64,000 bases of DNA, taken from the NCBI RefSeq assembly GCF_027257155.1, contig NZ_JAPWDU010000007.1, forward strand, positions 216,736 through 280,735. Reading direction: 5' to 3'. Within the stretch, counting starts at the first letter, position 1. Every line of letters begins with the position of its first letter. Source of the DNA: Cerasicoccus sp. TK19100. GTDB lineage: Bacteria > Verrucomicrobiota > Verrucomicrobiia > Opitutales > Cerasicoccaceae. Below, one piece after another: positions 1 through 64,000 of this stretch. The position numbers were made by a program, and so were the translations under genes. The notes under the pieces were generated by a model that saw nothing but the letters and a program-made list of their open reading frames with translations, did not search any database and was not told where the DNA came from.

Positions 1-867
1 GTGACGGACAGCATCCACTGGCTGGTGTCCAAGGGCCGGATGGAAGACGCGGAGTATGAGACGCATCGTCTGCTCAAGCGCCATCCGCAATACCCGAAGC
101 ATGTCCGGCTCAAAAGCCCTCATGACGACAGCAAACCCAAGCCGAAATCGAACTACTTTTCGCTCTTTAACAAGGATAACCGCAAGGCGACTATCCTGGC
201 CTCATTGCCTTGGTTTTTGCAGGATTTGGGCACCTACGGCATTGGCATTTTTACACCGACGATCCTGGCCGCGATGATCGGTGCCAGGACGCAGGAAAAC
301 ACGATCAAGGACATCATCCACAACGACATGCTGGCTTCGAAGGGCTCAGCGATCATGGACTTGCTGTTCGTGTTCGGCATTATCTTTGCCATCTTGCTGG
401 TGGACAAGGTTGGCCGGATAAAACTGCAAATCGTGGGCTTTGTGGGCTGCGCGGTTGGTTTGCTGTTGGCGGCGTTGTCAATGAATCCAGACGGCAGTAA
501 TAATATGCTGCTGCTCTTCGTGGGCTTCATGCTGTTCTTCTTCATGACGAATCTTGGGCCGAATGCGATGACCTACCTGCTGGCCGGGGAGGTGTTCCCA
601 ACGCACGTGCGCGGCATGGGGGCGGGCTTTGCGGCGTCGTTTGCCAAGATTGGTGCGGTGCTCACGGCGTTCTTATTCCCGATTTTATTGGCCCATATCG
701 GTACGACCATGCTGCTTTATGCACTGGTGGTGACATCGCTCATTGGTGCCGTGGTCACCTTTGTTTTTGCCATTGAAACGAAGGGGCTCAGCCTGGAAAG
801 CATTGGGCAAAAGCAAACCGACGAGGAGATCGACCGCGAACGGGAAGCCGATGCGGATCTCGTTTAA
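1..867 (+). CDS. MFS sugar-type transporter, C-terminal part (5' truncated by window edge)
   Basis: The frame is open from the first base, so the GTG at position 1 need not be the start and the N-terminal half probably lies outside the window. About 288 residues are visible: a charged loop resembling the central cytoplasmic loop of major facilitator proteins (residues 1-60), then six hydrophobic segments corresponding to helices 7-12. The stretch FPTHVRGMGAGFA near residue 200 is the conserved loop after helix 10 of the sugar porter family. It probably carries a sugar or similar solute with protons across the inner membrane. The substrate cannot be read from the sequence. A hairpin terminator follows directly. 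Confidence 0.8.
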   Translation: MTDSIHWLVSKGRMEDAEYETHRLLKRHPQYPKHVRLKSPHDDSKPKPKSNYFSLFNKDNRKATILASLPWFLQDLGTYGIGIFTPTILAAMIGARTQENTIKDIIHNDMLASKGSAIMDLLFVFGIIFAILLVDKVGRIKLQIVGFVGCAVGLLLAALSMNPDGSNNMLLLFVGFMLFFFMTNLGPNAMTYLLAGEVFPTHVRGMGAGFAASFAKIGAVLTAFLFPILLAHIGTTMLLYALVVTSLIGAVVTFVFAIETKGLSLESIGQKQTDEEIDREREADADLV

Positions 868-880
868 ATCGCTGAGCATG

Positions 881-920
881 AAGCGGGAACAAGGTGCATC
901 ATGGCCTGTCCCGCTTTTTT
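881..920 (+). terminator. Rho-independent terminator after the MFS gene
   Basis: Stem AAGCGGGA (881-888) pairs with TCCCGCTT (909-916) and runs into a T6 tract at 915-920. It lies 14 bases after the transporter stop codon and separates it from the UDP-glucose dehydrogenase. Confidence 0.75.
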
Positions 921-1009
921 GTTCGCCAGAGCTGGCCTGATTAACTAGGTCAGCATGCTTTAAAAAAAAGCGCAACCGCGCTGCTACATCTATTCCTAAA
1001 ACCCGAACT

Positions 1010-2386
1010 ATGAACATCTGCTGTATTGGAGCCGGTTATGTGGGCGGACCCACGATGGCCATGATCGCACTGAAGTGCCCGGAGCACCGTGTGACCGTGG
1101 TCGACATTAATGAGAAGCGCATCGCTGCCTGGAACTCCGATGAGTTGCCCGTTTACGAGCCGGGGCTGGATGATGTTGTGCGTGAAGCGCGCGGGCGTAA
1201 CCTGTTTTTCTCGACTAGCGTCAATGAGGCGATCGCCGATGCGGACATGATTTTCATTTCCGTCAACACGCCGACGAAAACTTACGGCGTGGGCGCTGGC
1301 AAAGCGGCGGACTTGAAGTTCATCGAAAAGTGCGCGCGTCAGATTGCCGACGTGGCCAAGGGCAACATCATCGTGGTGGAAAAATCCACCCTGCCGGTGC
1401 GCACTGCCGAATCGATTCGCCGCATTCTGGAAGGCTGTGGCGGCGACTTCACTTTCCAGGTTTTATCCAATCCCGAGTTTCTCGCCGAAGGCACCGCGAT
1501 GAAAGACCTCAATGAGCCCGACCGTGTGCTCATTGGCGGCGAGCAGACGCCGGAGGGTGAGCAAGCCGCGCAGACGCTGGTCGATGTTTACGCCCATTGG
1601 GTGCCTCGCGAGCGAATTCTGACGACCAATGTCTGGTCTTCAGAGCTTTCCAAGCTGACCGCGAATGCCTTTCTGGCGCAGCGCGTTTCGTCGATCAACG
1701 CGATCAGCGCACTCTGCGAGGCGACCGAGGCAAATGTGGATGAAGTGGCCCGCGCGATTGGCACCGATAGCCGCATTGGCCCGAAGTTCCTGAAGAGCTC
1801 GGTTGGCTTCGGCGGCTCCTGTTTCCAGAAGGATATCCTGAACCTCGTTTACCTGTGCCAGCATTTCGGCCTGCCGGAAGTCGCGAACTATTGGGAGCAG
1901 GTCATCGTGATGAACGATTACCAGAAAAGCCGCTTCGTCCGTCGCCTGGTGCGCACGCTTTTTAACACGGTTTCGGACAAGAAGATCGCGATTCTCGGCT
2001 TTGCCTTCAAAAAGGACACCAACGACACCCGCGAATCGCCGGCGATCTACGTTTGCCGCGATCTCCTGGAAGAGCAGGCGAATGTCCACATCTACGACCC
2101 GAAGGTGAAGGCGACTCAGATTTTCGCCGATCTGGCCCAGGCGCAGACGCATTCCGATGGCTCGGACAATACCGATGTGGTTGTCGAGGAAGACGCCTAC
2201 GCCGCTTGTCAAAGCGCTCACGCGGTGGCCATTCTCACCGAGTGGGATCAGTTTAAGGAGCTCGATTGGCAGCGCATTTACGATAACATGCTCAAGCCGG
2301 CTTTTGTGTTCGACGGGCGTAACGTTCTCGATGTCGACGCTTTGCGAAAAATCGGGTTTGAGGTTTCCGGCATTGGTCGGGTATAA
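1010..2386 (+). CDS. ugd: UDP-glucose 6-dehydrogenase
   Basis: Oxidises UDP-glucose to UDP-glucuronate with two NAD+ in the cytoplasm. The 458 residues show an N-terminal Rossmann fold ([15 protein letters not shown], residues 4-18), the central dimerisation domain and the catalytic cysteine motif [10 protein letters not shown] near residue 270. The C-terminal UDP-binding domain ends in a typical VFDGRN. Insertion pattern and start ([13 protein letters not shown]) resemble the long, eukaryote-like class of UGDH rather than the short E. coli type. UDP-GlcA from this enzyme would feed the decarboxylase at 49234 and the epimerase at 7941. glmS follows after 14 bases, so the two are probably co-transcribed. 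Confidence 0.95.
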
Positions 2387-2400
2387 GAAGTCTTTTATTT

Positions 2401-4260
2401 ATGTGCGGAATTGTTGGTTACATCGGTAAGCAGAAGGCTAGTGCCATTCTGATTGAAGGGTTAAAGCGTTTGGAATACCGGGGTTACGACTCGGCCGGTG
2501 TCGCTGTTATCAACGGCGATGGAATCGAGGTGATGAAGAAAACCGGTCGCGTCGAAAACGTCGCTGCTCTCGTCAACAAGCGCAACTCCAGCTCTAACAT
2601 CGGGATCAGCCACACTCGCTGGGCAACCCACGGTGGCGTAACAGACGCCAATGCGCACCCGCACTTGTCGTGTGATGGACGCATCTCGATCGTTCACAAC
2701 GGCGTGATTGAAAATCACGAGGCCCTGCGTCGCTTCCTGAAGCAGGAAGGTATGACTTTCTCCAGTGAGACCGACACCGAAGTGCTCGTCAATCTGATCG
2801 CCTACCATTACTCCCGCGAGACGCTGGAGGGTGAGGGCATAGCCCGCCTGATTGCCGCAGTGCGCCATAGCCTTCGTCTCGTCGAGGGCACCTACGGCAT
2901 CGCCGTTCTTTCCCCGGATTTGCCGGGAGACATCGTGGGCGCGCGCAAAGGTAGCCCGCTCTGCCTGGGCATTGGCAACGGTGAGAATCTGCTCGCCAGT
3001 GACGTTTCCGCCTTTGTCGGACGCACGCAAAATGTGGTCTATCTCGATGATGGCCAGATCTGCCACCTGACCGCCGACGAGTTTTCCATCACGACGATTA
3101 GCGAGAACGAAGAGGCGATTGACCCCGTCATCAACCAGATTGACTGGAAGATTGAGCAAGCGGAACTCGGTGCCTTCAGCCACTACATGGAGAAGGAAAT
3201 TTTCGAGCAGCCGACTGCTCTGGAAAACGCCATGCGCGGCCGCTTCTCCGATGATGAATCGACGTCCAAATTTGGTGGCCTGAATATCGACGCCCGCGAA
3301 TTCCGCCATGTGGATCGCATTGTCTTCCTGGCCTGCGGCACCGCTTGGCACGCCTGCCTGGTGGCGGAGTATCTCATTGAGAAATACGCCCGTATTCCAG
3401 TGGAGGTCGAATACGCCAGTGAGTTTCGCTACCGCAATGCGCCGTTGGACAAGAACACGCTGGTCTTCGTGATTAGCCAGTCCGGGGAAACACTCGACAC
3501 CCTGGAGGCGCTGCGCGAGGCCAAGCGCAAAGGATACCGGGTGCTCGGGATCACCAATGGCGTCGGCTCGACGATTGCCCGCGAGACCGATGGCGGTGTT
3601 TACCAGCACTCGGGGCCGGAAATCGGCGTTGCCTCGACTAAGGCATTTACCTCACAGGTGTTGATCGCGGGCATGCTCGCCCTGCATCTGGGCCGCATGC
3701 GTGACTTGTCCTTCAGTGATGGCCGCGAGATGGTCAAAGCCTTCCGCAGTGTTCCCGGCCTGGTGAGCCAGGTATTGGGCCAGGCCGAGAAGATCAAAGA
3801 AATCGCCGCTCAGTATACGAATTACGACGACTTCCTCTTCCTGGGCCGCCAGTCGATGTTCCCCATCGCGCTGGAAGGCGCGCTCAAGCTCAAGGAAATT
3901 TCCTATATTCACGCCGAGGGTTACCCGGCGGCGGAAATGAAGCATGGTCCGATTGCGTTAATCAGCGAAGATTGCCCGAGTGTAGTTCTTTCACCGCACG
4001 GTGACACATTCTCCAAGGTGCTTTCCAACATTCAGGAAACCCGTGCGCGGAAGGGCAAGGTCATCGCGATCACCAGCGCTGGTAAGGATTTCCCGCAGGA
4101 TGGTGCAGACGAAGTGATCCACATTCCACAGGCCCACGACTGCATTATGCCGATTTTGGCGACGATTCCGATGCAGCTCTTGGCATACTATATCGCCGTC
4201 AACCGCGGTTGCGATGTGGATAAGCCCCGCAACCTCGCCAAGAGCGTTACCGTGGAATAA
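2401..4260 (+). CDS. glmS: Glutamine-fructose-6-phosphate aminotransferase (isomerizing)
   Basis: Makes glucosamine-6-phosphate from fructose-6-phosphate and glutamine, the entry to UDP-GlcNAc for peptidoglycan, lipid A and the surface glycans encoded downstream. The protein begins MCGIVGYIG, with Cys2 as the N-terminal nucleophile of the class II amidotransferase domain (to about residue 225). Two SIS sugar-isomerase domains follow (motifs FLACGTAWHA, ISQSGETLDT, STKAFTSQ), and it ends in the conserved KSVTVE. The length of 619 residues is normal. No glmS ribozyme fits into the 14-base gap upstream. Confidence 0.97.
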   Translation: MCGIVGYIGKQKASAILIEGLKRLEYRGYDSAGVAVINGDGIEVMKKTGRVENVAALVNKRNSSSNIGISHTRWATHGGVTDANAHPHLSCDGRISIVHNGVIENHEALRRFLKQEGMTFSSETDTEVLVNLIAYHYSRETLEGEGIARLIAAVRHSLRLVEGTYGIAVLSPDLPGDIVGARKGSPLCLGIGNGENLLASDVSAFVGRTQNVVYLDDGQICHLTADEFSITTISENEEAIDPVINQIDWKIEQAELGAFSHYMEKEIFEQPTALENAMRGRFSDDESTSKFGGLNIDAREFRHVDRIVFLACGTAWHACLVAEYLIEKYARIPVEVEYASEFRYRNAPLDKNTLVFVISQSGETLDTLEALREAKRKGYRVLGITNGVGSTIARETDGGVYQHSGPEIGVASTKAFTSQVLIAGMLALHLGRMRDLSFSDGREMVKAFRSVPGLVSQVLGQAEKIKEIAAQYTNYDDFLFLGRQSMFPIALEGALKLKEISYIHAEGYPAAEMKHGPIALISEDCPSVVLSPHGDTFSKVLSNIQETRARKGKVIAITSAGKDFPQDGADEVIHIPQAHDCIMPILATIPMQLLAYYIAVNRGCDVDKPRNLAKSVTVE

Positions 4261-4353
4261 AAGTGTGGAAGTCTGGTGGTGGAGGTGTGTAGAGGTTAGG
4301 TTCTCGAAACGTCCACCCTTCGACCCTTCAGCACTTCAACGCATTTTTGAAAA

Positions 4354-5337
4354 ATGGCTAAACCGAAAATTCTCGTTACCGGCGGCGCTGGTTTTATTGG
4401 CAGTGCGCTGGTCTGGGCGCTCAACGAACGCGGGCGCGACGACGTGCTGGTGGTGGATTACCTCGGCCAGGATGAAAAGTGGAAGAACCTCGTGCCACTG
4501 AAGTTCGCCGACTACCTGGAGGCGGATGATCTGCTGGAACTGCTGGAGGATGATTACCTGTCTGAAATCGAGACCGTGCTGCATTTGGGGGCCTGCTCGG
4601 CCACCACGGAGCGCGATGCCCGCTACCTGATCCACAATAACTTCGAATATACGAAGGAACTCGCACTTTGGTCTTTGGCCAATGATGCGCGCTTTGTCTA
4701 TGCCTCTTCAGCGGCCACCTACGGGGATGGCGCACACGGGATGGACGACCAGTTGGAGAATTTACACAGCCTGCGGCCGCTCAACATGTATGGCTATTCC
4801 AAGCACATGTTTGATTGCTTTGCGCAGCGGGAGGGCTTTCTCGATCAGATTGTCGGCCTGAAGTATTTTAACGTCTTTGGCCCGAACGAGGATCACAAGG
4901 GCGATATGCGTAGCGTGGTCCACAAGGCTTTTGGGCAAATATCGGAAACCGGTGGAGTGAAGCTGTTCAAAAGCTATCACCCGGATTACGAAGATGGCGG
5001 GCAAATGCGCGACTTCCTTTACGTGAAGGATGCTGTGACGATGACGCTTCATTTGGCCGAGACGAAGGCCGTGGGCGGCCTTTTCAACCTCGGTAGCGGC
5101 CAGGCCAATACCTGGGTGTCATTAGTGACGCCGATTTTCGAGGCGCTCAATCTGCCAGTGAATATCGAGTTCATCGAAATGCCCGAGCAACTGCGCGGCA
5201 AATACCAATACTTTACGCAAGCGGACACCGCGAAGCTGCAGGGCAGTGGCTTTGGAGGCTGTCAGTTTAGCCTGCCCGAAGCGGTTAAAGACTACGTCGC
5301 CAACTACCTGGCCCCAGACAAGCGCCTCGGCGATTAG
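4354..5337 (+). CDS. hldD: ADP-L-glycero-D-manno-heptose 6-epimerase
   Basis: Last step of ADP-heptose synthesis for the LPS inner core. The 327-residue extended SDR has the NAD-binding VTGGAGFIGSAL at residues 8-19 and the active-site pair in MYGYSKHMFD (Tyr and Lys) near residue 146. The motifs YFNVFGPNE and MRDFLYVKDAV are typical of HldD/GmhD. The other heptose genes (gmhA, heptose kinase) lie from 6371 on, beyond a regulator. The stop codon overlaps the stop of the convergent gene 5334-5639 by four bases. A gmhB phosphatase and an ADP-heptose nucleotidyltransferase are not in this window. Confidence 0.92.
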   Translation: MAKPKILVTGGAGFIGSALVWALNERGRDDVLVVDYLGQDEKWKNLVPLKFADYLEADDLLELLEDDYLSEIETVLHLGACSATTERDARYLIHNNFEYTKELALWSLANDARFVYASSAATYGDGAHGMDDQLENLHSLRPLNMYGYSKHMFDCFAQREGFLDQIVGLKYFNVFGPNEDHKGDMRSVVHKAFGQISETGGVKLFKSYHPDYEDGGQMRDFLYVKDAVTMTLHLAETKAVGGLFNLGSGQANTWVSLVTPIFEALNLPVNIEFIEMPEQLRGKYQYFTQADTAKLQGSGFGGCQFSLPEAVKDYVANYLAPDKRLGD

Positions 5338-5639
5338 GCATCCAGATCGGCGTGGTCGATGATGACCAGGCCCGCCTTGGGCTTGCCCTTCCATGCGGTG
5401 TTGACGGCTTGGGTGAGCTCTTTGTTTAGGGCATTGTATTGTTGGCGAAGCTGCTTCAGCTGGGTTTGATAGCTTTCTATTTGGAGGCGATCCTGCGTTC
5501 CTTGGGGGTTCACAACGCGGCCCATGTTGATTGGAGCCCCGATATTCGCGCCATGCTGGTTGGCTGGCGTGCGGCGCTGTTGGTTTATGATGTGAATTTG
5601 AGACTGGATAGCCTGAATCTGATTCTGAATGTTTTCCAA
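5334..5639 (-). CDS. Small glutamine-rich coiled-coil protein, unknown function
   Basis: I do not recognise a family. The minus-strand frame uses GC-rich third positions (for example AAG GGC AAG CCC AAG GCG GGC CTG at its 3' end), which argues for real coding. The protein, about 101 residues, has a Q/I/L-rich heptad-like N-terminus (ENIQNQIQAIQSQ), a middle NQHGANIGAPINMGRV segment and a second helix (QLKQLRQQYNALNKEL). It probably forms a coiled coil, and no signal peptide or membrane segment is visible. The start is uncertain: TTG at 5639 keeps it clear of the palindrome at 5655-5676, but the frame stays open to 5768 inside the regulator gene. It ends convergently with hldD, overlapping 4 bases. 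Confidence 0.55.
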   Translation of the reverse strand: MENIQNQIQAIQSQIHIINQQRRTPANQHGANIGAPINMGRVVNPQGTQDRLQIESYQTQLKQLRQQYNALNKELTQAVNTAWKGKPKAGLVIIDHADLDA

Positions 5640-5654
5640 TTTAAAGTGCTTAGT

Positions 5655-5676
5655 ATGTTCAATTTTGCTTGAACAT
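5655..5676. promoter_or_regulatory. Perfect inverted repeat, likely operator of the GbsR/MarR-type regulator
   Basis: ATGTTCAA (5655-5662), six bases, then TTGAACAT (5669-5676): a perfect 8-bp dyad in the AT-rich divergent region between the coiled-coil gene and the regulator. Size and position fit a dimeric winged-helix binding site controlling both genes, probably by autoregulation. Binding is inferred, not shown. Confidence 0.55.
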
Positions 5677-5694
5677 TTTTGTTTTTGATGTGTC

Positions 5695-6234
5695 TTGAAT
5701 CTTGTGGCGAAAACCCCTTCACCCTCTGGTAATCCTGATGCTGGTAATGATGAGTCATTGCTGGGCATAACTATGGATGAATGGGAGCTATCCGTGATTG
5801 AGACGTTTGTTCATGCCGCTCAGCTCATAGGAGTCCCTAAATCGGTGGGCCAGATTTACGGTGTGCTCTACTGCCGTGAAGAGCCGCTTACGATGGATAG
5901 CATCATGGCATTGCTTGGCATTAGTAAGGGGTCAGCCAGTATGGGGCTAAAGACCTTACGCCAAATTGGGGCAGTGAAGACGGTTTTCATGATTGGTGAC
6001 CGCCGCGATTATTACACGCCGGAACTACGGTTGCGTAAATTGGTCTCTGGTTTTATTAGTGACCAAGTGCAGCCTCATCTGGATAGTGGCGTAGAACGCT
6101 TGAATCACATGGACTCTCTATTGAGGGAAATTCCGGAAGATCGCCGTTCTTTTGCAGAAAACAGAATCCAGTCGCTGCGTTCCTGGCATAATAAGATGAC
6201 CACTATCTTGCCAATCGTTCGCAAGCTGCTTTAG
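5695..6234 (+). CDS. GbsR/MarR-family transcriptional regulator
   Basis: Winged-helix DNA-binding protein of the GbsR (MarR-like) type. After a loose N-terminus come an amphipathic helix (VIETFVHAAQLIGVP), the helix-turn-helix (PLTMDSIMALLGISKGSASMG) and the wing (IGAVKTVFMIGDRRDYY). A C-terminal dimerisation helix of about 60 residues completes it. The longest frame starts at TTG 5695; GTG 5704 or ATG 5773 (giving MDEWELS) are also possible, and none has a clear Shine-Dalgarno sequence. A perfect palindrome lies just upstream. Its place between hldD and gmhA suggests control of the surface-glycan genes. The ligand is unknown. Confidence 0.85.
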   Translation: MNLVAKTPSPSGNPDAGNDESLLGITMDEWELSVIETFVHAAQLIGVPKSVGQIYGVLYCREEPLTMDSIMALLGISKGSASMGLKTLRQIGAVKTVFMIGDRRDYYTPELRLRKLVSGFISDQVQPHLDSGVERLNHMDSLLREIPEDRRSFAENRIQSLRSWHNKMTTILPIVRKLL

Positions 6235-6347
6235 CACTTTCATTCGCCGGGCATTCCGTTGGTCCGGTGTCATTAAACAACCGCCCTGATGGGCCTTATT
6301 ATCAAATCCCGTTCTCAATTGGCTTTCCTGTCCCGGATCCGGCCAAG

Positions 6348-6360
6348 GGCGGCAGCGTAA
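6348..6360 (+). promoter_or_regulatory. ops-like element upstream of gmhA (tentative)
   Basis: GGCGGCAGCGTAA lies 11 bases before the gmhA start and differs at one base from the GGCGGTAGCGT core of the ops/JUMPstart element that recruits RfaH in enterobacteria. It sits at the head of a long LPS operon, where such an element would make sense, but a chance match is quite possible in a GC-rich leader. Confidence 0.2.
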
Positions 6361-6370
6361 CGAATTTTGC

Positions 6371-6937
6371 ATGAGTGATCGGACATTAGCCCAAATTAAC
6401 GAACTCGTCGATGTGGTCATCGCCACCCGAGAGCTTACGCCGCTTATCAACGATTCCGGAGCTTGTTTGATCAATGCGCTTAGAAGCGGCAAAAAAATCC
6501 TGACTTGCGGTAACGGTGGTAGTGCCACGGATGCGTTGCACTTGGCTGAAGAATTTGTGGGGCGGTATAAGGGAGATCGAATATCTCTACCCGCCATTTG
6601 CCTGAGCGCCGATGTCTCAGTGCTCACCTGTATTGCTAATGATTATGGGTTTGACGCGGTATTCTCACGGGCAGTCGAAGGGCTTGGGCAGCCGGGCGAT
6701 ATCTTGGTGGGAATTTCCACCAGTGGGAACTCGGCAAATATACTCGCTGCATTTTCTGCCGCACGTGCTAAGGGGATGAAGACGATCCTGCTTAGTGGCA
6801 AAGATGGTGGTAAGGCACTCGGTCAGTGTGATTTTGAACTGATTGCTCCGAGTAATACGACTGCACGCATTCAGGAAATTCACACGCTAATCTTGCACTG
6901 CTGGCTTGAGATGGTTGAGGCAGAAACTTGGAATTAA
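6371..6937 (+). CDS. gmhA: Phosphoheptose isomerase
   Basis: Converts sedoheptulose-7-phosphate to D-glycero-D-manno-heptose-7-phosphate, the first step of LPS heptose synthesis. It is a 188-residue single SIS domain with the signature CGNGGSATDALHLAEEFVGRY (residues 47-67; Glu61-Glu62 and His58 in the zinc/active-site region), ISTSGNS and the C-terminal QEIHTLILHCWLEM helix carrying the catalytic histidine. The stop codon overlaps the next start by one base (TAATG), so translation is probably coupled to the heptose kinase. Confidence 0.92.
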   Translation: MSDRTLAQINELVDVVIATRELTPLINDSGACLINALRSGKKILTCGNGGSATDALHLAEEFVGRYKGDRISLPAICLSADVSVLTCIANDYGFDAVFSRAVEGLGQPGDILVGISTSGNSANILAAFSAARAKGMKTILLSGKDGGKALGQCDFELIAPSNTTARIQEIHTLILHCWLEMVEAETWN

Positions 6938-7929
6938 TGGACCTGGACGCAATTATCGATAAGCTCGCCACGGTCAAGGTATTGGTGGTCGGCGACGTCA
7001 TGCTGGATCACTACATTTGGGGCGACGCGACTCGTATATCCCCAGAGGCACCTGTGCCGGTAGTAAATGTTTTTAATGATTCCTGGTCAGCGGGAGGTGC
7101 TGCGAATGTCGCCATGAATTTGACCTCTCTGAAAGCGTCTGCGTCACTGGCTGGCGTTTATGCTGAAGACGAGGCCGGCGATCAGTTGAGAACGATTTTT
7201 ACACAGGCCGGTGTTGATTTCTCGTCCATGCATTTAACTGCCAGTGCTCCAACCATTCGCAAAACCCGGGTTGTGGTGCAAAAGCAGCAAATCTGCCGTA
7301 TTGATCGTGAATCGGCCCCAGCCGAGTATGCATTTCCAGGTGGCGAAAAGCTCAAGCAGGCTTTTTCCGGTGCACACGCAGTAATTCTGTCAGACTACGC
7401 CAAGGGCGTGGTCACGGATGAGCTGCTGGATGAGGTCGTGGCGATTTGCAAGGACTCCGGGGCTGCTTTATCAGTAGATCCAAAGCCACGTCGCCGCCTG
7501 AATTATCAAGGTGCGGCCCTCATGACGCCCAATCGCAGCGAAGCTTTGGAATTAGCAGAAATCTCCGTTGGCTTGCACGACACATTCCCCACTGAGGCTG
7601 TTTGCCAGGCAATCTATGAGCGGTATCAACCGCACCGCTTAGTGGTTACATTGGGTGCTGATGGCATGATTTTGGTTGAGGAAGGCAAAATCTTGGGGAG
7701 GTTGCCCACGCGCGCGCAGGAAGTTTTTGATGTCTCTGGCGCGGGTGACACCGTTATTGCAGTTCTCACTGCAAGCTTGGCGACTGGAGCAAGCTTGGTT
7801 GAGGCGGCTCATTTGGCAAATTCGGCAGCCGGCGTTGTCGTCGGGAAATTCGGAGCCGCGACGGTTTCGCCTGATGAGCTACGTACGGCGGCAAAGCTGG
7901 ATCAAGGCATCCCGCTCCTTACCGTTTAA
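6937..7929 (+). CDS. rfaE1: D-glycero-beta-D-manno-heptose-7-phosphate kinase (kinase domain only)
   Basis: PfkB/ribokinase-fold kinase that phosphorylates heptose-7-phosphate at C1. Motifs are VVGDVMLDHYIWGDATRISPEAPVPV at the N-terminus, GGAANVAMN, and the anion-hole signature DVSGAGDTVIAVL near residue 270. The protein has 330 residues and stops after the kinase domain. E. coli HldE carries a fused nucleotidyltransferase domain of about 150 residues that is absent here, so a separate HldC-type enzyme is expected elsewhere. ATG 6937 overlaps the gmhA stop; an in-frame TTG at 6928 is less likely. Confidence 0.9.
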   Translation: MDLDAIIDKLATVKVLVVGDVMLDHYIWGDATRISPEAPVPVVNVFNDSWSAGGAANVAMNLTSLKASASLAGVYAEDEAGDQLRTIFTQAGVDFSSMHLTASAPTIRKTRVVVQKQQICRIDRESAPAEYAFPGGEKLKQAFSGAHAVILSDYAKGVVTDELLDEVVAICKDSGAALSVDPKPRRRLNYQGAALMTPNRSEALELAEISVGLHDTFPTEAVCQAIYERYQPHRLVVTLGADGMILVEEGKILGRLPTRAQEVFDVSGAGDTVIAVLTASLATGASLVEAAHLANSAAGVVVGKFGAATVSPDELRTAAKLDQGIPLLTV

Positions 7930-7940
7930 ACTCGCTATAA

Positions 7941-8918
7941 ATGTCTAATAAAACTTATTTAGTCACTGGAGCGGCTGGGTTCATCGGCCAGCGAGTTGCA
8001 GCTCAGCTATTGGCTCGGGGTGACAGGGTAATCGGTGTCGATAATCTGAATGATTATTATGACGTCCGCATCAAGGAATACCGGCGCGACCAGTTGATCG
8101 ATTCTGAAAACTACATTTTCCGTCAATTGGATATTGAGGACGCTTCTTCGGTGAATGCGCTTTTCAGTGAATTCGACTTTGAGGTAGTATTCAATATGGC
8201 AGCTCGCGCTGGGGTTCGCTACAGCATGGAAAATCCGCACGTATATCTAAGCACAAATGCGGTGGGCACCCTGAACCTTCTCGAAGGCATGCGCACTAAC
8301 GATGTGAAGAAGGTGGTGCTCGCATCGACGTCCTCGCTCTACGCCAGACAGAAGATGCCGTTTACAGAAGATCTTCCTGTGAATACACCGCTTTCTCCCT
8401 ATGCGGCGTCTAAGAAAGCAGCTGAAGTAATGGCTTACAGCTATCATCATCTCTATGGCATTGATGTGTCCGTCGTTCGTTATTTTACGGTGTTTGGCCC
8501 ATGTGGACGCCCTGATATGAGCATTTTCCGTTTTATTAAATGGATCGACGAAGGCGCACCAATTGAGCTTTTTGGCGATGGCTCGCAGAGCCGTGATTTT
8601 ACTTACGTAGAGGATGTTGCTGCTGGTACTATAGCTGCATCAAAGCAGGTAGGGTATGAGATTTTTAACATCGGTGGTGGTCGTAATCCAATCACGTTGA
8701 ACACCCTCATTGCTTGGATTGAGGAAGCATTGGGCAAAACGGCGACATTTGACTATAAGCCTTTTCACAGTGCTGACATCACAGAAACGTGGGCAGACAT
8801 TTCCAAGGCAGAAAGACTTCTGGGCTGGAAGCCTAAGACGGATGTTCGCGAAGGGCTTAATGTATGCGTTGAATGGTATCAGGAAAACAAGTCTTGGTTG
8901 AAGGATATCCGGCTGTAG
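7941..8918 (+). CDS. NAD-dependent epimerase, UDP-glucuronate 4-epimerase-like
   Basis: Extended SDR of 325 residues. The N-terminus (YLVTGAAGFIGQRVAAQLL, then VDNLNDYYDVRIKEYR) is typical of UDP-GlcA 4-epimerases, which make UDP-galacturonate. The catalytic Ser/Tyr/Lys set is in ASTSSLY and SPYAASKKAAE, and RYFTVFGPCGRPDMS is the usual substrate-loop motif. Position inside a heptose/Kdo operon hints that galacturonate is added to the LPS core, as in several core structures. The substrate could also be UDP-Glc or another NDP-hexose. UDP-GlcA would come from the ugd at 1010. Confidence 0.82.
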   Translation: MSNKTYLVTGAAGFIGQRVAAQLLARGDRVIGVDNLNDYYDVRIKEYRRDQLIDSENYIFRQLDIEDASSVNALFSEFDFEVVFNMAARAGVRYSMENPHVYLSTNAVGTLNLLEGMRTNDVKKVVLASTSSLYARQKMPFTEDLPVNTPLSPYAASKKAAEVMAYSYHHLYGIDVSVVRYFTVFGPCGRPDMSIFRFIKWIDEGAPIELFGDGSQSRDFTYVEDVAAGTIAASKQVGYEIFNIGGGRNPITLNTLIAWIEEALGKTATFDYKPFHSADITETWADISKAERLLGWKPKTDVREGLNVCVEWYQENKSWLKDIRL

Positions 8919-8936
8919 ATCGCTAAACGGTTATTT

Positions 8937-9716
8937 ATGGAAAACATGATTTTTATCGCTGGTCCTTGTGCGCTTGAGAGCTGGGATATTTGTGCCCCTG
9001 TTGCTGAACAAGTGAAGCGCTGGAAAGAGCAGTTCCCGGTGCTGAACGTTTTCTTCAAAGGTTCCTTTGATAAAGCAAACCGCACCTCATTGGATAGTAA
9101 CCGGGGCCCTGGCATTGAGGAGGGGTTGGCGATGTTGGCCCGTGTAAAACGAGAGTTTGGCTTGCCGGTTTTGACCGATTTTCACCTACCTTCCCAGGCA
9201 GCTATGGTCGGTGAAGTTTGTGACGTCTTGCAGGTGCCTGCATTCCTCTGTCGTCAAACGGATCTACTCGTCGCTGCTGCCGAAACCGGGCGAATTGTTA
9301 ACGTAAAGAAAGGTCAGTTTCTTTCACCGTTTGAGATGGAGTTTGTTGTTAACAAGCTGGAAGGCGCGAAAGCAAAAGAGATTTGGCTAACTGAGCGTGG
9401 TTCGACCTTCGGCTATCAAAACCTGGTAGCTGACATGCGGAATTTCAATATCATGGCGCAATGGGGGCATCCGACTATTTTTGACGCCACCCACAGTGTT
9501 CAAATCCCAGGTGGCGCTGGAGGCAAAAGTGGCGGCCAACGTGAGTTTGTTTTACCACTAGCAAGAGCCGCCTTGGCGGCAGGCGCGGGTGGCTTGTTTA
9601 TGGAAACGCATCCGAATCCGGATGCGGCTATCTCGGATGCCGCCAGCCAAATGCCACTAGATGTGATGGTCAAAGAATTGCCCAAGCTCGTGCAGCTTTG
9701 GGAAGCTTTGCATTAG
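8937..9716 (+). CDS. kdsA: 3-deoxy-D-manno-octulosonate 8-phosphate synthase
   Basis: Condenses arabinose-5-phosphate with phosphoenolpyruvate to Kdo-8-phosphate. The 259 residues show the TIM-barrel motifs [22 protein letters not shown] and [12 protein letters not shown]. Cys11 in AGPCALES is the residue that marks the metal-dependent class (Aquifex-like); the metal-independent E. coli enzyme has Asn there. The neighbouring kdsD makes its substrate. kdsC and kdsB are not in the window. Confidence 0.93.
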
Positions 9717-9731
9717 AGAGTAAGCGAATTC

Positions 9732-10703
9732 GTGAGCTATTACGCGACAGCCCAACAAGTCTTTGGCGATGAGATTGCATCGCTTAATGCGGTGCTAGGT
9801 CAGCTTGCCGGAGATTTTGATCGTGTCATTGAACTGCTCCTTACCTTGCGCGGCAAAGTTGTTGTCACCGGCTTGGGAAAATCTGGTCTAGTGGGCGGGA
9901 AAATTGCCGCGACGCTGGCGAGCACTGGTACGCCTGCGATCTTCATGAATGCCGCCGAAGCGTTGCATGGAGACTTGGGGTATGTCTCCGAGGGGGATGC
10001 AGTGCTCATGCTGTCTAACAGTGGAAGCACGGTAGAACTGGTTAAGATGCTTCCAACCCTTGAGCGACTGAAAACACCGATCATTGGGATTTTTGGCAGG
10101 TTGGATACACCACTCGCGCGTCGCTGTCATACCGTTTTAAATGCGACAGTCGAAAAAGAGGCCTGCCCACTCAATTTAGCGCCAATGAGTAGCACTACTT
10201 GCGCGCTAGTGATTGGAGATGCGTTGGCCGCCGCCTTAATGAAGGCGCGTCAGTTTCAGCCGGATGATTTTGCCCTGCGTCACCCTGGTGGAGTACTGGG
10301 CGTTCGTTTGCTACTCAAAGTTCGTGACCTCATGCACACCGGAAGGGAGCTGCCTACCATTGCGCCAAATGCGGGCTTTCGTGAGGTGATCGCCGAGTCT
10401 ACACGGCCGAATCTGGGTGCCGCTTGCGTAGTCGATGACAACGGCATCTTATTGGGGATCGTGACTGATGGTGACGTGCGTCGCTCATTACTCAAGGAAT
10501 CGTTCTTGGAGTTCCGCGCGGACGAAATTATGACGCGTGACCCGGTTGCAATCCAAGTGGATGCCTCGATCAATGACGCGCTTGAGATTATGGAAGCGCG
10601 TAAGATTTACGTATTGCCGGTTGTCGATGGCCCCGAGCGTAAGTTGTTGGGGCTTCTGCGTATGCACGATATTTTTGCGGATTCAAACCAAGGGGTCCGA
10701 TAG
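9732..10703 (+). CDS. kdsD: D-arabinose 5-phosphate isomerase
   Basis: Interconverts ribulose-5-phosphate and arabinose-5-phosphate, feeding KdsA. An N-terminal SIS domain (VTGLGKSGLVGGKIAATLASTG, LSNSGSTVELV, LAPMSSTTC) is followed by two CBS domains (about residues 200-320), the standard KdsD/KpsF/GutQ architecture at 323 residues. It starts at GTG 9732, 15 bases after kdsA. Residues for telling a core-LPS from a capsule or glucitol paralogue are not obvious, but the operon context favours LPS. Confidence 0.92.
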   Translation: MSYYATAQQVFGDEIASLNAVLGQLAGDFDRVIELLLTLRGKVVVTGLGKSGLVGGKIAATLASTGTPAIFMNAAEALHGDLGYVSEGDAVLMLSNSGSTVELVKMLPTLERLKTPIIGIFGRLDTPLARRCHTVLNATVEKEACPLNLAPMSSTTCALVIGDALAAALMKARQFQPDDFALRHPGGVLGVRLLLKVRDLMHTGRELPTIAPNAGFREVIAESTRPNLGAACVVDDNGILLGIVTDGDVRRSLLKESFLEFRADEIMTRDPVAIQVDASINDALEIMEARKIYVLPVVDGPERKLLGLLRMHDIFADSNQGVR

Positions 10704-10727
10704 ATTCAGACTGTTCTGTAGTCAAAA

Positions 10728-12230
10728 ATGGCAGGCGCACTTACAGTAGAAGAATTTCGCAAAGGCGGGCACCTCCGCCGTTCATCACGCTCGCGCGTTA
10801 GTCGTGATGAATGGGTGATTTTGGGTGTCGCGGCTCCAGCTGTGATTATCTCACCGTTCTTACTCGGAGGTATGGTCTGGTGGAGTCAGGTGTCTATCGC
10901 ATGTATGCAGGCGCTAATCTTCTTGGTTGCACTCACCCCTTTTTCTGGCATCGCGGCATGGCGTCAACGATTGCTGAAGCTGGTCAAGTTGCCACCGTTC
11001 TGGCTGGGTGGATTGTTTGTCATCTACGTGCTGATACAGGCACTGAATCCGAGCATGAAGCAGGTTTATGTGGATGAAACGCGCTACTATATTGCAGACC
11101 TTAAGCCTGAGTACTACATAGATTGGCTACCGCAGAGCATACTAACCAATTTTTACACCATGAACGCCTGGCGCATGGTCATTTTCTGGGCTGGAGCATG
11201 GGCGTTCGTTTGCGGCCTCTGGATGGGGCTTAATAATCGAAAAGCGTGGCTAGCTCTCGGTTGGATGGCCTTGGGCACCGGTGCTGTCCTAAGCCTGGCT
11301 AGCATCGCGCATCACCTGTCCAGTAATGAGCACTTGTTTTGGCTGGAGCAGTTTAAGCGAAATGAAGGCGCTTTCGGTCCGTTTGTATACCGGAATCAAG
11401 CAGCGGCGTATCTTTATTTGTCTATGGGACTTGGCTTTGTACTATTCTTGTATCTGCTTCGCTCTGGCAAATTTCGTTCAGGCCTACCTATGCTCGCTAT
11501 AGCTTTCTCGTTGATATGCTTGCTGGGCGTTGCGTTGTGTCCCTCGCGGGGAGGGTGGCTGGGTGCATCGGGCGTGTTTGTACTATTTATAGTTCTGCTG
11601 CCATTTTCATTTAGATTTGAGAATGATTTATCTGTGGGATCACTAGTTGGTATCGTCGTAATCGCTATTGCTATGGTTTGTGGTAGTATATGGGTGGCGC
11701 GAGCTATGGATTTTAGCCAAATCGGCAGTAAGTGGAAGTCTCTCAGGTCTGGCGATGAAGTTTCGCTTGAAGCCCGTTTTATGCTTAGCAAGCTTACCTT
11801 GGACATGCATGAGGACCGGCCTTGGGTTGGCTGGGGAGCAGGGAGCTTTTCTTATAGATATCGATATTATGGATTGGCTTATCCGGATTTGTATTTCATC
11901 GGTGATCCATTGAAAAGCTACTATGGTAATCCTCGCTACATTAGCGATTATAAGCAGTCTCATAATGATGTTTTTCAGTTTTTGGCCGAGTATGGCATCG
12001 TTGGATGCTCATTTATGTTGCTGAATCTTGGCTATTTCATTGTTTATGTTTTATACAAATCTTTTTCCCCTGAATGGGTTTTAGCTTTATGCGTATGTGT
12101 ATTATTTATTTTGCACAACTTAGGTGATTTTTTGCTTCAGAATTCTATCCTTCAGATGTCATTCTTGATTTTGATCCTGCTGAGCCTTGCGTTCGCGCGA
12201 CGAGGCCACTTTACTTCTGTGGAGAGTTAG
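10728..12230 (+). CDS. O-antigen ligase/polymerase family membrane protein (WaaL/Wzy-like)
   Basis: Integral membrane protein of 500 residues with about 11-12 hydrophobic segments and a large periplasmic loop (residues 330-410). That loop carries the WGAGSFSYRYRYYG and KQSHNDVFQFLAEYGIVG motifs of the O-antigen ligase domain, including the conserved His of the catalytic loop. It would either attach undecaprenyl-linked O-chain to the lipid A core or polymerise a glycan. Following directly on the Kdo genes favours a ligase role, since a separate Wzy-like gene is present at 16694. Confidence 0.8.
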   Translation: MAGALTVEEFRKGGHLRRSSRSRVSRDEWVILGVAAPAVIISPFLLGGMVWWSQVSIACMQALIFLVALTPFSGIAAWRQRLLKLVKLPPFWLGGLFVIYVLIQALNPSMKQVYVDETRYYIADLKPEYYIDWLPQSILTNFYTMNAWRMVIFWAGAWAFVCGLWMGLNNRKAWLALGWMALGTGAVLSLASIAHHLSSNEHLFWLEQFKRNEGAFGPFVYRNQAAAYLYLSMGLGFVLFLYLLRSGKFRSGLPMLAIAFSLICLLGVALCPSRGGWLGASGVFVLFIVLLPFSFRFENDLSVGSLVGIVVIAIAMVCGSIWVARAMDFSQIGSKWKSLRSGDEVSLEARFMLSKLTLDMHEDRPWVGWGAGSFSYRYRYYGLAYPDLYFIGDPLKSYYGNPRYISDYKQSHNDVFQFLAEYGIVGCSFMLLNLGYFIVYVLYKSFSPEWVLALCVCVLFILHNLGDFLLQNSILQMSFLILILLSLAFARRGHFTSVES

Positions 12231-12365
12231 CCTTGTTAGCAGGCGTTATTTCAACTACTAATACGTTACTATAAGCCTTTGAAGCATATACTTGATCTCA
12301 ATAGCTAGTCGTTGATATGTTAATTCAGTCTTTAATCACAAAGATTTCCGATAGTTTACATAGTT

Positions 12366-12379
12366 TCTACTTAAGTAGA
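12366..12379. promoter_or_regulatory. Perfect 14-bp palindrome in the intergenic region before the sulfotransferase
   Basis: TCTACTTAAGTAGA is self-complementary and sits 29 bases upstream of the AT-rich gene start at 12409. The 178-base gap (12231-12408) is the longest in the 10.7-24 kb gene run and is the likeliest internal promoter or control site. Confidence 0.3.
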
Positions 12380-12408
12380 TAGTCTGAGTAATTATAGGGA
12401 GATGAATA

Positions 12409-13380
12409 TTGGATATGATTAGTTCTCTCGCGCCGAAGCTCAAGTTTTATGCAGCAAGAGGAATTCTGTCGTGCTCGTTACGCAAGGAGGAGTTGAATGA
12501 GCCGCAGCTGTTGTTTATCGTTGGTACAGGGCGATCTGGGACTAACCTATGCAAGGCTTTGCTGGATGTCAGGCCAGATATTTGTATAGGCACTGAAACT
12601 CATTTTATTCCAAAATTGATTGCAACTCAAACATCTAACGAATTTGAGTTAGGCAGATTTATTGATGTTCTAATGAATCACTGGGATTCGGATGGCTCTT
12701 ATCGCTGGTTTGAGCATCATGTGTTAAGAGCGGGTAGGCAGCCGAAAAAGTTTCGAAGTGATTTTGAACGCTTTTGTTTTAAAAACGATTTTCTGAGCGT
12801 AGGTGAGTGTATCTATGCTTTCTACATTTACTGCTATGGAAAGCACTGGAGTTTTATTGGCGATAAGACACCGCAGTATGGTATGCATATGGCCGATATT
12901 CATCGCATATTGCCTAAAGCGAAGTTCCTCCATTTGGTGCGCGATGGCCGTTATTGCGCTACTTCGATTCAGAAGCATGGAGGGTTTATTAAGATGATCA
13001 ATGGAGGCTATCCTGAAAAGACGATGGAGTATGCTTATGACAACCAACAATCCAAGTATCCAACTGAGCCTCTTACTTTGTCGCAATGTATTGGATTCTG
13101 GCAGCATGTGGTCTTAAGGATTGAAGAGCAGGCAGCGCTAATTCCCAAAGAGAATTATTTACGGGTGCGTTACGAGGATTTGCAAATGGACTCAAGTCGT
13201 GAGTTAACTCGTATTGGTGCCTTTCTTCAGCTCTCAAAAAGTGAATTGTGGACACGTGTCGGACCGTGGATTCTTGATAGGGGCCTTCGGCGTAAGCAAG
13301 AAAAACGACTTGAGAATAAAGATTTTGATGAGCTTACAGAGGCGGGCTCAAAGGCTCTGAAACTGCTGAATTATATCTGA
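12409..13380 (+). CDS. Sulfotransferase family protein
   Basis: Probably transfers sulfate from PAPS to a sugar hydroxyl of the surface glycan. Residues 36-48 (FIVGTGRSGTNLC) form the 5'-phosphosulfate P-loop, and LVRDGRYCATS near residue 180 matches the 3'-phosphate motif with Arg and Ser. Length 323. TTG 12409 lies 7 bases after AGGGAG (12396-12401), a better-spaced ribosome site than for ATG 12415, so I chose TTG. A second, shorter sulfotransferase is at 21154. Codon use is AT-rich, like its downstream neighbours. Confidence 0.82.
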   Translation: MDMISSLAPKLKFYAARGILSCSLRKEELNEPQLLFIVGTGRSGTNLCKALLDVRPDICIGTETHFIPKLIATQTSNEFELGRFIDVLMNHWDSDGSYRWFEHHVLRAGRQPKKFRSDFERFCFKNDFLSVGECIYAFYIYCYGKHWSFIGDKTPQYGMHMADIHRILPKAKFLHLVRDGRYCATSIQKHGGFIKMINGGYPEKTMEYAYDNQQSKYPTEPLTLSQCIGFWQHVVLRIEEQAALIPKENYLRVRYEDLQMDSSRELTRIGAFLQLSKSELWTRVGPWILDRGLRRKQEKRLENKDFDELTEAGSKALKLLNYI

Positions 13381-13395
13381 TCTTGCTCTCATCCC

Positions 13396-14487
13396 ATGAA
13401 GATTATTGATTCATCGTATCGCGCTGGTTTCCAAGAAGATGTTTTGGATGGAGTACGAGGATTGGCAGTCTTGATTGTGTTAATGAGTCATGCGGCTAAC
13501 AAGGGCATTTTGTGGGGGCCGGTAAATGAGTTATTTGGGGGGGGCTCAGGTCAATATGGAGTCTATTTGTTTTTTACACTTAGTTCATTTTTGCTGGTTC
13601 GCTCACTGTTGAGGAAAAATAATCAAGATTTAAAGAATAGGAAAATTTGGTTGGAGTATTTCTTTCGAAGATTGCTTCGGATATACCCTTTGTATGTCGT
13701 GGTGTTGTTGTTTGTATGCTTTTCCACTCTGATGGATTGGAAGTTGTTTTACTGTTTTGGTTTAGGTGACTTCGGCGAGCATCTGATGTTGGGGGGGGGG
13801 ATAGGTCATTTCTGGACTATTGTCGCTGAAGTTAGATTTTACTTCATCATCCCTGTGTTTGTATGCTTGTTTGTGTTTTTATTTAAAAGAAAAACGGTCC
13901 TGTTTATTTTGTTTTCCGTTCTCTTTCTTCAAATTGTATTAGTCTTAAACCTGTTTGTATTTGATGATTCTCCGCGCTACTCGCTGATTCGCAATATTAT
14001 GGTTTTTTATTATGGCGCGTTGGTTGGTGTTTGTTATGAGGGAAATGTTTTGGGGCGAGTCTTTGAAGTTCTTGGTCCTTTCATGGACTTGATCGCTTTG
14101 CTATTAATTATCTCTTGTTTTCTGTTGATGCCGGGTGTTTTAAATGTAATTAGTGGCTATTTTGGTTTACCGCATATCCCCATTCTTAGTGAGCCAATGC
14201 TCAACTTCTGGGGCTTATGGGGCGGGTCTGTTATTTGGACTTCAATGATGTGTCAAGGTTTTATGAGGCGTTTCTTGAATCTTTGGTTTATTCGATTATT
14301 GGGTTTTATCAGTTTTAGCTGTTACTTGTGGCATTGGTTCATTCTGGAGTTCGTTGCTAAATTGAATACTGTAAATTCGGTTAAGCTTTTTATCTTTATC
14401 ACTATGACTCTTGCGGTTAGTACGCTTTCGTACGTGGTTATTGAAAAGCCGTTAGCCAAAATTCGTATCTATTCACGTCCTCAATAA
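13396..14487 (+). CDS. Acyltransferase 3 family membrane protein with poly-G tracts
   Basis: Ten or so membrane segments and the N-terminal DGVRGLAVLIVLMSHAAN motif (Arg and His of the OafA/NodX acyltransferase 3 family) mark an inner-membrane O-acyltransferase, likely O-acetylating a sugar of the glycan. The length of 363 residues fits the family without a C-terminal SGNH domain. Two long G runs lie inside the gene: G8 at 13537-13544 and G10 at 13791-13800 (coding Gly-Gly-Gly). A one-base slip in either would truncate the protein, so phase-variable expression is possible. In the given sequence the frame is intact. Confidence 0.85.
   Translation: MKIIDSSYRAGFQEDVLDGVRGLAVLIVLMSHAANKGILWGPVNELFGGGSGQYGVYLFFTLSSFLLVRSLLRKNNQDLKNRKIWLEYFFRRLLRIYPLYVVVLLFVCFSTLMDWKLFYCFGLGDFGEHLMLGGGIGHFWTIVAEVRFYFIIPVFVCLFVFLFKRKTVLFILFSVLFLQIVLVLNLFVFDDSPRYSLIRNIMVFYYGALVGVCYEGNVLGRVFEVLGPFMDLIALLLIISCFLLMPGVLNVISGYFGLPHIPILSEPMLNFWGLWGGSVIWTSMMCQGFMRRFLNLWFIRLLGFISFSCYLWHWFILEFVAKLNTVNSVKLFIFITMTLAVSTLSYVVIEKPLAKIRIYSRPQ
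13791..13800 (+). repeat. Homopolymeric G10 tract inside the acyltransferase gene
   Basis: Ten consecutive G, preceded by ATGTT and followed by ATAGG, roughly one third into the reading frame. A G8 run in the same gene at 13537-13544 is a second candidate. Such runs are classical slipped-strand mispairing sites. Confidence 0.9.
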
Positions 14488-14488
14488 T

Positions 14489-15406
14489 ATGGAATTTTCT
14501 CAATCAATGGCTCCGATTGCCTTGTTTGGTTATAATCGACCTATTCATTTTGAAGAAACGCTTGAGGCATTGTCGAAAAATGTAGGTGCTTCTGAATCGG
14601 ATTTGCATATCTTTTGCGATGGTAGCAAGGGTGAGGGGGATCGCGAGGCCGTTCGCCAAGTGCGTGAGATTGCTCAAGCAGCACGTGGGTTTAATTGTGT
14701 GAACGTAATGCTATGCGAAAAAAATTATGGTTTGCGGGATAATATTGTTAAGGGGGTTACTGAATTAGTTAATGACTATGGAAAAATAATTGTTGTAGAG
14801 GATGATATAGTAACATCGCCAGAGTTTCTGGTCTACCATAACCGCGCTTTAGCTCACTATTCTGAATGTGAATCTGTTATGCATGTTTCAGCTTATATGC
14901 CTAGCCTAATGCATAAAGATAAACTTCCGGATACAGCGCTTTTAAGGTTTATGTCATGTTGGGGGTGGTCGACTTGGCAACGTGCATGGAGTAAATTCCG
15001 TCTTGATTCGGACTATTTTATAGATCGCTTTAATGATGATGATATTCGCTATTTGAACCTTGATGGCGCATTTCCCTTTTGGAATCAATTAGTTAATAAT
15101 CATCGAAATTTATCAAGAACGTGGGCAATTTTTTGGTATGCTAGTATTGTTGAGAACAATGGATTGTCATTGCATGTTAGGGACTCGCTTTGCAAAAATA
15201 TCGGTGTTGATGGCAGTGGGACAAATTCGCATTGTTCTAGCCAGTTTGAGGTTAATTATGCCATGAAGGCCCCGGTGACCTTTCCGACGAGCATTGTTGA
15301 GGATGTAGTTATGTTAGATGCGCTTAAGGAAGCTTATAGAACCCTTAAGCCAAGTCTCTTTAAGCGACTGGCCAATAGATTTATTAAATATATTACATCG
15401 TCGTGA
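14489..15406 (+). CDS. Glycosyltransferase, GT-A fold
   Basis: The N-terminus PIALFGYNRPIHFEETLEAL and the CDGSKGEGD strand are nucleotide-sugar binding motifs of GT-A enzymes. VVEDDIV near residue 108 is the metal-binding DXD-type motif, and FMSCWGWSTWQRAW is a signature of a glycosyltransferase subgroup often found in O-antigen loci. Cytoplasmic, 305 residues, no membrane segment. The donor and acceptor cannot be deduced. It begins 1 base after the acyltransferase stop and its TGA overlaps the next GTG start. Confidence 0.8.
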   Translation: MEFSQSMAPIALFGYNRPIHFEETLEALSKNVGASESDLHIFCDGSKGEGDREAVRQVREIAQAARGFNCVNVMLCEKNYGLRDNIVKGVTELVNDYGKIIVVEDDIVTSPEFLVYHNRALAHYSECESVMHVSAYMPSLMHKDKLPDTALLRFMSCWGWSTWQRAWSKFRLDSDYFIDRFNDDDIRYLNLDGAFPFWNQLVNNHRNLSRTWAIFWYASIVENNGLSLHVRDSLCKNIGVDGSGTNSHCSSQFEVNYAMKAPVTFPTSIVEDVVMLDALKEAYRTLKPSLFKRLANRFIKYITSS

Positions 15407-16719
15407 TAAGGCGACAGGTTGAGTCGATTAAAGCTCTTGGTCGGAGATCGAAAAGGCTGTTTGCCTATTCTACGGGCACGATTGCTTCACAAACTCTGCC
15501 GCTGTTGTTGTCGCCTTTGTTGGCTAGACTCTATTCACCTAGTGATTTCGGTCTTCTTGCCATGCTCTCCGCGCCATTGGCGGTTTTGACAATACTGTCA
15601 AATTTTCGCTATCAAATGACAGTGCCATTGCCGGTTGTAGCTGCGCATGCGCGACGAATGGTGGACGTGTGTCTATGGTTGAATTTTACATCTAGTGTTC
15701 TGGTTCTCTTTGTTGTCTCGATTTTTGGGGAGAGTATCTGCGAATTGACAGGCACTCCGAGTTTGAAGATCTGGTTGTTATTTGTTCCTCTCATGATGTT
15801 GACTGGTGGTAGTGCGGCTGTTTATCAAATTTGGGCGTTACGAAATGATCACTACTTTGGTTGCGGCATGAGTAAATTTTTTGGAGCGCTGATGACGGGT
15901 ACTGTTGGTGTAGCTGGCGGGCTAGTGGGGGGTGGATTTATCACCTTGCTGTATGGAAGAATGGCTGGACCGGTGTTTGCGCTTGCTCTACTTTTTAGAT
16001 ATGGACGCAAAGTATTGGTTCAGTATAGTCCTCGCCATTATTTTATGCGAATGCGAGTATTGCTAAGGCGATATCGCGATTTTCCGACCAAGGGACTGTT
16101 GCCGATTGTGCTTAACACGCTCGCTGCATCATTGCCGGTGCTAGTGATAGCCACCTTCTATGGTGCTATGGAGCTTGGTTGGTATTATATGGCTAGTCGT
16201 GTGCTTCTCGTGCCCGTGCAAATGCTGGGCGATAGTCTTAAACAGGTCTTGTATCAATCAGCAGCAAACCGCTCAAGAGAGAGGTTGCCAGTCCGCCCAC
16301 TATTTATGAGAGTTATGCTTGCTCTGGGGGCTATGATGGTGCCTGTATCATTATTTGTTGCTTTATGTGGTCCCGCGGTTTTTGCGTTTTTCTTGGGAGA
16401 GGATTGGCGTGTTGCAGGTGGATTTTCTGCAATCTTGGCTATCGCTATTCCTTTTAAAATGACAGGTTCCTGTCTTGGATGTCTTTTTCTTGTTAATCGA
16501 AGAATTGGAACACAATCAGTGTGGCAATACGCATACTTTTTAATCAGCATGATCGGTGTTGTATATCTGGCCTGCAGTTATGGAATTGAGGGATTTCTAT
16601 GGGGGACAGTGGTTATCGATGTCATCATGTATAGTGTTTATATCGGTGTGAATTACTATACATGCCGATCATCGGATCATCAACGGCTTATTTATGGAAG
16701 AACCTCTGAGTTTTTATAA
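15403..16719 (+). CDS. wzx: Polysaccharide flippase (Wzx/MATE-like)
   Basis: A 438-residue protein with about 12 hydrophobic segments. The N-terminus (AYSTGTIASQTLPLLLSPLLARLYSPSDFGLLAML) is characteristic of polysaccharide-transport proteins that flip undecaprenyl-linked repeat units to the periplasm. It starts with GTG overlapping the preceding TGA by three bases and overlaps the polymerase gene by 26 bases. Paired with the Wzy-like protein next to it, this indicates a Wzx/Wzy-dependent pathway. Confidence 0.87.
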   Translation: MIRRQVESIKALGRRSKRLFAYSTGTIASQTLPLLLSPLLARLYSPSDFGLLAMLSAPLAVLTILSNFRYQMTVPLPVVAAHARRMVDVCLWLNFTSSVLVLFVVSIFGESICELTGTPSLKIWLLFVPLMMLTGGSAAVYQIWALRNDHYFGCGMSKFFGALMTGTVGVAGGLVGGGFITLLYGRMAGPVFALALLFRYGRKVLVQYSPRHYFMRMRVLLRRYRDFPTKGLLPIVLNTLAASLPVLVIATFYGAMELGWYYMASRVLLVPVQMLGDSLKQVLYQSAANRSRERLPVRPLFMRVMLALGAMMVPVSLFVALCGPAVFAFFLGEDWRVAGGFSAILAIAIPFKMTGSCLGCLFLVNRRIGTQSVWQYAYFLISMIGVVYLACSYGIEGFLWGTVVIDVIMYSVYIGVNYYTCRSSDHQRLIYGRTSEFL

Positions 16720-18040
16720 GGTTATTGCGGTTTTGGTTGTTCTCGGCACCATTTGCATAGGAATGTGCATTCGCGATATTATACGTTACCAATTGCGTAC
16801 AATTGCTGGGCCAATGATTGCTCTTTTTGCATCTGTCCACATTTACGGATATCTCATATATCCTCGTGCTGCTAAGATGCCAATTAATGAGTATCGTTTC
16901 GATTGGGAAATTTATGTTCAGATGGGGTGGGCCCTTGCGTTAATACTTTGTCTGTTGATTGGCCTAATGTTACTTAAAAAGCTATTGATGCCGAAGGATC
17001 TTCGATTTCTTATGACGTCTAGGGAAATTGCCCCTCGTCCTCAATTATACCAGTTGGGTTTCTTTGTAACAATCGTCTACACGCTATTCTTCCTAATTAG
17101 AAAGCGCAGTGCAATTGGTGAACTGCTAACGATTATCCGTTCTGGCGATTATATGTGGTATTACGAGGTTCGTGTGCAAAATATTTTTGATCATGCTCAG
17201 AGCAATCCCATCTTAAACAATCTTGACTCGCTGATTGTTGGTAATTTGTTGATGTTTCTCGTTGGGGTTTTGTATTATATAGGTTTCAAATATAGAAAGT
17301 TTTTCCCTTATTATCATCTTTTACTAGCTTTTGCGCTGCTAACGACGCTCATACGCTTTCAGAAATCGCCAATTCTTCAGTTAATGCTATTGATCTGTTT
17401 GGCATATTTTTTCGGACGACAGTTTTCAATCCGCCGTGGGTTTCGTTTTATCAAACCCATTCTGCTAACTGGAGTTTTCTTAATTGCTGTGGTTGCTGTT
17501 TATGTTGTTCTCGGTTTTTCGGGGAACATTGTTGGCGAACTGCACAACCGGCTATTTCTTTCGTCGACTTTAACTTCTTATGCACATTTTTGGACTTTTC
17601 CTACGCATAATGGTTTTTTGTATTATGGCGGTTCTCGTTTGTTTAACTTAGTATTGGGTTTTGGACAAACTCCCGACCTGTCTCTGGGCTTGGCCACACC
17701 GCCGCTTGTTAGTTCATATCTATATATGGGTAGTATGTTCAACTTGAATACTAGCATTTTAGGGACGGCGTGGGCGCAAAATGGATATGCTGGTATTTTT
17801 ATAGAAACAATGCTTTTTTTCGGGTGCTTTGTTTTCTGGGATATTGTTTTTGCAAGAAAATTGAAACGATACCCCTACGAGCCAGTTGTTATTTTCTTTT
17901 TAATGCAATTTTTGGTAGTGTTGAATAACGGAGCGCTTTCCTTGATTGGTAAAGGTTTTATTGTAATACCTGTTTTATACCTAATTCTGTTTAGGCCTTT
18001 CAGTGGCGGTTATGGTGGGGGGAGGCCCCCGATGTCATGA
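16694..18040 (+). CDS. wzy: Oligosaccharide repeat unit polymerase (Wzy-like)
   Basis: Very hydrophobic 448-residue protein with about 12 predicted membrane helices and a periplasmic loop (residues 125-180, with RSGDYMWYYEVRVQN). It looks like the O-antigen polymerase families in topology; sequence conservation in these is low, so the call rests on topology and on its place directly after Wzx. It would polymerise flipped repeat units in the periplasm. Its stop overlaps the next glycosyltransferase start (ATGA). Confidence 0.72.
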   Translation: MEEPLSFYKVIAVLVVLGTICIGMCIRDIIRYQLRTIAGPMIALFASVHIYGYLIYPRAAKMPINEYRFDWEIYVQMGWALALILCLLIGLMLLKKLLMPKDLRFLMTSREIAPRPQLYQLGFFVTIVYTLFFLIRKRSAIGELLTIIRSGDYMWYYEVRVQNIFDHAQSNPILNNLDSLIVGNLLMFLVGVLYYIGFKYRKFFPYYHLLLAFALLTTLIRFQKSPILQLMLLICLAYFFGRQFSIRRGFRFIKPILLTGVFLIAVVAVYVVLGFSGNIVGELHNRLFLSSTLTSYAHFWTFPTHNGFLYYGGSRLFNLVLGFGQTPDLSLGLATPPLVSSYLYMGSMFNLNTSILGTAWAQNGYAGIFIETMLFFGCFVFWDIVFARKLKRYPYEPVVIFFLMQFLVVLNNGALSLIGKGFIVIPVLYLILFRPFSGGYGGGRPPMS

Positions 18041-19311
18041 GGGTTTTATGGTTCGTGAATGCTCCAATGCCTGGCCATATGGCTATGGTCGGGCGCCGAA
18101 TGGAGACTACGGGATGGTGGATGGTTTCCTTGCTCAAAGAGTTGATGAGGTATCGCCATTTCCAATTCATTGTTGTTTGTGAAAGCGGTATTTTTAATCA
18201 ATACTGCGAGGAAGTGCATGACAACGTTACCTACGTAGGGATTCCCGAGCAGAATATTTTTCGCCGTTTGGCTGCCAATCAGAATGGGGTTAGTATTATT
18301 GTGGCACGTTTGCTCTTGATTGGCGCTGCTTTTACTGCCGCAGCATGTCTCAAGGGGCGCAATAATTATGTGGATATTATTCGGCGTTATGAACCTGATT
18401 TGGTTCATGTCCATGGGACTGAGAAGCCTTATGCCTTGGCAAAGCAACTATGTCCCGACGTTCCGTTCCTAGTGACGATCCAGGGGATTTTGGACGTTTA
18501 TCGTCAGTATTATTGGGCGGATTTGCCTTGGAGGGAGCGCCTTAAATATCCGCAACTTATGGCTGACTATTTGGGCATGCAGAGGTATTCGGTCATCGAG
18601 CGCGAAATCTTTCGCTGCAACCAGAATTTTGGGGGTCGGACATTTTGGGATCGTGCACATGTGCTGCGTATGAACTCCCAAGCTTGCTACTTTAATATTG
18701 GAGAAATGCTACGAGAAGATTTTATTGGGAGCAGGTGGAGATCCAGTAACGCCGTCAAGGGACGAATATACACCACCACCACGCCGCGGACATATAAGGG
18801 GATTCATATCCTTATTGAGGCTATAGCAATTTTGCGTATGACTATGCCTAATATTCATCTAAGAATAGGTGGCCCTATAGGTAAGCATGGATGGAGTAGG
18901 CGTATGAGACGGCTCGCAGCAAGTCGTGGTTTGTCGGATTGCGTTGAATTCTTGGGCTACGTTGATACCTCGCAAATTGTGGAGAACCTTCAGGAGTGTC
19001 AGGTGTATGTTTTGCCATCCTTCATTGAAAACAGCCCAAATAGTTTAGCTGAAGCGCAGGCTATGGGGGTGCCTTGTGTATCGTCCTATTGTGGCGGTGT
19101 TCCGTCTATGATTGAGGAAGGTGAAACTGGTTTGTTATTCAATTGCGGTGATTCTGCCGTGCTTGCAGAGAAAATACGCACACTTATGAATGATGAGCAA
19201 CTTGCAACTCGTCTCTCTATGTGTGGACGGAAAGTCGCTCATGCTCGCCATGAATCAAGTGGTGTGGTGTCGGGATTGAGGTTTGCTTATTCTGAGCTCA
19301 CTGGCCTCTGA
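18037..19311 (+). CDS. Glycosyltransferase family 4 (GT-B)
   Basis: GT-B retaining glycosyltransferase of 424 residues. The N-terminal domain has a pattern PDLVHVHGTEKPYALAKQL; the C-terminal donor-binding domain shows PRTYKGIHILIEAIAIL, then SFIENSPNSLAEAQAMGVP, which is the E-x7-E motif of GT4. Cytoplasmic or peripheral. Sugar specificity unknown. It overlaps the Wzy-like gene by four bases (ATGA), so it is in the same operon. Confidence 0.88.
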   Translation: MRVLWFVNAPMPGHMAMVGRRMETTGWWMVSLLKELMRYRHFQFIVVCESGIFNQYCEEVHDNVTYVGIPEQNIFRRLAANQNGVSIIVARLLLIGAAFTAAACLKGRNNYVDIIRRYEPDLVHVHGTEKPYALAKQLCPDVPFLVTIQGILDVYRQYYWADLPWRERLKYPQLMADYLGMQRYSVIEREIFRCNQNFGGRTFWDRAHVLRMNSQACYFNIGEMLREDFIGSRWRSSNAVKGRIYTTTTPRTYKGIHILIEAIAILRMTMPNIHLRIGGPIGKHGWSRRMRRLAASRGLSDCVEFLGYVDTSQIVENLQECQVYVLPSFIENSPNSLAEAQAMGVPCVSSYCGGVPSMIEEGETGLLFNCGDSAVLAEKIRTLMNDEQLATRLSMCGRKVAHARHESSGVVSGLRFAYSELTGL

Positions 19312-19328
19312 GGTTGTAAGCGAATTTC

Positions 19329-19338
19329 AAAAAAAAAA
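19329..19338 (+). repeat. A10 tract directly upstream of an acyltransferase start
   Basis: Ten consecutive A ending 5 bases before ATG 19344, where a ribosome-binding site would sit. Length change here could alter translation. Confidence 0.6.
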
Positions 19339-19343
19339 GAATA

Positions 19344-19952
19344 ATGAGAATGTTTTTTGATGCTTGGCGAACTGCCAAAAGAGGGTTGCTTGGCCTTTTT
19401 TGGACTGCCAGAGATATTTTATTTTTCAGGCTGTCCCGAATTATTTGTGGAAAAAATTTTAAGAGTGTTGGTAGGATCTATTGGCATGTCCATCGCCGTG
19501 GTCAGTTGATGATTGGGTCCAACGTTCGTATACTGTCGAGCTATTCGGCAAATGTCGTAGGAGCTGAAAACCGAGCATGCATTCAAGTGCTACCAGGTGG
19601 GTTTCTGTCCATTGGGGATTGCGTTGGGATAAGTAACTCAACGATTGTATGTTTTCGAGAAATAACAATTGAATCCAATGTGTTCATTGGAGGTGGCTGT
19701 CATATTTATGACACTAATTTTCATGATCTTAACGCCCAGAGGCGTGTTTCTCAGGTCGATGAAGTGATTGACTCTGCTCCAATAATTCTAAGAGAGTATT
19801 GCTTTATCGGCGCGCATGCCATTATTTTGAAGGGCGTTGAAATTGGACGTGAATCCATCATCGCAGCGGGCTCTTTAGTGACTAATAATGTTCCTGCGAG
19901 AGAGGTTTGGGGTGGGGTTCCCGCTAAGTATATTCGTAAAATCGATGAGTGA
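19344..19952 (+). CDS. Hexapeptide-repeat (LbH) acyltransferase
   Basis: Left-handed beta-helix protein of 202 residues. Hexapeptide turns run from about residue 50 (LMIGSNVRIL ... FLSIGDCVGISNSTIVC ... ITIESNVFIGGGCHIYDTNFHDL). The His in TNFHDLN is the usual acetyl-transfer base, and the end is PAREVWGGVPAKYIRKI. It most likely O- or N-acetylates a sugar of the glycan using acetyl-CoA. The gene follows a short A10-containing spacer. Its 3' end overlaps the next start by eight bases. Confidence 0.85.
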   Translation: MRMFFDAWRTAKRGLLGLFWTARDILFFRLSRIICGKNFKSVGRIYWHVHRRGQLMIGSNVRILSSYSANVVGAENRACIQVLPGGFLSIGDCVGISNSTIVCFREITIESNVFIGGGCHIYDTNFHDLNAQRRVSQVDEVIDSAPIILREYCFIGAHAIILKGVEIGRESIIAAGSLVTNNVPAREVWGGVPAKYIRKIDE

Positions 19953-21111
19953 TAAGAGATTGCTAGTGATTATTGGCTGTTTCCCTTTTCCGAGAGGAGA
20001 AGCTGCCAGTGTGCGCGTATGCAATTTTGCTCACGCGGTTAGGGAAAGTGGATGGGATGTTGAGGTGATGACTTATGGTGCCTCTGGGTCGCAGGAAAAT
20101 TATGAAATAGACGGTGTTCGGTACGTGTCGCTTTTTCCTGCTAATGGCGGAAGATTAGCGAGTCAGTTGAGTTATTATTGGGTCCCATTCCTACTGGCTA
20201 GAAAAATTAAACGGCGTTATCTTGGTCAAAAGAATATTGCCGTGATGATCTACAATGGAGTGGCTACCGTAAATTTTCCCATATTCTTAGCTTTTAAGTC
20301 ACTCGGTGCTTTTGTTTTGGCTGACATTAACGAGTCGCCCTCAAGCTTTACGGGGAGGGGGGGGAAATTAAGCCCCAATTACTGGAATTTCTGGTTCTCT
20401 TATCATTGGGTTGCGCGAAAATTTGATCTAATTGCTGGGATTACGCATTCTATCTGTGATTATTTTACTCGCTGTGGGCTTAATAGCGTAGTCTATCCTA
20501 GTATTGGCAATTTTGCTTCGTTATGCAACCATCACGATGCCAATGATCCAATACAGCTTCTATATATGGGTCGTTTTTTTGACCGAGATCGTCCAGATTG
20601 GATGTTTGCTCTGTTGGGGTACCTAAAGCGTAGTGGCGTGTTATTTAAGCTGCATTGCGTGGGAAGTGAAACTGGAAATGCCTATGAGTCTAAATGCGTT
20701 GAGGAGGCTTTTACTAACTATCCCGATCTGCGTGATAATGTGTATTTTTATGGTCGTGTTTCTGAGTGTGAGTTGTTGAATATTAAGAGAAAAGCCATCG
20801 CCGGATTTGTGCTTCGTCGTGATCATGAGTCTGAGCGTACTTCGTTTCCTACGCGTTTGGTTGAGATGCTTGAGTTAGGCATTGCTGTGATTACTTCGCC
20901 TGTGCCCGATGTTAATTCTTATCTTACCCACGGAAAAGATTCTATAATTTTAGGGATGAAATCCCTTGATGATGATGCCGCGATGTTGAAGCGCTTTTTT
21001 GAATATCCAGACAAGCTTGCTGACTTGGGCAAAGCAGGGTGGCAAACTGGTAAGTTGCATTTCAGTGCACGGAGTTGCGCCCAGCGTGTCTTGGATGAAA
21101 TTGTGCTGTGA
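19945..21111 (+). CDS. Glycosyltransferase, GT4-like, with a G8 tract
   Basis: A 388-residue GT-B type protein. The N-terminus LLVIIGCFPFPRGEAASVRVCNFAHA and the C-terminal RTSFPTRLVEMLELGIAVITSPVPD (EXnE-like loop) support a glycosyltransferase. I chose ATG 19945, overlapping the previous gene by eight bases (ATGAGTGA), over the longer 19888 frame, whose first 19 codons overlap the upstream gene and look unlike a leader. A G8 run at 20357-20364 after GGGGA codes for the Gly-Arg-Gly-Gly stretch and could slip. Specificity unknown. Confidence 0.8.
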   Translation: MSDKRLLVIIGCFPFPRGEAASVRVCNFAHAVRESGWDVEVMTYGASGSQENYEIDGVRYVSLFPANGGRLASQLSYYWVPFLLARKIKRRYLGQKNIAVMIYNGVATVNFPIFLAFKSLGAFVLADINESPSSFTGRGGKLSPNYWNFWFSYHWVARKFDLIAGITHSICDYFTRCGLNSVVYPSIGNFASLCNHHDANDPIQLLYMGRFFDRDRPDWMFALLGYLKRSGVLFKLHCVGSETGNAYESKCVEEAFTNYPDLRDNVYFYGRVSECELLNIKRKAIAGFVLRRDHESERTSFPTRLVEMLELGIAVITSPVPDVNSYLTHGKDSIILGMKSLDDDAAMLKRFFEYPDKLADLGKAGWQTGKLHFSARSCAQRVLDEIVL

Positions 21112-21153
21112 TTTTGGGCAGTGTTAGTTTGTTTTGATTTTTATTATTATAAA

Positions 21154-21846
21154 ATGAAACTGTTTCTGCGTAAGTTAATTCGCAATAGTCCTTTTGCGTT
21201 CTCTCTCTATTTATCAATAGTTAGGCCACCAGTTAGGGGGCGCATGCCGGACCGTTCGACACAATTGCATCTGACTGGTTTTCCTCGTTCTGCAAATACA
21301 CTTGCTATGCGTATGCTCCATGAATTTTTCCCTGCGCTAGCAATATCCACACACATACACACAATCGCTTCACTTAAGCTCGCGCTTAAGTATAATATAC
21401 CAACTGTCGTTCTGGTCAGAGATCCAGTTAGTACTATTACTTCGCTAGTTGTTATGCGAGCAAACGGAGATGCATCGTATGTGTCGACGTTCATTCGGGA
21501 TTATGTTGACTATAATGAATATGTTGAATCTCATTTGGATTCATTTACAATTTTCTCATTTTATGAGCTTGTATCAGAGCCCAAAAAGCTTGTTCGTTTG
21601 GTGGCCGAGACGGTGCGACTTGATTTTGATGAAACGAATTTCGATAGACGTATGGCGAAAGTTTACAAAGTCATGGACATTGCTGAAGATAATCGTGAAG
21701 CCCACGTAAGTCAATTGCCTAATGCTGATAAGGAGCGTTTGAAAAAAGAATATGTAAAGTTGGTGGAGTCGCATCCTCTATTTGAACGTGCCCAAAGGGT
21801 ATACTCCGTCTTGATGGAGGAAGTCGATTCCTCAAGTAATAACTAG
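21154..21846 (+). CDS. Short sulfotransferase-like protein
   Basis: A protein of 230 residues with the P-loop-like LTGFPRSANTLAMRML near residue 40 and VLVRDPVSTITSLVV near residue 90, the two PAPS-contacting elements of sulfotransferases. It is smaller than the 250-350 residues usual in the family but no frameshift is evident. ATG 21154 gives a natural start (MKLFLRKLIRNS); the frame also opens at GTG 21121. Acceptor unknown; context suggests sulfation of the surface polysaccharide. AT-rich codon use like its neighbours. Confidence 0.75.
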   Translation: MKLFLRKLIRNSPFAFSLYLSIVRPPVRGRMPDRSTQLHLTGFPRSANTLAMRMLHEFFPALAISTHIHTIASLKLALKYNIPTVVLVRDPVSTITSLVVMRANGDASYVSTFIRDYVDYNEYVESHLDSFTIFSFYELVSEPKKLVRLVAETVRLDFDETNFDRRMAKVYKVMDIAEDNREAHVSQLPNADKERLKKEYVKLVESHPLFERAQRVYSVLMEEVDSSSNN

Positions 21847-21926
21847 GGGGTTGCGCAGTGTATATGAACAATGAAAACGTTAGCTGATATTTTATTTTTG
21901 CACTTTGAATTATCGACTTATCGGTC

Positions 21927-23084
21927 ATGAAGTTTGCTGTTTTAGTTGCTTCTATTTCTAAGCGTTCGGGCGGCTTTTACTATAGTGTCCCGGCTTTTGC
22001 TAGGGCAACGGTGAATGCCTCAGGCGCTAGGGCTGCGCTTTTTGTTAATGGTAATGATTACTCTAAAGAAGATTGTGACCGATGGTCGCCAATATCCGTT
22101 TACCAGTCTCAAATCTTAGGGCCGCGACCATACTCCTTCTCACCGCAAATGGTTCGCCAAGTTGAAGCGTTTGATCCCGACCTTCTGCATAATCATGGCG
22201 TATGGCTTTATAATTCTTACGTAACAGAAAAATGTGGTCGCCGACGCAGAAAGAGATACTTGTTGAGTGCGCATGGTATGTTGGACAAATGGGCCTTGCA
22301 AAATTCGTATTATAAAAAAATTATACCTCGTGTGCTTTATGAAAATAGGCTGATTCTCGAAGCACCCTGCATGCATGCATTAAATCTGAACGAGGCGGAA
22401 TCTTTCCGTGACTATGGCTATCAGGGGCCGATTGCTATAATACCAAATGGAGTTGATCTACCTTTTGTTAAGCAGGCTGAAAATAGGGCAGCCGATGGTC
22501 GGAGATCTGTTGTTTTTCTGGGGCGCATTCACCCCAAAAAAGGGATTGAACATCTCGTCAATGCCTGGAGTAAAACTTGCCGAGAGGTTCCTGATTTTGC
22601 TTCCTCTTGGGTACTGAAAATTGCAGGTTTTGATGATGGTGGTTACTTGAAGCGATGCCAGCAGCTTATTCACGACTTGAACATTTCTGAATCAGTGAAG
22701 GTTCTTGGTTCAGTGTACGGTGACGCGAAGGAAAGGCTTTTAATGGAAACTGAGTGGTTTGTACTGCCATCCTTCAGTGAAGGTCTTCCAATGGCGGTAT
22801 TGGAGGCGTGGTCTTATGGCGCTCCGACCTTGATCACTCGCGAATGTAATCTCCCTGAGGGATTTGAAGCAGGTGCCGCATTGGAAATAAGGCCTGAAGT
22901 TGATAGTATTGCTCAGGCGCTGCTCGTTATCCATAACATGCCCTCGATGGGACGTGCGCAAATGAGCAATTCCGCGAAGCGGCTTGTTGCTCAGAATTTT
23001 ACATGGGATCGACAAGGTGAACGAATGGCTTCTGTTTATCAATGGTTGTTAGGTGGAACAAGGCCTAGCTGTGTTCATGGCTGA
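21927..23084 (+). CDS. Glycosyltransferase family 4 (GT-B)
   Basis: A 385-residue GT4 enzyme. The acceptor domain shows the conserved VEAFDPDLLHNHGVWLYNS and LLSAHGMLDKWAL; the donor domain shows VVFLGRIHPKKGIEHLVNAW, PSFSEGLPMAVLEAWSYGAP (E-x7-E) and TRECNLPEGFEAGAALEI. This subgroup (HGMLD plus CNLPE) is common in exopolysaccharide loci. Specificity unknown. The last eight bases overlap the next gene. Confidence 0.88.
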   Translation: MKFAVLVASISKRSGGFYYSVPAFARATVNASGARAALFVNGNDYSKEDCDRWSPISVYQSQILGPRPYSFSPQMVRQVEAFDPDLLHNHGVWLYNSYVTEKCGRRRRKRYLLSAHGMLDKWALQNSYYKKIIPRVLYENRLILEAPCMHALNLNEAESFRDYGYQGPIAIIPNGVDLPFVKQAENRAADGRRSVVFLGRIHPKKGIEHLVNAWSKTCREVPDFASSWVLKIAGFDDGGYLKRCQQLIHDLNISESVKVLGSVYGDAKERLLMETEWFVLPSFSEGLPMAVLEAWSYGAPTLITRECNLPEGFEAGAALEIRPEVDSIAQALLVIHNMPSMGRAQMSNSAKRLVAQNFTWDRQGERMASVYQWLLGGTRPSCVHG

Positions 23085-24327
23085 TGAATTACACATATTG
23101 TTTAATACTGGTGCTTATCCACCGGCCCGTTGCGGCGGGGGGCCAATCAAGAGTGTCTCTGCTTTGGCGAAAAAACTCGTGCAACGTGGGTGTCGCGTCA
23201 CTGTTGCCGCCATTAATTGTGATGGCGACGAGGTCTTGGATGTGCCGATCGCACGGCCTGTTCGGCGCGATGGCGTAGATGTTTTATATTTCGATACTGC
23301 GCGCTGTTGGTGGCAGGGGTTGCCGCTGAACGCTTTGCAGAAAGCATCTGTATTTAGAATGACAGATAATTGGCATCAGTGGATCTGGCAATGTGGCGGA
23401 GAGTTTGACGTCATTAACAGTCAGCTTGGTTTCCTGGCAAGTAATCCTCAAGCTTCACTTGTAGCCAAATCTTCTAGTTCCCTTTATTTTTATCATCAGC
23501 GCGGTAACCTTGATCCTCGGCGTTTTGGACGTCGTGCATGGTTGAAGAAATTGTTCATTACATTGTGTGAGCAAAAGATTCTAAAGCGTGCTGATGCTCT
23601 AATAGCGCTTTCGCAAAGAGAGGCCGATGTTTATCGTTCGTTAAGGCCTAACGCTCGAATTGCCCATATTCCAAATGGGGTAGACGTTGAGGCTTGGCGA
23701 GTTCCCGCAGAACCCAGTGGATCGCTAAAGCAAGACTTGCAACGTCTTGCTGCTGGTCCAATGGTTGTTTGGTTGAATCGCTACGATAGCCGTAAGGGAC
23801 CAGACATATTTATTGATTCGATTCACCGCGCGCGGCAGGAGGGAATATTAGTTAATGGCCTAATGGCCGGTCCGGACGCGACTGGCATGTTACCGCAGAT
23901 CCAAGCGCGTATTCATACTCTTGGTCTAGGTGATTTTCTCATTGCGCGATCTGGCCTAGAGGGCGCTGACCTGCGCGCTGTGTTGCATGCCTCATCAATT
24001 TATGCGCTGCCGACCTCGGGTGAAGGGTTCTCGATGGGCCTATTGGAGGCGATGGCAGCTGGCTCGTTCGTGGTTACGACGCCCGAAGCGAATTTTCCCG
24101 AGTTGGAGCTGCACCATGCGGGTTTAGTTGTTGACTGCTCGGCTGAATCATTTAAAAATGCTTATTCTCATATATTGAGCAAACCGCATTTTGCTGAAGC
24201 CACCCGGAATAATGCTCGTGCCCTTGTGGGTGAGCAGTTTAATTGGGATGCTGTTGTTGATCGCTATCTTGCCTTAGTTCGCGAACTGAGGGCACTTCGG
24301 GCAATGAAACTCATTTGTGACCGATGA
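23077..24327 (+). CDS. Glycosyltransferase family 4 (GT-B)
   Basis: A 416-residue paralogue of the preceding gene's class. Motifs are the glycine-rich acceptor loop GAYPPARCGGGPIKSVSALA, FYHQRGNLDPRRFG, VWLNRYDSRKGPDIFIDSI, PTSGEGFSMGLLEAMAAG (E-x7-E) and TPEANFPELE. ATG 23077 overlaps the preceding stop by eight bases; the longer GTG 23053 frame adds only eight residues inside the upstream gene. Specificity unknown. Confidence 0.87.
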   Translation: MADELHILFNTGAYPPARCGGGPIKSVSALAKKLVQRGCRVTVAAINCDGDEVLDVPIARPVRRDGVDVLYFDTARCWWQGLPLNALQKASVFRMTDNWHQWIWQCGGEFDVINSQLGFLASNPQASLVAKSSSSLYFYHQRGNLDPRRFGRRAWLKKLFITLCEQKILKRADALIALSQREADVYRSLRPNARIAHIPNGVDVEAWRVPAEPSGSLKQDLQRLAAGPMVVWLNRYDSRKGPDIFIDSIHRARQEGILVNGLMAGPDATGMLPQIQARIHTLGLGDFLIARSGLEGADLRAVLHASSIYALPTSGEGFSMGLLEAMAAGSFVVTTPEANFPELELHHAGLVVDCSAESFKNAYSHILSKPHFAEATRNNARALVGEQFNWDAVVDRYLALVRELRALRAMKLICDR

Positions 24328-24335
24328 AATGAATT

Positions 24336-24890
24336 ATGACGCAGCTCAATATTAAGGCAAACCGCAAGGCGGTTAAATATAGCAAGCGTATACTGGCTGC
24401 TAGGCTTTGTTGGGGTTTATGTCGTTGTTTTTTTCGTTGTTCACCACGTGTTGCTTACGGGTTTCGTAACTCTCTTCTGCGGCTTTTCGGAGCAAAAGTA
24501 GGTCAAGATGTGCGGATCCATCCAACAGCCGTCATTCAATTTCCTTGGAATTTAGCTATAGGCGATTATTCATCTATCGGTGATAGTGCATACATTTACA
24601 ATCTGGGTTTTATTAATATTGGGCGGCGTTCTACCGTTTCCCAATTTGCGCACCTTTGCGCAGGTACTCATGATTTTACTGATCCCACCATGCCGTTGCT
24701 GTGTCCACCTATCTCTGTAGGCGATGACGCATGGCTTTGCGCAGAAACTTTTATTGGTCCGTCTGTTATTATAGGAAATGGCGCAGTGGTTGGAGCGCGA
24801 TCGGTTGTGGTTAAAGATGTGCCTCCCTGGAAGGTCGTAATAGGCAATCCGGCTAGAATCATAAAAGATCGTAATTTATTCAGTGAGTGA
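24336..24890 (+). CDS. WcaF-like hexapeptide acetyltransferase
   Basis: A 184-residue left-handed beta-helix acyltransferase of the colanic acid WcaF / maltose O-acetyltransferase type. Residues 57-150 hold the hexapeptide turns, with the His-containing CAGTHDFTDPTMPLL loop and the end VIGNPARIIKDR. It closely resembles the minus-strand gene at 42620 (same THDxTDPTMPLL loop and PPI-[SN]-[VI]-GDDAW), so the window has two members of this subfamily. Likely O-acetylates a sugar. It closes the 12.4-24.9 kb gene run. Confidence 0.87.
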   Translation: MTQLNIKANRKAVKYSKRILAARLCWGLCRCFFRCSPRVAYGFRNSLLRLFGAKVGQDVRIHPTAVIQFPWNLAIGDYSSIGDSAYIYNLGFINIGRRSTVSQFAHLCAGTHDFTDPTMPLLCPPISVGDDAWLCAETFIGPSVIIGNGAVVGARSVVVKDVPPWKVVIGNPARIIKDRNLFSE

Positions 24891-24982
24891 TCTCAAAATA
24901 TAATCTAAGCTACGTATCTGTGCGTTGATTTATTATACCCCTTTGGACTGTCTGGGGTCGATCCGGTTTTTATTAGTTTACT

Positions 24983-25816
24983 ATGTGCGGCTTTTCAATT
25001 GTCATACTCACGCTAAACGAGGAAATTAACATAAGGGCGTGCATTGAGTCCGTTCCTTGGTGTGATGACATCGTAGTCCTAGATTCTTGCAGCACTGATC
25101 GCACGGTAGATATTGCTAAAGAATGTGGGGCTAGGGTGTATCAAAACAAATTTGAAGATTTTGGGCAACAGCGCAATTTCGCATTGGATTTTATTGACTT
25201 TAAATATGACTGGCTTTTCCACCTCGACGCGGATGAGAGATTTAATGATATGTTGAAGCGCGAGTGTGAAACCAAGATTGCATTGAATTTGCACAGTGCT
25301 TACTGGGTCCCGAATCGAATCATCTTTCTTGGTAAATGGATACCGCGTTGCACGCAATACCCCTACCCACAGGTGCGTCTTATAAAAATTGGTGAGGTTC
25401 GCTTTGCCAAAGCTGGTCATGGCCAGAAGGAAGATCAAGTTTTGCGTGGCATTGGTAGCATAGATACTCCATATGATCATTACAATTTTTCCAAAGGGAT
25501 TAACGCGTGGTTGGAGAAGCACATTCATTATGCAAGTGAAGAGGCAGAGCTTTCTATTTCGCTCGCTCGGCAGCCTTTCAAATGGAAAGAAATTTTTAGT
25601 GCTAATCCTTTAATTCGTCGCCGAGCTCAGAAGCGCCTGCACGTCGTTCTTCCTTTTCGCTGGCTCTGTAAGTTTCTCTACTTGTATGTGTTGCGTATGG
25701 GTTTTCTAGATGGCGTTGTTGGATTTAATTATTGTATGATGATAATGTTTTACGATTTTTTAATCACTTTGAAAATTAAAGAGCTTAGGCGTAAACGGGA
25801 TAATCTACCGATTTGA
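24983..25816 (+). CDS. Glycosyltransferase family 2 (WaaE/KdtX-like)
   Basis: GT-A enzyme of 277 residues: SIVILTLNEEINIRACIESVPWCDDIVVLDSCSTDRT at the N-terminus and FHLDADERF as the DXD metal site. GQQRNFALDF and the C-terminal HVVLPFRWLCKFLYLYV hydrophobic helix are also typical. This is the pattern of the LPS core glucosyltransferase WaaE/KdtX group. It may add a core sugar; the true acceptor is unknown. An AT-rich 92-base gap with no clear terminator precedes it. Confidence 0.87.
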   Translation: MCGFSIVILTLNEEINIRACIESVPWCDDIVVLDSCSTDRTVDIAKECGARVYQNKFEDFGQQRNFALDFIDFKYDWLFHLDADERFNDMLKRECETKIALNLHSAYWVPNRIIFLGKWIPRCTQYPYPQVRLIKIGEVRFAKAGHGQKEDQVLRGIGSIDTPYDHYNFSKGINAWLEKHIHYASEEAELSISLARQPFKWKEIFSANPLIRRRAQKRLHVVLPFRWLCKFLYLYVLRMGFLDGVVGFNYCMMIMFYDFLITLKIKELRRKRDNLPI

Positions 25817-25821
25817 AGTTG

Positions 25822-27033
25822 ATGCGAATCTGGATCATTAACCCTTACGATAACATTCCAGGTGAAGGGGCTAAACAACGCTATTGGACTCTCAGTGAAA
25901 CCCTTTCATTACGGGAGCATGATGTGACTTGGTGGAGTTCGGTTTGGAGCCACCGCCGGAAGGCTAAGCGCACGGTAGACAAATGTGCTTTAAGGCAAGC
26001 TGGGAATTTTGAACTTCGATTAGTGGATGTACCTGCCTACTTTCAGAACGTAGGCTTAGCGCGATCACGAAATCATCGAATTTTTGCACGGAACCTTGAG
26101 CACCAAGGGAATGCCTTGTTCGAAAGGGATGCGCCGGATGTAGTCCTATTTAGCTGGCCGCCAATGGACACGGGGCGGGTTGCTTTAACTTGGAAAAAGA
26201 GATATGGCTGTAGAGTAGTCATTGATGTGATGGATGCTTGGCCTGATAATTTCATGTTGCTGGCTCCACGAATCCCGGGAGCCCGCTCTGCGCTCCGTCT
26301 TGCCTTAAATACATATTATGCCAAAACGCGTAAGGTCTACGCTTCCGTAGATGCGATATCGGCCCAGTCTTTGGCATTCGCTGAATGGGCTAAGCTAAAG
26401 GGGGCGAAGGGGCAGCCGCATGTTTGCTATCTTGGTGCCTCATCGCTGCGTGTTCAGCCTCGTAAGTCAGCTGATAATTCGCCTCCGCGCTTGTTGTATT
26501 TAGGGGCGATGGGGCGGGTGTATGACCTCAAAACTCTGGTTATGGCCGTGGAGCGACTTTACCACAAGGATGGTATTCCCGTTGAATTGGACCTAGCTGG
26601 TCAAGGGGAGCAGGAAGCAGACCTCAGGGCACTTGTGAGATCTCTTAAGCTCGAAAGTCAAATCCGATTTCATGGATATCTCGAAGGGGAAGGCTTGAGC
26701 AAATTGCTGGAGCGCGCTGATATTGGCATCATTCCGATGCGTCCAGAATCTTTGGTTGCAGTTCCCTACAAAGCAGGCGAGTACCTAGCGGCGGGATTGG
26801 CGGTAATTAATAGCTTGCCTGGTGAAATGGCAGCTTTGATTGATGAATATCAATGTGGCAGTCACTACACCTGCGGAGATGTGTGTGGCCTTGTCTCTGT
26901 CTTGCGCTGCTATTGCAATGATCGTAGCCGTATGAAGGGGGAAGGCCGTAATGGACTTCGATTATTCGAGACGCATTTTAATCGTTCCGTAACCTATAAG
27001 CGATGGGCTGAATGGCTTGAAGGAGTGATGTGA
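25822..27033 (+). CDS. Glycosyltransferase family 4, WcaI/WbuB-like N-terminus
   Basis: A 403-residue GT-B protein with the typical opening IWIINPYDNIPGEGAKQRYW, the segment DVVLFSWPPMDTGRVAL and the donor domain LLYLGAMGRVYDLKTLV. VPYKAGEYLAAGLAVIN replaces the usual E-x7-E region. ATG 25822 is preferred to the TTG at 25813, which lies within the preceding stop region and adds three residues. Specificity unknown. A short frame with signs of decay begins in its last codons. Confidence 0.85.
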   Translation: MRIWIINPYDNIPGEGAKQRYWTLSETLSLREHDVTWWSSVWSHRRKAKRTVDKCALRQAGNFELRLVDVPAYFQNVGLARSRNHRIFARNLEHQGNALFERDAPDVVLFSWPPMDTGRVALTWKKRYGCRVVIDVMDAWPDNFMLLAPRIPGARSALRLALNTYYAKTRKVYASVDAISAQSLAFAEWAKLKGAKGQPHVCYLGASSLRVQPRKSADNSPPRLLYLGAMGRVYDLKTLVMAVERLYHKDGIPVELDLAGQGEQEADLRALVRSLKLESQIRFHGYLEGEGLSKLLERADIGIIPMRPESLVAVPYKAGEYLAAGLAVINSLPGEMAALIDEYQCGSHYTCGDVCGLVSVLRCYCNDRSRMKGEGRNGLRLFETHFNRSVTYKRWAEWLEGVM

Positions 27034-27210
27034 ATACTGGTATTAGTAATCACGAAGCTGTTACTAGTTCTAGAGCTCTGGGAGATGTGCAACAGTCGAA
27101 CTATTATTCTCAGTTAAAATCAAATATTTCTTGGGCGATATTATTATTATTATTATGACTATGTTCAACTATTCTTAGGAACGTGTTTATCGGTTGCGTT
27201 GTTTTTTTAA
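27030..27210 (+). pseudogene. Remnant of a decayed gene, possibly a membrane protein, with an (ATT)5 repeat
   Basis: A GTG at 27030 overlaps the preceding TGA and opens a 42-codon frame (VNTGISNHEAVTSSRALG ... QLKSNISWAILLLLL) that ends at TGA 27156-27158. Stepping one base forward at the (TTA)5/(ATT)n run continues as YYDYVQLFLGTCLSVALFF, a membrane-like segment, to a stop at 27208. The SNISWAIL start resembles the N-terminus of flippase-type transporters, but that is only an impression. The rest of 27211-27412 shows no coding frame I would support and no clear terminator. Confidence 0.35.
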
Positions 27211-27412
27211 ATTAGTCGATTCATTTTATACTAAGAATGTCTATTTATCCCATCTTACCTGTTTGCGATTTAGGGAAATTCGACTTTGTTGGGCATGGCC
27301 AGTGGCTATTCATATTAGTCACAAAAAGATGCGCTTGATGCAAGTCATTGGGAATGACTGATCTGGCCTGTAGTGAGTTTGCGTGCACAGCACAGCATCT
27401 CCGGAAAATAGA

Positions 27413-28399
27413 ATGAAAGTCACCTTTTACTATAGAAAACAAGGGTGTGCGTTCAGCATCGAACAGGTGTTTTCAGATGTGCGGGTGGCGCTGCCGTCTG
27501 AGATCGAGCAGAATGCGTATTTTTGTCGTCATCGTGTTGCGTCGCCACGCGCGATGTGGGAGAATTGCCAGAGAGCCAAAAAGCATCGGGGCGATATTAA
27601 CCACATTACTGGGGAGGTGCATTATTTGGCGCTAACTTTACCTCGTCGGGGATTGGTTTTGACGATTCATGACACTGGAGACACCAATGCATTTACGGGC
27701 TGGAAGAAGCGACTCTTCGAATATTTGTGGTATTCTGGGCCGATCAAGCGAGCCAGCGCGGTGACTTTTATATCGGATGCCACCCGTCAAGCGGTTGAGA
27801 GGATGATTGGGCGGAAAATTTCGCATGCGGAAGTTATTCCTGATCCCGTATCACCCGCTTTTAAATTTTCACCTAAGCCATTTCCCATTAGTACACCACG
27901 AATTTTATGCCTTGGGACAAAGGTTAATAAAAATTTGGAGCGCTTGGCGATGGCTCTCTCTGGATTAGACATCGAGCTGCGATTGATTGGTGAGCCAAAT
28001 CAGCAGCAGTTAAAAGTATTGGAAATAAACGGCGTCAAGTTTACGACAGCATGTAATTTAACAACCGAGGAAATTGTTCAGGAATACATGTGCGCGGACA
28101 TCGTCGGGCTAGTTTCAACTTTTGAAGGCTTTGGGCTTCCTATTATTGAGGGGCAAGCAATCGGGCGGCCGGTGATTACTTCTAATATCGCGCCAATGAC
28201 GGACACGGCGGGTAAGGGGGCATGTCTAGTCGATCCTTTTGATGTGGCTTCTATACGCGGTGGAGTTGAGCGCTTGATCAAAGACCCCACTTGGCGCGCC
28301 TCGCTCATTGAAAATGGTCGTGCCAATGCTCAGCGTTATTCGGCTGAGGCTATTGCACACCGTTATGCTTCACTCTACACGCGGTTGGTCAAATCATAG
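27413..28399 (+). CDS. Glycosyltransferase family 4 (mannosyltransferase-like)
   Basis: A 328-residue GT-B protein. HRGDINHITGEVHYLAL and LVLTIHDTG are the acceptor-domain signature; ILCLGTKVNKNLERLAMAL and STFEGFGLPIIEGQAIGRPV (E-x7-E) are donor-domain motifs. This resembles the MtfB/WbdB-type mannosyltransferases. ATG 27413 (MKVTFYYRK) is a better start than GTG 27383, which would add ten residues from AT-poor leader. The gene stands alone between two spacers of 379 and 122 bases. Confidence 0.85.
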   Translation: MKVTFYYRKQGCAFSIEQVFSDVRVALPSEIEQNAYFCRHRVASPRAMWENCQRAKKHRGDINHITGEVHYLALTLPRRGLVLTIHDTGDTNAFTGWKKRLFEYLWYSGPIKRASAVTFISDATRQAVERMIGRKISHAEVIPDPVSPAFKFSPKPFPISTPRILCLGTKVNKNLERLAMALSGLDIELRLIGEPNQQQLKVLEINGVKFTTACNLTTEEIVQEYMCADIVGLVSTFEGFGLPIIEGQAIGRPVITSNIAPMTDTAGKGACLVDPFDVASIRGGVERLIKDPTWRASLIENGRANAQRYSAEAIAHRYASLYTRLVKS

Positions 28400-28521
28400 G
28401 TAATGGTTCGCGGCGTTATGCTCTTTGCCGGGCATATTTCATTATCAGCATTCTAGGATATCAAGCGACGATAATGTCAGTAGGCAATTACTATGCCTCT
28501 CGATATTAATCCTTCTCACTA

Positions 28522-29736
28522 ATGGCTAAGCGTTTATTGTTAATTTCTCAGGTTTACGTGCCCGATCCGGCGGCAGTTGGTCAATATATGGCGGACGCGG
28601 CTGAGGAGATGGCGGCGCGGGGGTGGGAGGTCACAGTGCTGACGGCCGACCGAGGTTATGACAATCCGGAAGAGCAATTCCCGAGGCAAGAGGTGTTAAA
28701 TGGCGTAAGGATTCGGCGGTTGCCATTTTCTTCGTTGGGCAAGGGAAGTATCAAGCAGCGCTTGGCTGGGCAGTTGCTGTTTTGTCTTCAGGCATTTTTG
28801 CATGGTCTGTTCATGCGGAAGCCTGATGCGGTGTTGGTTACGACATCGCCGCCGATGGGAAGTGGAGTCGCCGTTGCACTGCGCTGGTTGCGTCGAGTGA
28901 AGGTAAAATTCTGGGTAATGGATATCAATCCGGACCAGGTCGTTGTGCAGAAAATTTTGCCAGAAAGTCATCCGATGGTTAAGGCCTTTGAGTGGCTTAA
29001 CCGGCGGGCATTGGCGGCATCAGCAGACGTTATTTCTTTGGATCGGTTTATGCTGGCGACCATGAAGCGAAAACTACCGACTGCTCCTTGTCAGCATCAT
29101 GAGATTCCCCCGTGGCCAATGGAGAATCATTTGGAGCGCATTGAACATGCCCAGAATTCCTTTCGCACGAAACATGGTTTAGATGACAAATTGGTGGTGA
29201 TGTATAGCGGAAACCATTCGGTTGTGCATCCTCTCGGCACAGTAATCCAAGCGGCACTTCAGATGCAGGATTGCGATAAGGTTATGTTCGTTTTTATCGG
29301 TGGTGGCTTGGGGAAAGAAGACGTGGATGCTGCGATAGAGCAGCATCAGCCCAAGAACATGCTCTCACTGCCATACCAACCGCTGGACCAGATCCGTTAC
29401 TCGCTGTCGGCAGCAGACGTGCACTTGGTGAGCATGGGTGAAAAAATGGTAGGTGTGGTTCACCCTTGTAAATTTTATAATGCACTGTCGCTAGCAAAGC
29501 CGATCCTCTTACTGGGGCCCAGTGAATGCCATGTAGGCGATGTGCTGAGAGAGCATGATTGCGGTTGGCGTGTTAACCATGGCGACGTGGATGCGGCTGA
29601 GACTTTGTTTCGCACCTTGGTTAAAATGGACTCCTCGGCTATAGAATTAAAGGGACGGAATGGCCGTGAGTTGGTTGAATCGCATCTTGGTAAGTCCGTG
29701 CTGATTAACCAGTTTGCGGAGGTGTTGGACTCATGA
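28522..29736 (+). CDS. Glycosyltransferase family 4, WcaI/WbuB-like
   Basis: A 404-residue GT-B protein starting LLLISQVYVPDPAAVGQYMADAAEEMAARGWEVTVLTADR, the pattern of WcaI/WbuB-type transferases (fucosyl- or N-acetylfucosaminyltransferase relatives). Later motifs are VTTSPPMGSG, FWVMDINPDQVV, VMYSGNHSVVH and HPCKFYNALSLAKPILLLG. Exact donor unknown. Its ATGA stop/start overlap couples it to the DUF4838 gene. Base composition rises from here on compared with 12-28 kb. Confidence 0.86.
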   Translation: MAKRLLLISQVYVPDPAAVGQYMADAAEEMAARGWEVTVLTADRGYDNPEEQFPRQEVLNGVRIRRLPFSSLGKGSIKQRLAGQLLFCLQAFLHGLFMRKPDAVLVTTSPPMGSGVAVALRWLRRVKVKFWVMDINPDQVVVQKILPESHPMVKAFEWLNRRALAASADVISLDRFMLATMKRKLPTAPCQHHEIPPWPMENHLERIEHAQNSFRTKHGLDDKLVVMYSGNHSVVHPLGTVIQAALQMQDCDKVMFVFIGGGLGKEDVDAAIEQHQPKNMLSLPYQPLDQIRYSLSAADVHLVSMGEKMVGVVHPCKFYNALSLAKPILLLGPSECHVGDVLREHDCGWRVNHGDVDAAETLFRTLVKMDSSAIELKGRNGRELVESHLGKSVLINQFAEVLDS

Positions 29737-32156
29737 TGCGGTTATTGGCATGTATTTTAGTTTTAAGTTGTCTTCAGGTTGTCGCTGAAACGCGGCGAAC
29801 TGCGGTTACTAAAACGATGACTTTGTGGGATGGTGATTCAGTATTGGGAGCGATTTACTACCCGGCGAATGCCGAAGGGGATTCGCCCGAGCGCCAAGTT
29901 GCTGAAGATTTAGCGCGAATCTTGGAAGTGGCTTCTGGGAATGACTGGTCAGTGGGGCCAGAGCCACAGGGAGTTGTCATTGCTGATGGTATATTTATTG
30001 GTAGTACGATTCGGGCGCGTATCGATCGTGTCTATGGTAGTTGGGACGGACGGCAACTGACTGGAGACAGTCGTCGTGAGTTACTACATACAGCTTCTTG
30101 GGAACGCACCACGGTATTAACTCATCCACGACGTTTGGTTATCAATGGGAGCACGCCTGAGGCGACACGCTCGGGTGTTTATCGTTTCCTCCAAGAGGTC
30201 ATGGAATGCCAATGGGGCTTCCCAGGGGTGCTCGGAGAGCGTATCCCTAGCAGTGAGCGTTTTGCGCTGCGAGTGGGGACAAGAGATATACAGCCCGATT
30301 ACCTTGATCGTAAGTTTTTGCTTGGCGGTCGATTAAAGACGGACAGTGAGACTGGCTTATGGGCGCTAAGAAATGGCGCTAGCCAACACTTTAACTTCAA
30401 CCACGAACTCCACAGAATCATAACGCGAGATGTGTTGGCGAAGCATCCGGAGTGGAGAGCATGGAGATTTGGCAAGCGGACATCGTTATCCGATGTGAAA
30501 GGCAATGGCTCGCAACCCGATTTATTAGAACCGGAATTGGTCGAATATGTCAGCCAGTTTGTTAAAAACCGGGCTGAAGCTAGTCCCGATTTATTGACGG
30601 TGTCCATCGGGACGAATGACTCAATTCGCTATGATGATTCTCCGCGAACACGTGATTTCTTGCTCCCATTTTCCTACTTTCGCGGTAAGCCAAACTACTC
30701 TGATCTGGTTTTTGGCTTTAGCAATGCGGTTGCAGAAAGTGCATCCCAGATGGAGCATCCGCCAGTCATCACACAATTGGCGTACATGTGGACAGAATTA
30801 CCACCATCTTTCCCTGTGGCGGCAAACCTTATGCCATATATTTGCACGGACCAAAGCCAATGGTATGACTCTCATTATCGAGCAGAGGACGAAGCACTAA
30901 TCGATGCTTGGGGCAAGTCGGGGGTGAAGATGTTCGGTGCTTGGGAATATTATCAAGGGCAACCATATATAATACCACGCTATTTCCCACAGATCGAATC
31001 GGCCAGCGTGCGCTATCTCTATGATCAGGGGGCACGAGGTATCTTTTATTCCGGGAATCCGGTTTGGGGGTTTGATGCGCCGAAGTATTGGTTAGCAGGA
31101 CAATTGGCCTGGGACGTCGATATCAATCAAAGCAAGGCGCTCGAGGGATACTTTAAGCGGATGTATGGCCCAGCTGCCGAGGCGATGACTCGGTTCTTTG
31201 CTTATGCTGAGGAAGCTTGGATGTCTCAACCTGGCGAGGGCATGTGGTTGAAATACTGGAATAACGCAGATCAGTTTGCATTGTATCCCGCCGAGCGACG
31301 TGCGTTGATGAGCGAATGCTTGGATGAGGCGCGTCACTTGGCACTAACTATTGACAGCGAAAAAGAGCAAGCCGCTGTGCTTGATCTGATAGCCGAGACT
31401 GAATCGGCATGGGCAGTTACGCTCGCCGGTGCGGAGCTTTACGACGCATGGATGCAGATCGGTTATCCTGGCATGGATTCGAAGCCGACAGTGCAGCAAA
31501 TTGACAATTTTCGTGATAAACAACGACGCTGGCTGTCAGTTGATCGGGATGCATTTCCGAGAAGTTCTACGATGCTGAAGTTAGTTGATGGTCTTGATCC
31601 ATTGAGCCGCTGGAGTAATGGGTGGCAGTCCGTGGCTGAAGAAGATTTTACCAATGTAATCTTCGAAGGTGATTTGGACGGCGGTGGCCCTGAAAGCGTA
31701 TCCCCCAGCGATTTTCGGCGGGGATGGGCGACGATGGTCTCACATGCAGAGGGGTTAAGGGTTAAGCGTATTCTAGAGCCTTTCGCTAGGTTACGTATTG
31801 AGGGAGCCGACTATTGTAGCATTTTTCGCTGGCTTGATATCAGCGACGGCGTCGTGGGAGACTTCAAGCTTGAGGGGCGTGTGCGGGGGCACATCAGTCC
31901 TGGCTCGCAAATGGAGCTGGTTTTGTATTTCATGGATGCCGAAGGAAAAACTTCAGAGGTAATTCATAGAGACCGACTAAAGCCCGGATATTTTCCTGAA
32001 TGGATCGTTACCGCGACTGAATGCGAAATCCCTTTAGGCTCGGTGCGTGTTTACACCGGAGTCCGAGTTTCTAATCAGTACACTGATGACTGGTTGGAAA
32101 TCGAATCAATTGATTTACAATTCCGTAAAGCTGATTCATCGACTCCATCAAGCTAG
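29733..32156 (+). CDS. Secreted DUF4838-domain protein
   Basis: An 807-residue protein with a signal peptide (residues 1-18, cleaved near VVA-ET). An N-terminal alpha-glucuronidase-like segment (residues 40-190, with GVYRFLQEVMECQWGFPGVLGERIPSS) is followed by the DUF4838 region (about 200-490, with LTVSIGTNDS, IYC-type YICTDQSQWYDSHY and FGAWEYYQGQPYIIPRYFP). A C-terminal beta-rich domain follows. The fold is related to glycoside hydrolases but activity is not established. Being translationally coupled to a glycosyltransferase suggests it trims or modifies the polysaccharide made by this locus in the periplasm or outside. Confidence 0.82.
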   Translation: MMRLLACILVLSCLQVVAETRRTAVTKTMTLWDGDSVLGAIYYPANAEGDSPERQVAEDLARILEVASGNDWSVGPEPQGVVIADGIFIGSTIRARIDRVYGSWDGRQLTGDSRRELLHTASWERTTVLTHPRRLVINGSTPEATRSGVYRFLQEVMECQWGFPGVLGERIPSSERFALRVGTRDIQPDYLDRKFLLGGRLKTDSETGLWALRNGASQHFNFNHELHRIITRDVLAKHPEWRAWRFGKRTSLSDVKGNGSQPDLLEPELVEYVSQFVKNRAEASPDLLTVSIGTNDSIRYDDSPRTRDFLLPFSYFRGKPNYSDLVFGFSNAVAESASQMEHPPVITQLAYMWTELPPSFPVAANLMPYICTDQSQWYDSHYRAEDEALIDAWGKSGVKMFGAWEYYQGQPYIIPRYFPQIESASVRYLYDQGARGIFYSGNPVWGFDAPKYWLAGQLAWDVDINQSKALEGYFKRMYGPAAEAMTRFFAYAEEAWMSQPGEGMWLKYWNNADQFALYPAERRALMSECLDEARHLALTIDSEKEQAAVLDLIAETESAWAVTLAGAELYDAWMQIGYPGMDSKPTVQQIDNFRDKQRRWLSVDRDAFPRSSTMLKLVDGLDPLSRWSNGWQSVAEEDFTNVIFEGDLDGGGPESVSPSDFRRGWATMVSHAEGLRVKRILEPFARLRIEGADYCSIFRWLDISDGVVGDFKLEGRVRGHISPGSQMELVLYFMDAEGKTSEVIHRDRLKPGYFPEWIVTATECEIPLGSVRVYTGVRVSNQYTDDWLEIESIDLQFRKADSSTPSS

Positions 32157-32239
32157 CAATTTTCTTTCGGCTTGCCCATCACTTGCTCTAGGCGTTAGGG
32201 ATTCCGGTTTATCACTATGGCATCCTCGTGTAACTTGAA

Positions 32240-34174
32240 ATGAACGATCTGACTAAATACTTTGCTGTTTTTGGCATCGGTTTTGTCGTATCGCTAATTC
32301 TCACTCGAATCATGATACGAGTGGGCCCAGCTATTGGCATGATTGATATGCCAGACGAGCGCCGAATTCACACTAAGCCCATTCCGCGGGCTGGTGGGGT
32401 CGCCGTTTTCATCGCTTTCAATTTCACATTACTGCTCCTTTACGCATACGTCTGGCCGATCTCTTATGAGACATCCGTGTTGTTTAATGGCAAGTTGGAT
32501 ATGTCATGGTGGCAGGGCTTTATCGTTGCGTCAGGTTTGCTTTGTGCAGTCGGTATTTGGGATGATATCAAGGGGATCAGCCCGCTCTACAAACTTGGGG
32601 GCCAGGTCGCAGCTAGTTGTCTGTTATTTTTGCTTTCGGACAAAGGATTTAACCATATGCTGGGGGTTGATCTCCCTTGGTATCTCAATCTAGCGCTCAC
32701 TATCATCTGGTGTGTCGCGCTTATCAACGCCTTTAATTTGATCGACGGATTGGATGGACTCTGCGGAGGCTTGGCGGTTATATCCTGCCTTGGAATTGGC
32801 GCAGCATTTTTATTGAGAGGGGAAGCGGCGGATTCGCTTGTTGCCTTGGCATTGATTGGAGCGGTGATGGGTTTTCTGCGCTATAATTTTCATCCGGCAA
32901 AGATTTTTCTCGGCGATACTGGTTCAATGTTTCTTGGTTTTACTCTAGCTTCATTGGCTTTGGAAAGCGCAGGGAAATCGACCGTACTCGTTAGCATCGG
33001 CGTTCCGTTTCTTGCCGCAGGAATTCCTATCATGGATACTGTTTTGGCCATCTGGCGGCGCTCAGCTCGTCGCTTGTCGGCTAAGTTGTCTGGTGAAACA
33101 TCAGGCCCGAAAATCATGGGTGCCGACAAAGATCATTTGCATCATCGCTTGCTGGAAGCAGGCTTCTCCCAGCGCAAAGTCGCGATCCTAATGTATGTTG
33201 GGAATTTCCTGCTGGTTACGATTGGGTTGTTTTCGATCTTTATGAGTAAGGCCTTAGTTGGGCTTTTCCTGATCGTTTTCATTGCAGGCGTTTATGTGGT
33301 TGTTCGCCACGTGGTGCATGTTGAAATTTGGGACACTGGCCGCTTACTGGTGCAGGGAATCAAGCGTCCAGGACGTGCGCTCTACGGTATGATCGTGTAT
33401 CCGGTTTGGGATTTATTGTGGCTCTCCATCAGTCTCGTAGTGGCCATGTTGTTAGAGATTCCTCAGATGCAGAAGCTGCCGATTGGAGACTGGGCGCGCT
33501 TACTGCCGGTGTGGATTTCTCCAGTTTTTTTGATGCTCGTGCTGGGCAATACCTATTCGCGTGTTTGGTCCCGCAGTAATTTTCGCGACTACCTGTTGCT
33601 GTTCTTTTCGTTGTCGATCGGTGTGCTGCTAACGTTCGCTTTCCTTTCTGCTGCAGAGGCTGATTTACGCATGAGCGATCTAAGAATCTGCATTGTGTTC
33701 ACCTTTATTGCGATGGTCGGGATTTTTGCACCCCGAGTGATCTTGCAGACTCTCCGTGAGTGGATGCTGGTGACGGCACTTGAGGAGCGCACGAGCAATC
33801 GATATGTGGTACGTCATATTCTGCTCTATGGCGCGGGAAATCGAGGCTCGCTCTACTTGCGGGAGCTCCGATTGATTCACCCTGATGAAATGGCGACCAA
33901 GAAAATCATCGGCTTTATGGATGATGACATCAATTTGCGTCGCCGATACGTTCACGGGGTGCGTGTGCTCGGTGGTGTCGATGAGCTGGAGAGCATTATC
34001 GTTGATGAAGATATCGACGAGGTCGTTGTTACAGCTGAGTTGCTTGAATCGAATCTCGAAGCGCTCAAGGAAATTGCTTCGCGGAAGGGAATCATGCTCT
34101 CCGCTTGGAGCACATCGGTTGAAGACTTACTCAGCGAATCTGGCGCTCAGCCGACCTTTCCGACGACCGTGTAA
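32240..34174 (+). CDS. WecA/MraY-family phosphotransferase fused to a CapD-like N-terminal membrane/Rossmann module
   Basis: Residues 1-350 are a polyprenyl-phosphate HexNAc-1-phosphate transferase: WDDIKG (107-112), NAFNLIDGLDGL (163-174), FLGDTGS (223-229) and HLHHRL (299-304) are the catalytic motifs. This enzyme starts glycan synthesis on undecaprenyl phosphate. Residues about 388-505 add four more membrane helices and 525-630 a Rossmann-like domain (LLYGAGNRGSLYL, GFMDDD, EVVVTA) that matches the N-terminal half of CapD/PglF proteins but lacks their SDR catalytic domain. The fusion is unusual; the extra domain may bind a nucleotide sugar and gate the transferase. Confidence 0.88.
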   Translation: MNDLTKYFAVFGIGFVVSLILTRIMIRVGPAIGMIDMPDERRIHTKPIPRAGGVAVFIAFNFTLLLLYAYVWPISYETSVLFNGKLDMSWWQGFIVASGLLCAVGIWDDIKGISPLYKLGGQVAASCLLFLLSDKGFNHMLGVDLPWYLNLALTIIWCVALINAFNLIDGLDGLCGGLAVISCLGIGAAFLLRGEAADSLVALALIGAVMGFLRYNFHPAKIFLGDTGSMFLGFTLASLALESAGKSTVLVSIGVPFLAAGIPIMDTVLAIWRRSARRLSAKLSGETSGPKIMGADKDHLHHRLLEAGFSQRKVAILMYVGNFLLVTIGLFSIFMSKALVGLFLIVFIAGVYVVVRHVVHVEIWDTGRLLVQGIKRPGRALYGMIVYPVWDLLWLSISLVVAMLLEIPQMQKLPIGDWARLLPVWISPVFLMLVLGNTYSRVWSRSNFRDYLLLFFSLSIGVLLTFAFLSAAEADLRMSDLRICIVFTFIAMVGIFAPRVILQTLREWMLVTALEERTSNRYVVRHILLYGAGNRGSLYLRELRLIHPDEMATKKIIGFMDDDINLRRRYVHGVRVLGGVDELESIIVDEDIDEVVVTAELLESNLEALKEIASRKGIMLSAWSTSVEDLLSESGAQPTFPTTV

Positions 34175-34236
34175 AATTCTGTTGGCCCGCCGCTGCTGCC
34201 TGTTATGACTACTAACTTTACAACTACGATTACTCT

Positions 34237-35544
34237 ATGAAATTTAGCCCATTGGAAAACACACGCATTGCTATCGTGGGGTTAGGTTACGTTGGTTTGC
34301 CGCTGGCGCTTTGCCTGGCACGGCGCTTCAACGTATGTGGCTTTGACATTAGCCAGACTCGAATTGATCAACTGAGTTCGGGCCTCGATATTACGGGCGA
34401 GGCCTCTAGTGGGGATCTTGCTGAGACGAAGCTTCAGTTCACCAATGACGCCTCGCAACTGCTCGATGTTGACGTGTTTATCGTCACGGTGCCGACGCCT
34501 ATTGATAAGCACATGCGCCCGGATTTGAAGGCGGTCTGTGGGGCTAGCGAGATGGTCGGTAAGCACATGAAGCAAGGCGCGATTGTGGTTTATGAATCGA
34601 CCGTTTACCCGGGGCTTACTGAGGAAATTTGCGTTCCGATCTTGGAGGCAAGCAGCGGCTATAAGTGGAAAGAGGGCTTCTTTGTTGGCTATTCGCCAGA
34701 GCGTATTAATCCAGGAGACCGCGAGCATACCGTTGAGAAAATTGTGAAGGTGGTGGCCGGTGATACCCCCGAGACGCTGGACTACCTGAGCGAGCTGTAT
34801 GGTGCCGTCATCACGGCCGGTATTCACCGGGCGGAGAGCATCAAAGTCGCCGAGGCCGCCAAGGTTATCGAGAACACCCAGCGCGACCTTAACATTGCGC
34901 TGATGAATGAATTGGCGGTGCTCTTTGATCGACTGGATATCAACACTAACGCCGTGCTCGAAGCGGCTGGCACCAAGTGGAATTTTCTTAAATTTCAGCC
35001 GGGCTTGGTCGGTGGGCATTGCATCGGAGTGGACCCATATTACCTCACGCACAAAGCGCAGGAGGTGGGGCACCATCCCGATTTGATTCTCGCTGGGCGC
35101 CGGATCAATGACCGTATGGGTGCCTACATCGGCCAACAAGTGATTCATGGTCTGATCCGCTCAGGCAGTATGGTGAAGGGGGCCAAGGTTCTGATCCTCG
35201 GTTGGACGTTTAAAGAGAATGTGCCCGATACGCGAAATACCCGCATTGTCGACGTCTATCAGCACCTCATCGAATTCGGCGTAGAGGCGGTCGTTTGCGA
35301 TCCGATGGCCGACCCAGAAGAAGTGCGCCACGAGTACGGTGTCGATATCATCAAAGAGATGCCGAAAGACGGTCAGTTCGATGCAGTGCTTGCTGCGGTG
35401 CGCCATAAGGAATTCTGTGAGCATCTCAGTTTGACGGCTCTCAAGGCCTTGTGCTCGGGCGACAATCCCAGTCTGGTCGATGTGCGTGGACTTTTCGACC
35501 GACAGGCGTCCATTGAAGCCGGTTTCGACTACTGGCGCCTGTAA
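34237..35544 (+). CDS. UDP-N-acetylhexosamine 6-dehydrogenase (TviB/WbpO-like)
   Basis: Nucleotide-sugar dehydrogenase of 435 residues: IAIVGLGYVGLPLALCLA at the N-terminus and the active-site cysteine in GLVGGHCIGVDPYYLTHKAQ, the form typical of UDP-GalNAc/GlcNAc dehydrogenases rather than UDP-Glc enzymes. GWTFKENVPDTRNTRIVD is in the C-terminal domain. It would make UDP-GalNAcA or UDP-GlcNAcA, an acidic amino sugar for the repeat unit. It differs clearly from the ugd at 1010, which has the [10 protein letters not shown] form. Confidence 0.9.
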   Translation: MKFSPLENTRIAIVGLGYVGLPLALCLARRFNVCGFDISQTRIDQLSSGLDITGEASSGDLAETKLQFTNDASQLLDVDVFIVTVPTPIDKHMRPDLKAVCGASEMVGKHMKQGAIVVYESTVYPGLTEEICVPILEASSGYKWKEGFFVGYSPERINPGDREHTVEKIVKVVAGDTPETLDYLSELYGAVITAGIHRAESIKVAEAAKVIENTQRDLNIALMNELAVLFDRLDINTNAVLEAAGTKWNFLKFQPGLVGGHCIGVDPYYLTHKAQEVGHHPDLILAGRRINDRMGAYIGQQVIHGLIRSGSMVKGAKVLILGWTFKENVPDTRNTRIVDVYQHLIEFGVEAVVCDPMADPEEVRHEYGVDIIKEMPKDGQFDAVLAAVRHKEFCEHLSLTALKALCSGDNPSLVDVRGLFDRQASIEAGFDYWRL

Positions 35545-35577
35545 GTCGGAAAATTCCTCGCCGATAAAATCACGGCC

Positions 35578-36180
35578 ATGAAGCGGATATTCGATTTCAT
35601 TCTGGCCCTAGCATTGTTATTAGCTTTAGCCCCATTGTTTCTGGTGCTGATGCTTTTGGTGCGCCTCAAACTCGGTTCTCCGGTCTTTTTTCGGCAACCT
35701 CGGCCTGGCCTGCATGGGAACGTTTTTTCATTGATCAAGTTTCGCTCGATGACCGATCAGACCAATGCCGCCGGAGAACTGCTGCCCGATAGTGAGCGAT
35801 TAACACCGTTTGGACGATGGCTGCGGGCAAGTAGTCTGGACGAATTGCCGGAACTGCTAAACATCCTGCGCGGGCAAATGAGTTTTGTGGGGCCCCGGCC
35901 TTTACTGGTGCGGTATTTGGAGCGCTACACGCCGGAGCAGGCGCGGCGTCATGAAGTGCGCCCAGGCATCACCGGTTGGGCTCAGATCAATGGACGCAAT
36001 GCAATCTCCTGGGATGAAAAATTCCGATTGGATGTGTGGTATGTCGATCATCAAAGTTTGTGGCTGGACTTTAAAATCCTGTTAATGACCTTCACTACAG
36101 TGCTGCGGCGAGAGGGGATTTCGCCCGATGGCTCGGACACCATGCCTGAATTTCGAGGGACTTCTCAAGGTGACGAATAA
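35578..36180 (+). CDS. Monotopic phosphoglycosyl transferase (PglC-like sugar transferase)
   Basis: A 200-residue bacterial sugar transferase. A re-entrant membrane helix at the N-terminus (FDFILALALLLALAPLFLVLMLLVRLKLGSPVFFRQPRPG) precedes the catalytic core with FRSMTD, the Asp-Glu dyad in RASSLDELPELLNILRG, and GPRPLLV. This is the short PglC form, which transfers UDP-di-N-acetylbacillosamine-type phosphosugars to undecaprenyl phosphate, not the long WbaP form. It is the first gene of the 35.6-42.6 kb operon and pairs logically with the PglD-, PglE- and PglF-like genes here. Confidence 0.9.
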   Translation: MKRIFDFILALALLLALAPLFLVLMLLVRLKLGSPVFFRQPRPGLHGNVFSLIKFRSMTDQTNAAGELLPDSERLTPFGRWLRASSLDELPELLNILRGQMSFVGPRPLLVRYLERYTPEQARRHEVRPGITGWAQINGRNAISWDEKFRLDVWYVDHQSLWLDFKILLMTFTTVLRREGISPDGSDTMPEFRGTSQGDE

Positions 36181-36601
36181 CGAATTTAGACTCCACCACA
36201 TTGGCTATTTGGTCTCGGATATCGCGGGTGCACGTTTGCAGTGGGTGAACGCCTATGGCTACGAAACCGACGGTGACATTATTCATGACGCTGGACAGCA
36301 GGCACGCGTATGTTTGCTGAGAAACGCGAACGATGCACACTGGGTAGAACTGATCAGCTCCGACAGTGAAGCCAGCCATTTGCAACGGGCTTTGGATCGC
36401 AAAGTATCGCTGCATCACACTGCCTATGCGGTGGGCGATTTCAGTGCGGCGATTCAGCAATTACGAGCATCCGGTTGTGTACCATTGGGAAAACCAGCGA
36501 TCGGCGCGGCTTTCCTGCGGGAGATAATGTGGTTCCACGATCCGCTGCGGGGATTAGTCGAATTGATTGCTCCGGGTGAGGGGCCTTACCAATTGGATTG
36601 A
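36170..36601 (+). CDS. VOC (glyoxalase/methylmalonyl-CoA epimerase fold) protein
   Basis: A 143-residue vicinal-oxygen-chelate protein made of two beta-alpha-beta-beta-beta units. Possible metal ligands are His in LHHIGYLV, Glu in WVELIS, His in LHHTAYAV and Glu in GLVELI. I chose GTG 36170, 9 bases after GAGGGA and overlapping the preceding stop, over ATG 36128. Family members isomerise, epimerise or lyse small acyl compounds. Lying between PglC- and PglD-like genes and an acyl-carrier set, it may act on the acyl precursor, for example an epimerisation. No such gene is part of the V. cholerae rfb set as I recall it. Confidence 0.78.
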   Translation: MTNNEFRLHHIGYLVSDIAGARLQWVNAYGYETDGDIIHDAGQQARVCLLRNANDAHWVELISSDSEASHLQRALDRKVSLHHTAYAVGDFSAAIQQLRASGCVPLGKPAIGAAFLREIMWFHDPLRGLVELIAPGEGPYQLD

Positions 36602-36631
36602 TTTTCCCGGACAAACAACGACGCTTTTAAC

Positions 36632-37282
36632 ATGGCAACACCACTACTCATCATCGGTGCCGGAGGATTTTCATTGGAGGTCATCTGGCTGGCCAATGCG
36701 ATGAATGCAACTGGCGCGGCGGATTGGGAGATCGCTGGTTTGGCTGACGATCGCGTCGCCGTTGGTGAACGCATGGGCGGCTATGCCGTGCTTGGTTCGC
36801 CCCTTGAAGCGGTCAGCAAAGTGCCGGCTGGCGCGTCTTTTCATATCGCTATTGGTGACAACGCGGTGCGCCAGCGAATCGCGGAGCAATTGACTGCCGC
36901 GGGCCTTGTGCCAGCCACACTGGTCAGCCCACGGGCGGAAGTCGCGACCGATGCGTCCATCGGTGCGGGCAGTTTTATCGGCCACTTTGTATCCATTGCG
37001 CCGGAGGCGGTGGTGGGTGCCCATGCGCTCATCAACGTCTCGGCAGTGGTGGGACATGAGGCGCAGGTTCAGGACTTTGCACAGCTATGCCCGGGCGTTG
37101 TCGTTACCGGCCAATGTCAGGTGGGGCAGGGGGCATTTTTAGGGAGTAACGCCGTGCTGCATCCTGGTGTAAAGATTGGTGATTGGGCCCGCGTTTCCGC
37201 AAACACCTTTGCCGCCATGGATGTCGAGCCTGGGGTGACGCTGGCCACGATGCCGGGGCGGCCTGTTTTTAAGCGAAAATGA
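36632..37282 (+). CDS. PglD/NeuD-family sugar N-acyltransferase
   Basis: A 216-residue protein with a Rossmann-like N-terminal domain (LLIIGAGGFSLEVIWLANAM) for UDP-sugar binding and a C-terminal left-handed beta-helix. His142 in SAVVGHEAQVQDF lies where PglD has its catalytic base. PglD acetylates the 4-amino group of UDP-4-amino-sugars. Here an ACP gene follows 52 bases downstream, so the donor could be an acyl-ACP rather than acetyl-CoA. This is inference from context only. Confidence 0.87.
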   Translation: MATPLLIIGAGGFSLEVIWLANAMNATGAADWEIAGLADDRVAVGERMGGYAVLGSPLEAVSKVPAGASFHIAIGDNAVRQRIAEQLTAAGLVPATLVSPRAEVATDASIGAGSFIGHFVSIAPEAVVGAHALINVSAVVGHEAQVQDFAQLCPGVVVTGQCQVGQGAFLGSNAVLHPGVKIGDWARVSANTFAAMDVEPGVTLATMPGRPVFKRK

Positions 37283-37334
37283 TCGCAGCGGCCCGCCCTT
37301 GACTTATCCACGGAAAACCACACGCATTGAGCAA

Positions 37335-37562
37335 ATGGAAGAAAAGCTTCGAGACCTCATCATCGCTCAGTTAAAAATCGAGCCCGGCCAATACTCGGAA
37401 GAACTCGGCGCGGGCGATATTCCGGAGTGGGATTCCCTGGCGCACATGAATCTGATCATGGCTGTGGAAAAAGAGTTTCGTATCACTTTCGATGTTGCCG
37501 ATGCCGTTGACTTGGAAACGGTGGGCGATTTTCAAGATGCGCTTCGGCGATATCAGGCTTAG
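37335..37562 (+). CDS. Acyl carrier protein (RfbK-like position)
   Basis: A 75-residue four-helix acyl carrier protein. Ser34 in EWDSLAHMNLIMAVEKEF is the phosphopantetheine attachment site. ATG 37335 is taken as start; the frame runs back to TTG 37299 but the added residues (TYPRKTTRIEQ) are not ACP-like. It is not linked to fatty-acid genes but to an AMP ligase, an alcohol dehydrogenase and a LuxE-LuxC fusion, so it is a dedicated carrier. The order ACP, ligase, Fe-ADH, LuxE/C corresponds to rfbK, L, M, N of V. cholerae O1. Confidence 0.92.
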   Translation: MEEKLRDLIIAQLKIEPGQYSEELGAGDIPEWDSLAHMNLIMAVEKEFRITFDVADAVDLETVGDFQDALRRYQA

Positions 37563-37566
37563 TCTT

Positions 37567-37586
37567 TTTCGGCGTAGTTGCCGAAA
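37567..37586 (+). promoter_or_regulatory. Hairpin between the ACP and AMP-ligase genes
   Basis: TTTCGGC, six bases, GCCGAAA: a 7-bp perfect stem starting 5 bases after the ACP stop, without a following T tract. It could protect the upstream mRNA end and let the ACP be made in excess; function unproven. Confidence 0.35.
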
Positions 37587-37604
37587 CCATAACCTCTGGC
37601 GGCC

Positions 37605-38981
37605 TTGCAAAAGTTAGCTGATATCATTGGCCGCGGTGCTTCGCAATGGCCTGATGCTCTTGCCGTTGCTGACGCGAGTGAGTCTTACACATACGTGTCT
37701 TTGGCGACCGCCTCTGCTAGCGTTGGCACTTGGTTGCTGGAGCAAGGTGTCGCGGCCGGAGATCGCGTGGTGGTCTGCCTGCCAAACAGTGCCCGCTTCG
37801 TTGTCGCATTGTTCGGGGGGCAGTTTGCCGGAGCGGTAGTGGTGCCCTTGGATCCCGCGCTGCCCGAGGCACAAATTTCCGCGATTATCGAGCGGACGGG
37901 GGCGAGAGTGGTGCTGAGTGAATCTTCGCCATGGGAGGCGATCTTTGAAAATTCACCTATGGCGCATCCGGCTGAGCGACAGCCGGAAGACCTCGCGGCC
38001 TTGATGTTTACCACGGGAACAACGGGCCGCCCCAAAGGGGTGATGCTGACGCACGCCAACATCCTGGCCGCGCTGTCGAACATCATCGAGTTTGTGGGTT
38101 ATCGGCCGACTGATCGCGAAGTCATCACTCTGCCGTTGACGCACAACTTTGGGCTCGGCCACGTGTATTGTAACTTGTTGGCAGGTGGCGCAGTATATTT
38201 GGAGCCTGGTTTGAAGCGCATTGGGCGGGTGCTGAAGGCGATCGAATCATTTGGCGCGACTGGCTTCCCGACTACGCCGATGGGGGTGTCTTTGCTGCTT
38301 GATCGATATGCGGAAGTTTTCAAAGAGCGTGCGAAAAACTTGCGCTTCATGGTGGTTAATTCGGCACCATTACCGCCCGAGCGCGCGGCCCAGTTGCAAG
38401 CAGCGTTGCCCGATTTAAACATCCTCGTTTACTACGGGCTGACTGAGGCGTCGCGCTCCTGCTTCATTTCCTTGTCGCAGGAGGGGCCGGCTCGCTATCG
38501 TTCGGTGGGCAAGCCAATGGCGGGCGTGCAGATGCGATTGGACGATGATGGCCAAGTTTTGATTGGCGGCCCCACGCTCACTCCCGGCTATTGGGATGAC
38601 GCCAGTCTGACCAAGGAAAAAATAATTAACGGGGAACTGCACACCGGCGATCTCGGAGAATTTGACAACGAGGGGAATCTCTACATCGCCGGGCGGTTGG
38701 ACGATACCATCAACATCGGCGGCTACAAAGTGAACCCGATGGATGTGGAGCGCCGGTTGGAAAGTTATCCGGGGGTCAAAGAATGTGCCGTGGTCGGCGC
38801 TGAGGTGATTACGGCTTTCTACGTGAGCGATCAGGATTTGGATGAAGACTCCTTGGTCCGGCATTGTCGTGAAGTGCTTCAGATATTTGAAACGCCGCAA
38901 GTCTTCCGGCGGCTGGAGCGTCTGCCGCGGACGGATAGCGGCAAGCTCAAACGCAAAGAGTTGCCCATAGCTGGCATTTGA
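37605..38981 (+). CDS. AMP-dependent acyl-ACP/CoA ligase (ANL superfamily, RfbL-like)
   Basis: Adenylating enzyme of 458 residues. The P-loop motif FTTGTTGRPKG is at 135-145, then ITLPLTHNFGLGH, VYYGLTEASR and LHTGDLGEFD; the hinge/core is GRLDDTINIGGYKVNP and the catalytic C-terminal lysine is in DSGKLKRKEL. It activates a carboxylic acid as acyl-AMP and passes it to a thiol, most likely the phosphopantetheine of the adjacent ACP. Start codon TTG 37605. The substrate is unknown; by analogy with rfbL it would be a small hydroxy acid. Confidence 0.9.
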   Translation: MQKLADIIGRGASQWPDALAVADASESYTYVSLATASASVGTWLLEQGVAAGDRVVVCLPNSARFVVALFGGQFAGAVVVPLDPALPEAQISAIIERTGARVVLSESSPWEAIFENSPMAHPAERQPEDLAALMFTTGTTGRPKGVMLTHANILAALSNIIEFVGYRPTDREVITLPLTHNFGLGHVYCNLLAGGAVYLEPGLKRIGRVLKAIESFGATGFPTTPMGVSLLLDRYAEVFKERAKNLRFMVVNSAPLPPERAAQLQAALPDLNILVYYGLTEASRSCFISLSQEGPARYRSVGKPMAGVQMRLDDDGQVLIGGPTLTPGYWDDASLTKEKIINGELHTGDLGEFDNEGNLYIAGRLDDTINIGGYKVNPMDVERRLESYPGVKECAVVGAEVITAFYVSDQDLDEDSLVRHCREVLQIFETPQVFRRLERLPRTDSGKLKRKELPIAGI

Positions 38982-39012
38982 CGTTCACCGGGTAACCGTA
39001 TTCAATCTCGCT

Positions 39013-40137
39013 ATGCTTCAAATTCGATTGCCATTGCCCCGGTTTGTTTCGGCGGGCGAGATCTTTAGCGGTTCGGGATCGCTGGGAGCCTTGCGTGCGC
39101 TGGACGCCTCGAGGGCAATGGTCTTGGCATCGGGCTCGGTATTGGCCAATCATGCGGCGCTTATTGAGCGATCGATTGGAGCGGAGGTCGTGCGCCTCGT
39201 CGAAATGCCCAAAGGCGAACCGAAGCTTGCGACACTCAAACCGGTGCTGGCGCAAGTGGAAGCATTTTGGCCTGACTGGATCATTGCCATCGGCGGTGGT
39301 TCGGTGATCGACGGTGCGAAGCTTGCCTGGATTTTTTACGAGCATCCGGCCGTTGATCGAGAGCGACTTTTCCTGATGGGCGGGCTGCCAACTTTGCGTG
39401 GCAAAGCAAAGTTCGTTGCGGTGCCGACCACCGCTGGCACCGGTTCGGAAGTCAGCTCCTCGGCTTTGCTTATTGATGAGGCAAGTGGTGCCAAGCAAGC
39501 GATCGTTTCGCATGAACTGTTGCCGGACATTGCAATTCTCGACTCACGCTTGGCCTTGGGCTGTGCCCCGAGCGTCATTGCTAATGCGGGCATGGATGCA
39601 CTGGCGCATGCGGTGGAGAGTTACGCCTCACGGCTGAATAATCCACTGGCCGATGCTTTGGCGGAAAAAGCGGCGGGCGATATCCTGCAGCTCTTGCCAC
39701 AGTTTTATCAAAGTCCGGATAATGAAACGCTCTGCCTGGCGATGCTCAATGCATCGCTGCTGGCCGGATGGGTGCAAAACCAGAAAGTGCCGGGCATCGG
39801 CCATGCCATTGCGCACCAGTTGGGTGATTTCGGCGTGGCGCATGGTGCGGCTACCGGACGCTTATTGGCGGCGGCTATGGAATTCAACTGCCGTGATTCA
39901 GCCGCTCGAGCGAAGTATGATACTTTGGCCGGAAAGTGCGGATTTGCTGACGCGGATGCCTTGGCTGCTGGCATCAAGCAGCTAGCGGATGAGCTGTCGC
40001 TGGATACTTTGTCAGACAAAGTTTACGCAAAGATTCCGGAGATTGCCAAAGGTGCGGCCGACGATCCTTGTGCGAAGTTTAACCCTCTGGAAGTCAACGA
40101 AGATGCGGTTCGTGCCGTGCTGGAAAGTGCGCGATGA
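39013..40137 (+). CDS. Iron-type alcohol dehydrogenase (RfbM-like)
   Basis: Group III (iron-containing) NAD(P)-dependent alcohol dehydrogenase of 374 residues. NAD site GGGSVID (94-100), TTAGTGSE (139-146), and metal ligands Asp195, His199, His264 and His277, positions almost identical to E. coli FucO. It reduces an aldehyde to an alcohol. Overlap of four bases with the acyl-CoA reductase fusion fits a two-step reduction of a carboxyl group to a primary alcohol, with the aldehyde handed on. The physiological substrate is not known. Confidence 0.92.
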   Translation: MLQIRLPLPRFVSAGEIFSGSGSLGALRALDASRAMVLASGSVLANHAALIERSIGAEVVRLVEMPKGEPKLATLKPVLAQVEAFWPDWIIAIGGGSVIDGAKLAWIFYEHPAVDRERLFLMGGLPTLRGKAKFVAVPTTAGTGSEVSSSALLIDEASGAKQAIVSHELLPDIAILDSRLALGCAPSVIANAGMDALAHAVESYASRLNNPLADALAEKAAGDILQLLPQFYQSPDNETLCLAMLNASLLAGWVQNQKVPGIGHAIAHQLGDFGVAHGAATGRLLAAAMEFNCRDSAARAKYDTLAGKCGFADADALAAGIKQLADELSLDTLSDKVYAKIPEIAKGAADDPCAKFNPLEVNEDAVRAVLESAR

Positions 40138-42623
40138 TTGAGAACTTGATCAAGACGCCACCCTATAGCTTGCCTTCTGCCGAAAAAGCTCAGCGGCTGT
40201 TGGAGGCGATGCATGAGGCATACCGCCACCACGTTGATAACTGTGCGGCGTATGCGCGTTTCTGTGCCGGTCGTGGGTTGAACCGTGATTCGGAGTTTAA
40301 GTCGCTGGCGGATTTTCCCTACCTGCCCGTGCAGGCGTTTAAGGATTCGGCGGACCTGTTGCGGTCGGTGCCAGAGGATCAGATTAAGACGAAGCTACAA
40401 TCTTCCGCCACCAGCGGCATGCCAAGCACGACGCCGATTGACGGCGTTACGGCGAAACGGCAGGTTCGTGCCTTGGCCGGTGTGTTGGGTGCCGCGTTGG
40501 GGCCCAAGCGGCGGCCACTGATTGTGTTTGATGCCGATCCGCGAAGTGGCCGCGGGATAATGGGGGCCCGCAGTGCAGCCGTGCAGGGCTTCCTCAATCT
40601 TGCGCGCGAGGTTCACTACGCGATGTCGCCTCAAGAAGGTGTATTAACTTTGCAACGCAAAGTATTGGCTGATTTGTCAAAATCTTGGAGCTCATCCAGT
40701 GAGCCGGTTTTGTTGTTCGGCTTTACTTACTTGATTTATTCGATGGCGCTGGAGCCGTTGGCGAAGGAAGGCATCAGGTTGCCCTTGCCTGCCGGTTCGA
40801 AGCTGGCGCATTTGGGTGGCTGGAAAAAGCTGGCTGATCGCGCTGTTTCGAAGGAGGAGTTTGCCCGTTGCGCAGAGCTCGTCTTTGGTATTTCGCCGGA
40901 GAACGTTGTCGACTTCTATGGTTTCACCGAGCAGATGGGCGTCACCTATCCAGACGCGCCAAGCGGCGATAAAATGGTGCCGGCGTTTGCCGAAGTCATT
41001 GTGCGTGATCCCAAAACGCTAGAGCCATGCGCTGATGGCGAGGTCGGGCTGTTGCAGTTTTTAACACCTTTGCCCTACAGCTACCCGGGCATTTCGGTGC
41101 TCACGGATGACATCGGCGTGATCACCAGTCGCGATGACTCCGGTGATTGGCATGGTGCGCGTTTTCGGGTGCTTGGCCGCGCTAAAAATGCCGAAGTCCG
41201 CGGCTGTGGCGATATTCTGGGCGACAAAGTTGCCGCTGCCCAAGCGCGTAGCAGCGCGCGAGAACAAGACATGCGTTTGCTGTTTTCGTTCGATCACGCT
41301 CCGGCCTCACAGGGGCGTTGGGATGCCCCGCTGAGTATGGAATCGCTGCCGCAAGTTGACTCGGTTACACAGTTGGTGGAGCGCTTGAAAAAAGGTCGCA
41401 AGAGGTTGGACCATTATTCCGTGGATGATCTGATTGCGATCATCAGCGCGGCTGCCCGCCGTTGGGCGGAACCGGATTCGGAGTTGCGCGAATTGCGGCA
41501 GCAAGGGCTGCTGTTTCTGAGCTCATGGTGCCGGCCGGAGCGATTGGCGCGACTAGCGGACGAGAGCTTGCGCGGACGGCGTGGCTATCTGGATGGTCCG
41601 TTGCCCATTGCCGGATCACGCGTCCGGCATCTCGGTGCCCGTCAGCGTGGCTTGGTCGTGCACTGGCTCGCGGGGAATGTGCCGGTGCTCGGCATGCTGA
41701 CGCTGGTGCAATCCATCTTAGCGCGTAACGCAAACCTGATCAAGGCGGCCAGCCGTTTCACGCGCGTGCTGCCGATGTTGTTGGATGCATTCCGTGGCTT
41801 GAAGGTTGTCACACCGGGCGGGCGCGAGCTTTTGGGCGACGACATTTTGGCCTCGATTGCGGTCGTATATTTTGACCGGGAGGACTCGATTTCAGCACAA
41901 GCAATTTCGAGCGCGGCGGATGTGCGCCTGGCATGGGGCGGACGCGAGGCCATCGAGTCGGTAGCTACTTTGCCACGCAAAGTTACCGCCGAGGACATCC
42001 TCTTTGGGCCAAAGCTTTCCTTTATGGTGATTGGGCAATCCGCCTTCGATAAGGAGCGCAAGATTAAGCGACTGGCGCGTCGTGCGGCGACGGATGTTTG
42101 CGTGTTTGAGCAAACTGGTTGCGCCTCGCCTCACACGATATTTATCGAGCGCGGAGAAAATTTATCTGCCGAAGACTTTGCCGTTCTCTTGGCGGCGGAG
42201 CTGGACAAAGCCCTGGTCCGTTTTCCCCCGCCACCGATTTCACCGGATGATGCTTCGCGCGTGGAAGCCCGCCGTATTCGAGGCGAGCTGACCGGTCGCG
42301 TGTGGCGCTCAAAAGGCACGGCATGGACCGTCATTCTGGATGATGCTGGTGCTGAGTTGGCTTCGCCCTGTTATGGGCGCGTCATCACGATACGCGAAGT
42401 TGATCGTATCGACGAAATTTTGCCGCTGGTCCATGATGGCATCCAGACCATTGGTCTGGCGCTGGAAGGGGAGCCGCGCCTGCACTTCGTCCAATGCGCC
42501 TCGCGACGCGGTGCCGAGCGATTTCCGGACATTGGACGGATGACCTTGTTTGAGGCACCTTGGGATGGCTTGTTCCCGCTGGAGCGCTTGGTCAAGTGGT
42601 ATACGCTGGGTGGGCCGGTTTAG
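40134..42623 (+). CDS. LuxE-LuxC fusion: acyl-protein synthetase and acyl-CoA reductase (RfbN-like)
   Basis: An 829-residue two-domain protein. Residues 1-380 are LuxE-like, with SATSGMPSTTPI (91-102) and FYGFTEQMG (261-269); Cys358 in EVRGCGD matches the position of the acyl-accepting cysteine near the LuxE C-terminus. Residues about 400-829 are LuxC-like, with HWLAGNVPVLG (510-520) and the catalytic cysteine Cys663 in FEQTGCASPH. Together they would activate an acid, hold it as a thioester and reduce it to an aldehyde with NADPH. There are no luxA/luxB genes, so this is not bioluminescence. V. cholerae RfbN has the same domain pair. Confidence 0.9.
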   Translation: MIENLIKTPPYSLPSAEKAQRLLEAMHEAYRHHVDNCAAYARFCAGRGLNRDSEFKSLADFPYLPVQAFKDSADLLRSVPEDQIKTKLQSSATSGMPSTTPIDGVTAKRQVRALAGVLGAALGPKRRPLIVFDADPRSGRGIMGARSAAVQGFLNLAREVHYAMSPQEGVLTLQRKVLADLSKSWSSSSEPVLLFGFTYLIYSMALEPLAKEGIRLPLPAGSKLAHLGGWKKLADRAVSKEEFARCAELVFGISPENVVDFYGFTEQMGVTYPDAPSGDKMVPAFAEVIVRDPKTLEPCADGEVGLLQFLTPLPYSYPGISVLTDDIGVITSRDDSGDWHGARFRVLGRAKNAEVRGCGDILGDKVAAAQARSSAREQDMRLLFSFDHAPASQGRWDAPLSMESLPQVDSVTQLVERLKKGRKRLDHYSVDDLIAIISAAARRWAEPDSELRELRQQGLLFLSSWCRPERLARLADESLRGRRGYLDGPLPIAGSRVRHLGARQRGLVVHWLAGNVPVLGMLTLVQSILARNANLIKAASRFTRVLPMLLDAFRGLKVVTPGGRELLGDDILASIAVVYFDREDSISAQAISSAADVRLAWGGREAIESVATLPRKVTAEDILFGPKLSFMVIGQSAFDKERKIKRLARRAATDVCVFEQTGCASPHTIFIERGENLSAEDFAVLLAAELDKALVRFPPPPISPDDASRVEARRIRGELTGRVWRSKGTAWTVILDDAGAELASPCYGRVITIREVDRIDEILPLVHDGIQTIGLALEGEPRLHFVQCASRRGAERFPDIGRMTLFEAPWDGLFPLERLVKWYTLGGPV

Positions 42624-43180
42624 GTCGTCTTCTCCTTGAGCTCTCGTCGCTTAATCTCCTTAGCTGGATGACCGACCGCCACCATCCATGGAGCAACATT
42701 TTTCACCACGATGGACCGTGCTCCAATGACGGCACCAGTGCCAATGTTGACTCCCGGACCAATGAAGCACCCGGCGCAGACCCAAGCGTCGTCCCCAATA
42801 TTAATCGGTGGCATGAGCAAAGGCATCGTCGGATCGGTGTAGTCGTGGGTGCCCGAGCAAAGGTGGGAGCATTGGGAAATCGTCGCCCGCTGCCCAATGG
42901 TCACGTCACCGTGATTATCGATAAAGGCGCGTTCGCCGATACTCGACTCATCTCCGATTTGGAGGTTCCAAGGGTAGGATATGATTGCGCCGGGGTGGAT
43001 GTGCACATCCTTGCCAATCTGCGCGCCGTTCATGCGTAAAATCGTGGAGCGCAATTCGAAAAGCGGGGTGGGTGTTAGCCGGAAAAGGATACGGCTGATT
43101 TCCCAGCGGGCCCGCTTAAAAATGTAGGAGCTGGAATGATGGCGTCCCGAGCGATTGCCTTGAATGTCGAGTTGGCTCAT
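42620..43180 (-). CDS. WcaF-like hexapeptide acyltransferase (RfbO-like position)
   Basis: A 186-residue left-handed beta-helix acyltransferase. Turns run across residues 52-150, with the histidine loop CSGTHDYTDPTMPLL and the end VAVGHPAKEIKRRELK. It is a paralogue of 24336-24890. It lies where rfbO (acetyltransferase) would be but on the opposite strand, ending convergently with the LuxE-LuxC gene with a four-base stop overlap. It is probably co-transcribed with the EpsI-like gene upstream on the minus strand. It could be the enzyme that transfers the ACP-borne acyl group, or simply an O-acetylase. Confidence 0.87.
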   Translation of the reverse strand: MSQLDIQGNRSGRHHSSSYIFKRARWEISRILFRLTPTPLFELRSTILRMNGAQIGKDVHIHPGAIISYPWNLQIGDESSIGERAFIDNHGDVTIGQRATISQCSHLCSGTHDYTDPTMPLLMPPINIGDDAWVCAGCFIGPGVNIGTGAVIGARSIVVKNVAPWMVAVGHPAKEIKRRELKEKTT

Positions 43181-43202
43181 CCATGCGGGCTCTATGTTTG
43201 GA

Positions 43203-43910
43203 CTAGGCTTGCTCCGGGGCTTCCGGCGGCGTGAGGGTGAGATCGGCCAAATCCTTGAGGATTTCCTGCATCATCGGGGTGTCCCAGATCTCGTCAATGG
43301 GGCGGTTGCTGTTGATGCGGACAAAGAATTGCTCACGCTGCTGATGCAGGCCATAAACAAAAAGTGTTTTGATCGGGTCCCAGCGGTCCCACTGGCCGGC
43401 CTTCGAGCGATTTACGTAAATATGGTCGCCCAGCACATGCCAGTAGGCAACGTATTCTGTGTGGTTGCTTTTGGAGAGCGTTCGCATTTCGGCCGGAAAG
43501 AGCGGTTGGCCCTCCAGTTGGCAGTTCACGGAAAAGCCACTTTCCTCGGGATGCATTTCCCAGCCACTGCGGACCCAGCAGACGTCCGGCGTGTGAGATT
43601 GCACCAGGCGCACAGGCATCATTTTAGGCTCCCAGTAGGCGACATAGACGCCGATCGTGGTGCCACCGCGCTGGTAGGTGCGGTAAACCGCCTGCGAAAA
43701 GTTCAAAATGCCTTCGACGGTTTCTTGCATGGCTTCGGTCTCGGCCAGGGGCTGCTCTTCAATCTCCCAGCCGTCAAATTCGGACACCAGCTGCTCCTTC
43801 AAGTCACCGTGCATGGTTTTGGTGGGTGTGTAGAACAAGGTCGTATAGGCCAAGGCGGACAGGCTGCCCAAGGCGATGACGATACCAAAAATGAGTAAAA
43901 ACTTGCGCAT
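43203..43910 (-). CDS. EpsI-family exosortase-associated protein
   Basis: A 235-residue protein with an N-terminal signal anchor (KFLLIFGIVIALGSLSALAYT) and a periplasmic domain. It contains YVAYWEPKMMPVRLVQSHTPDVCWVRSGWEM, the recognisable EpsI core: a conserved Cys in the HxPxVC-x4-GW motif. EpsI proteins accompany exosortases in exopolysaccharide and PEP-CTERM sorting systems. No exosortase gene is in this window. ATG 43910 is preferred to 43955, whose first 15 residues are not part of the signal. A divergent 103-base promoter region separates it from the aminotransferase. Confidence 0.78.
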   Translation of the reverse strand: MRKFLLIFGIVIALGSLSALAYTTLFYTPTKTMHGDLKEQLVSEFDGWEIEEQPLAETEAMQETVEGILNFSQAVYRTYQRGGTTIGVYVAYWEPKMMPVRLVQSHTPDVCWVRSGWEMHPEESGFSVNCQLEGQPLFPAEMRTLSKSNHTEYVAYWHVLGDHIYVNRSKAGQWDRWDPIKTLFVYGLHQQREQFFVRINSNRPIDEIWDTPMMQEILKDLADLTLTPPEAPEQA

Positions 43911-44013
43911 GGTGCTGGATGCTGGAATGGAAAATGACAGCCAAAAGCTGTGCAAATAGAGATGGTATTATTGGCGAGGTGTTCCAAACTTTCAACCGTA
44001 ACTTTGATCTTCC

Positions 44014-45135
44014 ATGAGCGACCGCATTTACCTCTCCCCGCCTGATATGTCCACCGCCGAGCGTGATTCACTGATGGCGGCGTTTGATTCTGGCTGGGTG
44101 GCACCGGTGGGGCCGCATTTGAAAGCGTTTGAGGACGGTTTATGCGCCGTGACGGGGGCTGCGCATGCGGTGGCGCTATCCTCGGGGACGGCGGCGCTGC
44201 ACCTGGCGCTACTCGAAGCAGGCGTTGGCGAGGGAGACCGCGTGTATTGCTCCACATTGACCTTCGTCGCTTCGGTAAACGCCATTCGCTACTGCGGTGC
44301 TGAGCCGGTGCTGATTGATTGTGAAGCCCGTAGCTGGCAAATGTGCCCGAATCTGCTGGCAGACTTGCTGAAGCGAGATGCCGCTGCGGGCCAATTGCCC
44401 AAAGCAATTCAGGTCGTCGACGTGTATGGGCAATGCGCGGACTACGCGGCAATTGAAGCGTTGTGCCTGGAATATGGCGTCACGATCATCGAAGATGCTT
44501 CCGAGGCCTTAGGGGCCACGCACGGTCAGCGGGGGGCGGGCTCGATTGGTAAGGTCGCCGCGCTTTCCTTCAACGGGAATAAGCTAATCACTACTTCCGG
44601 TGGTGGTGCCTTGCTGACCAATGAGGCCTCGATTGCCGAACACGCACGCTACTTATCGACACAGGCGCGCAAGCCGGTGCGTGAGTATTTGCACGAAGAC
44701 ACCGGCTACAATTACCGAATGAGTAATTTGCTGGCCGGCCTGGGGCAGGGGCAGCTTTCACGCCTTGAAGGAATGATTAAGCGCAGGCGGGAGATTTTTT
44801 CTCGGTATGCCGGGGAGCTGCAGGCCGAGGGTGTCTCATTTATGCCAGAGGCAAGCTGGGGGCAATGCAACCGCTGGCTGACATGTCTCACCCTCCAAGA
44901 CGCTGGGTGCACCTCACTAGAGTTGATTGAAGCACTGGAGCGAGAGAACATTGAAGCTCGCCCCGTATGGCGACCAATGCACCGTCAGCCGGTGTGCGAA
45001 AAATACGAAAGAATCCTGAATGGCGTATCGGATCGGCTCTATGAAACGGGTTTGTGTTTGCCCAGTGGTAGTGTGATGTCAGATGAGCAGCAGAGCCGGG
45101 TCATTGCAGTGGCGAAGCGATGCTTGCAAATGTGA
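44014..45135 (+). CDS. DegT/DnrJ/EryC1 sugar aminotransferase (PglE-like)
   Basis: PLP-dependent nucleotide-sugar aminotransferase of 373 residues. Signature parts are ALSSGTAALHLALLEAG (53-69), DASEALGAT (161-169) and the Schiff-base Lys190 in SFNGNKLITTSGGGAL. It would aminate C4 of the UDP-4-keto-6-deoxy sugar made by the PglF-like enzyme just downstream, giving the substrate of the PglD-like acyltransferase at 36632. The subgroup with WxxMH near the C-terminus (RPVWRPMHRQPV) matches PglE/WeeJ-type enzymes. Confidence 0.92.
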   Translation: MSDRIYLSPPDMSTAERDSLMAAFDSGWVAPVGPHLKAFEDGLCAVTGAAHAVALSSGTAALHLALLEAGVGEGDRVYCSTLTFVASVNAIRYCGAEPVLIDCEARSWQMCPNLLADLLKRDAAAGQLPKAIQVVDVYGQCADYAAIEALCLEYGVTIIEDASEALGATHGQRGAGSIGKVAALSFNGNKLITTSGGGALLTNEASIAEHARYLSTQARKPVREYLHEDTGYNYRMSNLLAGLGQGQLSRLEGMIKRRREIFSRYAGELQAEGVSFMPEASWGQCNRWLTCLTLQDAGCTSLELIEALERENIEARPVWRPMHRQPVCEKYERILNGVSDRLYETGLCLPSGSVMSDEQQSRVIAVAKRCLQM

Positions 45136-45194
45136 GCCGCGGAAACGACATTCTTTGACCAACAGAATTTCCCTTGCTTCCATAATCCCATCCC

Positions 45195-47093
45195 ATGAAG
45201 AGCGGCATTCGCAGAACCAGAATCATCCACGGCGCTTTGATCGTCGTTGCTGCGCTGCTTTCGCTGTTTCTAGCCTACCAAATCCGCTTTGAGTTTAACT
45301 TACCGACGGAGCCGGTGAATTGGGAAGCACGTATGTGGCACACGATGAAGTGGATCCTGCCGCTGGAATACATCGTGTTTTATGCGCTGGGATTGTTTTC
45401 GCCGCTGGTAGCGCGCTTCAGTTGGTGGGACTTTTGCCGGGTCGGCACTGCGGTTGCCTTACTGTCGGGCTTTCTGCTGTATTTGTGGTTTATATTCTCG
45501 GGGGACAAGACGGCCCCGCGCTCGGTGATCTTTATCAACGGGCTGTTCCTCTTTACCACGCTTTGCAGTATCATGGCGCTATCGGCGCATCTGCGGCACA
45601 TCCTGACGGGTAATCTCTCCGAGCTGCCGGTGCGGGCCTCGCGGGTTGTTTCCGTAGGAACCGGATTTCTGGCTTACCAATTAATCGAGCAGACGCGCAG
45701 CCGCCGTGGACTGGGCATGCGGGTGGTTGGCGTAGTCGACTCACGGGGTAGATTCCGTGATGGCCAGCATTGGCAAGGGGCACCCGTGGGCGGAGGCATT
45801 GATCAACTGGAGAGCGTTTGCCGCCGGTTTGATCCCGACCGCATCATCATCACCGATCCGGAGCTCCCGGCAGAGCAGGTACGACAGCTGGTGTGGAAAT
45901 GTCGCCGCTTGCACGTGCCGCTTTTCATTGTCCCGAGCACCCAGGAGATGCCCAATGGCGTGCTGCGGGTGGAAGAGATACGGCCTGTCGGGCTGGACGA
46001 CGTCCTGGGGCGGAATTCGCTGGATATCGATCTGCCGCGCATCCATCGCTTACTCAGTGGCAAGCGTGTGCTCGTGACGGGGGCAGGGGGGAGCATCGGC
46101 AGCGAGCTTTCTCGCCAGATCCTCGCCATGGGGCCCAGCAAGCTGTTGCTTCTGGACAGCTCCGAGCCTTCGCTCTTCCAGATCGAGCAACGCCTGCGCA
46201 AGGAGGATAACGGTAGCTGCGTGAATGCGGTTTTGGCGGACGTGCGGGACCTCTCGGCCATGCATACCGTTTTTCAAAACGAGACGCCGGAGGTGATCTT
46301 TCACTCGGCCGCATTGAAGCATGTGCCGATGATGGAAATGTATCCCGGGGAAGGGCTGCAAACCAACACGTTGGGCACCCACCAGTTGGCCGAGCTGGCG
46401 GAGAAATTTGGGGCCGAGCGCATGGTGTTTATTTCGACGGATAAGGCAATTAACCCGACGAGCCTGATGGGTGCCTCTAAGCGTTTGGCTGAGCAATTGA
46501 TCCAAGCCAGACCCAGGGACAAAGGAGGTCCGGCATTCCTCGCGGTGCGCTTTGGCAACGTGATCGGCTCTTCGGGCAGCGTCGTGCCTATTTTTGAAAA
46601 GCAAATTGCTGCGGGCGGGCCGGTGACCGTGACTCATGCTGACGTGACGCGGTATTTTATGTCGATCCCCGAAGCGGTCGGGTTGGTGCTGCAAAGCGCG
46701 ACACAAGGCAGTGGCGGCGAGATATTTATGCTCGATATGGGCGAGCCGCTCAAGGTGCTGGACATTGCCCGGCTGATGATCGAAATGCGCGGGCTGGAGC
46801 CAGACAAAGATATCGCGGTGAAGATTATCGGACTGCGCCCCGGCGAAAAATTATTCGAAGAGCTCAGCTACGACGCCGAGATCCACGACCACACGACGCA
46901 CCCGCGCGTTTACCGACTCACGGCTCCGCCGCTAACTGCCGAAGAGGCCGCACGGTTAATGGCGAGTATTCAGGACGCCATCAATTTACGTGACGCGAAT
47001 GCGATTCGGGAAGCGGTCAGAATCATATTGCCGGAATTCATTGCCCCAGAGACGGATAAGGATTCTGAGGTAAGCGCTGCGATCCAGGCGTAA
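45195..47093 (+). CDS. UDP-GlcNAc 4,6-dehydratase (PglF/WbpM/CapD-like)
   Basis: A 632-residue membrane-anchored protein: four N-terminal helices (residues 10-140), a Rossmann-like middle domain (VVSVGTGFLAYQLIEQ) and the catalytic SDR domain (RVLVTGAGGSIGSELSRQIL, ADVRDL, HSAALKHVPMME). The active site has Met in place of Tyr in LMGASKR, the SMK triad of the long inverting/retaining dehydratases such as WbpM and PglF. It makes UDP-4-keto-6-deoxy-GlcNAc, the precursor of bacillosamine- or quinovosamine-type sugars. The preceding aminotransferase uses the product. Confidence 0.93.
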   Translation: MKSGIRRTRIIHGALIVVAALLSLFLAYQIRFEFNLPTEPVNWEARMWHTMKWILPLEYIVFYALGLFSPLVARFSWWDFCRVGTAVALLSGFLLYLWFIFSGDKTAPRSVIFINGLFLFTTLCSIMALSAHLRHILTGNLSELPVRASRVVSVGTGFLAYQLIEQTRSRRGLGMRVVGVVDSRGRFRDGQHWQGAPVGGGIDQLESVCRRFDPDRIIITDPELPAEQVRQLVWKCRRLHVPLFIVPSTQEMPNGVLRVEEIRPVGLDDVLGRNSLDIDLPRIHRLLSGKRVLVTGAGGSIGSELSRQILAMGPSKLLLLDSSEPSLFQIEQRLRKEDNGSCVNAVLADVRDLSAMHTVFQNETPEVIFHSAALKHVPMMEMYPGEGLQTNTLGTHQLAELAEKFGAERMVFISTDKAINPTSLMGASKRLAEQLIQARPRDKGGPAFLAVRFGNVIGSSGSVVPIFEKQIAAGGPVTVTHADVTRYFMSIPEAVGLVLQSATQGSGGEIFMLDMGEPLKVLDIARLMIEMRGLEPDKDIAVKIIGLRPGEKLFEELSYDAEIHDHTTHPRVYRLTAPPLTAEEAARLMASIQDAINLRDANAIREAVRIILPEFIAPETDKDSEVSAAIQA

Positions 47094-47147
47094 ATTGTAG
47101 GAAAAAGACCTTATACAGTTGATATTGGATTATTAGGATGCATATTT

Positions 47148-48125
47148 GTGTGCATCGCCGAACCATCTCTTAACTGGAGTGCCAAGAGCAGCCCTTCTGT
47201 CTTGGCGCTTATCATGGCTGGAAGCTATATATTGCTCTCCGGCTTCTACATTGTTGTTTCCACGCTGGCGGTATCGGATGCGTTTGACGCCAGTGAAGGC
47301 GCTTTGCTGGTTGAGCTAACGAAAGGCTTGTTGTTTATTTTGGTAACGGGGGTAGGGATTTTTTTGGGGAGCCGTTATTTGATGGGAATGATCGCCCGCC
47401 AATGTGTGGAGATTGAGAAGCAGCGACGCTCCATTGAGGCCTTGGATAAGCGCGCATCGGTGGGCTTGCTGGCCAGCGCGATCGGCCACGACGCCAATAA
47501 TTTGCTAACTGCCGCCCGCATGTCGGTGGACTTGATGAAGCGCGGGTTGGACCCCGACCGGTTGTCTGCCTTGATGAATACCGTTGAGGAAGCGCTGAAT
47601 GAACTGATGGAGCTGAATCGCAGGCTGGTGCGCGGTGGTCATGCCGATCAGCCGGGAGAGCTCAAAGTGCGCTGCCTGAAAAATGAGTCGGAGCGCGTCA
47701 TTCAATTCATCGACAATGATCACCCTATCTCGCGATTGAAGATTGAGTTTATTAGCAAAGGGGATGTGTCGGTGCCGATCAACCGGCACCTTTATTTTCA
47801 GGTGTTGCTCAACTTGCTCCTCAACGTGTCGCGCCATGCGGGCGAGTATTCGACTGTTCGGATCAGTACCCTCGATTGCGACCAAGCTGTCTGCGTGTTG
47901 GTGGAAGACAATGGGCCCGGCGTGCCGGCACCAAAGCGGGAGATGATTTTCACGCCGTATTATTCGGAGCACCCGGAAGGTTCCGGTCTGGGCTTGGCTT
48001 CCGTGCGCGCGGTGATGCGCATGCACGGCGGCGATATTTGTTGTGAGGAGTCCTGCCTGGGTGGCGCGAAATTTGTTTTAAACTTCCCCAGAGAAGCTTC
48101 AAAGCCTGAGCAGGCCGCTGTGTAG
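47148..48125 (+). CDS. Orphan sensor histidine kinase
   Basis: A 325-residue membrane kinase with two transmembrane helices (about 17-40 and 59-79) and almost no periplasmic sensor, then a coiled linker. The H-box is SAIGHDANNLLTAARMSVDLM with His114, followed by an HATPase domain (LLLNVSRHAG, VEDNGPGVP, GSGLGLASVRAVM). It starts at GTG 47148. The variant H-box lacks the usual proline after HD/E. No response regulator is adjacent. The signal may be sensed in the membrane; a link to glycan synthesis is only by position. Confidence 0.87.
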   Translation: MCIAEPSLNWSAKSSPSVLALIMAGSYILLSGFYIVVSTLAVSDAFDASEGALLVELTKGLLFILVTGVGIFLGSRYLMGMIARQCVEIEKQRRSIEALDKRASVGLLASAIGHDANNLLTAARMSVDLMKRGLDPDRLSALMNTVEEALNELMELNRRLVRGGHADQPGELKVRCLKNESERVIQFIDNDHPISRLKIEFISKGDVSVPINRHLYFQVLLNLLLNVSRHAGEYSTVRISTLDCDQAVCVLVEDNGPGVPAPKREMIFTPYYSEHPEGSGLGLASVRAVMRMHGGDICCEESCLGGAKFVLNFPREASKPEQAAV

Positions 48126-48214
48126 CATCGCGTCTATTGTGACGACAATGGCGCATATGCGTAGCGCCTTTGGGGTTGCCTTCGGGGGTAGGGTTTGGCA
48201 TTCACTGGCCCCTT

Positions 48215-49204
48215 ATGAAAGTTTTGGTCGTTGGAGGCGCTGGATACATCGGCAGTCACTGCGTCCGTCAGCTTATTGCGGCGGGCCACGAACCGGTTGT
48301 CCTGGACAATCTTGTTTACGGGCACAAGGGCGCTCTGCAGCCGGAGGTTCCCTTTTTCCAAGGTGACCTGGGCGACAAAGCATTCGTTGGCCAACTGCTC
48401 AAGCAGGAGTCGATTGAGCTGGTCATGCACTTCGCGGCCTACTGCTATGTGGGCGAGTCCGTCACTGAGCCTTTCAAATACTACGAGAATAACGTCGTCG
48501 CCACGCTGCGCCTGTTGGAGGCCATGCACGAGGCAGGCGTTAACAAGTTCGTCTTCTCCTCGACATGTGCCACCTATGGCGTGCCGGAGAAGCTCCCGAT
48601 GACCGAGGACCTGCCGCAGGCACCGATCAACCCCTACGGCCAGACCAAGCTCGATGTGGAAAACATCCTGAAGGCGCTCAGCCATGCCTACGGTTTGTCG
48701 TTTGCCGCGTTCCGCTACTTCAATGCTGCGGGTGCCTCGGTAGATGGCTCCATTGGCGAAGACCACCAGCCGGAAACCCACCTGATCCCGCTGATCATCG
48801 ACGCAGCCGTCGGCAAGCGTGAGAACATCAAAATTTTCGGCACGGACTACGATACGCCCGATGGCACTTGCCTGCGCGACTATGTCCATGTGGACGACCT
48901 GTCCCGTGCGCACATTGCGGTGTTCGACAAGCTCAGCGAGCCCGGCCAATCCTTTTTCTACAACCTCGGCACCGGCACGCCCAACTCCGTTCGCGAAGTC
49001 ATCACGGCGGTGGAGCGCGTTACGGGCAAGACGGTCCCTGTTGTCGAGGATGTGCGTCGCCCCGGCGATCCGCCTGCGCTGTTTGCCGACTCCTCCAAGG
49101 CGAAAACCGAGCTAGGCTGGACGGTCGAATTTGACACCATCGACAAGATCGTCGAAACAGCTTGGCGCTGGCACTCCGCGCACCCGCGCGGCTACGAAGA
49201 TTAA
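48215..49204 (+). CDS. galE: UDP-glucose 4-epimerase
   Basis: Interconverts UDP-Glc and UDP-Gal (and possibly the N-acetyl forms). The 329-residue SDR has VLVVGGAGYIGSHCVRQL at the N-terminus, SSTCATYG and NPYGQTKLDVE (Ser, Tyr, Lys triad), FRYFNAAGAS, and TPDGTCLRDYVHVDDL. ATG 48215 (MKVLVVGG) is the natural start; an open frame extends 15 codons upstream. The gene has markedly higher GC and a stronger codon bias than the 12-28 kb island, as expected of a core gene. Confidence 0.95.
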   Translation: MKVLVVGGAGYIGSHCVRQLIAAGHEPVVLDNLVYGHKGALQPEVPFFQGDLGDKAFVGQLLKQESIELVMHFAAYCYVGESVTEPFKYYENNVVATLRLLEAMHEAGVNKFVFSSTCATYGVPEKLPMTEDLPQAPINPYGQTKLDVENILKALSHAYGLSFAAFRYFNAAGASVDGSIGEDHQPETHLIPLIIDAAVGKRENIKIFGTDYDTPDGTCLRDYVHVDDLSRAHIAVFDKLSEPGQSFFYNLGTGTPNSVREVITAVERVTGKTVPVVEDVRRPGDPPALFADSSKAKTELGWTVEFDTIDKIVETAWRWHSAHPRGYED

Positions 49205-49233
49205 TTGCTGAAACACTGAAATAATATACTACT

Positions 49234-50172
49234 ATGCGAGTTCTCGTTACTGGCGGTGCCGGATTCCTCGGCAGTCATCTCTGTGAAAGATTAATTGACC
49301 AAGGTCACAGCGTTATCTGCTTGGATAACTGCTTTACTGGCCGAAAGAAGAACATCGATCACCTGCTCGACAGCCATCGCTTCGAGTTCATGCGCCACGA
49401 TGTGGTGGACCCCTTTAAGGCCGAGGTTGACCAGATCTACAACCTCGCTTGCCCCGCCTCGCCGGTGCACTACCAATACAACGCGATCAAGACGATTAAG
49501 ACCTCCGTCATGGGCGCTATCAACTGCCTCGGCCTCGCCAAGCGCGTAAATGCTCGCGTCCTCCAGGCTTCGACCTCGGAAATCTACGGCGATCCCAACG
49601 TCCACCCGCAGCCAGAGTCCTACTGGGGCAACGTCAACCCGATCGGCATCCGCTCTTGCTACGACGAGGGCAAGCGCTGCGCCGAAACGCTCTTCTTCGA
49701 CTACCACCGCCAGAACAAAGTCGACATCCGCGTGATGCGCATCTTCAACACCTACGGTCCGCGCATGGACCCGGAGGACGGCCGTGTGGTCTCCAACTTC
49801 ATTTGCCAGGCCCTGCGTGGTGAGGACATCACCATCTACGGTGACGGCTCGCAGACGCGCTCCTTCTGCTATGTGGACGACAACATCGAGGGCATGATGC
49901 GTCTGATGAACAAGGACGGCATCACCGGCCCGGTCAACATCGGCAACCCCGGCGAATTCACGATCAAGCAGCTCGCGGAGAAGATCATCGAACTCGTCGG
50001 CGGCAGCTCCAAGATTGTTTACAAGCCGCTGCCATCGGATGACCCGAAGCAGCGCCGCCCAGATATCACCCTCGCCAAGGAACTCCTCGATTGGGAGCCC
50101 ACCATCAACCTCGAAGCCGGCCTCAAGAAAACGATCCCATACTTCGACGGCCTGCTCTCGCAGGGCAGCTAG
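49234..50172 (+). CDS. uxs: UDP-xylose synthase (UDP-glucuronate decarboxylase)
   Basis: Converts UDP-GlcA to UDP-xylose with bound NAD+. The 312 residues carry [44 protein letters not shown] and [11 protein letters not shown] (Tyr/Lys pair), followed by [13 protein letters not shown] and [12 protein letters not shown]. All are classic for the UXS family, close to eukaryotic UXS. UDP-GlcA would come from ugd at 1010. Ends at a strong terminator, so galE and uxs form the 3' end of a transcription unit. Confidence 0.95.
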
Positions 50173-50195
50173 CGGCGACACATATCACGCTTTCC

Positions 50196-50229
50196 AAAGA
50201 CCCGGCTGGATTCCGCCGGGTCTTTTTGT
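50196..50229 (+). terminator. Strong rho-independent terminator after UDP-xylose synthase
   Basis: AAAGACCCGGC (50196-50206) pairs perfectly with GCCGGGTCTTT (50215-50225) around an 8-base loop, and the stem runs into a T-rich tail (TTTTTGTTT). Confidence 0.9.
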
Positions 50230-50272
50230 TTCAATTGGAAACAAACCGCCGGGTTGATTGTTGTAAGCTATA

Positions 50273-50563
50273 GTGCACGCACATCAGCAAAAATTGATTC
50301 CCACTCGTCCATTTTTCATCGCTGGCCTGACTTGGTTCGTTTTGCTTTGCGGACATTTCTTCTACTCGGCGCACCAGGTCCTCTCTGGACCACATACGGA
50401 CAAGGCAATCGTTTACACCTGGAAGTTTCAGGTATTTGCCTTCTGCACCAGTGTGCTGTGGATTTGGCTGTTTGCCTTGGCGGGGATATGGAGCTTACTG
50501 CTCTTTTATTTTACCCGGAGTAGCTCCACCGATTCCAGTCGCCATGATGAAGAATCGTGCTAG
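50273..50563 (+). CDS. Small two-helix membrane protein, unknown
   Basis: A 96-residue frame with two hydrophobic helices (FFIAGLTWFVLLCGHFFYSA and a second, FQVFAFCTSVLWIWLFALAG). The hydrophobic pattern is coherent in this frame, unlike the overlapping frame at 50254. GTG 50273 is the only good start. Ends 9 bases before a lipoprotein gene. No family recognised; medium to low confidence that it is expressed. Confidence 0.5.
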   Translation: MHAHQQKLIPTRPFFIAGLTWFVLLCGHFFYSAHQVLSGPHTDKAIVYTWKFQVFAFCTSVLWIWLFALAGIWSLLLFYFTRSSSTDSSRHDEESC

Positions 50564-50572
50564 GGTATTGGT

Positions 50573-51010
50573 GTGAAAATGCGTTGGCTCTTCCTGATTT
50601 TATCAACGGCCTTGCTCTCGGGCTGCGGCTATAACGTGCAGTATTCGCCGCTTAATAATCCGCTGTCAGCAGACGAGGCTGCTATTGCCAATGGGGTGGC
50701 CGCGCGTGGTCCCGTGCAGGCTTCGGATGTGACGCTGTTTCTGGTCCAACGTCCGGAGAGGCGCTACCGAGAGCTGGGCATCATCACAATACCGACAGGC
50801 CAGAGCTTACCCAACCAGGAGGAAATCTTTCAGCTGTTCCGTCAAAAGGCGGCTGAGGTTGGCGCGGATGGTGTGATCATCATGGACACCCAGACCGCGA
50901 TTGAGACATATCCCACGGCGACCTACGTTTATGACTGGGGCTTATTTTACCAGGACACCATTCGCTCGCGGTCGATATTCCGAGGCATGGCAATCCAGTT
51001 CCTGGAGTAG
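50573..51010 (+). CDS. Putative lipoprotein, unknown function
   Basis: A 145-residue protein with a lipoprotein signal (WLFLILSTALLSGC, lipobox LSGC, lipidated Cys about residue 18). The mature part contains EEIFQLFRQKAAEVGADGVIIMDTQTAIET, a pattern seen in small lipoproteins that share a fold with the YbjQ/DUF74-like group (AAELGADAVI). Start GTG 50573 or ATG 50579. Function unknown; it probably faces the periplasm on the inner or outer membrane. Confidence 0.7.
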   Translation: MKMRWLFLILSTALLSGCGYNVQYSPLNNPLSADEAAIANGVAARGPVQASDVTLFLVQRPERRYRELGIITIPTGQSLPNQEEIFQLFRQKAAEVGADGVIIMDTQTAIETYPTATYVYDWGLFYQDTIRSRSIFRGMAIQFLE

Positions 51011-51124
51011 GCAAAGCAGGCATTGGCCGATCTCGTTATAATTCCCGGCCTCCGTTCGACGGATGGCGAACAATGTGGTATCTTAGCTGTCAGGATGAGT
51101 AGTATCCTGCGACGTATCTATTTC

Positions 51125-53335
51125 ATGAAACGATTTTTGCGAATATTCGCCCTTTGGCTGACTGCGGTCGCGGCTCTGACCGCCGCACCCCAGCGTAGCC
51201 AGCATGTGGAGGCCGAGCTGGTCGCCGACGTTACCTCCGCTCAGCCCGGTGAGCCGTTCTGGGTCGCCTTGCGCATGAAGATGGACCCGCATTGGCACAC
51301 TTATTGGGTCAACCCAGGCGATGCCGGTATCAAGACCACCATCGAGTGGCAGGACTTGCCTGAGGGCGTCACCATCGGCGACATCCATTGGCCGACGCCC
51401 AAGGTGTTCGACCAGGCTGGGATCATGAATTACGTCTACGAAGACGAGGTATTCCTGATGATGCAGGCTACGGTGGAGGAGGGCGCTTCGCTTTCTGAGC
51501 TTAAGCTGAAGGCGCGCGCCGATTGGCTGGAATGTGATGACCAGATGTGTGTGCCCGGTGGTGTGGATTTGACGCTGGATTTGCCGGTGTCCACCGAGTC
51601 GCCCGAGGCTTCTGAGTGGAGCAACGACTTAAAGGAAACGCGCGAAGAAAATTGGCCGCAAACGCTCTCGGATGCCTGGGCTGCCTCGGCGTCGCAGAGT
51701 GGGGATCAGATTACGCTGACCCTCACGCCGCTCGCCTCGGCTCAGGGGCACAATCCCGGCGAGCTGACTTTTTTCGCCGTCAATTCCTACATCGAACCGG
51801 CGGCAGAGCAGATCCTTACGCGCAGTGATGACGGGATACTCACGGTCGTGATGACGAAAAACGAATTTTATGATGGCGGTGAGCCGGACTCCTTGCCCGG
51901 TGTTGTTCGCGCTGCCAACGGCTGGCTTCCCGATGGCAAAGTGATCGGTCTGTCGGTTGACCCAACCCTGACTACCGCTACCAACACCGCCGCGACCTCT
52001 GGCGCGGCCAGCGGAGCACCAACCACCAGCGACCCCATTATCGACACCCCCGACGAAGGCGGTTCCTGGGTGGCGCTGATCCCCCTGGCGTTCATTGGCG
52101 GGATGATTTTGAACCTGATGCCCTGCGTGTTCCCCGTGATTGGTCTCAAAGTGATGGGCTTTGTCAGCCAGGCAGGGGAATCTCACCGCAAGGTAATTGT
52201 CCACGGCCTCGTCTACACGCTGGGCGTGCTGGTTAGCTTCTGGGCGATCGGGCTGCTTTTCGAGCCGATCCACCAGACCTTCGTCAGCTCGGGTGAGATC
52301 GAGGGCGGCTGGGCCTCGTGGCTCACGCCAAAATTTGTGACGTTTCTAATCATCCTGGTGTTCGTGTTCAGCCTCAGCCTGAGCGGGCTGTTTGAGATCG
52401 GTGTATCCGCCGTTGGCCTGGGTTCTAGCTGGAGTAGTAAAGCTGGACTGGTTGGCACCTTTTTCTCCGGTCTCTTTGCCGTAGCCGTTGGTGCCCCATG
52501 CGCCGCGCCGTTTCTGGCCCCCGTGCTGGGTGCGCTGGTGAAGACCAATTTCTTGCAGCGCGAAATCCTGCTCACCGTGATTGGTCTGGGGCTGGCGTTC
52601 CCGTATCTGCTGTTTTCCTTTTTCCCGCAGCTCACGCGCAAGCTGCCCCGCCCCGGTGCGTGGATGGAGACTTTCAAGCAAGGCATGGCTTTTCTGCTTT
52701 ACGCGACGGTTGCGGCGCTCGTCTGGGTGCTGGCCGATCAGGTGGAGGCTTACACGCTGCTCACGGTGCTCTTCGGGCTCGTGCTGGCGGCCATGGGTTG
52801 CTGGGTCTATGGCCGTTGGGGAACGCTGCTTAAGTCCAAAGGCGTGCGGACGACGGCGACCATCGTTGCCTTGGCCTTGATCATAGGCCCCATGGCGTTT
52901 GCCTTCGCCAAAATCAGCGAAAACGAGCGCCGCGAAGCCCTCATCGCCGAGGCCAAGGAAAGTGGTGCGCAGTTGGACTTCCTGGTCTGGGAAAAGTGGT
53001 CGCCGGAGGCTGTGCAAACGCTCCTGGCGCAGGGGCGTCCGGTGTATATCGACTTCACCGCCCGCTGGTGCGCAACCTGCCAGGTTAATAAGCGTGTTTA
53101 CAACGACGTGGACCTCGTGCGCGAGTTTCAGAAAGATAATGTCGCCACGCTCAATGCAGACTGGACTGACCACAACCCTGAGATCGCCAAGGCGCTGGCG
53201 GAGTTTGATCGTAGTGCGGTGCCATTCAACATATTATACATCCCCGGACGTGAAAAGCCGGTGATTTTGCCGGAACTTTTAACCGACTCGAATGTCCGAG
53301 CGGCGTTGGCAGAAATTGGCAACGAAAGTGTCTAA
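51125..53335 (+). CDS. DsbD/ScsB-like thiol:disulfide interchange protein
   Basis: Carries electrons from cytoplasmic thioredoxin across the membrane. The 736 residues have a signal peptide (MKRFLRIFALWLTAVAALTAA) and an N-terminal corrector domain (PHWHTYWVNPGDAGIKT, with a Cys pair in ECDDQMC). Eight or so membrane helices follow with the paired cysteines in MPCVFPVIGLK and GAPCAAPFLAPVLG, then a C-terminal thioredoxin domain with WCATCQVNKR. ATG 51125 is chosen because it gives the signal peptide; an upstream frame to 51023 does not. It would keep periplasmic cysteines reduced, for example in cytochrome maturation. Confidence 0.9.
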   Translation: MKRFLRIFALWLTAVAALTAAPQRSQHVEAELVADVTSAQPGEPFWVALRMKMDPHWHTYWVNPGDAGIKTTIEWQDLPEGVTIGDIHWPTPKVFDQAGIMNYVYEDEVFLMMQATVEEGASLSELKLKARADWLECDDQMCVPGGVDLTLDLPVSTESPEASEWSNDLKETREENWPQTLSDAWAASASQSGDQITLTLTPLASAQGHNPGELTFFAVNSYIEPAAEQILTRSDDGILTVVMTKNEFYDGGEPDSLPGVVRAANGWLPDGKVIGLSVDPTLTTATNTAATSGAASGAPTTSDPIIDTPDEGGSWVALIPLAFIGGMILNLMPCVFPVIGLKVMGFVSQAGESHRKVIVHGLVYTLGVLVSFWAIGLLFEPIHQTFVSSGEIEGGWASWLTPKFVTFLIILVFVFSLSLSGLFEIGVSAVGLGSSWSSKAGLVGTFFSGLFAVAVGAPCAAPFLAPVLGALVKTNFLQREILLTVIGLGLAFPYLLFSFFPQLTRKLPRPGAWMETFKQGMAFLLYATVAALVWVLADQVEAYTLLTVLFGLVLAAMGCWVYGRWGTLLKSKGVRTTATIVALALIIGPMAFAFAKISENERREALIAEAKESGAQLDFLVWEKWSPEAVQTLLAQGRPVYIDFTARWCATCQVNKRVYNDVDLVREFQKDNVATLNADWTDHNPEIAKALAEFDRSAVPFNILYIPGREKPVILPELLTDSNVRAALAEIGNESV

Positions 53336-53359
53336 AACTTTTTTGCCAAGTTTTTTGAA

Positions 53360-53508
53360 AAAAATTAATTCGGGGCTAAAGGTAACTAATCTTGTTCCGA
53401 TTAGACACTACATCAGAGAATATTTTCTCGGGCGCAAGCCCGACGGAATGATAACACAGTAGAGATGGCGGGAGGTCCCCCTTGGGAGAGGGGGGCCTCT
53501 ATTTTTTT
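53360..53508 (+). ncRNA. Candidate small RNA or structured 3' region ending in a terminator
   Basis: A gene-free stretch with ordered structure: a GAGAA/TTCTC dyad (53417-53430), then TCGGGC-GCAA-GCCCGA, a six-base stem closed by a GNRA tetraloop. After these comes a terminator hairpin GAGGTCCCCC/GGGGGGCCTC followed by T7. Promoter-like TTGAAA at 53355 is weak. It could be a stand-alone sRNA or a 3' UTR of the DsbD-like gene, whose stop is at 53335. The 5' end is not determined. Confidence 0.35.
53471..53508 (+). terminator. Rho-independent terminator
   Basis: GAGGTCCCCC pairs with GGGGGGCCTC (one G-T pair) and the stem is followed by ATTTTTTT. The T tract is on the plus strand only, so it serves transcripts coming from the DsbD-like gene or from a small RNA. 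Confidence 0.8.
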
Positions 53509-53543
53509 GCAGATTTGATCTGGCGGGAGACGTTGATTGCGCG

Positions 53544-54155
53544 TTATGCGGACTCCGGGTGAAAATGGCGTCGGTCAAGCTCTTCGCGGAGTTGATTTAG
53601 CTCGATGCGTTCTTGCTCCAGCGCCGAGGCCTTGTCGTAAATTTCCTCCTCCAGTTCGCGAATCGCGCGTTCGCGCTCGTCGAATTTCTTGGCCTGTGCA
53701 TTGGCTTCTTTGATCGCGTCCAACCGCATCTCCAGGCCGTAAATCTGCTGGCGCAGATCGCGTATCTGGCTGGAAATGAACTGGTTGGCCTTCACGATGC
53801 CAGCCAATGCGTCTTCAAATGGAGTGGCGGAATCGGCGGACTCCCGCTTGAGCGAAAGCTTGCGGCTGGCGTTAACCGCGCCGCTGCGAAAAACTGTCAT
53901 GTGGCCGCGGGTTTCGACTTGGCGCTCCGGCGAGGCGTAGGTGATCTTGTGCCAGGAGGATGGGGCAGAGGCGTCGTCTTCCACGTGGCAGACCTGGATA
54001 TTGCCCTGCGGATTGTCGCGAAAGCTTTGCTCGATGGTTTGCAGGCTGAGCGGCTGGGGCTCGGTGGTGCCATTGCTGGCCATCCACCACTGGTCGGGCA
54101 AAGAATTTGCGACAAGTCGCTGGCGGAGTTTGCTGATAGTAGTGGTGTCGCTCAT
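53544..54155 (-). CDS. Hypothetical protein with C-terminal coiled coil
   Basis: A 203-residue protein of no recognised family. Residues 1-105 form a globular part (LVANSLPDQWWMASNGTTEPQPLSLQ ... VEDDASAPSSWHKITYASPERQVETRGHMT). Residues 120-198 are a long charged coiled coil (QIRDLRQQIYGLEMRLDAIKEANAQ ... EIYDKASALEQERIELNQLREELDRR). No signal peptide or membrane helix. ATG 54155 (MSDTTTISK) is a better start than the ATG ten codons upstream. It is separated from rplI by that gene's terminator, so it is its own unit. Confidence 0.7.
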   Translation of the reverse strand: MSDTTTISKLRQRLVANSLPDQWWMASNGTTEPQPLSLQTIEQSFRDNPQGNIQVCHVEDDASAPSSWHKITYASPERQVETRGHMTVFRSGAVNASRKLSLKRESADSATPFEDALAGIVKANQFISSQIRDLRQQIYGLEMRLDAIKEANAQAKKFDERERAIRELEEEIYDKASALEQERIELNQLREELDRRHFHPESA

Positions 54156-54258
54156 GGCCGGATTGATTGAGGTGATTGACGCCACGGCGCCCTGAGAAAG
54201 TGGGCCTATGATACCACACGCCGCATTAAGCGACGGTTAACTCCGGGCAACTGGACAC

Positions 54259-54290
54259 AAAAAAACCGCCCGGATGACTCCGGACGGTTT
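54259..54290 (-). terminator. Rho-independent terminator of the rplI unit
   Basis: Read on the minus strand: AAACCGTCCGGA, GTCA loop, TCCGGGCGGTTT (one G-T pair), then a T7 tract corresponding to A7 at 54259-54265. Ends the trmD-rplS-rplI transcript. Confidence 0.9.
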
Positions 54291-54308
54291 CTGAAAATAT
54301 TAGCGGAA

Positions 54309-54815
54309 TTAGGCTTCGGCCTTTTCTTCCTCTTCGGAAGCTTCCTCGGTGGTCTCTTCGATCGGGTTTTCGGAAACGACTTCCCACTCGAGCGAGTAGG
54401 TGATTTCCGGGTGCAGCTTCACCTTGGTGACGTGCTTGCCAAGGGTCTTGACCGGAGTGTGCAGGTTGAGCTGCTTGCGCTCGACTTCGATGCCGTCTTC
54501 CTTGAGGCGGTCGACGAGGTCCTGTGAAGTAACGGAGCCAAACATCTTGCCGCCTTCACCGGTCTTCACCGCGATAGCGATGGAAACGGTTTCGAGGCGG
54601 GCCAGGACTTGCTCAGCGTGCTCGCGCTCTTGGGCGAGGCGGGCTTCCTTGCGGGCCTGGAGGGCTTCGATGTGCTTCTTGTTGGCGCGGTTGACTGGCA
54701 GGGCCAGCTTGCGCGGAAGCAGGAAATTGCGGGCGTAGCCAGCCTTGACGGAAACTTGGTCGCCTTCGTGGCCGAGATTCTCGACGGGCTCGAGGAGTAA
54801 AACGTCTTGGTTCAT
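54309..54815 (-). CDS. rplI: 50S ribosomal protein L9
   Basis: A 168-residue L9 with the signature N-terminal domain (DVLLLEPVENLGHEGDQVSVKAGYARNFLLPRKLAL), the long connecting helix, and the C-terminal RNA-binding domain (KMFGSVTSQDLVDRL). The acidic tail TTEEASEEEEKAEA is an extension beyond the usual 150 residues. L9 is more often next to rpsF/rpsR; here it follows rplS. Confidence 0.95.
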   Translation of the reverse strand: MNQDVLLLEPVENLGHEGDQVSVKAGYARNFLLPRKLALPVNRANKKHIEALQARKEARLAQEREHAEQVLARLETVSIAIAVKTGEGGKMFGSVTSQDLVDRLKEDGIEVERKQLNLHTPVKTLGKHVTKVKLHPEITYSLEWEVVSENPIEETTEEASEEEEKAEA

Positions 54816-54836
54816 TGGTAAATTCCGTCTCGAGGG

Positions 54837-55208
54837 TTACTTCTTGCGGCCGGCTTCGATGAGGCGCTTTTCCTTCACCTCGGTCGCCTTCTTGCCAATG
54901 CGTTCGCGCAGGTAGTAGAGGCGTGCCTTGCGGGTGATGGATTCACGGTCGACTTCGATCTGGTCGATGTTCGGGCTGTGGATCGGGAATACCTTCTCGA
55001 CGCCTTCGCCGAAGCTGATGCGGCGGACCGTGAACGTTTCACGGATGCCGGAGCCCTTGCGGGCGATAACGATGCCAGCGAAAATCTGGATACGTTCCTT
55101 GTCGCCTTCACGGACGCGGGTGTGGACGCGCACGCCGTCACCTACCTTGAAATTTAGGCGGCTGGCGTCGAGTTGGTCCGAGGTGACTTCTTCAAGTGTG
55201 GCTTGCAT
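54837..55208 (-). CDS. rplS: 50S ribosomal protein L19
   Basis: A 123-residue L19 of normal length: [56 protein letters not shown] and [18 protein letters not shown] C-terminus (here [14 protein letters not shown]). Lies between trmD and rplI on the minus strand with short gaps of 10 and 21 bases, probably one operon. Confidence 0.97.
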
Positions 55209-55218
55209 GACTGGTGAA

Positions 55219-55911
55219 TTACTGGGGGCCCTCAGTGTCGGTGTTTTCCAACAGGTCGGGCCGGCGTTCTTTGGTTTTTAAATAGCTTTGTTCCCGCCTC
55301 CACGCCGCGATTTTCGCGTGATCGCCACTGAGCAAAACGTCCGGAACTTTCATTCCGCGATACTCTGCTGGACGCGTGAATTGAGGAAAACCGAGGAAAG
55401 TGCCGTGAAAGGAGTCCTGCGTCAAGGATTTTTCTTCACCTAAAACGCCAGGCACGTAACGGGCCACGCAGTCGATGAGCACACAGGCGGGCAGGGTGCC
55501 GTTGGTCAGCACGTAATCGCCGATCGAAACCTCCCGCGTAATGAGCGTATCGCGCACACGTTGGTCGATGCCCTCGTAGTGCCCGCTGACCAAAACCAGG
55601 TGCTCTTTGGCCGCCAATTCCCGGACTAGCGGCGTGTTCAGCGGCTCGCCGTCGGGGCACAAATAAATGACCTCTGCGCCGGGCGTGGCGACCTCTTCAA
55701 TCGACAAAAACAGTGGCTCGGGCGAGAGCAGCATCCCCGCGCCCCCGCCAAAGGGGCGGTCGTCGGCGGTCTTGTGCTTATTTTGCGACCAATCCCGCAG
55801 GTCGTGCACGCCAATCTCCAGCAGGCCTTTCTTGGCGGCCTGCCCGAGCATGCTTTCCTGCAAGTAGCCCTCGGCCATGCGAGGGAAAAGGGTAATTAGG
55901 TCGAAGCGCAT
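55219..55911 (-). CDS. trmD: tRNA (guanine-N1)-methyltransferase
   Basis: Methylates G37 of tRNAs with a G36 using S-adenosylmethionine. The 230-residue SPOUT protein shows [36 protein letters not shown] and the trefoil-knot loop [19 protein letters not shown]. Usual order is rpsP-rimM-trmD-rplS. Here trmD is directly followed by rplS, but upstream, in place of rimM, lies a zinc-ribbon gene bounded by inverted repeats. Confidence 0.96.
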
Positions 55912-55937
55912 GGGGGAAAGTCAGAATTATGAATGCA

Positions 55938-55955
55938 GAATTATGAATTATGAAA
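55938..55955 (+). repeat. Left arm of an inverted repeat flanking the zinc-ribbon gene
   Basis: GAATTATGAATTATGAAA, the counterpart of the right arm at 56310-56328 read on the opposite strand, with one base inserted in the right arm. A partial extra copy (GAATTATGAAT) lies just outside at 55924-55934. Confidence 0.75.
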
Positions 55956-56304
55956 CTTTTGGTGGAAACACATAATGAAGATTGAACCTATACAAAGTGG
56001 CCAGCCATTTGGTTGATCCATTCTCATTCACGCACTCCACTTCAAAAGCCAGATTCTCAGGATCTGAATTATGGCTAATCAAAACGGTGCCGGTGTCACC
56101 AATTTCAACGGCTTGTGGGCAATCCTCTGGCAGGGAAATTACTTTCACAGCATCGTACTCGCTCAGTTCTTTCCAGCAAAAGTAACACTCGCTTATAAGC
56201 GGTTCACCAATTTCCAGTCCATGATTTCTGTGCCAATTCAAAGGGTCATCTGGACGAATATGGTAGTGCAAATCGCACACAGGACATTTACCAAACGGCA
56301 TCAT
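55948..56304 (-). CDS. Zinc-ribbon protein with DUF4926-like domain
   Basis: A 118-residue protein. N-terminal CPVCDLHYH ... CYFCWKEL provides two CxxC pairs, a likely zinc ribbon (residues 7-46). The C-terminal part (YDAVKVISLPEDCPQAVEIGDTGTVLISHN ... NENGSTKWLATL) matches the small beta-barrel DUF4926 pattern found in toxin-immunity-like or stress proteins. Function unknown. It occupies the rimM position, has its own spacer on both sides, and is enclosed by 18-bp inverted repeats, which suggests insertion as a unit. Start at 56304 or the next ATG. Confidence 0.7.
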   Translation of the reverse strand: MMPFGKCPVCDLHYHIRPDDPLNWHRNHGLEIGEPLISECYFCWKELSEYDAVKVISLPEDCPQAVEIGDTGTVLISHNSDPENLAFEVECVNENGSTKWLATLYRFNLHYVFPPKVS

Positions 56305-56309
56305 CTACC

Positions 56310-56328
56310 TTTCATAATTCATAATTTC
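56310..56328 (+). repeat. Right arm of the inverted repeat flanking the zinc-ribbon gene
   Basis: TTTCATAATTCATAATTTC; its reverse complement equals the left arm at 55938-55955 apart from one extra A. Confidence 0.75.
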
Positions 56329-56338
56329 CTTATGAAAC

Positions 56339-56363
56339 AAAAAACCCCGGCGCGAAGCCGGGG
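56339..56363 (-). terminator. Rho-independent terminator of rpsP
   Basis: On the minus strand CCCCGGC, TTCGC loop, GCCGGGG, followed by T6 (A-run at 56339-56344). rpsP is therefore terminated before the zinc-ribbon gene, unlike the usual read-through to rimM-trmD. Confidence 0.9.
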
Positions 56364-56402
56364 CCAGAATTCGAGGTCAGGTAAAAGGTGACCTGTTTGC
56401 CG

Positions 56403-56672
56403 TTAGGCTTCGACGGCGGCAGCCTCAGCGCGACGGGCGCGGTTGATGAGGGTGCGAGCGGTGTCGGTCGGCTTGGCGCCTACGCCTACCCAGTAATCTA
56501 CGCGCTCAAGGTTGAGCTTGAGTTCGGCGTCGTTGCCGCGTGCGCACGGGGCGTAGTTGCCCAGAACTTCGTTGTGACGGCCGTCGCGGCGGTTGCTCGC
56601 TTCAGCTACCACGATGCGGTAGACCGGATTGTGGGTGGAGCCGTGGCGCTGGAGTCGGATTTTAAGTGCCAT
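56403..56672 (-). CDS. rpsP: 30S ribosomal protein S16
   Basis: An 89-residue S16: MALKIRLQRHGSTHNPVYRIVVAEASNRRDGR, LGNYAPCA, LERVDYWVGVGAKPTDTARTLI. Normal length. First gene of the ribosomal/tRNA-methylase region on the minus strand, and monocistronic because of the terminator directly after it. Confidence 0.97.
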   Translation of the reverse strand: MALKIRLQRHGSTHNPVYRIVVAEASNRRDGRHNEVLGNYAPCARGNDAELKLNLERVDYWVGVGAKPTDTARTLINRARRAEAAAVEA

Positions 56673-56795
56673 GATGTAAACTAGACTGAAAAAAGTGTGT
56701 TACGAGTGCTGGATTAATGGAAAACAGAGGAAAAAATAGGTTGCGGCTACCTCTGTCAAGCCGCATTTACTCGAAAACCTGCGTATTATTCTCCC

Positions 56796-57296
56796 ATGGA
56801 CGCTGAATCGATTATTCATGATTTTGAGCTGGAGCCCTTGCCGCATGAGGGTGGCTGGTTTCGCCGTATTTACACCGACGATGAGCAAATTCCGGCCGGC
56901 GTCAAGGGCCCGGCGTGCGGTCTTTCGTCGATTATCTATTATCTGATTACGGTCGAGGGCTACTCCGCGATGCATCGCCTGGTCCGCTCCAATGAGACTT
57001 TTCATTGGCACGCGGGCGACCCGATGGAGCAATTAATCCTCCACCCGGACGGCAAAGGCGAAAAAATTACCCTGGGCAACGATTTCTCGCGCGGCCACCA
57101 GCCGATGTCGATCATTCCGCGCGGCTGCTGGCAAGGTGCCCGCCTGACCGACGAGACTTCTTACCACGGCTATGCCTTCATGTCGGTCGTGGTGACGCCA
57201 GAATTCTGGTGGGAAGATTTCGTTTTGGGCGATGCCGAGGTCCTCGCCGAAGAATATCCCACGTGGAAAGACGAAATCTTGCGGCTCTCGCGTTAA
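56796..57296 (+). CDS. Cupin-type DUF985 family protein
   Basis: A 166-residue single-domain cupin. Features are LPHEGGWFRRIYTDDEQIP, SSIIYYLITVEGYSAMHRLVRSNETFHWHAGDPMEQLILH (metal-like His residues) and the end VVVTPEFWWEDFVLGDAEVLAEEYP, all typical of DUF985 proteins. Function is not firmly known; the fold suggests binding of a small ligand. Its stop codon sits at the left border of a palindromic repeat element. Confidence 0.85.
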   Translation: MDAESIIHDFELEPLPHEGGWFRRIYTDDEQIPAGVKGPACGLSSIIYYLITVEGYSAMHRLVRSNETFHWHAGDPMEQLILHPDGKGEKITLGNDFSRGHQPMSIIPRGCWQGARLTDETSYHGYAFMSVVVTPEFWWEDFVLGDAEVLAEEYPTWKDEILRLSR

Positions 57297-57387
57297 AGGT
57301 AGGGCGCAGTCTCCAGACAAGCCGTCCAGTGGAGTGGCAACGAAGCCATCTAACGTGGCGGCTTGTCTGGAGACTGCGCCCTACCTT
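57296..57387. repeat. Palindromic element with 29-bp perfect inverted repeats
   Basis: The 29 bases 57296-57324 (AAGGTAGGGCGCAGTCTCCA, continued) are the exact reverse complement of 57359-57387. The 34-base interior can add small stems. No T tract follows. The size and form (92 bp) fit a REP or MITE-like element rather than a terminator. Confidence 0.85.
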
Positions 57388-57458
57388 AAGCAGATTGTTA
57401 GAATATTCCCTTCGCAACTCGCCTTGCATCGCGCGTCTGGATCCGCCAAATTGCCCGC

Positions 57459-58097
57459 ATGACCAATCCCGCTGACATGCGCCGCGAATACACGCAGGCC
57501 GGGCTCTCCGAAGATAACGCCTTGGCCGATCCAATTGCGCAGTTCCGCCTGTGGTTTGAGCAAGCCCTGGCGGCGCAGCTCGTCGAGCCCAATGCGATGA
57601 CGCTGTCCACCGTCGATGGCGAGGGCGCGCCGGACTCCCGCACCGTCCTGCTGAAGGCCTACGATGAGCGCGGCTTTGTGTTTTTCACGAATTACCACAG
57701 TGCCAAGGCGGCTCACATTGCAGATAATCCGCGTGTGGCGCTGCTGTTCCCGTGGTTGGGACTTGAGCGGCAGGTAAAAATCCGCGGTGTCGCCGAAAAG
57801 ATATCCGCCAAGGAGTCGCTGAAGTATTTTCTGAGCCGCCCGCGTGGCAGCCAGCTTGGCGCGTGGGTGTCGAATCAGAGCAGCGTGATCACCTCCCGCA
57901 GCATCCTCGAAATGAAGCTTGCCGAGATGAAGCGCAAATTCGGCGATGGCGAAATCCCCTTGCCCGATTTTTGGGGCGGCTTTTGCGTGAAGCCGACCTG
58001 GTTTGAGTTCTGGCAAGGCCGCCCGAGCCGCTTGCATGATCGCCTCGCCTACACGCCCGACGGCTCGGCCTGGCGCATTGAGCGCCTCGCCCCTTAA
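57459..58097 (+). CDS. pdxH: Pyridoxamine 5'-phosphate oxidase
   Basis: FMN-dependent enzyme of the last step of vitamin B6 coenzyme synthesis. The 212 residues begin with the conserved [20 protein letters not shown] and contain [62 protein letters not shown] and the C-terminal [12 protein letters not shown] ending in ERLAP. PLP made here serves the DegT aminotransferase among others, though no regulatory link is implied. Confidence 0.95.
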
Positions 58098-58154
58098 CCA
58101 GCCTCCGGCTGGACCGTCGGATGCGTTGCATCAGGATTTGCCCAATGGGCAAAT
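58098..58154. repeat. Cluster of three small hairpins after pdxH
   Basis: CCAGCC-TCC-GGCTGG (58098-58112), GATGC-GTT-GCATC (58120-58132) and ATTTGCCC-AAT-GGGCAAAT (58136-58154) follow one another directly after pdxH. None is followed by a T tract. Confidence 0.6.
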
Positions 58155-58216
58155 AGCCATTCCAACTGACTGAGGTAGGGACGCATGGCCGAGGCGTCCG
58201 CCACGAAGGCGTGGCA

Positions 58217-58363
58217 AGGTGGCGGCCGATATCCTTATCGGCCAGAGGCGAATCAGGACAGATTGAATTGGTTCGCGCTTGGTCGATATCCACGAAACAC
58301 GTCCCCTGATAATCATTGAATCTCTGCCTAAATTGTGGCCGATAAGGATATCGGCCGCCACCT
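58217..58363. repeat. Palindromic element with 28-bp perfect inverted repeats
   Basis: The arm at 58217-58244 (AGGTGGCGGCCGATATCCTT, continued) is the exact reverse complement of 58336-58363. Each arm itself holds a smaller dyad (GGCCGATA/TATCGGCC). A 91-base interior has no coding frame of note. The remaining part of the 358-base pdxH-kup gap (58364-58455) shows nothing else I can support. Confidence 0.85.
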
Positions 58364-58455
58364 GGTTGAGAAATTAGCGAGCGCTCTCATCCGCCCATCA
58401 ATTTCCACTGAAAATATCTCGATGCAACGGGACGTTGCCGCCATGATCCCGATCC

Positions 58456-60366
58456 GTGAGTGACAACGCTCCAGGGGGGGAAGCTGCTACGGCCACGAAA
58501 GCCGGATCTGTCGGGCTGATGGTGGGTGCGCTGGGCGTGGTGTTTGGTGACATCGGGACGAGTCCGCTGTATGCCTTTACCGCAGCGTGCCAGTTCCTGG
58601 ATGCCGGGCATTTGGAGGCCTCGGTGCTGGGGATAACCTCGCTGTTTTTCTGGTCGCTGATCCTGGTGGTCACGGTGAAATACCTGGGCTTCGTCATGCG
58701 GGCGGACAACCATGGGGAGGGCGGCGTATTCGCGCTGATGGCCCAGCTGCGGCCGTATTTTCACTCCAAGAAAGGCACGCCTATCGTGCTGCTGATCATG
58801 ATGTTTGGCGCTGCGCTACTACTGGGAGACGGCGTGATCACGCCCGCTATTTCGGTGCTCAGTGCAGTGGAGGGACTGGAGGCGTTCTCGCCCAAGCTGG
58901 AGCATTACGTCGTGCCGCTGTCGATGGTGATCCTCGTCGCGCTCTTCGCGGTGCAGCGCTTTGGCACGGGTAAGATTGGCGTGCTCTTTGGCCCGGTGAT
59001 GCTGGTGTGGTTCATCACGCTGGGTGCGCTGGGGGCCTGGCAACTGGCGCAGCACGGGCTGACGGTGTTGGCCGCAGCAAATCCCTACCACGCCGTACAT
59101 TTTCTGGTGACGCATTGGCAAACGGCGATCTGGGTGATTGGGGCGGTCGTCCTTTGCGTAACGGGGGCCGAGGCGCTTTTTGCGGATATGGGCCACTTCG
59201 GGCGCAAGCCGATCACGCTAGCCTGGTATTTCATCGCGCTGCCGGGCCTGGTGCTGAATTACTTTGGGCAGGCGGCGCTGGTGCTTGCGGCGGGCAAGGC
59301 ACCGGCAAATATCTTTTACGCACTCGTGCCCGATGGCTGGCCCACGCTGGCGTTGATGGTCTTGGCGACGGTGGCGACGATCGTTGCCTCGCAGGCGCTG
59401 ATCTCCGGCTCGTTTGCGCTGGTCCGGCAGGCGATCCAGTTGCGGATACTGCCGCCGCTGCAAATCATCCACACCAGCGAGCAGCATGAGTCGCAGATTT
59501 ACCTGCCACTGGTCAACCAATGCCTCGGCGTGATGTGCCTCCTGACGGTGCTGCTGTTTCGCTCGTCGGACAACCTCGCCGCCGCCTATGGCCTGGCTGA
59601 CACCGGGGCGATGATCGTGACCAGTATCGCGTATTTCTTCGTGCGCATTAAGCGGCAGGAGAAGGGGCTGACGGGCAGTCTGGTCTTGCTGGCGCTATTC
59701 TTTGCCATCGATTTCGCCTTCTTTGGCGCGAATTTGCTCAAGTTGTTTTCCGGCGGCTACTATCCACTGGCGATCGCGGGATTCGCGTTCCTGCTCATGA
59801 TCACCTACCGCGCCGGTCGCCGGGTGATTCACAACTACCACGCCGAGCGCCGCGAGCCGCTAAACAGCTTTCTGGACAAGCTGAACCCCGATGACTACCA
59901 GCGCCTACCCGGCACAGCGGTCTTCCTGACGGGCAATAACTTGGTCATGCCGATCATGCTCGCGAACCAACTACGGCTTTTCCAAAGCATGCGTGAGCGC
60001 AACTTGATCCTCACCATGGCGGCGGAATCCGTCCCCAGTATCGAGGGCGACATGATTACGGAAACGATTCCGCTGGCACACGGCTTTGTGCGGGTAACGG
60101 CGTCCTACGGCTACGAGGACACGCCCGATCTGGATGCGATTATTGCCGAGGCCGAGCGTCGCTTGTTCGACGGTGCCACGCCGCAGCCGGTGGTTTACTT
60201 CGCCTCCCGCGAACGCTTTGTGCCGGACCGCCGCAACGCGATGCCGATGATCATGCAGCGGTTGTTCTCGCTCCAGCTCCGCAACGCCCGGCCCATCTAC
60301 GAATACTTCCGCTGGAAGCCCGATGACTTCGTCGAGGTGATTCAGACGGTGAAGGTGGATAAGTAG
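58456..60366 (+). CDS. kup: Kup-family potassium uptake protein
   Basis: Inner-membrane K+ transporter, probably K+/H+ symport. The 636 residues start at GTG 58456. Twelve hydrophobic helices fill residues 20-450, with the family signature GVVFGDIGTSPLYAF (28-42), NHGEGGVFALMA, LLLGDGVITPAISVLSAVEGL and ALFADMGHFG. A hydrophilic C-terminal domain of about 180 residues ends it. Length is normal for the family. A 22-bp palindrome follows the stop. Confidence 0.96.
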   Translation: MSDNAPGGEAATATKAGSVGLMVGALGVVFGDIGTSPLYAFTAACQFLDAGHLEASVLGITSLFFWSLILVVTVKYLGFVMRADNHGEGGVFALMAQLRPYFHSKKGTPIVLLIMMFGAALLLGDGVITPAISVLSAVEGLEAFSPKLEHYVVPLSMVILVALFAVQRFGTGKIGVLFGPVMLVWFITLGALGAWQLAQHGLTVLAAANPYHAVHFLVTHWQTAIWVIGAVVLCVTGAEALFADMGHFGRKPITLAWYFIALPGLVLNYFGQAALVLAAGKAPANIFYALVPDGWPTLALMVLATVATIVASQALISGSFALVRQAIQLRILPPLQIIHTSEQHESQIYLPLVNQCLGVMCLLTVLLFRSSDNLAAAYGLADTGAMIVTSIAYFFVRIKRQEKGLTGSLVLLALFFAIDFAFFGANLLKLFSGGYYPLAIAGFAFLLMITYRAGRRVIHNYHAERREPLNSFLDKLNPDDYQRLPGTAVFLTGNNLVMPIMLANQLRLFQSMRERNLILTMAAESVPSIEGDMITETIPLAHGFVRVTASYGYEDTPDLDAIIAEAERRLFDGATPQPVVYFASRERFVPDRRNAMPMIMQRLFSLQLRNARPIYEYFRWKPDDFVEVIQTVKVDK

Positions 60367-60376
60367 GGGAGATTTT

Positions 60377-60433
60377 TGCGGATGCTAAGCGGATCGCGGA
60401 TGCTGGCGGATCGCGATCCGCTTAGCATCCGCA
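60377..60433. repeat. Palindromic element with 22-bp perfect inverted repeats
   Basis: TGCGGATGCTAAGCGGATCG (first 20 of 22 bases, 60377-60398) is the exact reverse complement of 60412-60433, around a 13-base loop that repeats the GGATGCTGGCGGATC motif. No downstream T tract. Confidence 0.85.
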
Positions 60434-60520
60434 ATCGATCCGCCATGGTTCCGCAAACGACTGCAGGGAATGAGATCGATTTGAGTCGCATTCGGGCGTT
60501 GGCTTTACCAGATTTTAGTC

Positions 60521-61366
60521 ATGCCCCGTCATTTGTTTATCTTATTCGTCGCAATATTCACCTGCCTGCTGCACGCCGGCTCCCAAGTCGAGCAGCTCGC
60601 GACGGGTTTTAAATTTACCGAAGGGCCGGCGATTTGCCCTGTGGACGGTGCGGTGTATTTCTCGGACATCCCCAATAACCGCATTCATCGCTGGGACCCC
60701 GAGACGGGCGAGGTGACGCTTTTCCGGGAGAACACTGGCGGTGCCAATGGCCTGCTCTTTGCGGACGATGAGACGCTCATCATTTGCGCCGGGCGTGACC
60801 GCCAGGTGCGCGAAGACAATATCACCACCGGCGAGGCAACCGTCCTGGCAACGAAGTTTGACGGCAAATTGCTCAACAGCCCCAACGACACTTGGATAGA
60901 CCCCAAGGGCGGCATCTACTTTACCGATCCGCGCTATGGCAATAGGGATAACCTCGAGCAGGACGGTGAGCACGTTTACTACCTGAGCCCTGACCGCCAG
61001 AGCTTGATCCAGGTGGTCGACGATATGGTGCGGCCCAATGGTATCGTCGGTTCGCCCGACGGGGAGACCCTCATTATCACCGACCACGGTGGCAAGCAGA
61101 CGTGGAAATACGCCATCCAGCCCGACGGAACGTTGCGGGACAAAGTCTTGTTCGCCGATCAGCCTTCGGACGGCATGGCGATGGACGAAGCGGGCAATGT
61201 TTACCTGACGCATACGGCGGTCGATGTCTATTCGCCCGATGGCGAGCTACAGCAAAGTATTGAGCTACCGGAGCGCCCGACCAATGTCACCGTGCTCGGC
61301 GAAGACCCGCTGACGCTCTTTGTGACGGCGCAGAAATCCATCTACCGCATCACGCTGGAGAATTGA
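60521..61366 (+). CDS. Secreted SMP-30/gluconolactonase-like protein
   Basis: A 281-residue six-bladed beta-propeller hydrolase-like protein with a signal peptide (HLFILFVAIFTCLLHAGS). Motifs are FTEGPAICPVDGAVYFSDIPNNRIHRWDPETG, NSPNDTWIDPKGGIYFTDPRYG and RPNGIVGSPDGETLIITDHG, with the Asn/Asp metal ligands of the family. It probably hydrolyses a sugar lactone in the periplasm; substrate unknown. Confidence 0.9.
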   Translation: MPRHLFILFVAIFTCLLHAGSQVEQLATGFKFTEGPAICPVDGAVYFSDIPNNRIHRWDPETGEVTLFRENTGGANGLLFADDETLIICAGRDRQVREDNITTGEATVLATKFDGKLLNSPNDTWIDPKGGIYFTDPRYGNRDNLEQDGEHVYYLSPDRQSLIQVVDDMVRPNGIVGSPDGETLIITDHGGKQTWKYAIQPDGTLRDKVLFADQPSDGMAMDEAGNVYLTHTAVDVYSPDGELQQSIELPERPTNVTVLGEDPLTLFVTAQKSIYRITLEN

Positions 61367-61397
61367 CCGCGCGTAATTACTCCGTTTCGATAACGCC

Positions 61398-61799
61398 ATG
61401 TCCGATGCGCCCACCTTCCGACGCACCCGCCAGCGTGAGGCGATTTACAACGCGCTGAGCGAGGCCGAGCGCCCCTTGAATTTCGAGGAGCTGCTGGAGC
61501 GCGCGCGCATGCATTTCCCCAAGATCGGTGAGCGGACGGTGTTTCGCAACGTGCGCGAAATGTTGGACGAGCACAGCCTGGTGCGGGTTTATCTGCCCGG
61601 CCAGCCCGCGCGCTACGTGCTGCCAACGGGCAATCACTGCCCACATTTCATCTGCCGCAACTGTAATAACGTCTTCGTGCTACCCGAGGAGACGCCCGAC
61701 ATTTTACCTGGTTATGCGAGTAAAATACCCCCGGAATTCATACCCGAGGGAGAGGAGGTCATCATTTACGGCTACTGCCGGGAGTGTCCGCCGGAGTAG
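61398..61799 (+). CDS. Fur-family transcriptional regulator
   Basis: A 133-residue Fur/PerR-type repressor. An N-terminal winged helix (RRTRQREAIYNALSEAERPLNFEELLERAR, ERTVFRNVREMLDEHSLV) is followed by a C-terminal metal domain with HCPHFICRNCNNVF and CREC zinc ligands. Metal specificity (Fe, Zn, Mn or peroxide sensing) cannot be set. No obvious Fur box was noted upstream. Confidence 0.9.
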   Translation: MSDAPTFRRTRQREAIYNALSEAERPLNFEELLERARMHFPKIGERTVFRNVREMLDEHSLVRVYLPGQPARYVLPTGNHCPHFICRNCNNVFVLPEETPDILPGYASKIPPEFIPEGEEVIIYGYCRECPPE

Positions 61800-61951
61800 T
61801 CGGAGGTCATTCTCCGGCTGAGGCCGCATGGATAGGTAGGTGTGTCGGGTCTGGGCCTGACGCTGGGTCGGTTCTTGAACGGAAGGATTTACACTACCTG
61901 ACCGATAGTCAAAACCGTGTAAAATCTTTATGATGGCATAAAGTAAACGCC

Positions 61952-62314
61952 ATGAACATCGAACCAGAATACAACCTAAACTACTCGCAGGTTCTGGAGA
62001 CGGAAATTCGCCTGATCCTGTCTGATGAGAACGAAGATTTTATCCGCAAGAACTGCCGCTTAATCCCTGAGGTGATCGAGCGCTCTTCCTGGCGCGTGCG
62101 TCGGCTGGACACCATGCAGTTTCTGCGGCTTTACACGGGGATGGTTCATGAGTTGGCCCTGTGTTCCAACACCCTCGGCCACATTCGCGATGAGACCATT
62201 GCCGGCATCTGCATCAGCCTGCGCCTGCAGCGCTGTATGAACCGCATTCTTTTACGCACGAAGATCGTGCCTCGCCGCCCAAAGTCCAAACCCGCCTCTA
62301 AGAGCGCCGCCTAG
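61952..62314 (+). CDS. Hypothetical protein, 120 residues
   Basis: Mostly alpha-helical (NLNYSQVLETEIRLILSDENEDFIRKNCRL ... TMQFLRLYTGMVHELALCSN) with a lysine-rich C-terminus (PRRPKSKPASKSAA). No signal peptide, membrane helix or known motif. The 152-base upstream gap holds AT-rich promoter-like sequence but no feature I can define. Confidence 0.6.
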   Translation: MNIEPEYNLNYSQVLETEIRLILSDENEDFIRKNCRLIPEVIERSSWRVRRLDTMQFLRLYTGMVHELALCSNTLGHIRDETIAGICISLRLQRCMNRILLRTKIVPRRPKSKPASKSAA

Positions 62315-62384
62315 GGATAACCGATCCGCTAACCACTGCTGCCCTTGCTTGACCGCCGCGGAAATCTGCCGATGGTAAAGGGCA

Positions 62385-63071
62385 ATGCAATCCGCCGCCC
62401 TGATCGACAGCGCGTCCGCCGCTTTTATAGCGGGCTTGGTCACCAGCCCACACTGTGTGGGGATGTGTGGCCCGATCGGCTGCGCAACGCTACCCTTGGG
62501 CCAGTCGGAAAGTTCGCTGGCCTGGGCAACAGCCAGCTACCACCTGTGCCGCTCGCTGGCGTACATGATCATCTGTCTGCTGGCGGGCCTGATTGGCGGT
62601 TCGGCGCTGGACGCCTTTGGCGCGGCTCCGGCGAAAATATTACCCTGGCTGATGGTCGCCATGTTCCTGGCCGTCGCATTCCGGCTCGACCGGCATTTAC
62701 CCAAGCCTCGGGCTTGGAGCGGACTTTTTCAAAAGATCAGCCGCAAGGTCCGCGCCTTGCCCCGCTGGCTGCTCGGCGCAGGTTTGGGCGCGATGACTCC
62801 GCTGCTGCCCTGCGGCCCGCTTTACCTGATTTTCACCGTGGCGTTGTTTTCCGGGGACCCCGTTCGCGGGGCGGAGATCGGTCTGGCTTTTGCGCTGGGG
62901 ACGATTCCGCTGCTCGCGCTCGCCCAGGGGGGCTATTTCCGCTATAAGGGCAAGTTTTCCCCCACGGTTTTGCGCTGGGTGCAGTGCGTGTTCGCGCTTG
63001 CGGCAGCTGGTTTGATTACCTACCGTATGATTGCCAGCGATGGCTTGTTCGGCGAACAATTCTGTCATTAA
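62385..63071 (+). CDS. SafE/UreH-type membrane protein (sulfite exporter TauE/SafE superfamily)
   Basis: A 228-residue inner-membrane protein with six helices. The first contains FIAGLVTSPHCVGMCGPIGC, the HCxGMCGP signature of the COG2836 subgroup. A second similar repeat (LGAGLGAMTPLLPCGPLYLIFTVALFSG) is in the middle. Relatives are implicated in metal transport and often lie near cytochrome oxidase assembly genes; none is seen here. Function is a guess. Confidence 0.85.
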   Translation: MQSAALIDSASAAFIAGLVTSPHCVGMCGPIGCATLPLGQSESSLAWATASYHLCRSLAYMIICLLAGLIGGSALDAFGAAPAKILPWLMVAMFLAVAFRLDRHLPKPRAWSGLFQKISRKVRALPRWLLGAGLGAMTPLLPCGPLYLIFTVALFSGDPVRGAEIGLAFALGTIPLLALAQGGYFRYKGKFSPTVLRWVQCVFALAAAGLITYRMIASDGLFGEQFCH

Positions 63072-63076
63072 CACTC

Positions 63077-63370
63077 ATGAGTACACCAGAAAATCTCGTT
63101 TTTGAAGTGGAGGGCGTCACGCCCGCCGAAGTTACAGTAAAGCCCGGCAAGTGCGAGCTCCTGCTCAAGCACGACGAAGGTAGCCTCACGGTTACCCTGG
63201 AAAATTTCGTTCCGCTCAAGCGGATTATCGACATCGTGCAGGGCTTCGAAAAGCTTACGATCATCGACCAACACTCCGCCGATAATCCCGTCGAGGAAGG
63301 CCGCTTCCTGGTCCGCGCCCACCGCGGCGGTGAGGTGATTAAAGGCTTCTGCGACGGCTTCCAGGGCTAG
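63077..63370 (+). CDS. Hypothetical protein, 97 residues
   Basis: Small protein (LVFEVEGVTPAEVTVKPGKCELLLKHDEGSLTVTLENFVPLKRIIDIVQGFEKL...) with a probable beta-rich fold. It begins 5 bases after the SafE-like gene stop and ends 4 bases before the next gene, so the three form one operon. The longer frame from 62984 runs into the upstream gene and is rejected. No known family. Confidence 0.65.
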   Translation: MSTPENLVFEVEGVTPAEVTVKPGKCELLLKHDEGSLTVTLENFVPLKRIIDIVQGFEKLTIIDQHSADNPVEEGRFLVRAHRGGEVIKGFCDGFQG

Positions 63371-63374
63371 GACA

Positions 63375-63809
63375 ATGGAGTTTAATACCGAAGTCAGCGA
63401 ACAGAACAACCCGACGGGTGAGCAGATCATCGCGGGCCTGGACTCCATCGATGGCCAAAGTAATTCCTTCGCGATACTGGCGCTGAGGGATCAGGTTTAC
63501 GTGCAAACAATGGGCAACCCCCAGGAAGGCTTCGTTCTGGAATACCGCAACGGTTCCGAAGAGGAACATTACCAGACGAACGATTCCGAGATTCCGCTGG
63601 ATCGCATCAAAGAGGTATTTCTCGCTTTTGCCGAGGGCGATGTAGGTTGGTTCGATACGTTCGCGTGGGAGCCCATGTTCGCTGGCCAGACCGGCGTTCA
63701 AGCAGTGCTGGATGAAGAGGCACCCAAGAAATCCGGATGCATGACGGCGATTATTTTTCTGCTGGTTCCGTTGGTGAGCCTGGCCGGGTATTTGACAGTT
63801 TGCCCATAG
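63375..63809 (+). CDS. Hypothetical protein with C-terminal membrane helix
   Basis: A 144-residue protein; residues 1-115 are soluble and acidic (EQNNPTGEQIIAGLDSIDGQSNSFAILALRDQ ... LDRIKEVFLAFAEGDVGWFDTFAWEP) and 122-141 form a membrane helix (MTAIIFLLVPLVSLAGYLTV). Tail-anchored topology is plausible. The last five codons already belong to the first unit of the 23-bp tandem repeat downstream. No family recognised. Confidence 0.65.
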   Translation: MEFNTEVSEQNNPTGEQIIAGLDSIDGQSNSFAILALRDQVYVQTMGNPQEGFVLEYRNGSEEEHYQTNDSEIPLDRIKEVFLAFAEGDVGWFDTFAWEPMFAGQTGVQAVLDEEAPKKSGCMTAIIFLLVPLVSLAGYLTVCP

Positions 63810-63910
63810 GTTTCGTGCCAGTTTGCCCGTAGGTTTCGTGACGCGAAAGGTAGAGGTTTCGTGTCAGTTTGCCTATAGGCTTCGCAGCAGTTTGCCCATA
63901 GGTTTCGTGG
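63796..63910. repeat. Tandem array of five 23-bp units
   Basis: Units start at 63796, 63819, 63842, 63865 and 63888, each 23 bases. The consensus is CAGTTTGCCCATAGGTTTCG plus three bases; the third unit is the most diverged. A final CACGAAAC follows, making TTTCGTGGCACGAAA a dyad. It begins inside the end of the preceding gene and fills the spacer; 63911-64000 holds no gene that I can support. Confidence 0.85.
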
Positions 63911-64000
63911 CACGAAACACCTTGTGTATTGTCAGCGAAGTTTTCGTCATAAATTGCTTGTACAATTTTTGTCCTTATTCATACTGGTTGAATGGGAAAA

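Follow-up and report, generated by a model that had tools for sequence, protein, structure and literature searches.

A conserved LuxE-LuxC cassette in a Cerasicoccus glycan locus is predicted to supply a small, seemingly exchangeable hydroxy acid for N-acylation of an amino sugar

The 64,000-nucleotide stretch of Cerasicoccus sp. TK19100 DNA analysed here (the window) contains a real and conserved cassette of four genes encoding an acyl carrier protein (ACP), an AMP-forming acid ligase, an iron-containing alcohol dehydrogenase (Fe-ADH) and a LuxE-LuxC fusion (LuxEC); many genomes support both its parts and its likely use. Protein families and gene context predict, with a probability of about 0.6, that the cassette reduces one carboxyl group of a small diacid and loads the hydroxy acid on the ACP, and that a PglD-type enzyme then N-acylates the 4-amino group of a sugar nucleotide; the hydroxy acid would likely end up on a cell-surface amino sugar, and it seems to be an exchangeable part. 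The predicted pathway has seven steps: activation of the acid by LuxE as acyl-AMP, to be held as a thioester on Cys358; transfer of the acyl group to LuxC (Cys663) and reduction to the aldehyde; conversion of the aldehyde to the alcohol by Fe-ADH; loading of the remaining carboxyl on the ACP by the ligase; adjustment of the alpha carbon of the acyl thioester by a protein of the VOC superfamily; N-acylation of the PglF/PglE product by PglD; and transfer of the sugar to a lipid carrier by PglC. The supply of the acid looks exchangeable, since some relatives have a PglD-type gene, in most cases together with a VOC gene, next to an FkbH/KAS III/ACP block instead. The genes concerned are these:

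34237..35544, plus strand: UDP-sugar 6-dehydrogenase type gene, first of the conserved run (78-81% in three Cerasicoccus loci, adjoining PglC)
35578..36180, plus strand: PglC-type initiating sugar-phosphate transferase (PF02397, 219 bits)
36128..36601 (open reading frame; start maybe internal, near 36170), plus strand: VOC/glyoxalase-superfamily protein (PF13669, 58 bits)
36632..37282, plus strand: PglD-type left-handed beta-helix transferase, candidate N-acyltransferase (PF17836 PglD_N, 55 bits)
37335..37562 (open reading frame 37299-37562 from TTG; likely start ATG 37335), plus strand: acyl carrier protein (PF00550, 22.5 bits, cut-off 20.8)
37605..38981, plus strand: AMP-forming acid ligase (PF00501, 240 bits; PF13193, 39 bits)
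39013..40137, plus strand: iron-containing alcohol dehydrogenase (PF00465, 110 bits; PF25137, 103 bits)
40134..42623, plus strand: LuxE-LuxC fusion, 829 aa (PF04443 and PF05893, 266 bits each)
42620..43180, minus strand: WcaF-type hexapeptide transferase (NF007797, 181 bits, cut-off 192)
43203..43955, minus strand: EpsI-like protein, DUF3485 (PF11984, 51 bits)
44014..45135, plus strand: PglE/LegC-type sugar aminotransferase (PF01041, 301 bits; TIGR04181, 363 bits, cut-off 420)
45195..47093, plus strand: PglF-type membrane UDP-sugar 4,6-dehydratase (PF02719, 364 bits; PF13727, 36 bits)

The plus-strand run from 34237 to 42623 opens with what we take to be a WbpA-like UDP-sugar 6-dehydrogenase and continues through PglC, VOC, PglD, ACP, ligase, Fe-ADH and LuxEC with short gaps or overlaps; the WcaF-type and EpsI-like genes are convergent to it, and the PglE- and PglF-type genes lie beyond them on the plus strand. 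Glycosyltransferases, a Wzy_C protein and a flippase-type protein surround the run, which marks the region as a polysaccharide locus. The initial annotation had described a row of five gene types between 35578 and 43180 (ACP, AMP ligase, Fe-ADH, LuxE-LuxC and hexapeptide transferase), and profile matches place all five there; the same interval also holds PglC-type, VOC and PglD-type genes that were absent from that row. Its verrucomicrobial setting and Pgl-type amino-sugar genes likewise stand, the latter by profile (PglF, PglE and PglC types). The ACP carries a WDSLAHM site, and its 76-aa homologue in locus L003 fits the internal ATG start. The EpsI-like gene is kept in 4/4 Cerasicoccus loci, and an 807-aa DUF4838 protein is encoded within the glycan locus at 29733-32156.

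Conservation of the cassette was assessed by a scan of named genomes that returned 152 relatives; the best 80 of them were retrieved, and all cassette counts describe that set. Locus L010, in which no LuxEC open reading frame was found, was left out of the table and the window added, giving 80 tabulated loci, 68 of which have at least 3.5 kb of upstream DNA and were counted (12 were left out). Among these 68 loci from the best 80 of 152 relatives, a ligase match lies within 4 kb of LuxEC in 65 and an ACP match within 5 kb in 65, by profiles that were built from the same loci in which they were counted; these frequencies indicate an association above chance. Fe-ADH is present in 43/68 loci by script, and in 34 of the 43 the order is ACP, ligase, Fe-ADH, LuxEC. 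The loci in this order come from six phyla: Verrucomicrobiota, Pseudomonadota, Bacteroidota, Bacillota, Spirochaetota (L023) and Nitrospirota (L014). Nine of the 43 depart from it: three Winogradskyella (nearest ACP downstream), two Lachnospiraceae (nearest ligase downstream), L069 and three Magnetococcales, in which the ligase or ACP is downstream or was not found. The cassette is often close to sugar genes.

In pairwise distances, LuxEC correlates closely with Fe-ADH (r 0.94, 49 loci), ACP (0.81, 71 loci) and ligase (0.79, 75 loci) but hardly with the sugar aminotransferase (0.20, 28 loci); in a common set of 16 loci, the values are 0.50 for the aminotransferase, 0.93 for the ligase and 0.94 for Fe-ADH. 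(A set with three extra Vibrio loci has 71 with enough upstream DNA; the 68-locus counts exclude them.) A quick LuxEC tree of 73 rows, which carries warnings of long branches (L076, L034, L014, L012, L009) and of atypical residue composition for many members of the window's clade, places the window in a mainly verrucomicrobial clade of 10 rows with support 99, separate from a Vibrio/Marinomonas clade (support 100); the Verrucomicrobiota branch has a support of only 72. Near LuxEC, four loci encode a family of about 350 aa (L013:12454-13521, L015:7568-8662, L016:12833-13822, L026:12481-13536) that adjoins a polysaccharide-deacetylase-like gene and in 3/4 of these loci has a PseF-like cytidylyltransferase cluster gene nearby; its search against Pfam and NCBIfam profiles gave no match over cut-off. 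A protein of about 355 aa within 5 kb of LuxEC in 10/43 Fe-ADH loci was considered by eye to be a GNAT transferase, an assignment that Pfam and NCBIfam do not support and that we set aside.

In Bacteroidota, a split transketolase pair often takes the place of Fe-ADH. The pair occurs upstream of the ACP in 16/25 loci counted without Fe-ADH and in 0/43 with it, and an MBL-fold hydrolase shows the same pattern (7/25 and 0/43); one of the 25, L006, has an Fe-ADH directly upstream of LuxEC that the script, allowing little overlap, did not count, so the better split is 44 loci with Fe-ADH and 24 without, L006 being also without the transketolase pair. The two halves, of about 277 and 321 aa, are encoded in L040, L043, L044, L046, L047, L048, L050, L052, L058, L059, L060, L062, L065, L068, L070 and L074; L045 is without the pair, and L053 has one half only, on upstream DNA that is too short. 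Mutual exclusion of this kind is expected if both enzymes use the LuxC aldehyde, so that the transketolase of Bacteroidota loci may extend (condense) the aldehyde that the other lineage reduces. Record titles assign 22 of the 25 loci to Bacteroidota, and phylum and gene content are therefore confounded in this pattern. Ligase and ACP are kept with LuxEC in loci counted without Fe-ADH as well (24/25 and 25/25, respectively), as would suit a reversed order of events in which the ligase first loads the diacid on the ACP and LuxEC then reduces the free end of the ACP-bound acid; LuxE, however, should have its own activation site and need no prior ligase, and we consider the reversed order unlikely, retaining reduction before loading.

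LuxEC consists of a LuxE domain (residues 7-366) and a LuxC domain (residues 428-822), both of which score over the cut-offs of their Pfam superfamilies. Cys358 and Cys663, which we take to be the acyl-carrying cysteines, are invariant in 22 LuxEC sequences and align with the LuxE and LuxC cysteines of the solved complex 7xc6. The top fold match of the AlphaFold2 model (mean pLDDT 83.6, pTM 0.67) is the LuxC chain of 7xc6 (chain A), and PaaK adenylating enzymes rank lower. The Photobacterium LuxC-LuxE fatty acid reductase (7xc6) has both domains and both aligned cysteines in common with LuxEC of the window, which differs in being one fused chain and in scoring far below the NCBIfam fatty-acid equivalog cut-offs (LuxC, 101.3 of 750 bits; LuxE, 87 of 550 bits). 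LuxEC is the sole LuxC match in the genome, and the fusion is rare in the order, occurring in 5/273 sampled genomes, four of them Cerasicoccus. Fe-ADH scores below every NCBIfam cut-off; AdhE and ErcA are its two best models, followed by 4-hydroxybutyrate dehydrogenase (154 bits, cut-off 500).

The LuxE and LuxC proteins of light organs have fatty acids as substrates. A liposugar has also been proposed, in the available parts of PMC7874193 and PMC4875605, for flagellin glycosylation islands that encode an ACP, an AMP ligase, LuxE and LuxC. By extension, the cassette might process fatty acids for a lipid-bearing sugar, a prospect made very unlikely by the low scores against the fatty-acid LuxC and LuxE models, by the names of Fe-ADH relatives, which are mostly those of small-alcohol enzymes, and by the reported handling of 2,4-dihydroxybutanoic acid by the V. 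cholerae counterpart (PMC12208996, in the part available). The flagellin islands, of Aeromonas group II and Enterobacteriaceae, resemble the window in keeping these four functions together; they differ, as described in the same portions of PMC7874193 and PMC4875605, in having LuxE and LuxC as separate genes, a 3-oxoacyl-ACP reductase, no mention of Fe-ADH and a flagellin setting, the sugar in Aeromonas being pseudaminic acid. For the cassette of the window, we favour a small diacid as the predicted substrate.

The rfbKLMNO (wbe) genes of V. cholerae O1 are reportedly 3-deoxy-tetronate genes, and Morona 1995 is said to be the study cited for them. In the available part of PMC9201469, VC0249 is RfbL, VC0250 an Fe-ADH, VC0251 an acyl protein synthase/acyl-CoA reductase and VC0252 an acetyltransferase; the corresponding parts of PMC12208996 and PMC3441752 report, respectively, that RfbL activates 2,4-dihydroxybutanoic acid with the carrier RfbK and that wbeL mutants have altered or absent O antigen. 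The initial annotation had likened the whole five-gene row to rfbKLMNO, in gene types and in order. By these published descriptions of the V. cholerae genes, the likeness holds for the four core genes: carrier, AMP ligase, Fe-ADH and LuxE-LuxC reductase are adjacent in the window in the order of RfbK and VC0249-VC0251 (PMC9201469 and PMC12208996, parts available). It fails for the fifth, a WcaF-type gene on the minus strand; the window differs further from the O1 module, whose product is 2,4-dihydroxybutyryl on perosamine, in its Pgl-type amino-sugar genes and in having PglD and VOC genes in the block. Among Vibrio genomes, 4/227 contain a full-length LuxEC fusion, none of them identifiable as O1, and LuxE-only matches number three; a plasmid search for LuxEC gave 81 records, all of less than 60% identity; and no V. 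cholerae label appears in the best 120 of 329 or the best 120 of 951 protein matches, most rows of which are without names. It is plausible that the cassette belongs to the V. cholerae O1 rfb type of module.

The weakest step of the scheme is the choice of acid, for which the best single guess, by analogy with V. cholerae, would be a 2-hydroxy acid such as 2,4-dihydroxybutyrate from malate. The ligases of the window's clade have N-H-Y or N-H-L at positions 181, 186 and 188 in 9/10 cases (L007 has S-H-Y), compared with S-R-R or S-R-K in 56/62 other ligases. By alignment to an adenylation domain, these positions are candidates for a pocket role, and we assume that they line the acid pocket; with such clade-specific residues, the ligases of this clade may take another acid than those of other cassettes do. 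The same mechanism might accordingly act on succinate to give 4-hydroxybutyrate, on malonate to give 3-hydroxypropionate or on tartronate to give glycerate. These variants are compatible with the overall scheme, and we give them a chance only a little short of even in view of the ligase positions, of 4-hydroxybutyrate dehydrogenase among the best NCBIfam neighbours of Fe-ADH, and of the use in a sibling block of FkbH, the proposed glyceryl-ACP maker (PMC7489565, in the part available). A nearer relationship of the ligase with NRPS adenylation domains than with CoA ligases had also been considered and was rejected because the high score of LgrA is the sum of two domains.

The PglD-type protein is the likelier N-acyltransferase, as a predicted role, than the WcaF-type protein encoded on the opposite strand. 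Its gene lies 52 bp upstream of the ACP gene in the window and adjoins it in 4/4 Cerasicoccus genomes and in genome G266; the protein scores over the cut-offs of PF17836 and PF00132 and reaches 160.7 bits against the TIGR03570 cut-off of 160.8. Its PDB relatives are mostly named acetyltransferases, given which it might acetylate instead. The WcaF-type gene, assigned by profile to enzymes that presumably perform O-acetylation, directly follows LuxEC in the window, as it does in C. arenae (71%); at the loci examined, C. frondis and C. maritimus lack it in this position, although the rest of the block is intact. The initial annotation had counted this gene as part of the module and as the RfbO equivalent. 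Its position and the acetyltransferase gene VC0252 after RfbN in V. cholerae O1 (PMC9201469, in the part available) would suit an arrangement in which the WcaF-type protein transfers the acyl group and PglD only N-acetylates; convergent orientation, a profile that favours WcaF-type enzymes, absence from this place in 2/4 Cerasicoccus loci (a check of the locus only) and the presence of other hexapeptide genes in the same locus make that arrangement improbable. The gene was therefore rejected as a conserved part of the module and probably lies outside the cassette, and its absence at this place in two species, together with the location of PglD beside the ACP, makes the PglD-type protein the better candidate. 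The further hexapeptide transferase genes are at 24336-24890 and 19344-19952 of the window.

Between PglC and PglD lies a VOC metalloenzyme-type gene that had been overlooked. The protein model (pLDDT 88.7) has the VOC fold and matches 3hdp and methylmalonyl-CoA epimerases; all of 15 sequences have H24, H97 and E145, and almost all have E74, and we take these four residues to be metal ligands. By family profile, the best match in both sequence and fold is C. acetobutylicum glyoxalase I (3hdp, 2qh0; about 137 bits, only about 25% identical, its activity being taken from PDB titles), followed by methylmalonyl-CoA epimerases. Assignment as a methylmalonyl-CoA epimerase was rejected, the TIGR03081 score (36.1 of 114.95 bits) being far below the cut-off although the fold is alike. 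A VOC homologue is found within 5 kb of LuxEC in 13/43 loci with Fe-ADH, four of these (L027, L056, L066, L079) being short or doubtful, and in 4/25 counted without. Close VOC homologues (E up to 1e-20) are restricted to 7/273 sampled genomes of the order, all in the window's family, and in all seven the gene sits in an acyl-ACP block: the LuxEC cassette in four and an FkbH/KAS III/ACP block in three. The LuxEC cassette of G266 is without VOC, which is therefore not essential.

In place of the LuxEC cassette, genomes G344, G247 and G281 possess an SDR, a PglD-type gene, KAS III, VOC, ACP and an FkbH protein (TIGR01686, cut-off 146.65: 311 bits in G344 and 279 bits in G247; 50% by tblastn in G281), and G356 has PglD-type, KAS III, ACP and FkbH genes without a VOC or SDR match. 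These sibling blocks, of the kind known from tetronate antibiotics, thus combine an acyl-ACP supply and KAS III with a PglD-type gene, and with VOC in 3/4; their acid would derive from 1,3-bisphosphoglycerate, by way of the proposed FkbH-made glyceryl-ACP (PMC7489565, in the part available), as opposed to acid reduction in the LuxEC cassette. With KAS III in the block, the product may be longer than glyceryl. The PglD-type genes are 38% (G344), 30% (G247) and 26% (G281) identical to that of the window; G344, like the window, has EpsI-like and PglE-type genes adjacent to the block, and in G247, G281 and G356 the FkbH block is apart from such genes. Given the low PglD identity in G247 and G281, only G344, with its common EpsI- and PglE-type neighbours, is a firm case of the two blocks occupying one and the same slot. 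Two acid sources thus seem to substitute for one another next to PglD-type transferases, with G344 as the clearest case, which would make the acid supply swappable, and the location of 7/7 close VOC genes in one or the other kind of acyl-ACP block supports this. If a 2-hydroxyacyl thioester is the common product of both blocks, VOC might well act at its alpha carbon.

Tentatively, and with the odds leaning against the proposal as a whole, the N-acyl group can be pictured as a plug-in: a PglD-type core, mostly with VOC, would be fed acyl-ACP by exchangeable cassettes, for either LuxE-LuxC reduction or FkbH glycerate loading; VOC would be a new ACP-dependent alpha-carbon isomerase or epimerase acting on a 2-hydroxyacyl thioester common to both; and the split transketolase of Bacteroidota would extend the LuxC aldehyde in place of reduction. 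Our literature search found no description of a VOC gene with such a cassette or of the swap with FkbH, and the PglD/VOC core, the apparent swap and the transketolase alternative seem to be new. A putative O-antigen scheme published for one pathogen would thereby become a widespread modular amino-sugar decoration with examples from six phyla. What seems to be a natural exchange inside a single bacterial family allows two acid sources to be compared cleanly, next to similar transferase and VOC genes, and VOC itself is a lead to a potential new activity.

In relatives of the window, the FkbH/KAS III/ACP blocks that include a PglD-type gene are located at L128:4228-9880, L129:4655-10234, L130:6741-12481 and L131:4637-8942. 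In L129-L131 the block adjoins a gene that by eye resembles a diaminopimelate decarboxylase gene, and it is distant from sugar genes such as those of the window; near the block of L128 is encoded an 806-aa protein, close in length to the DUF4838 protein of the window.
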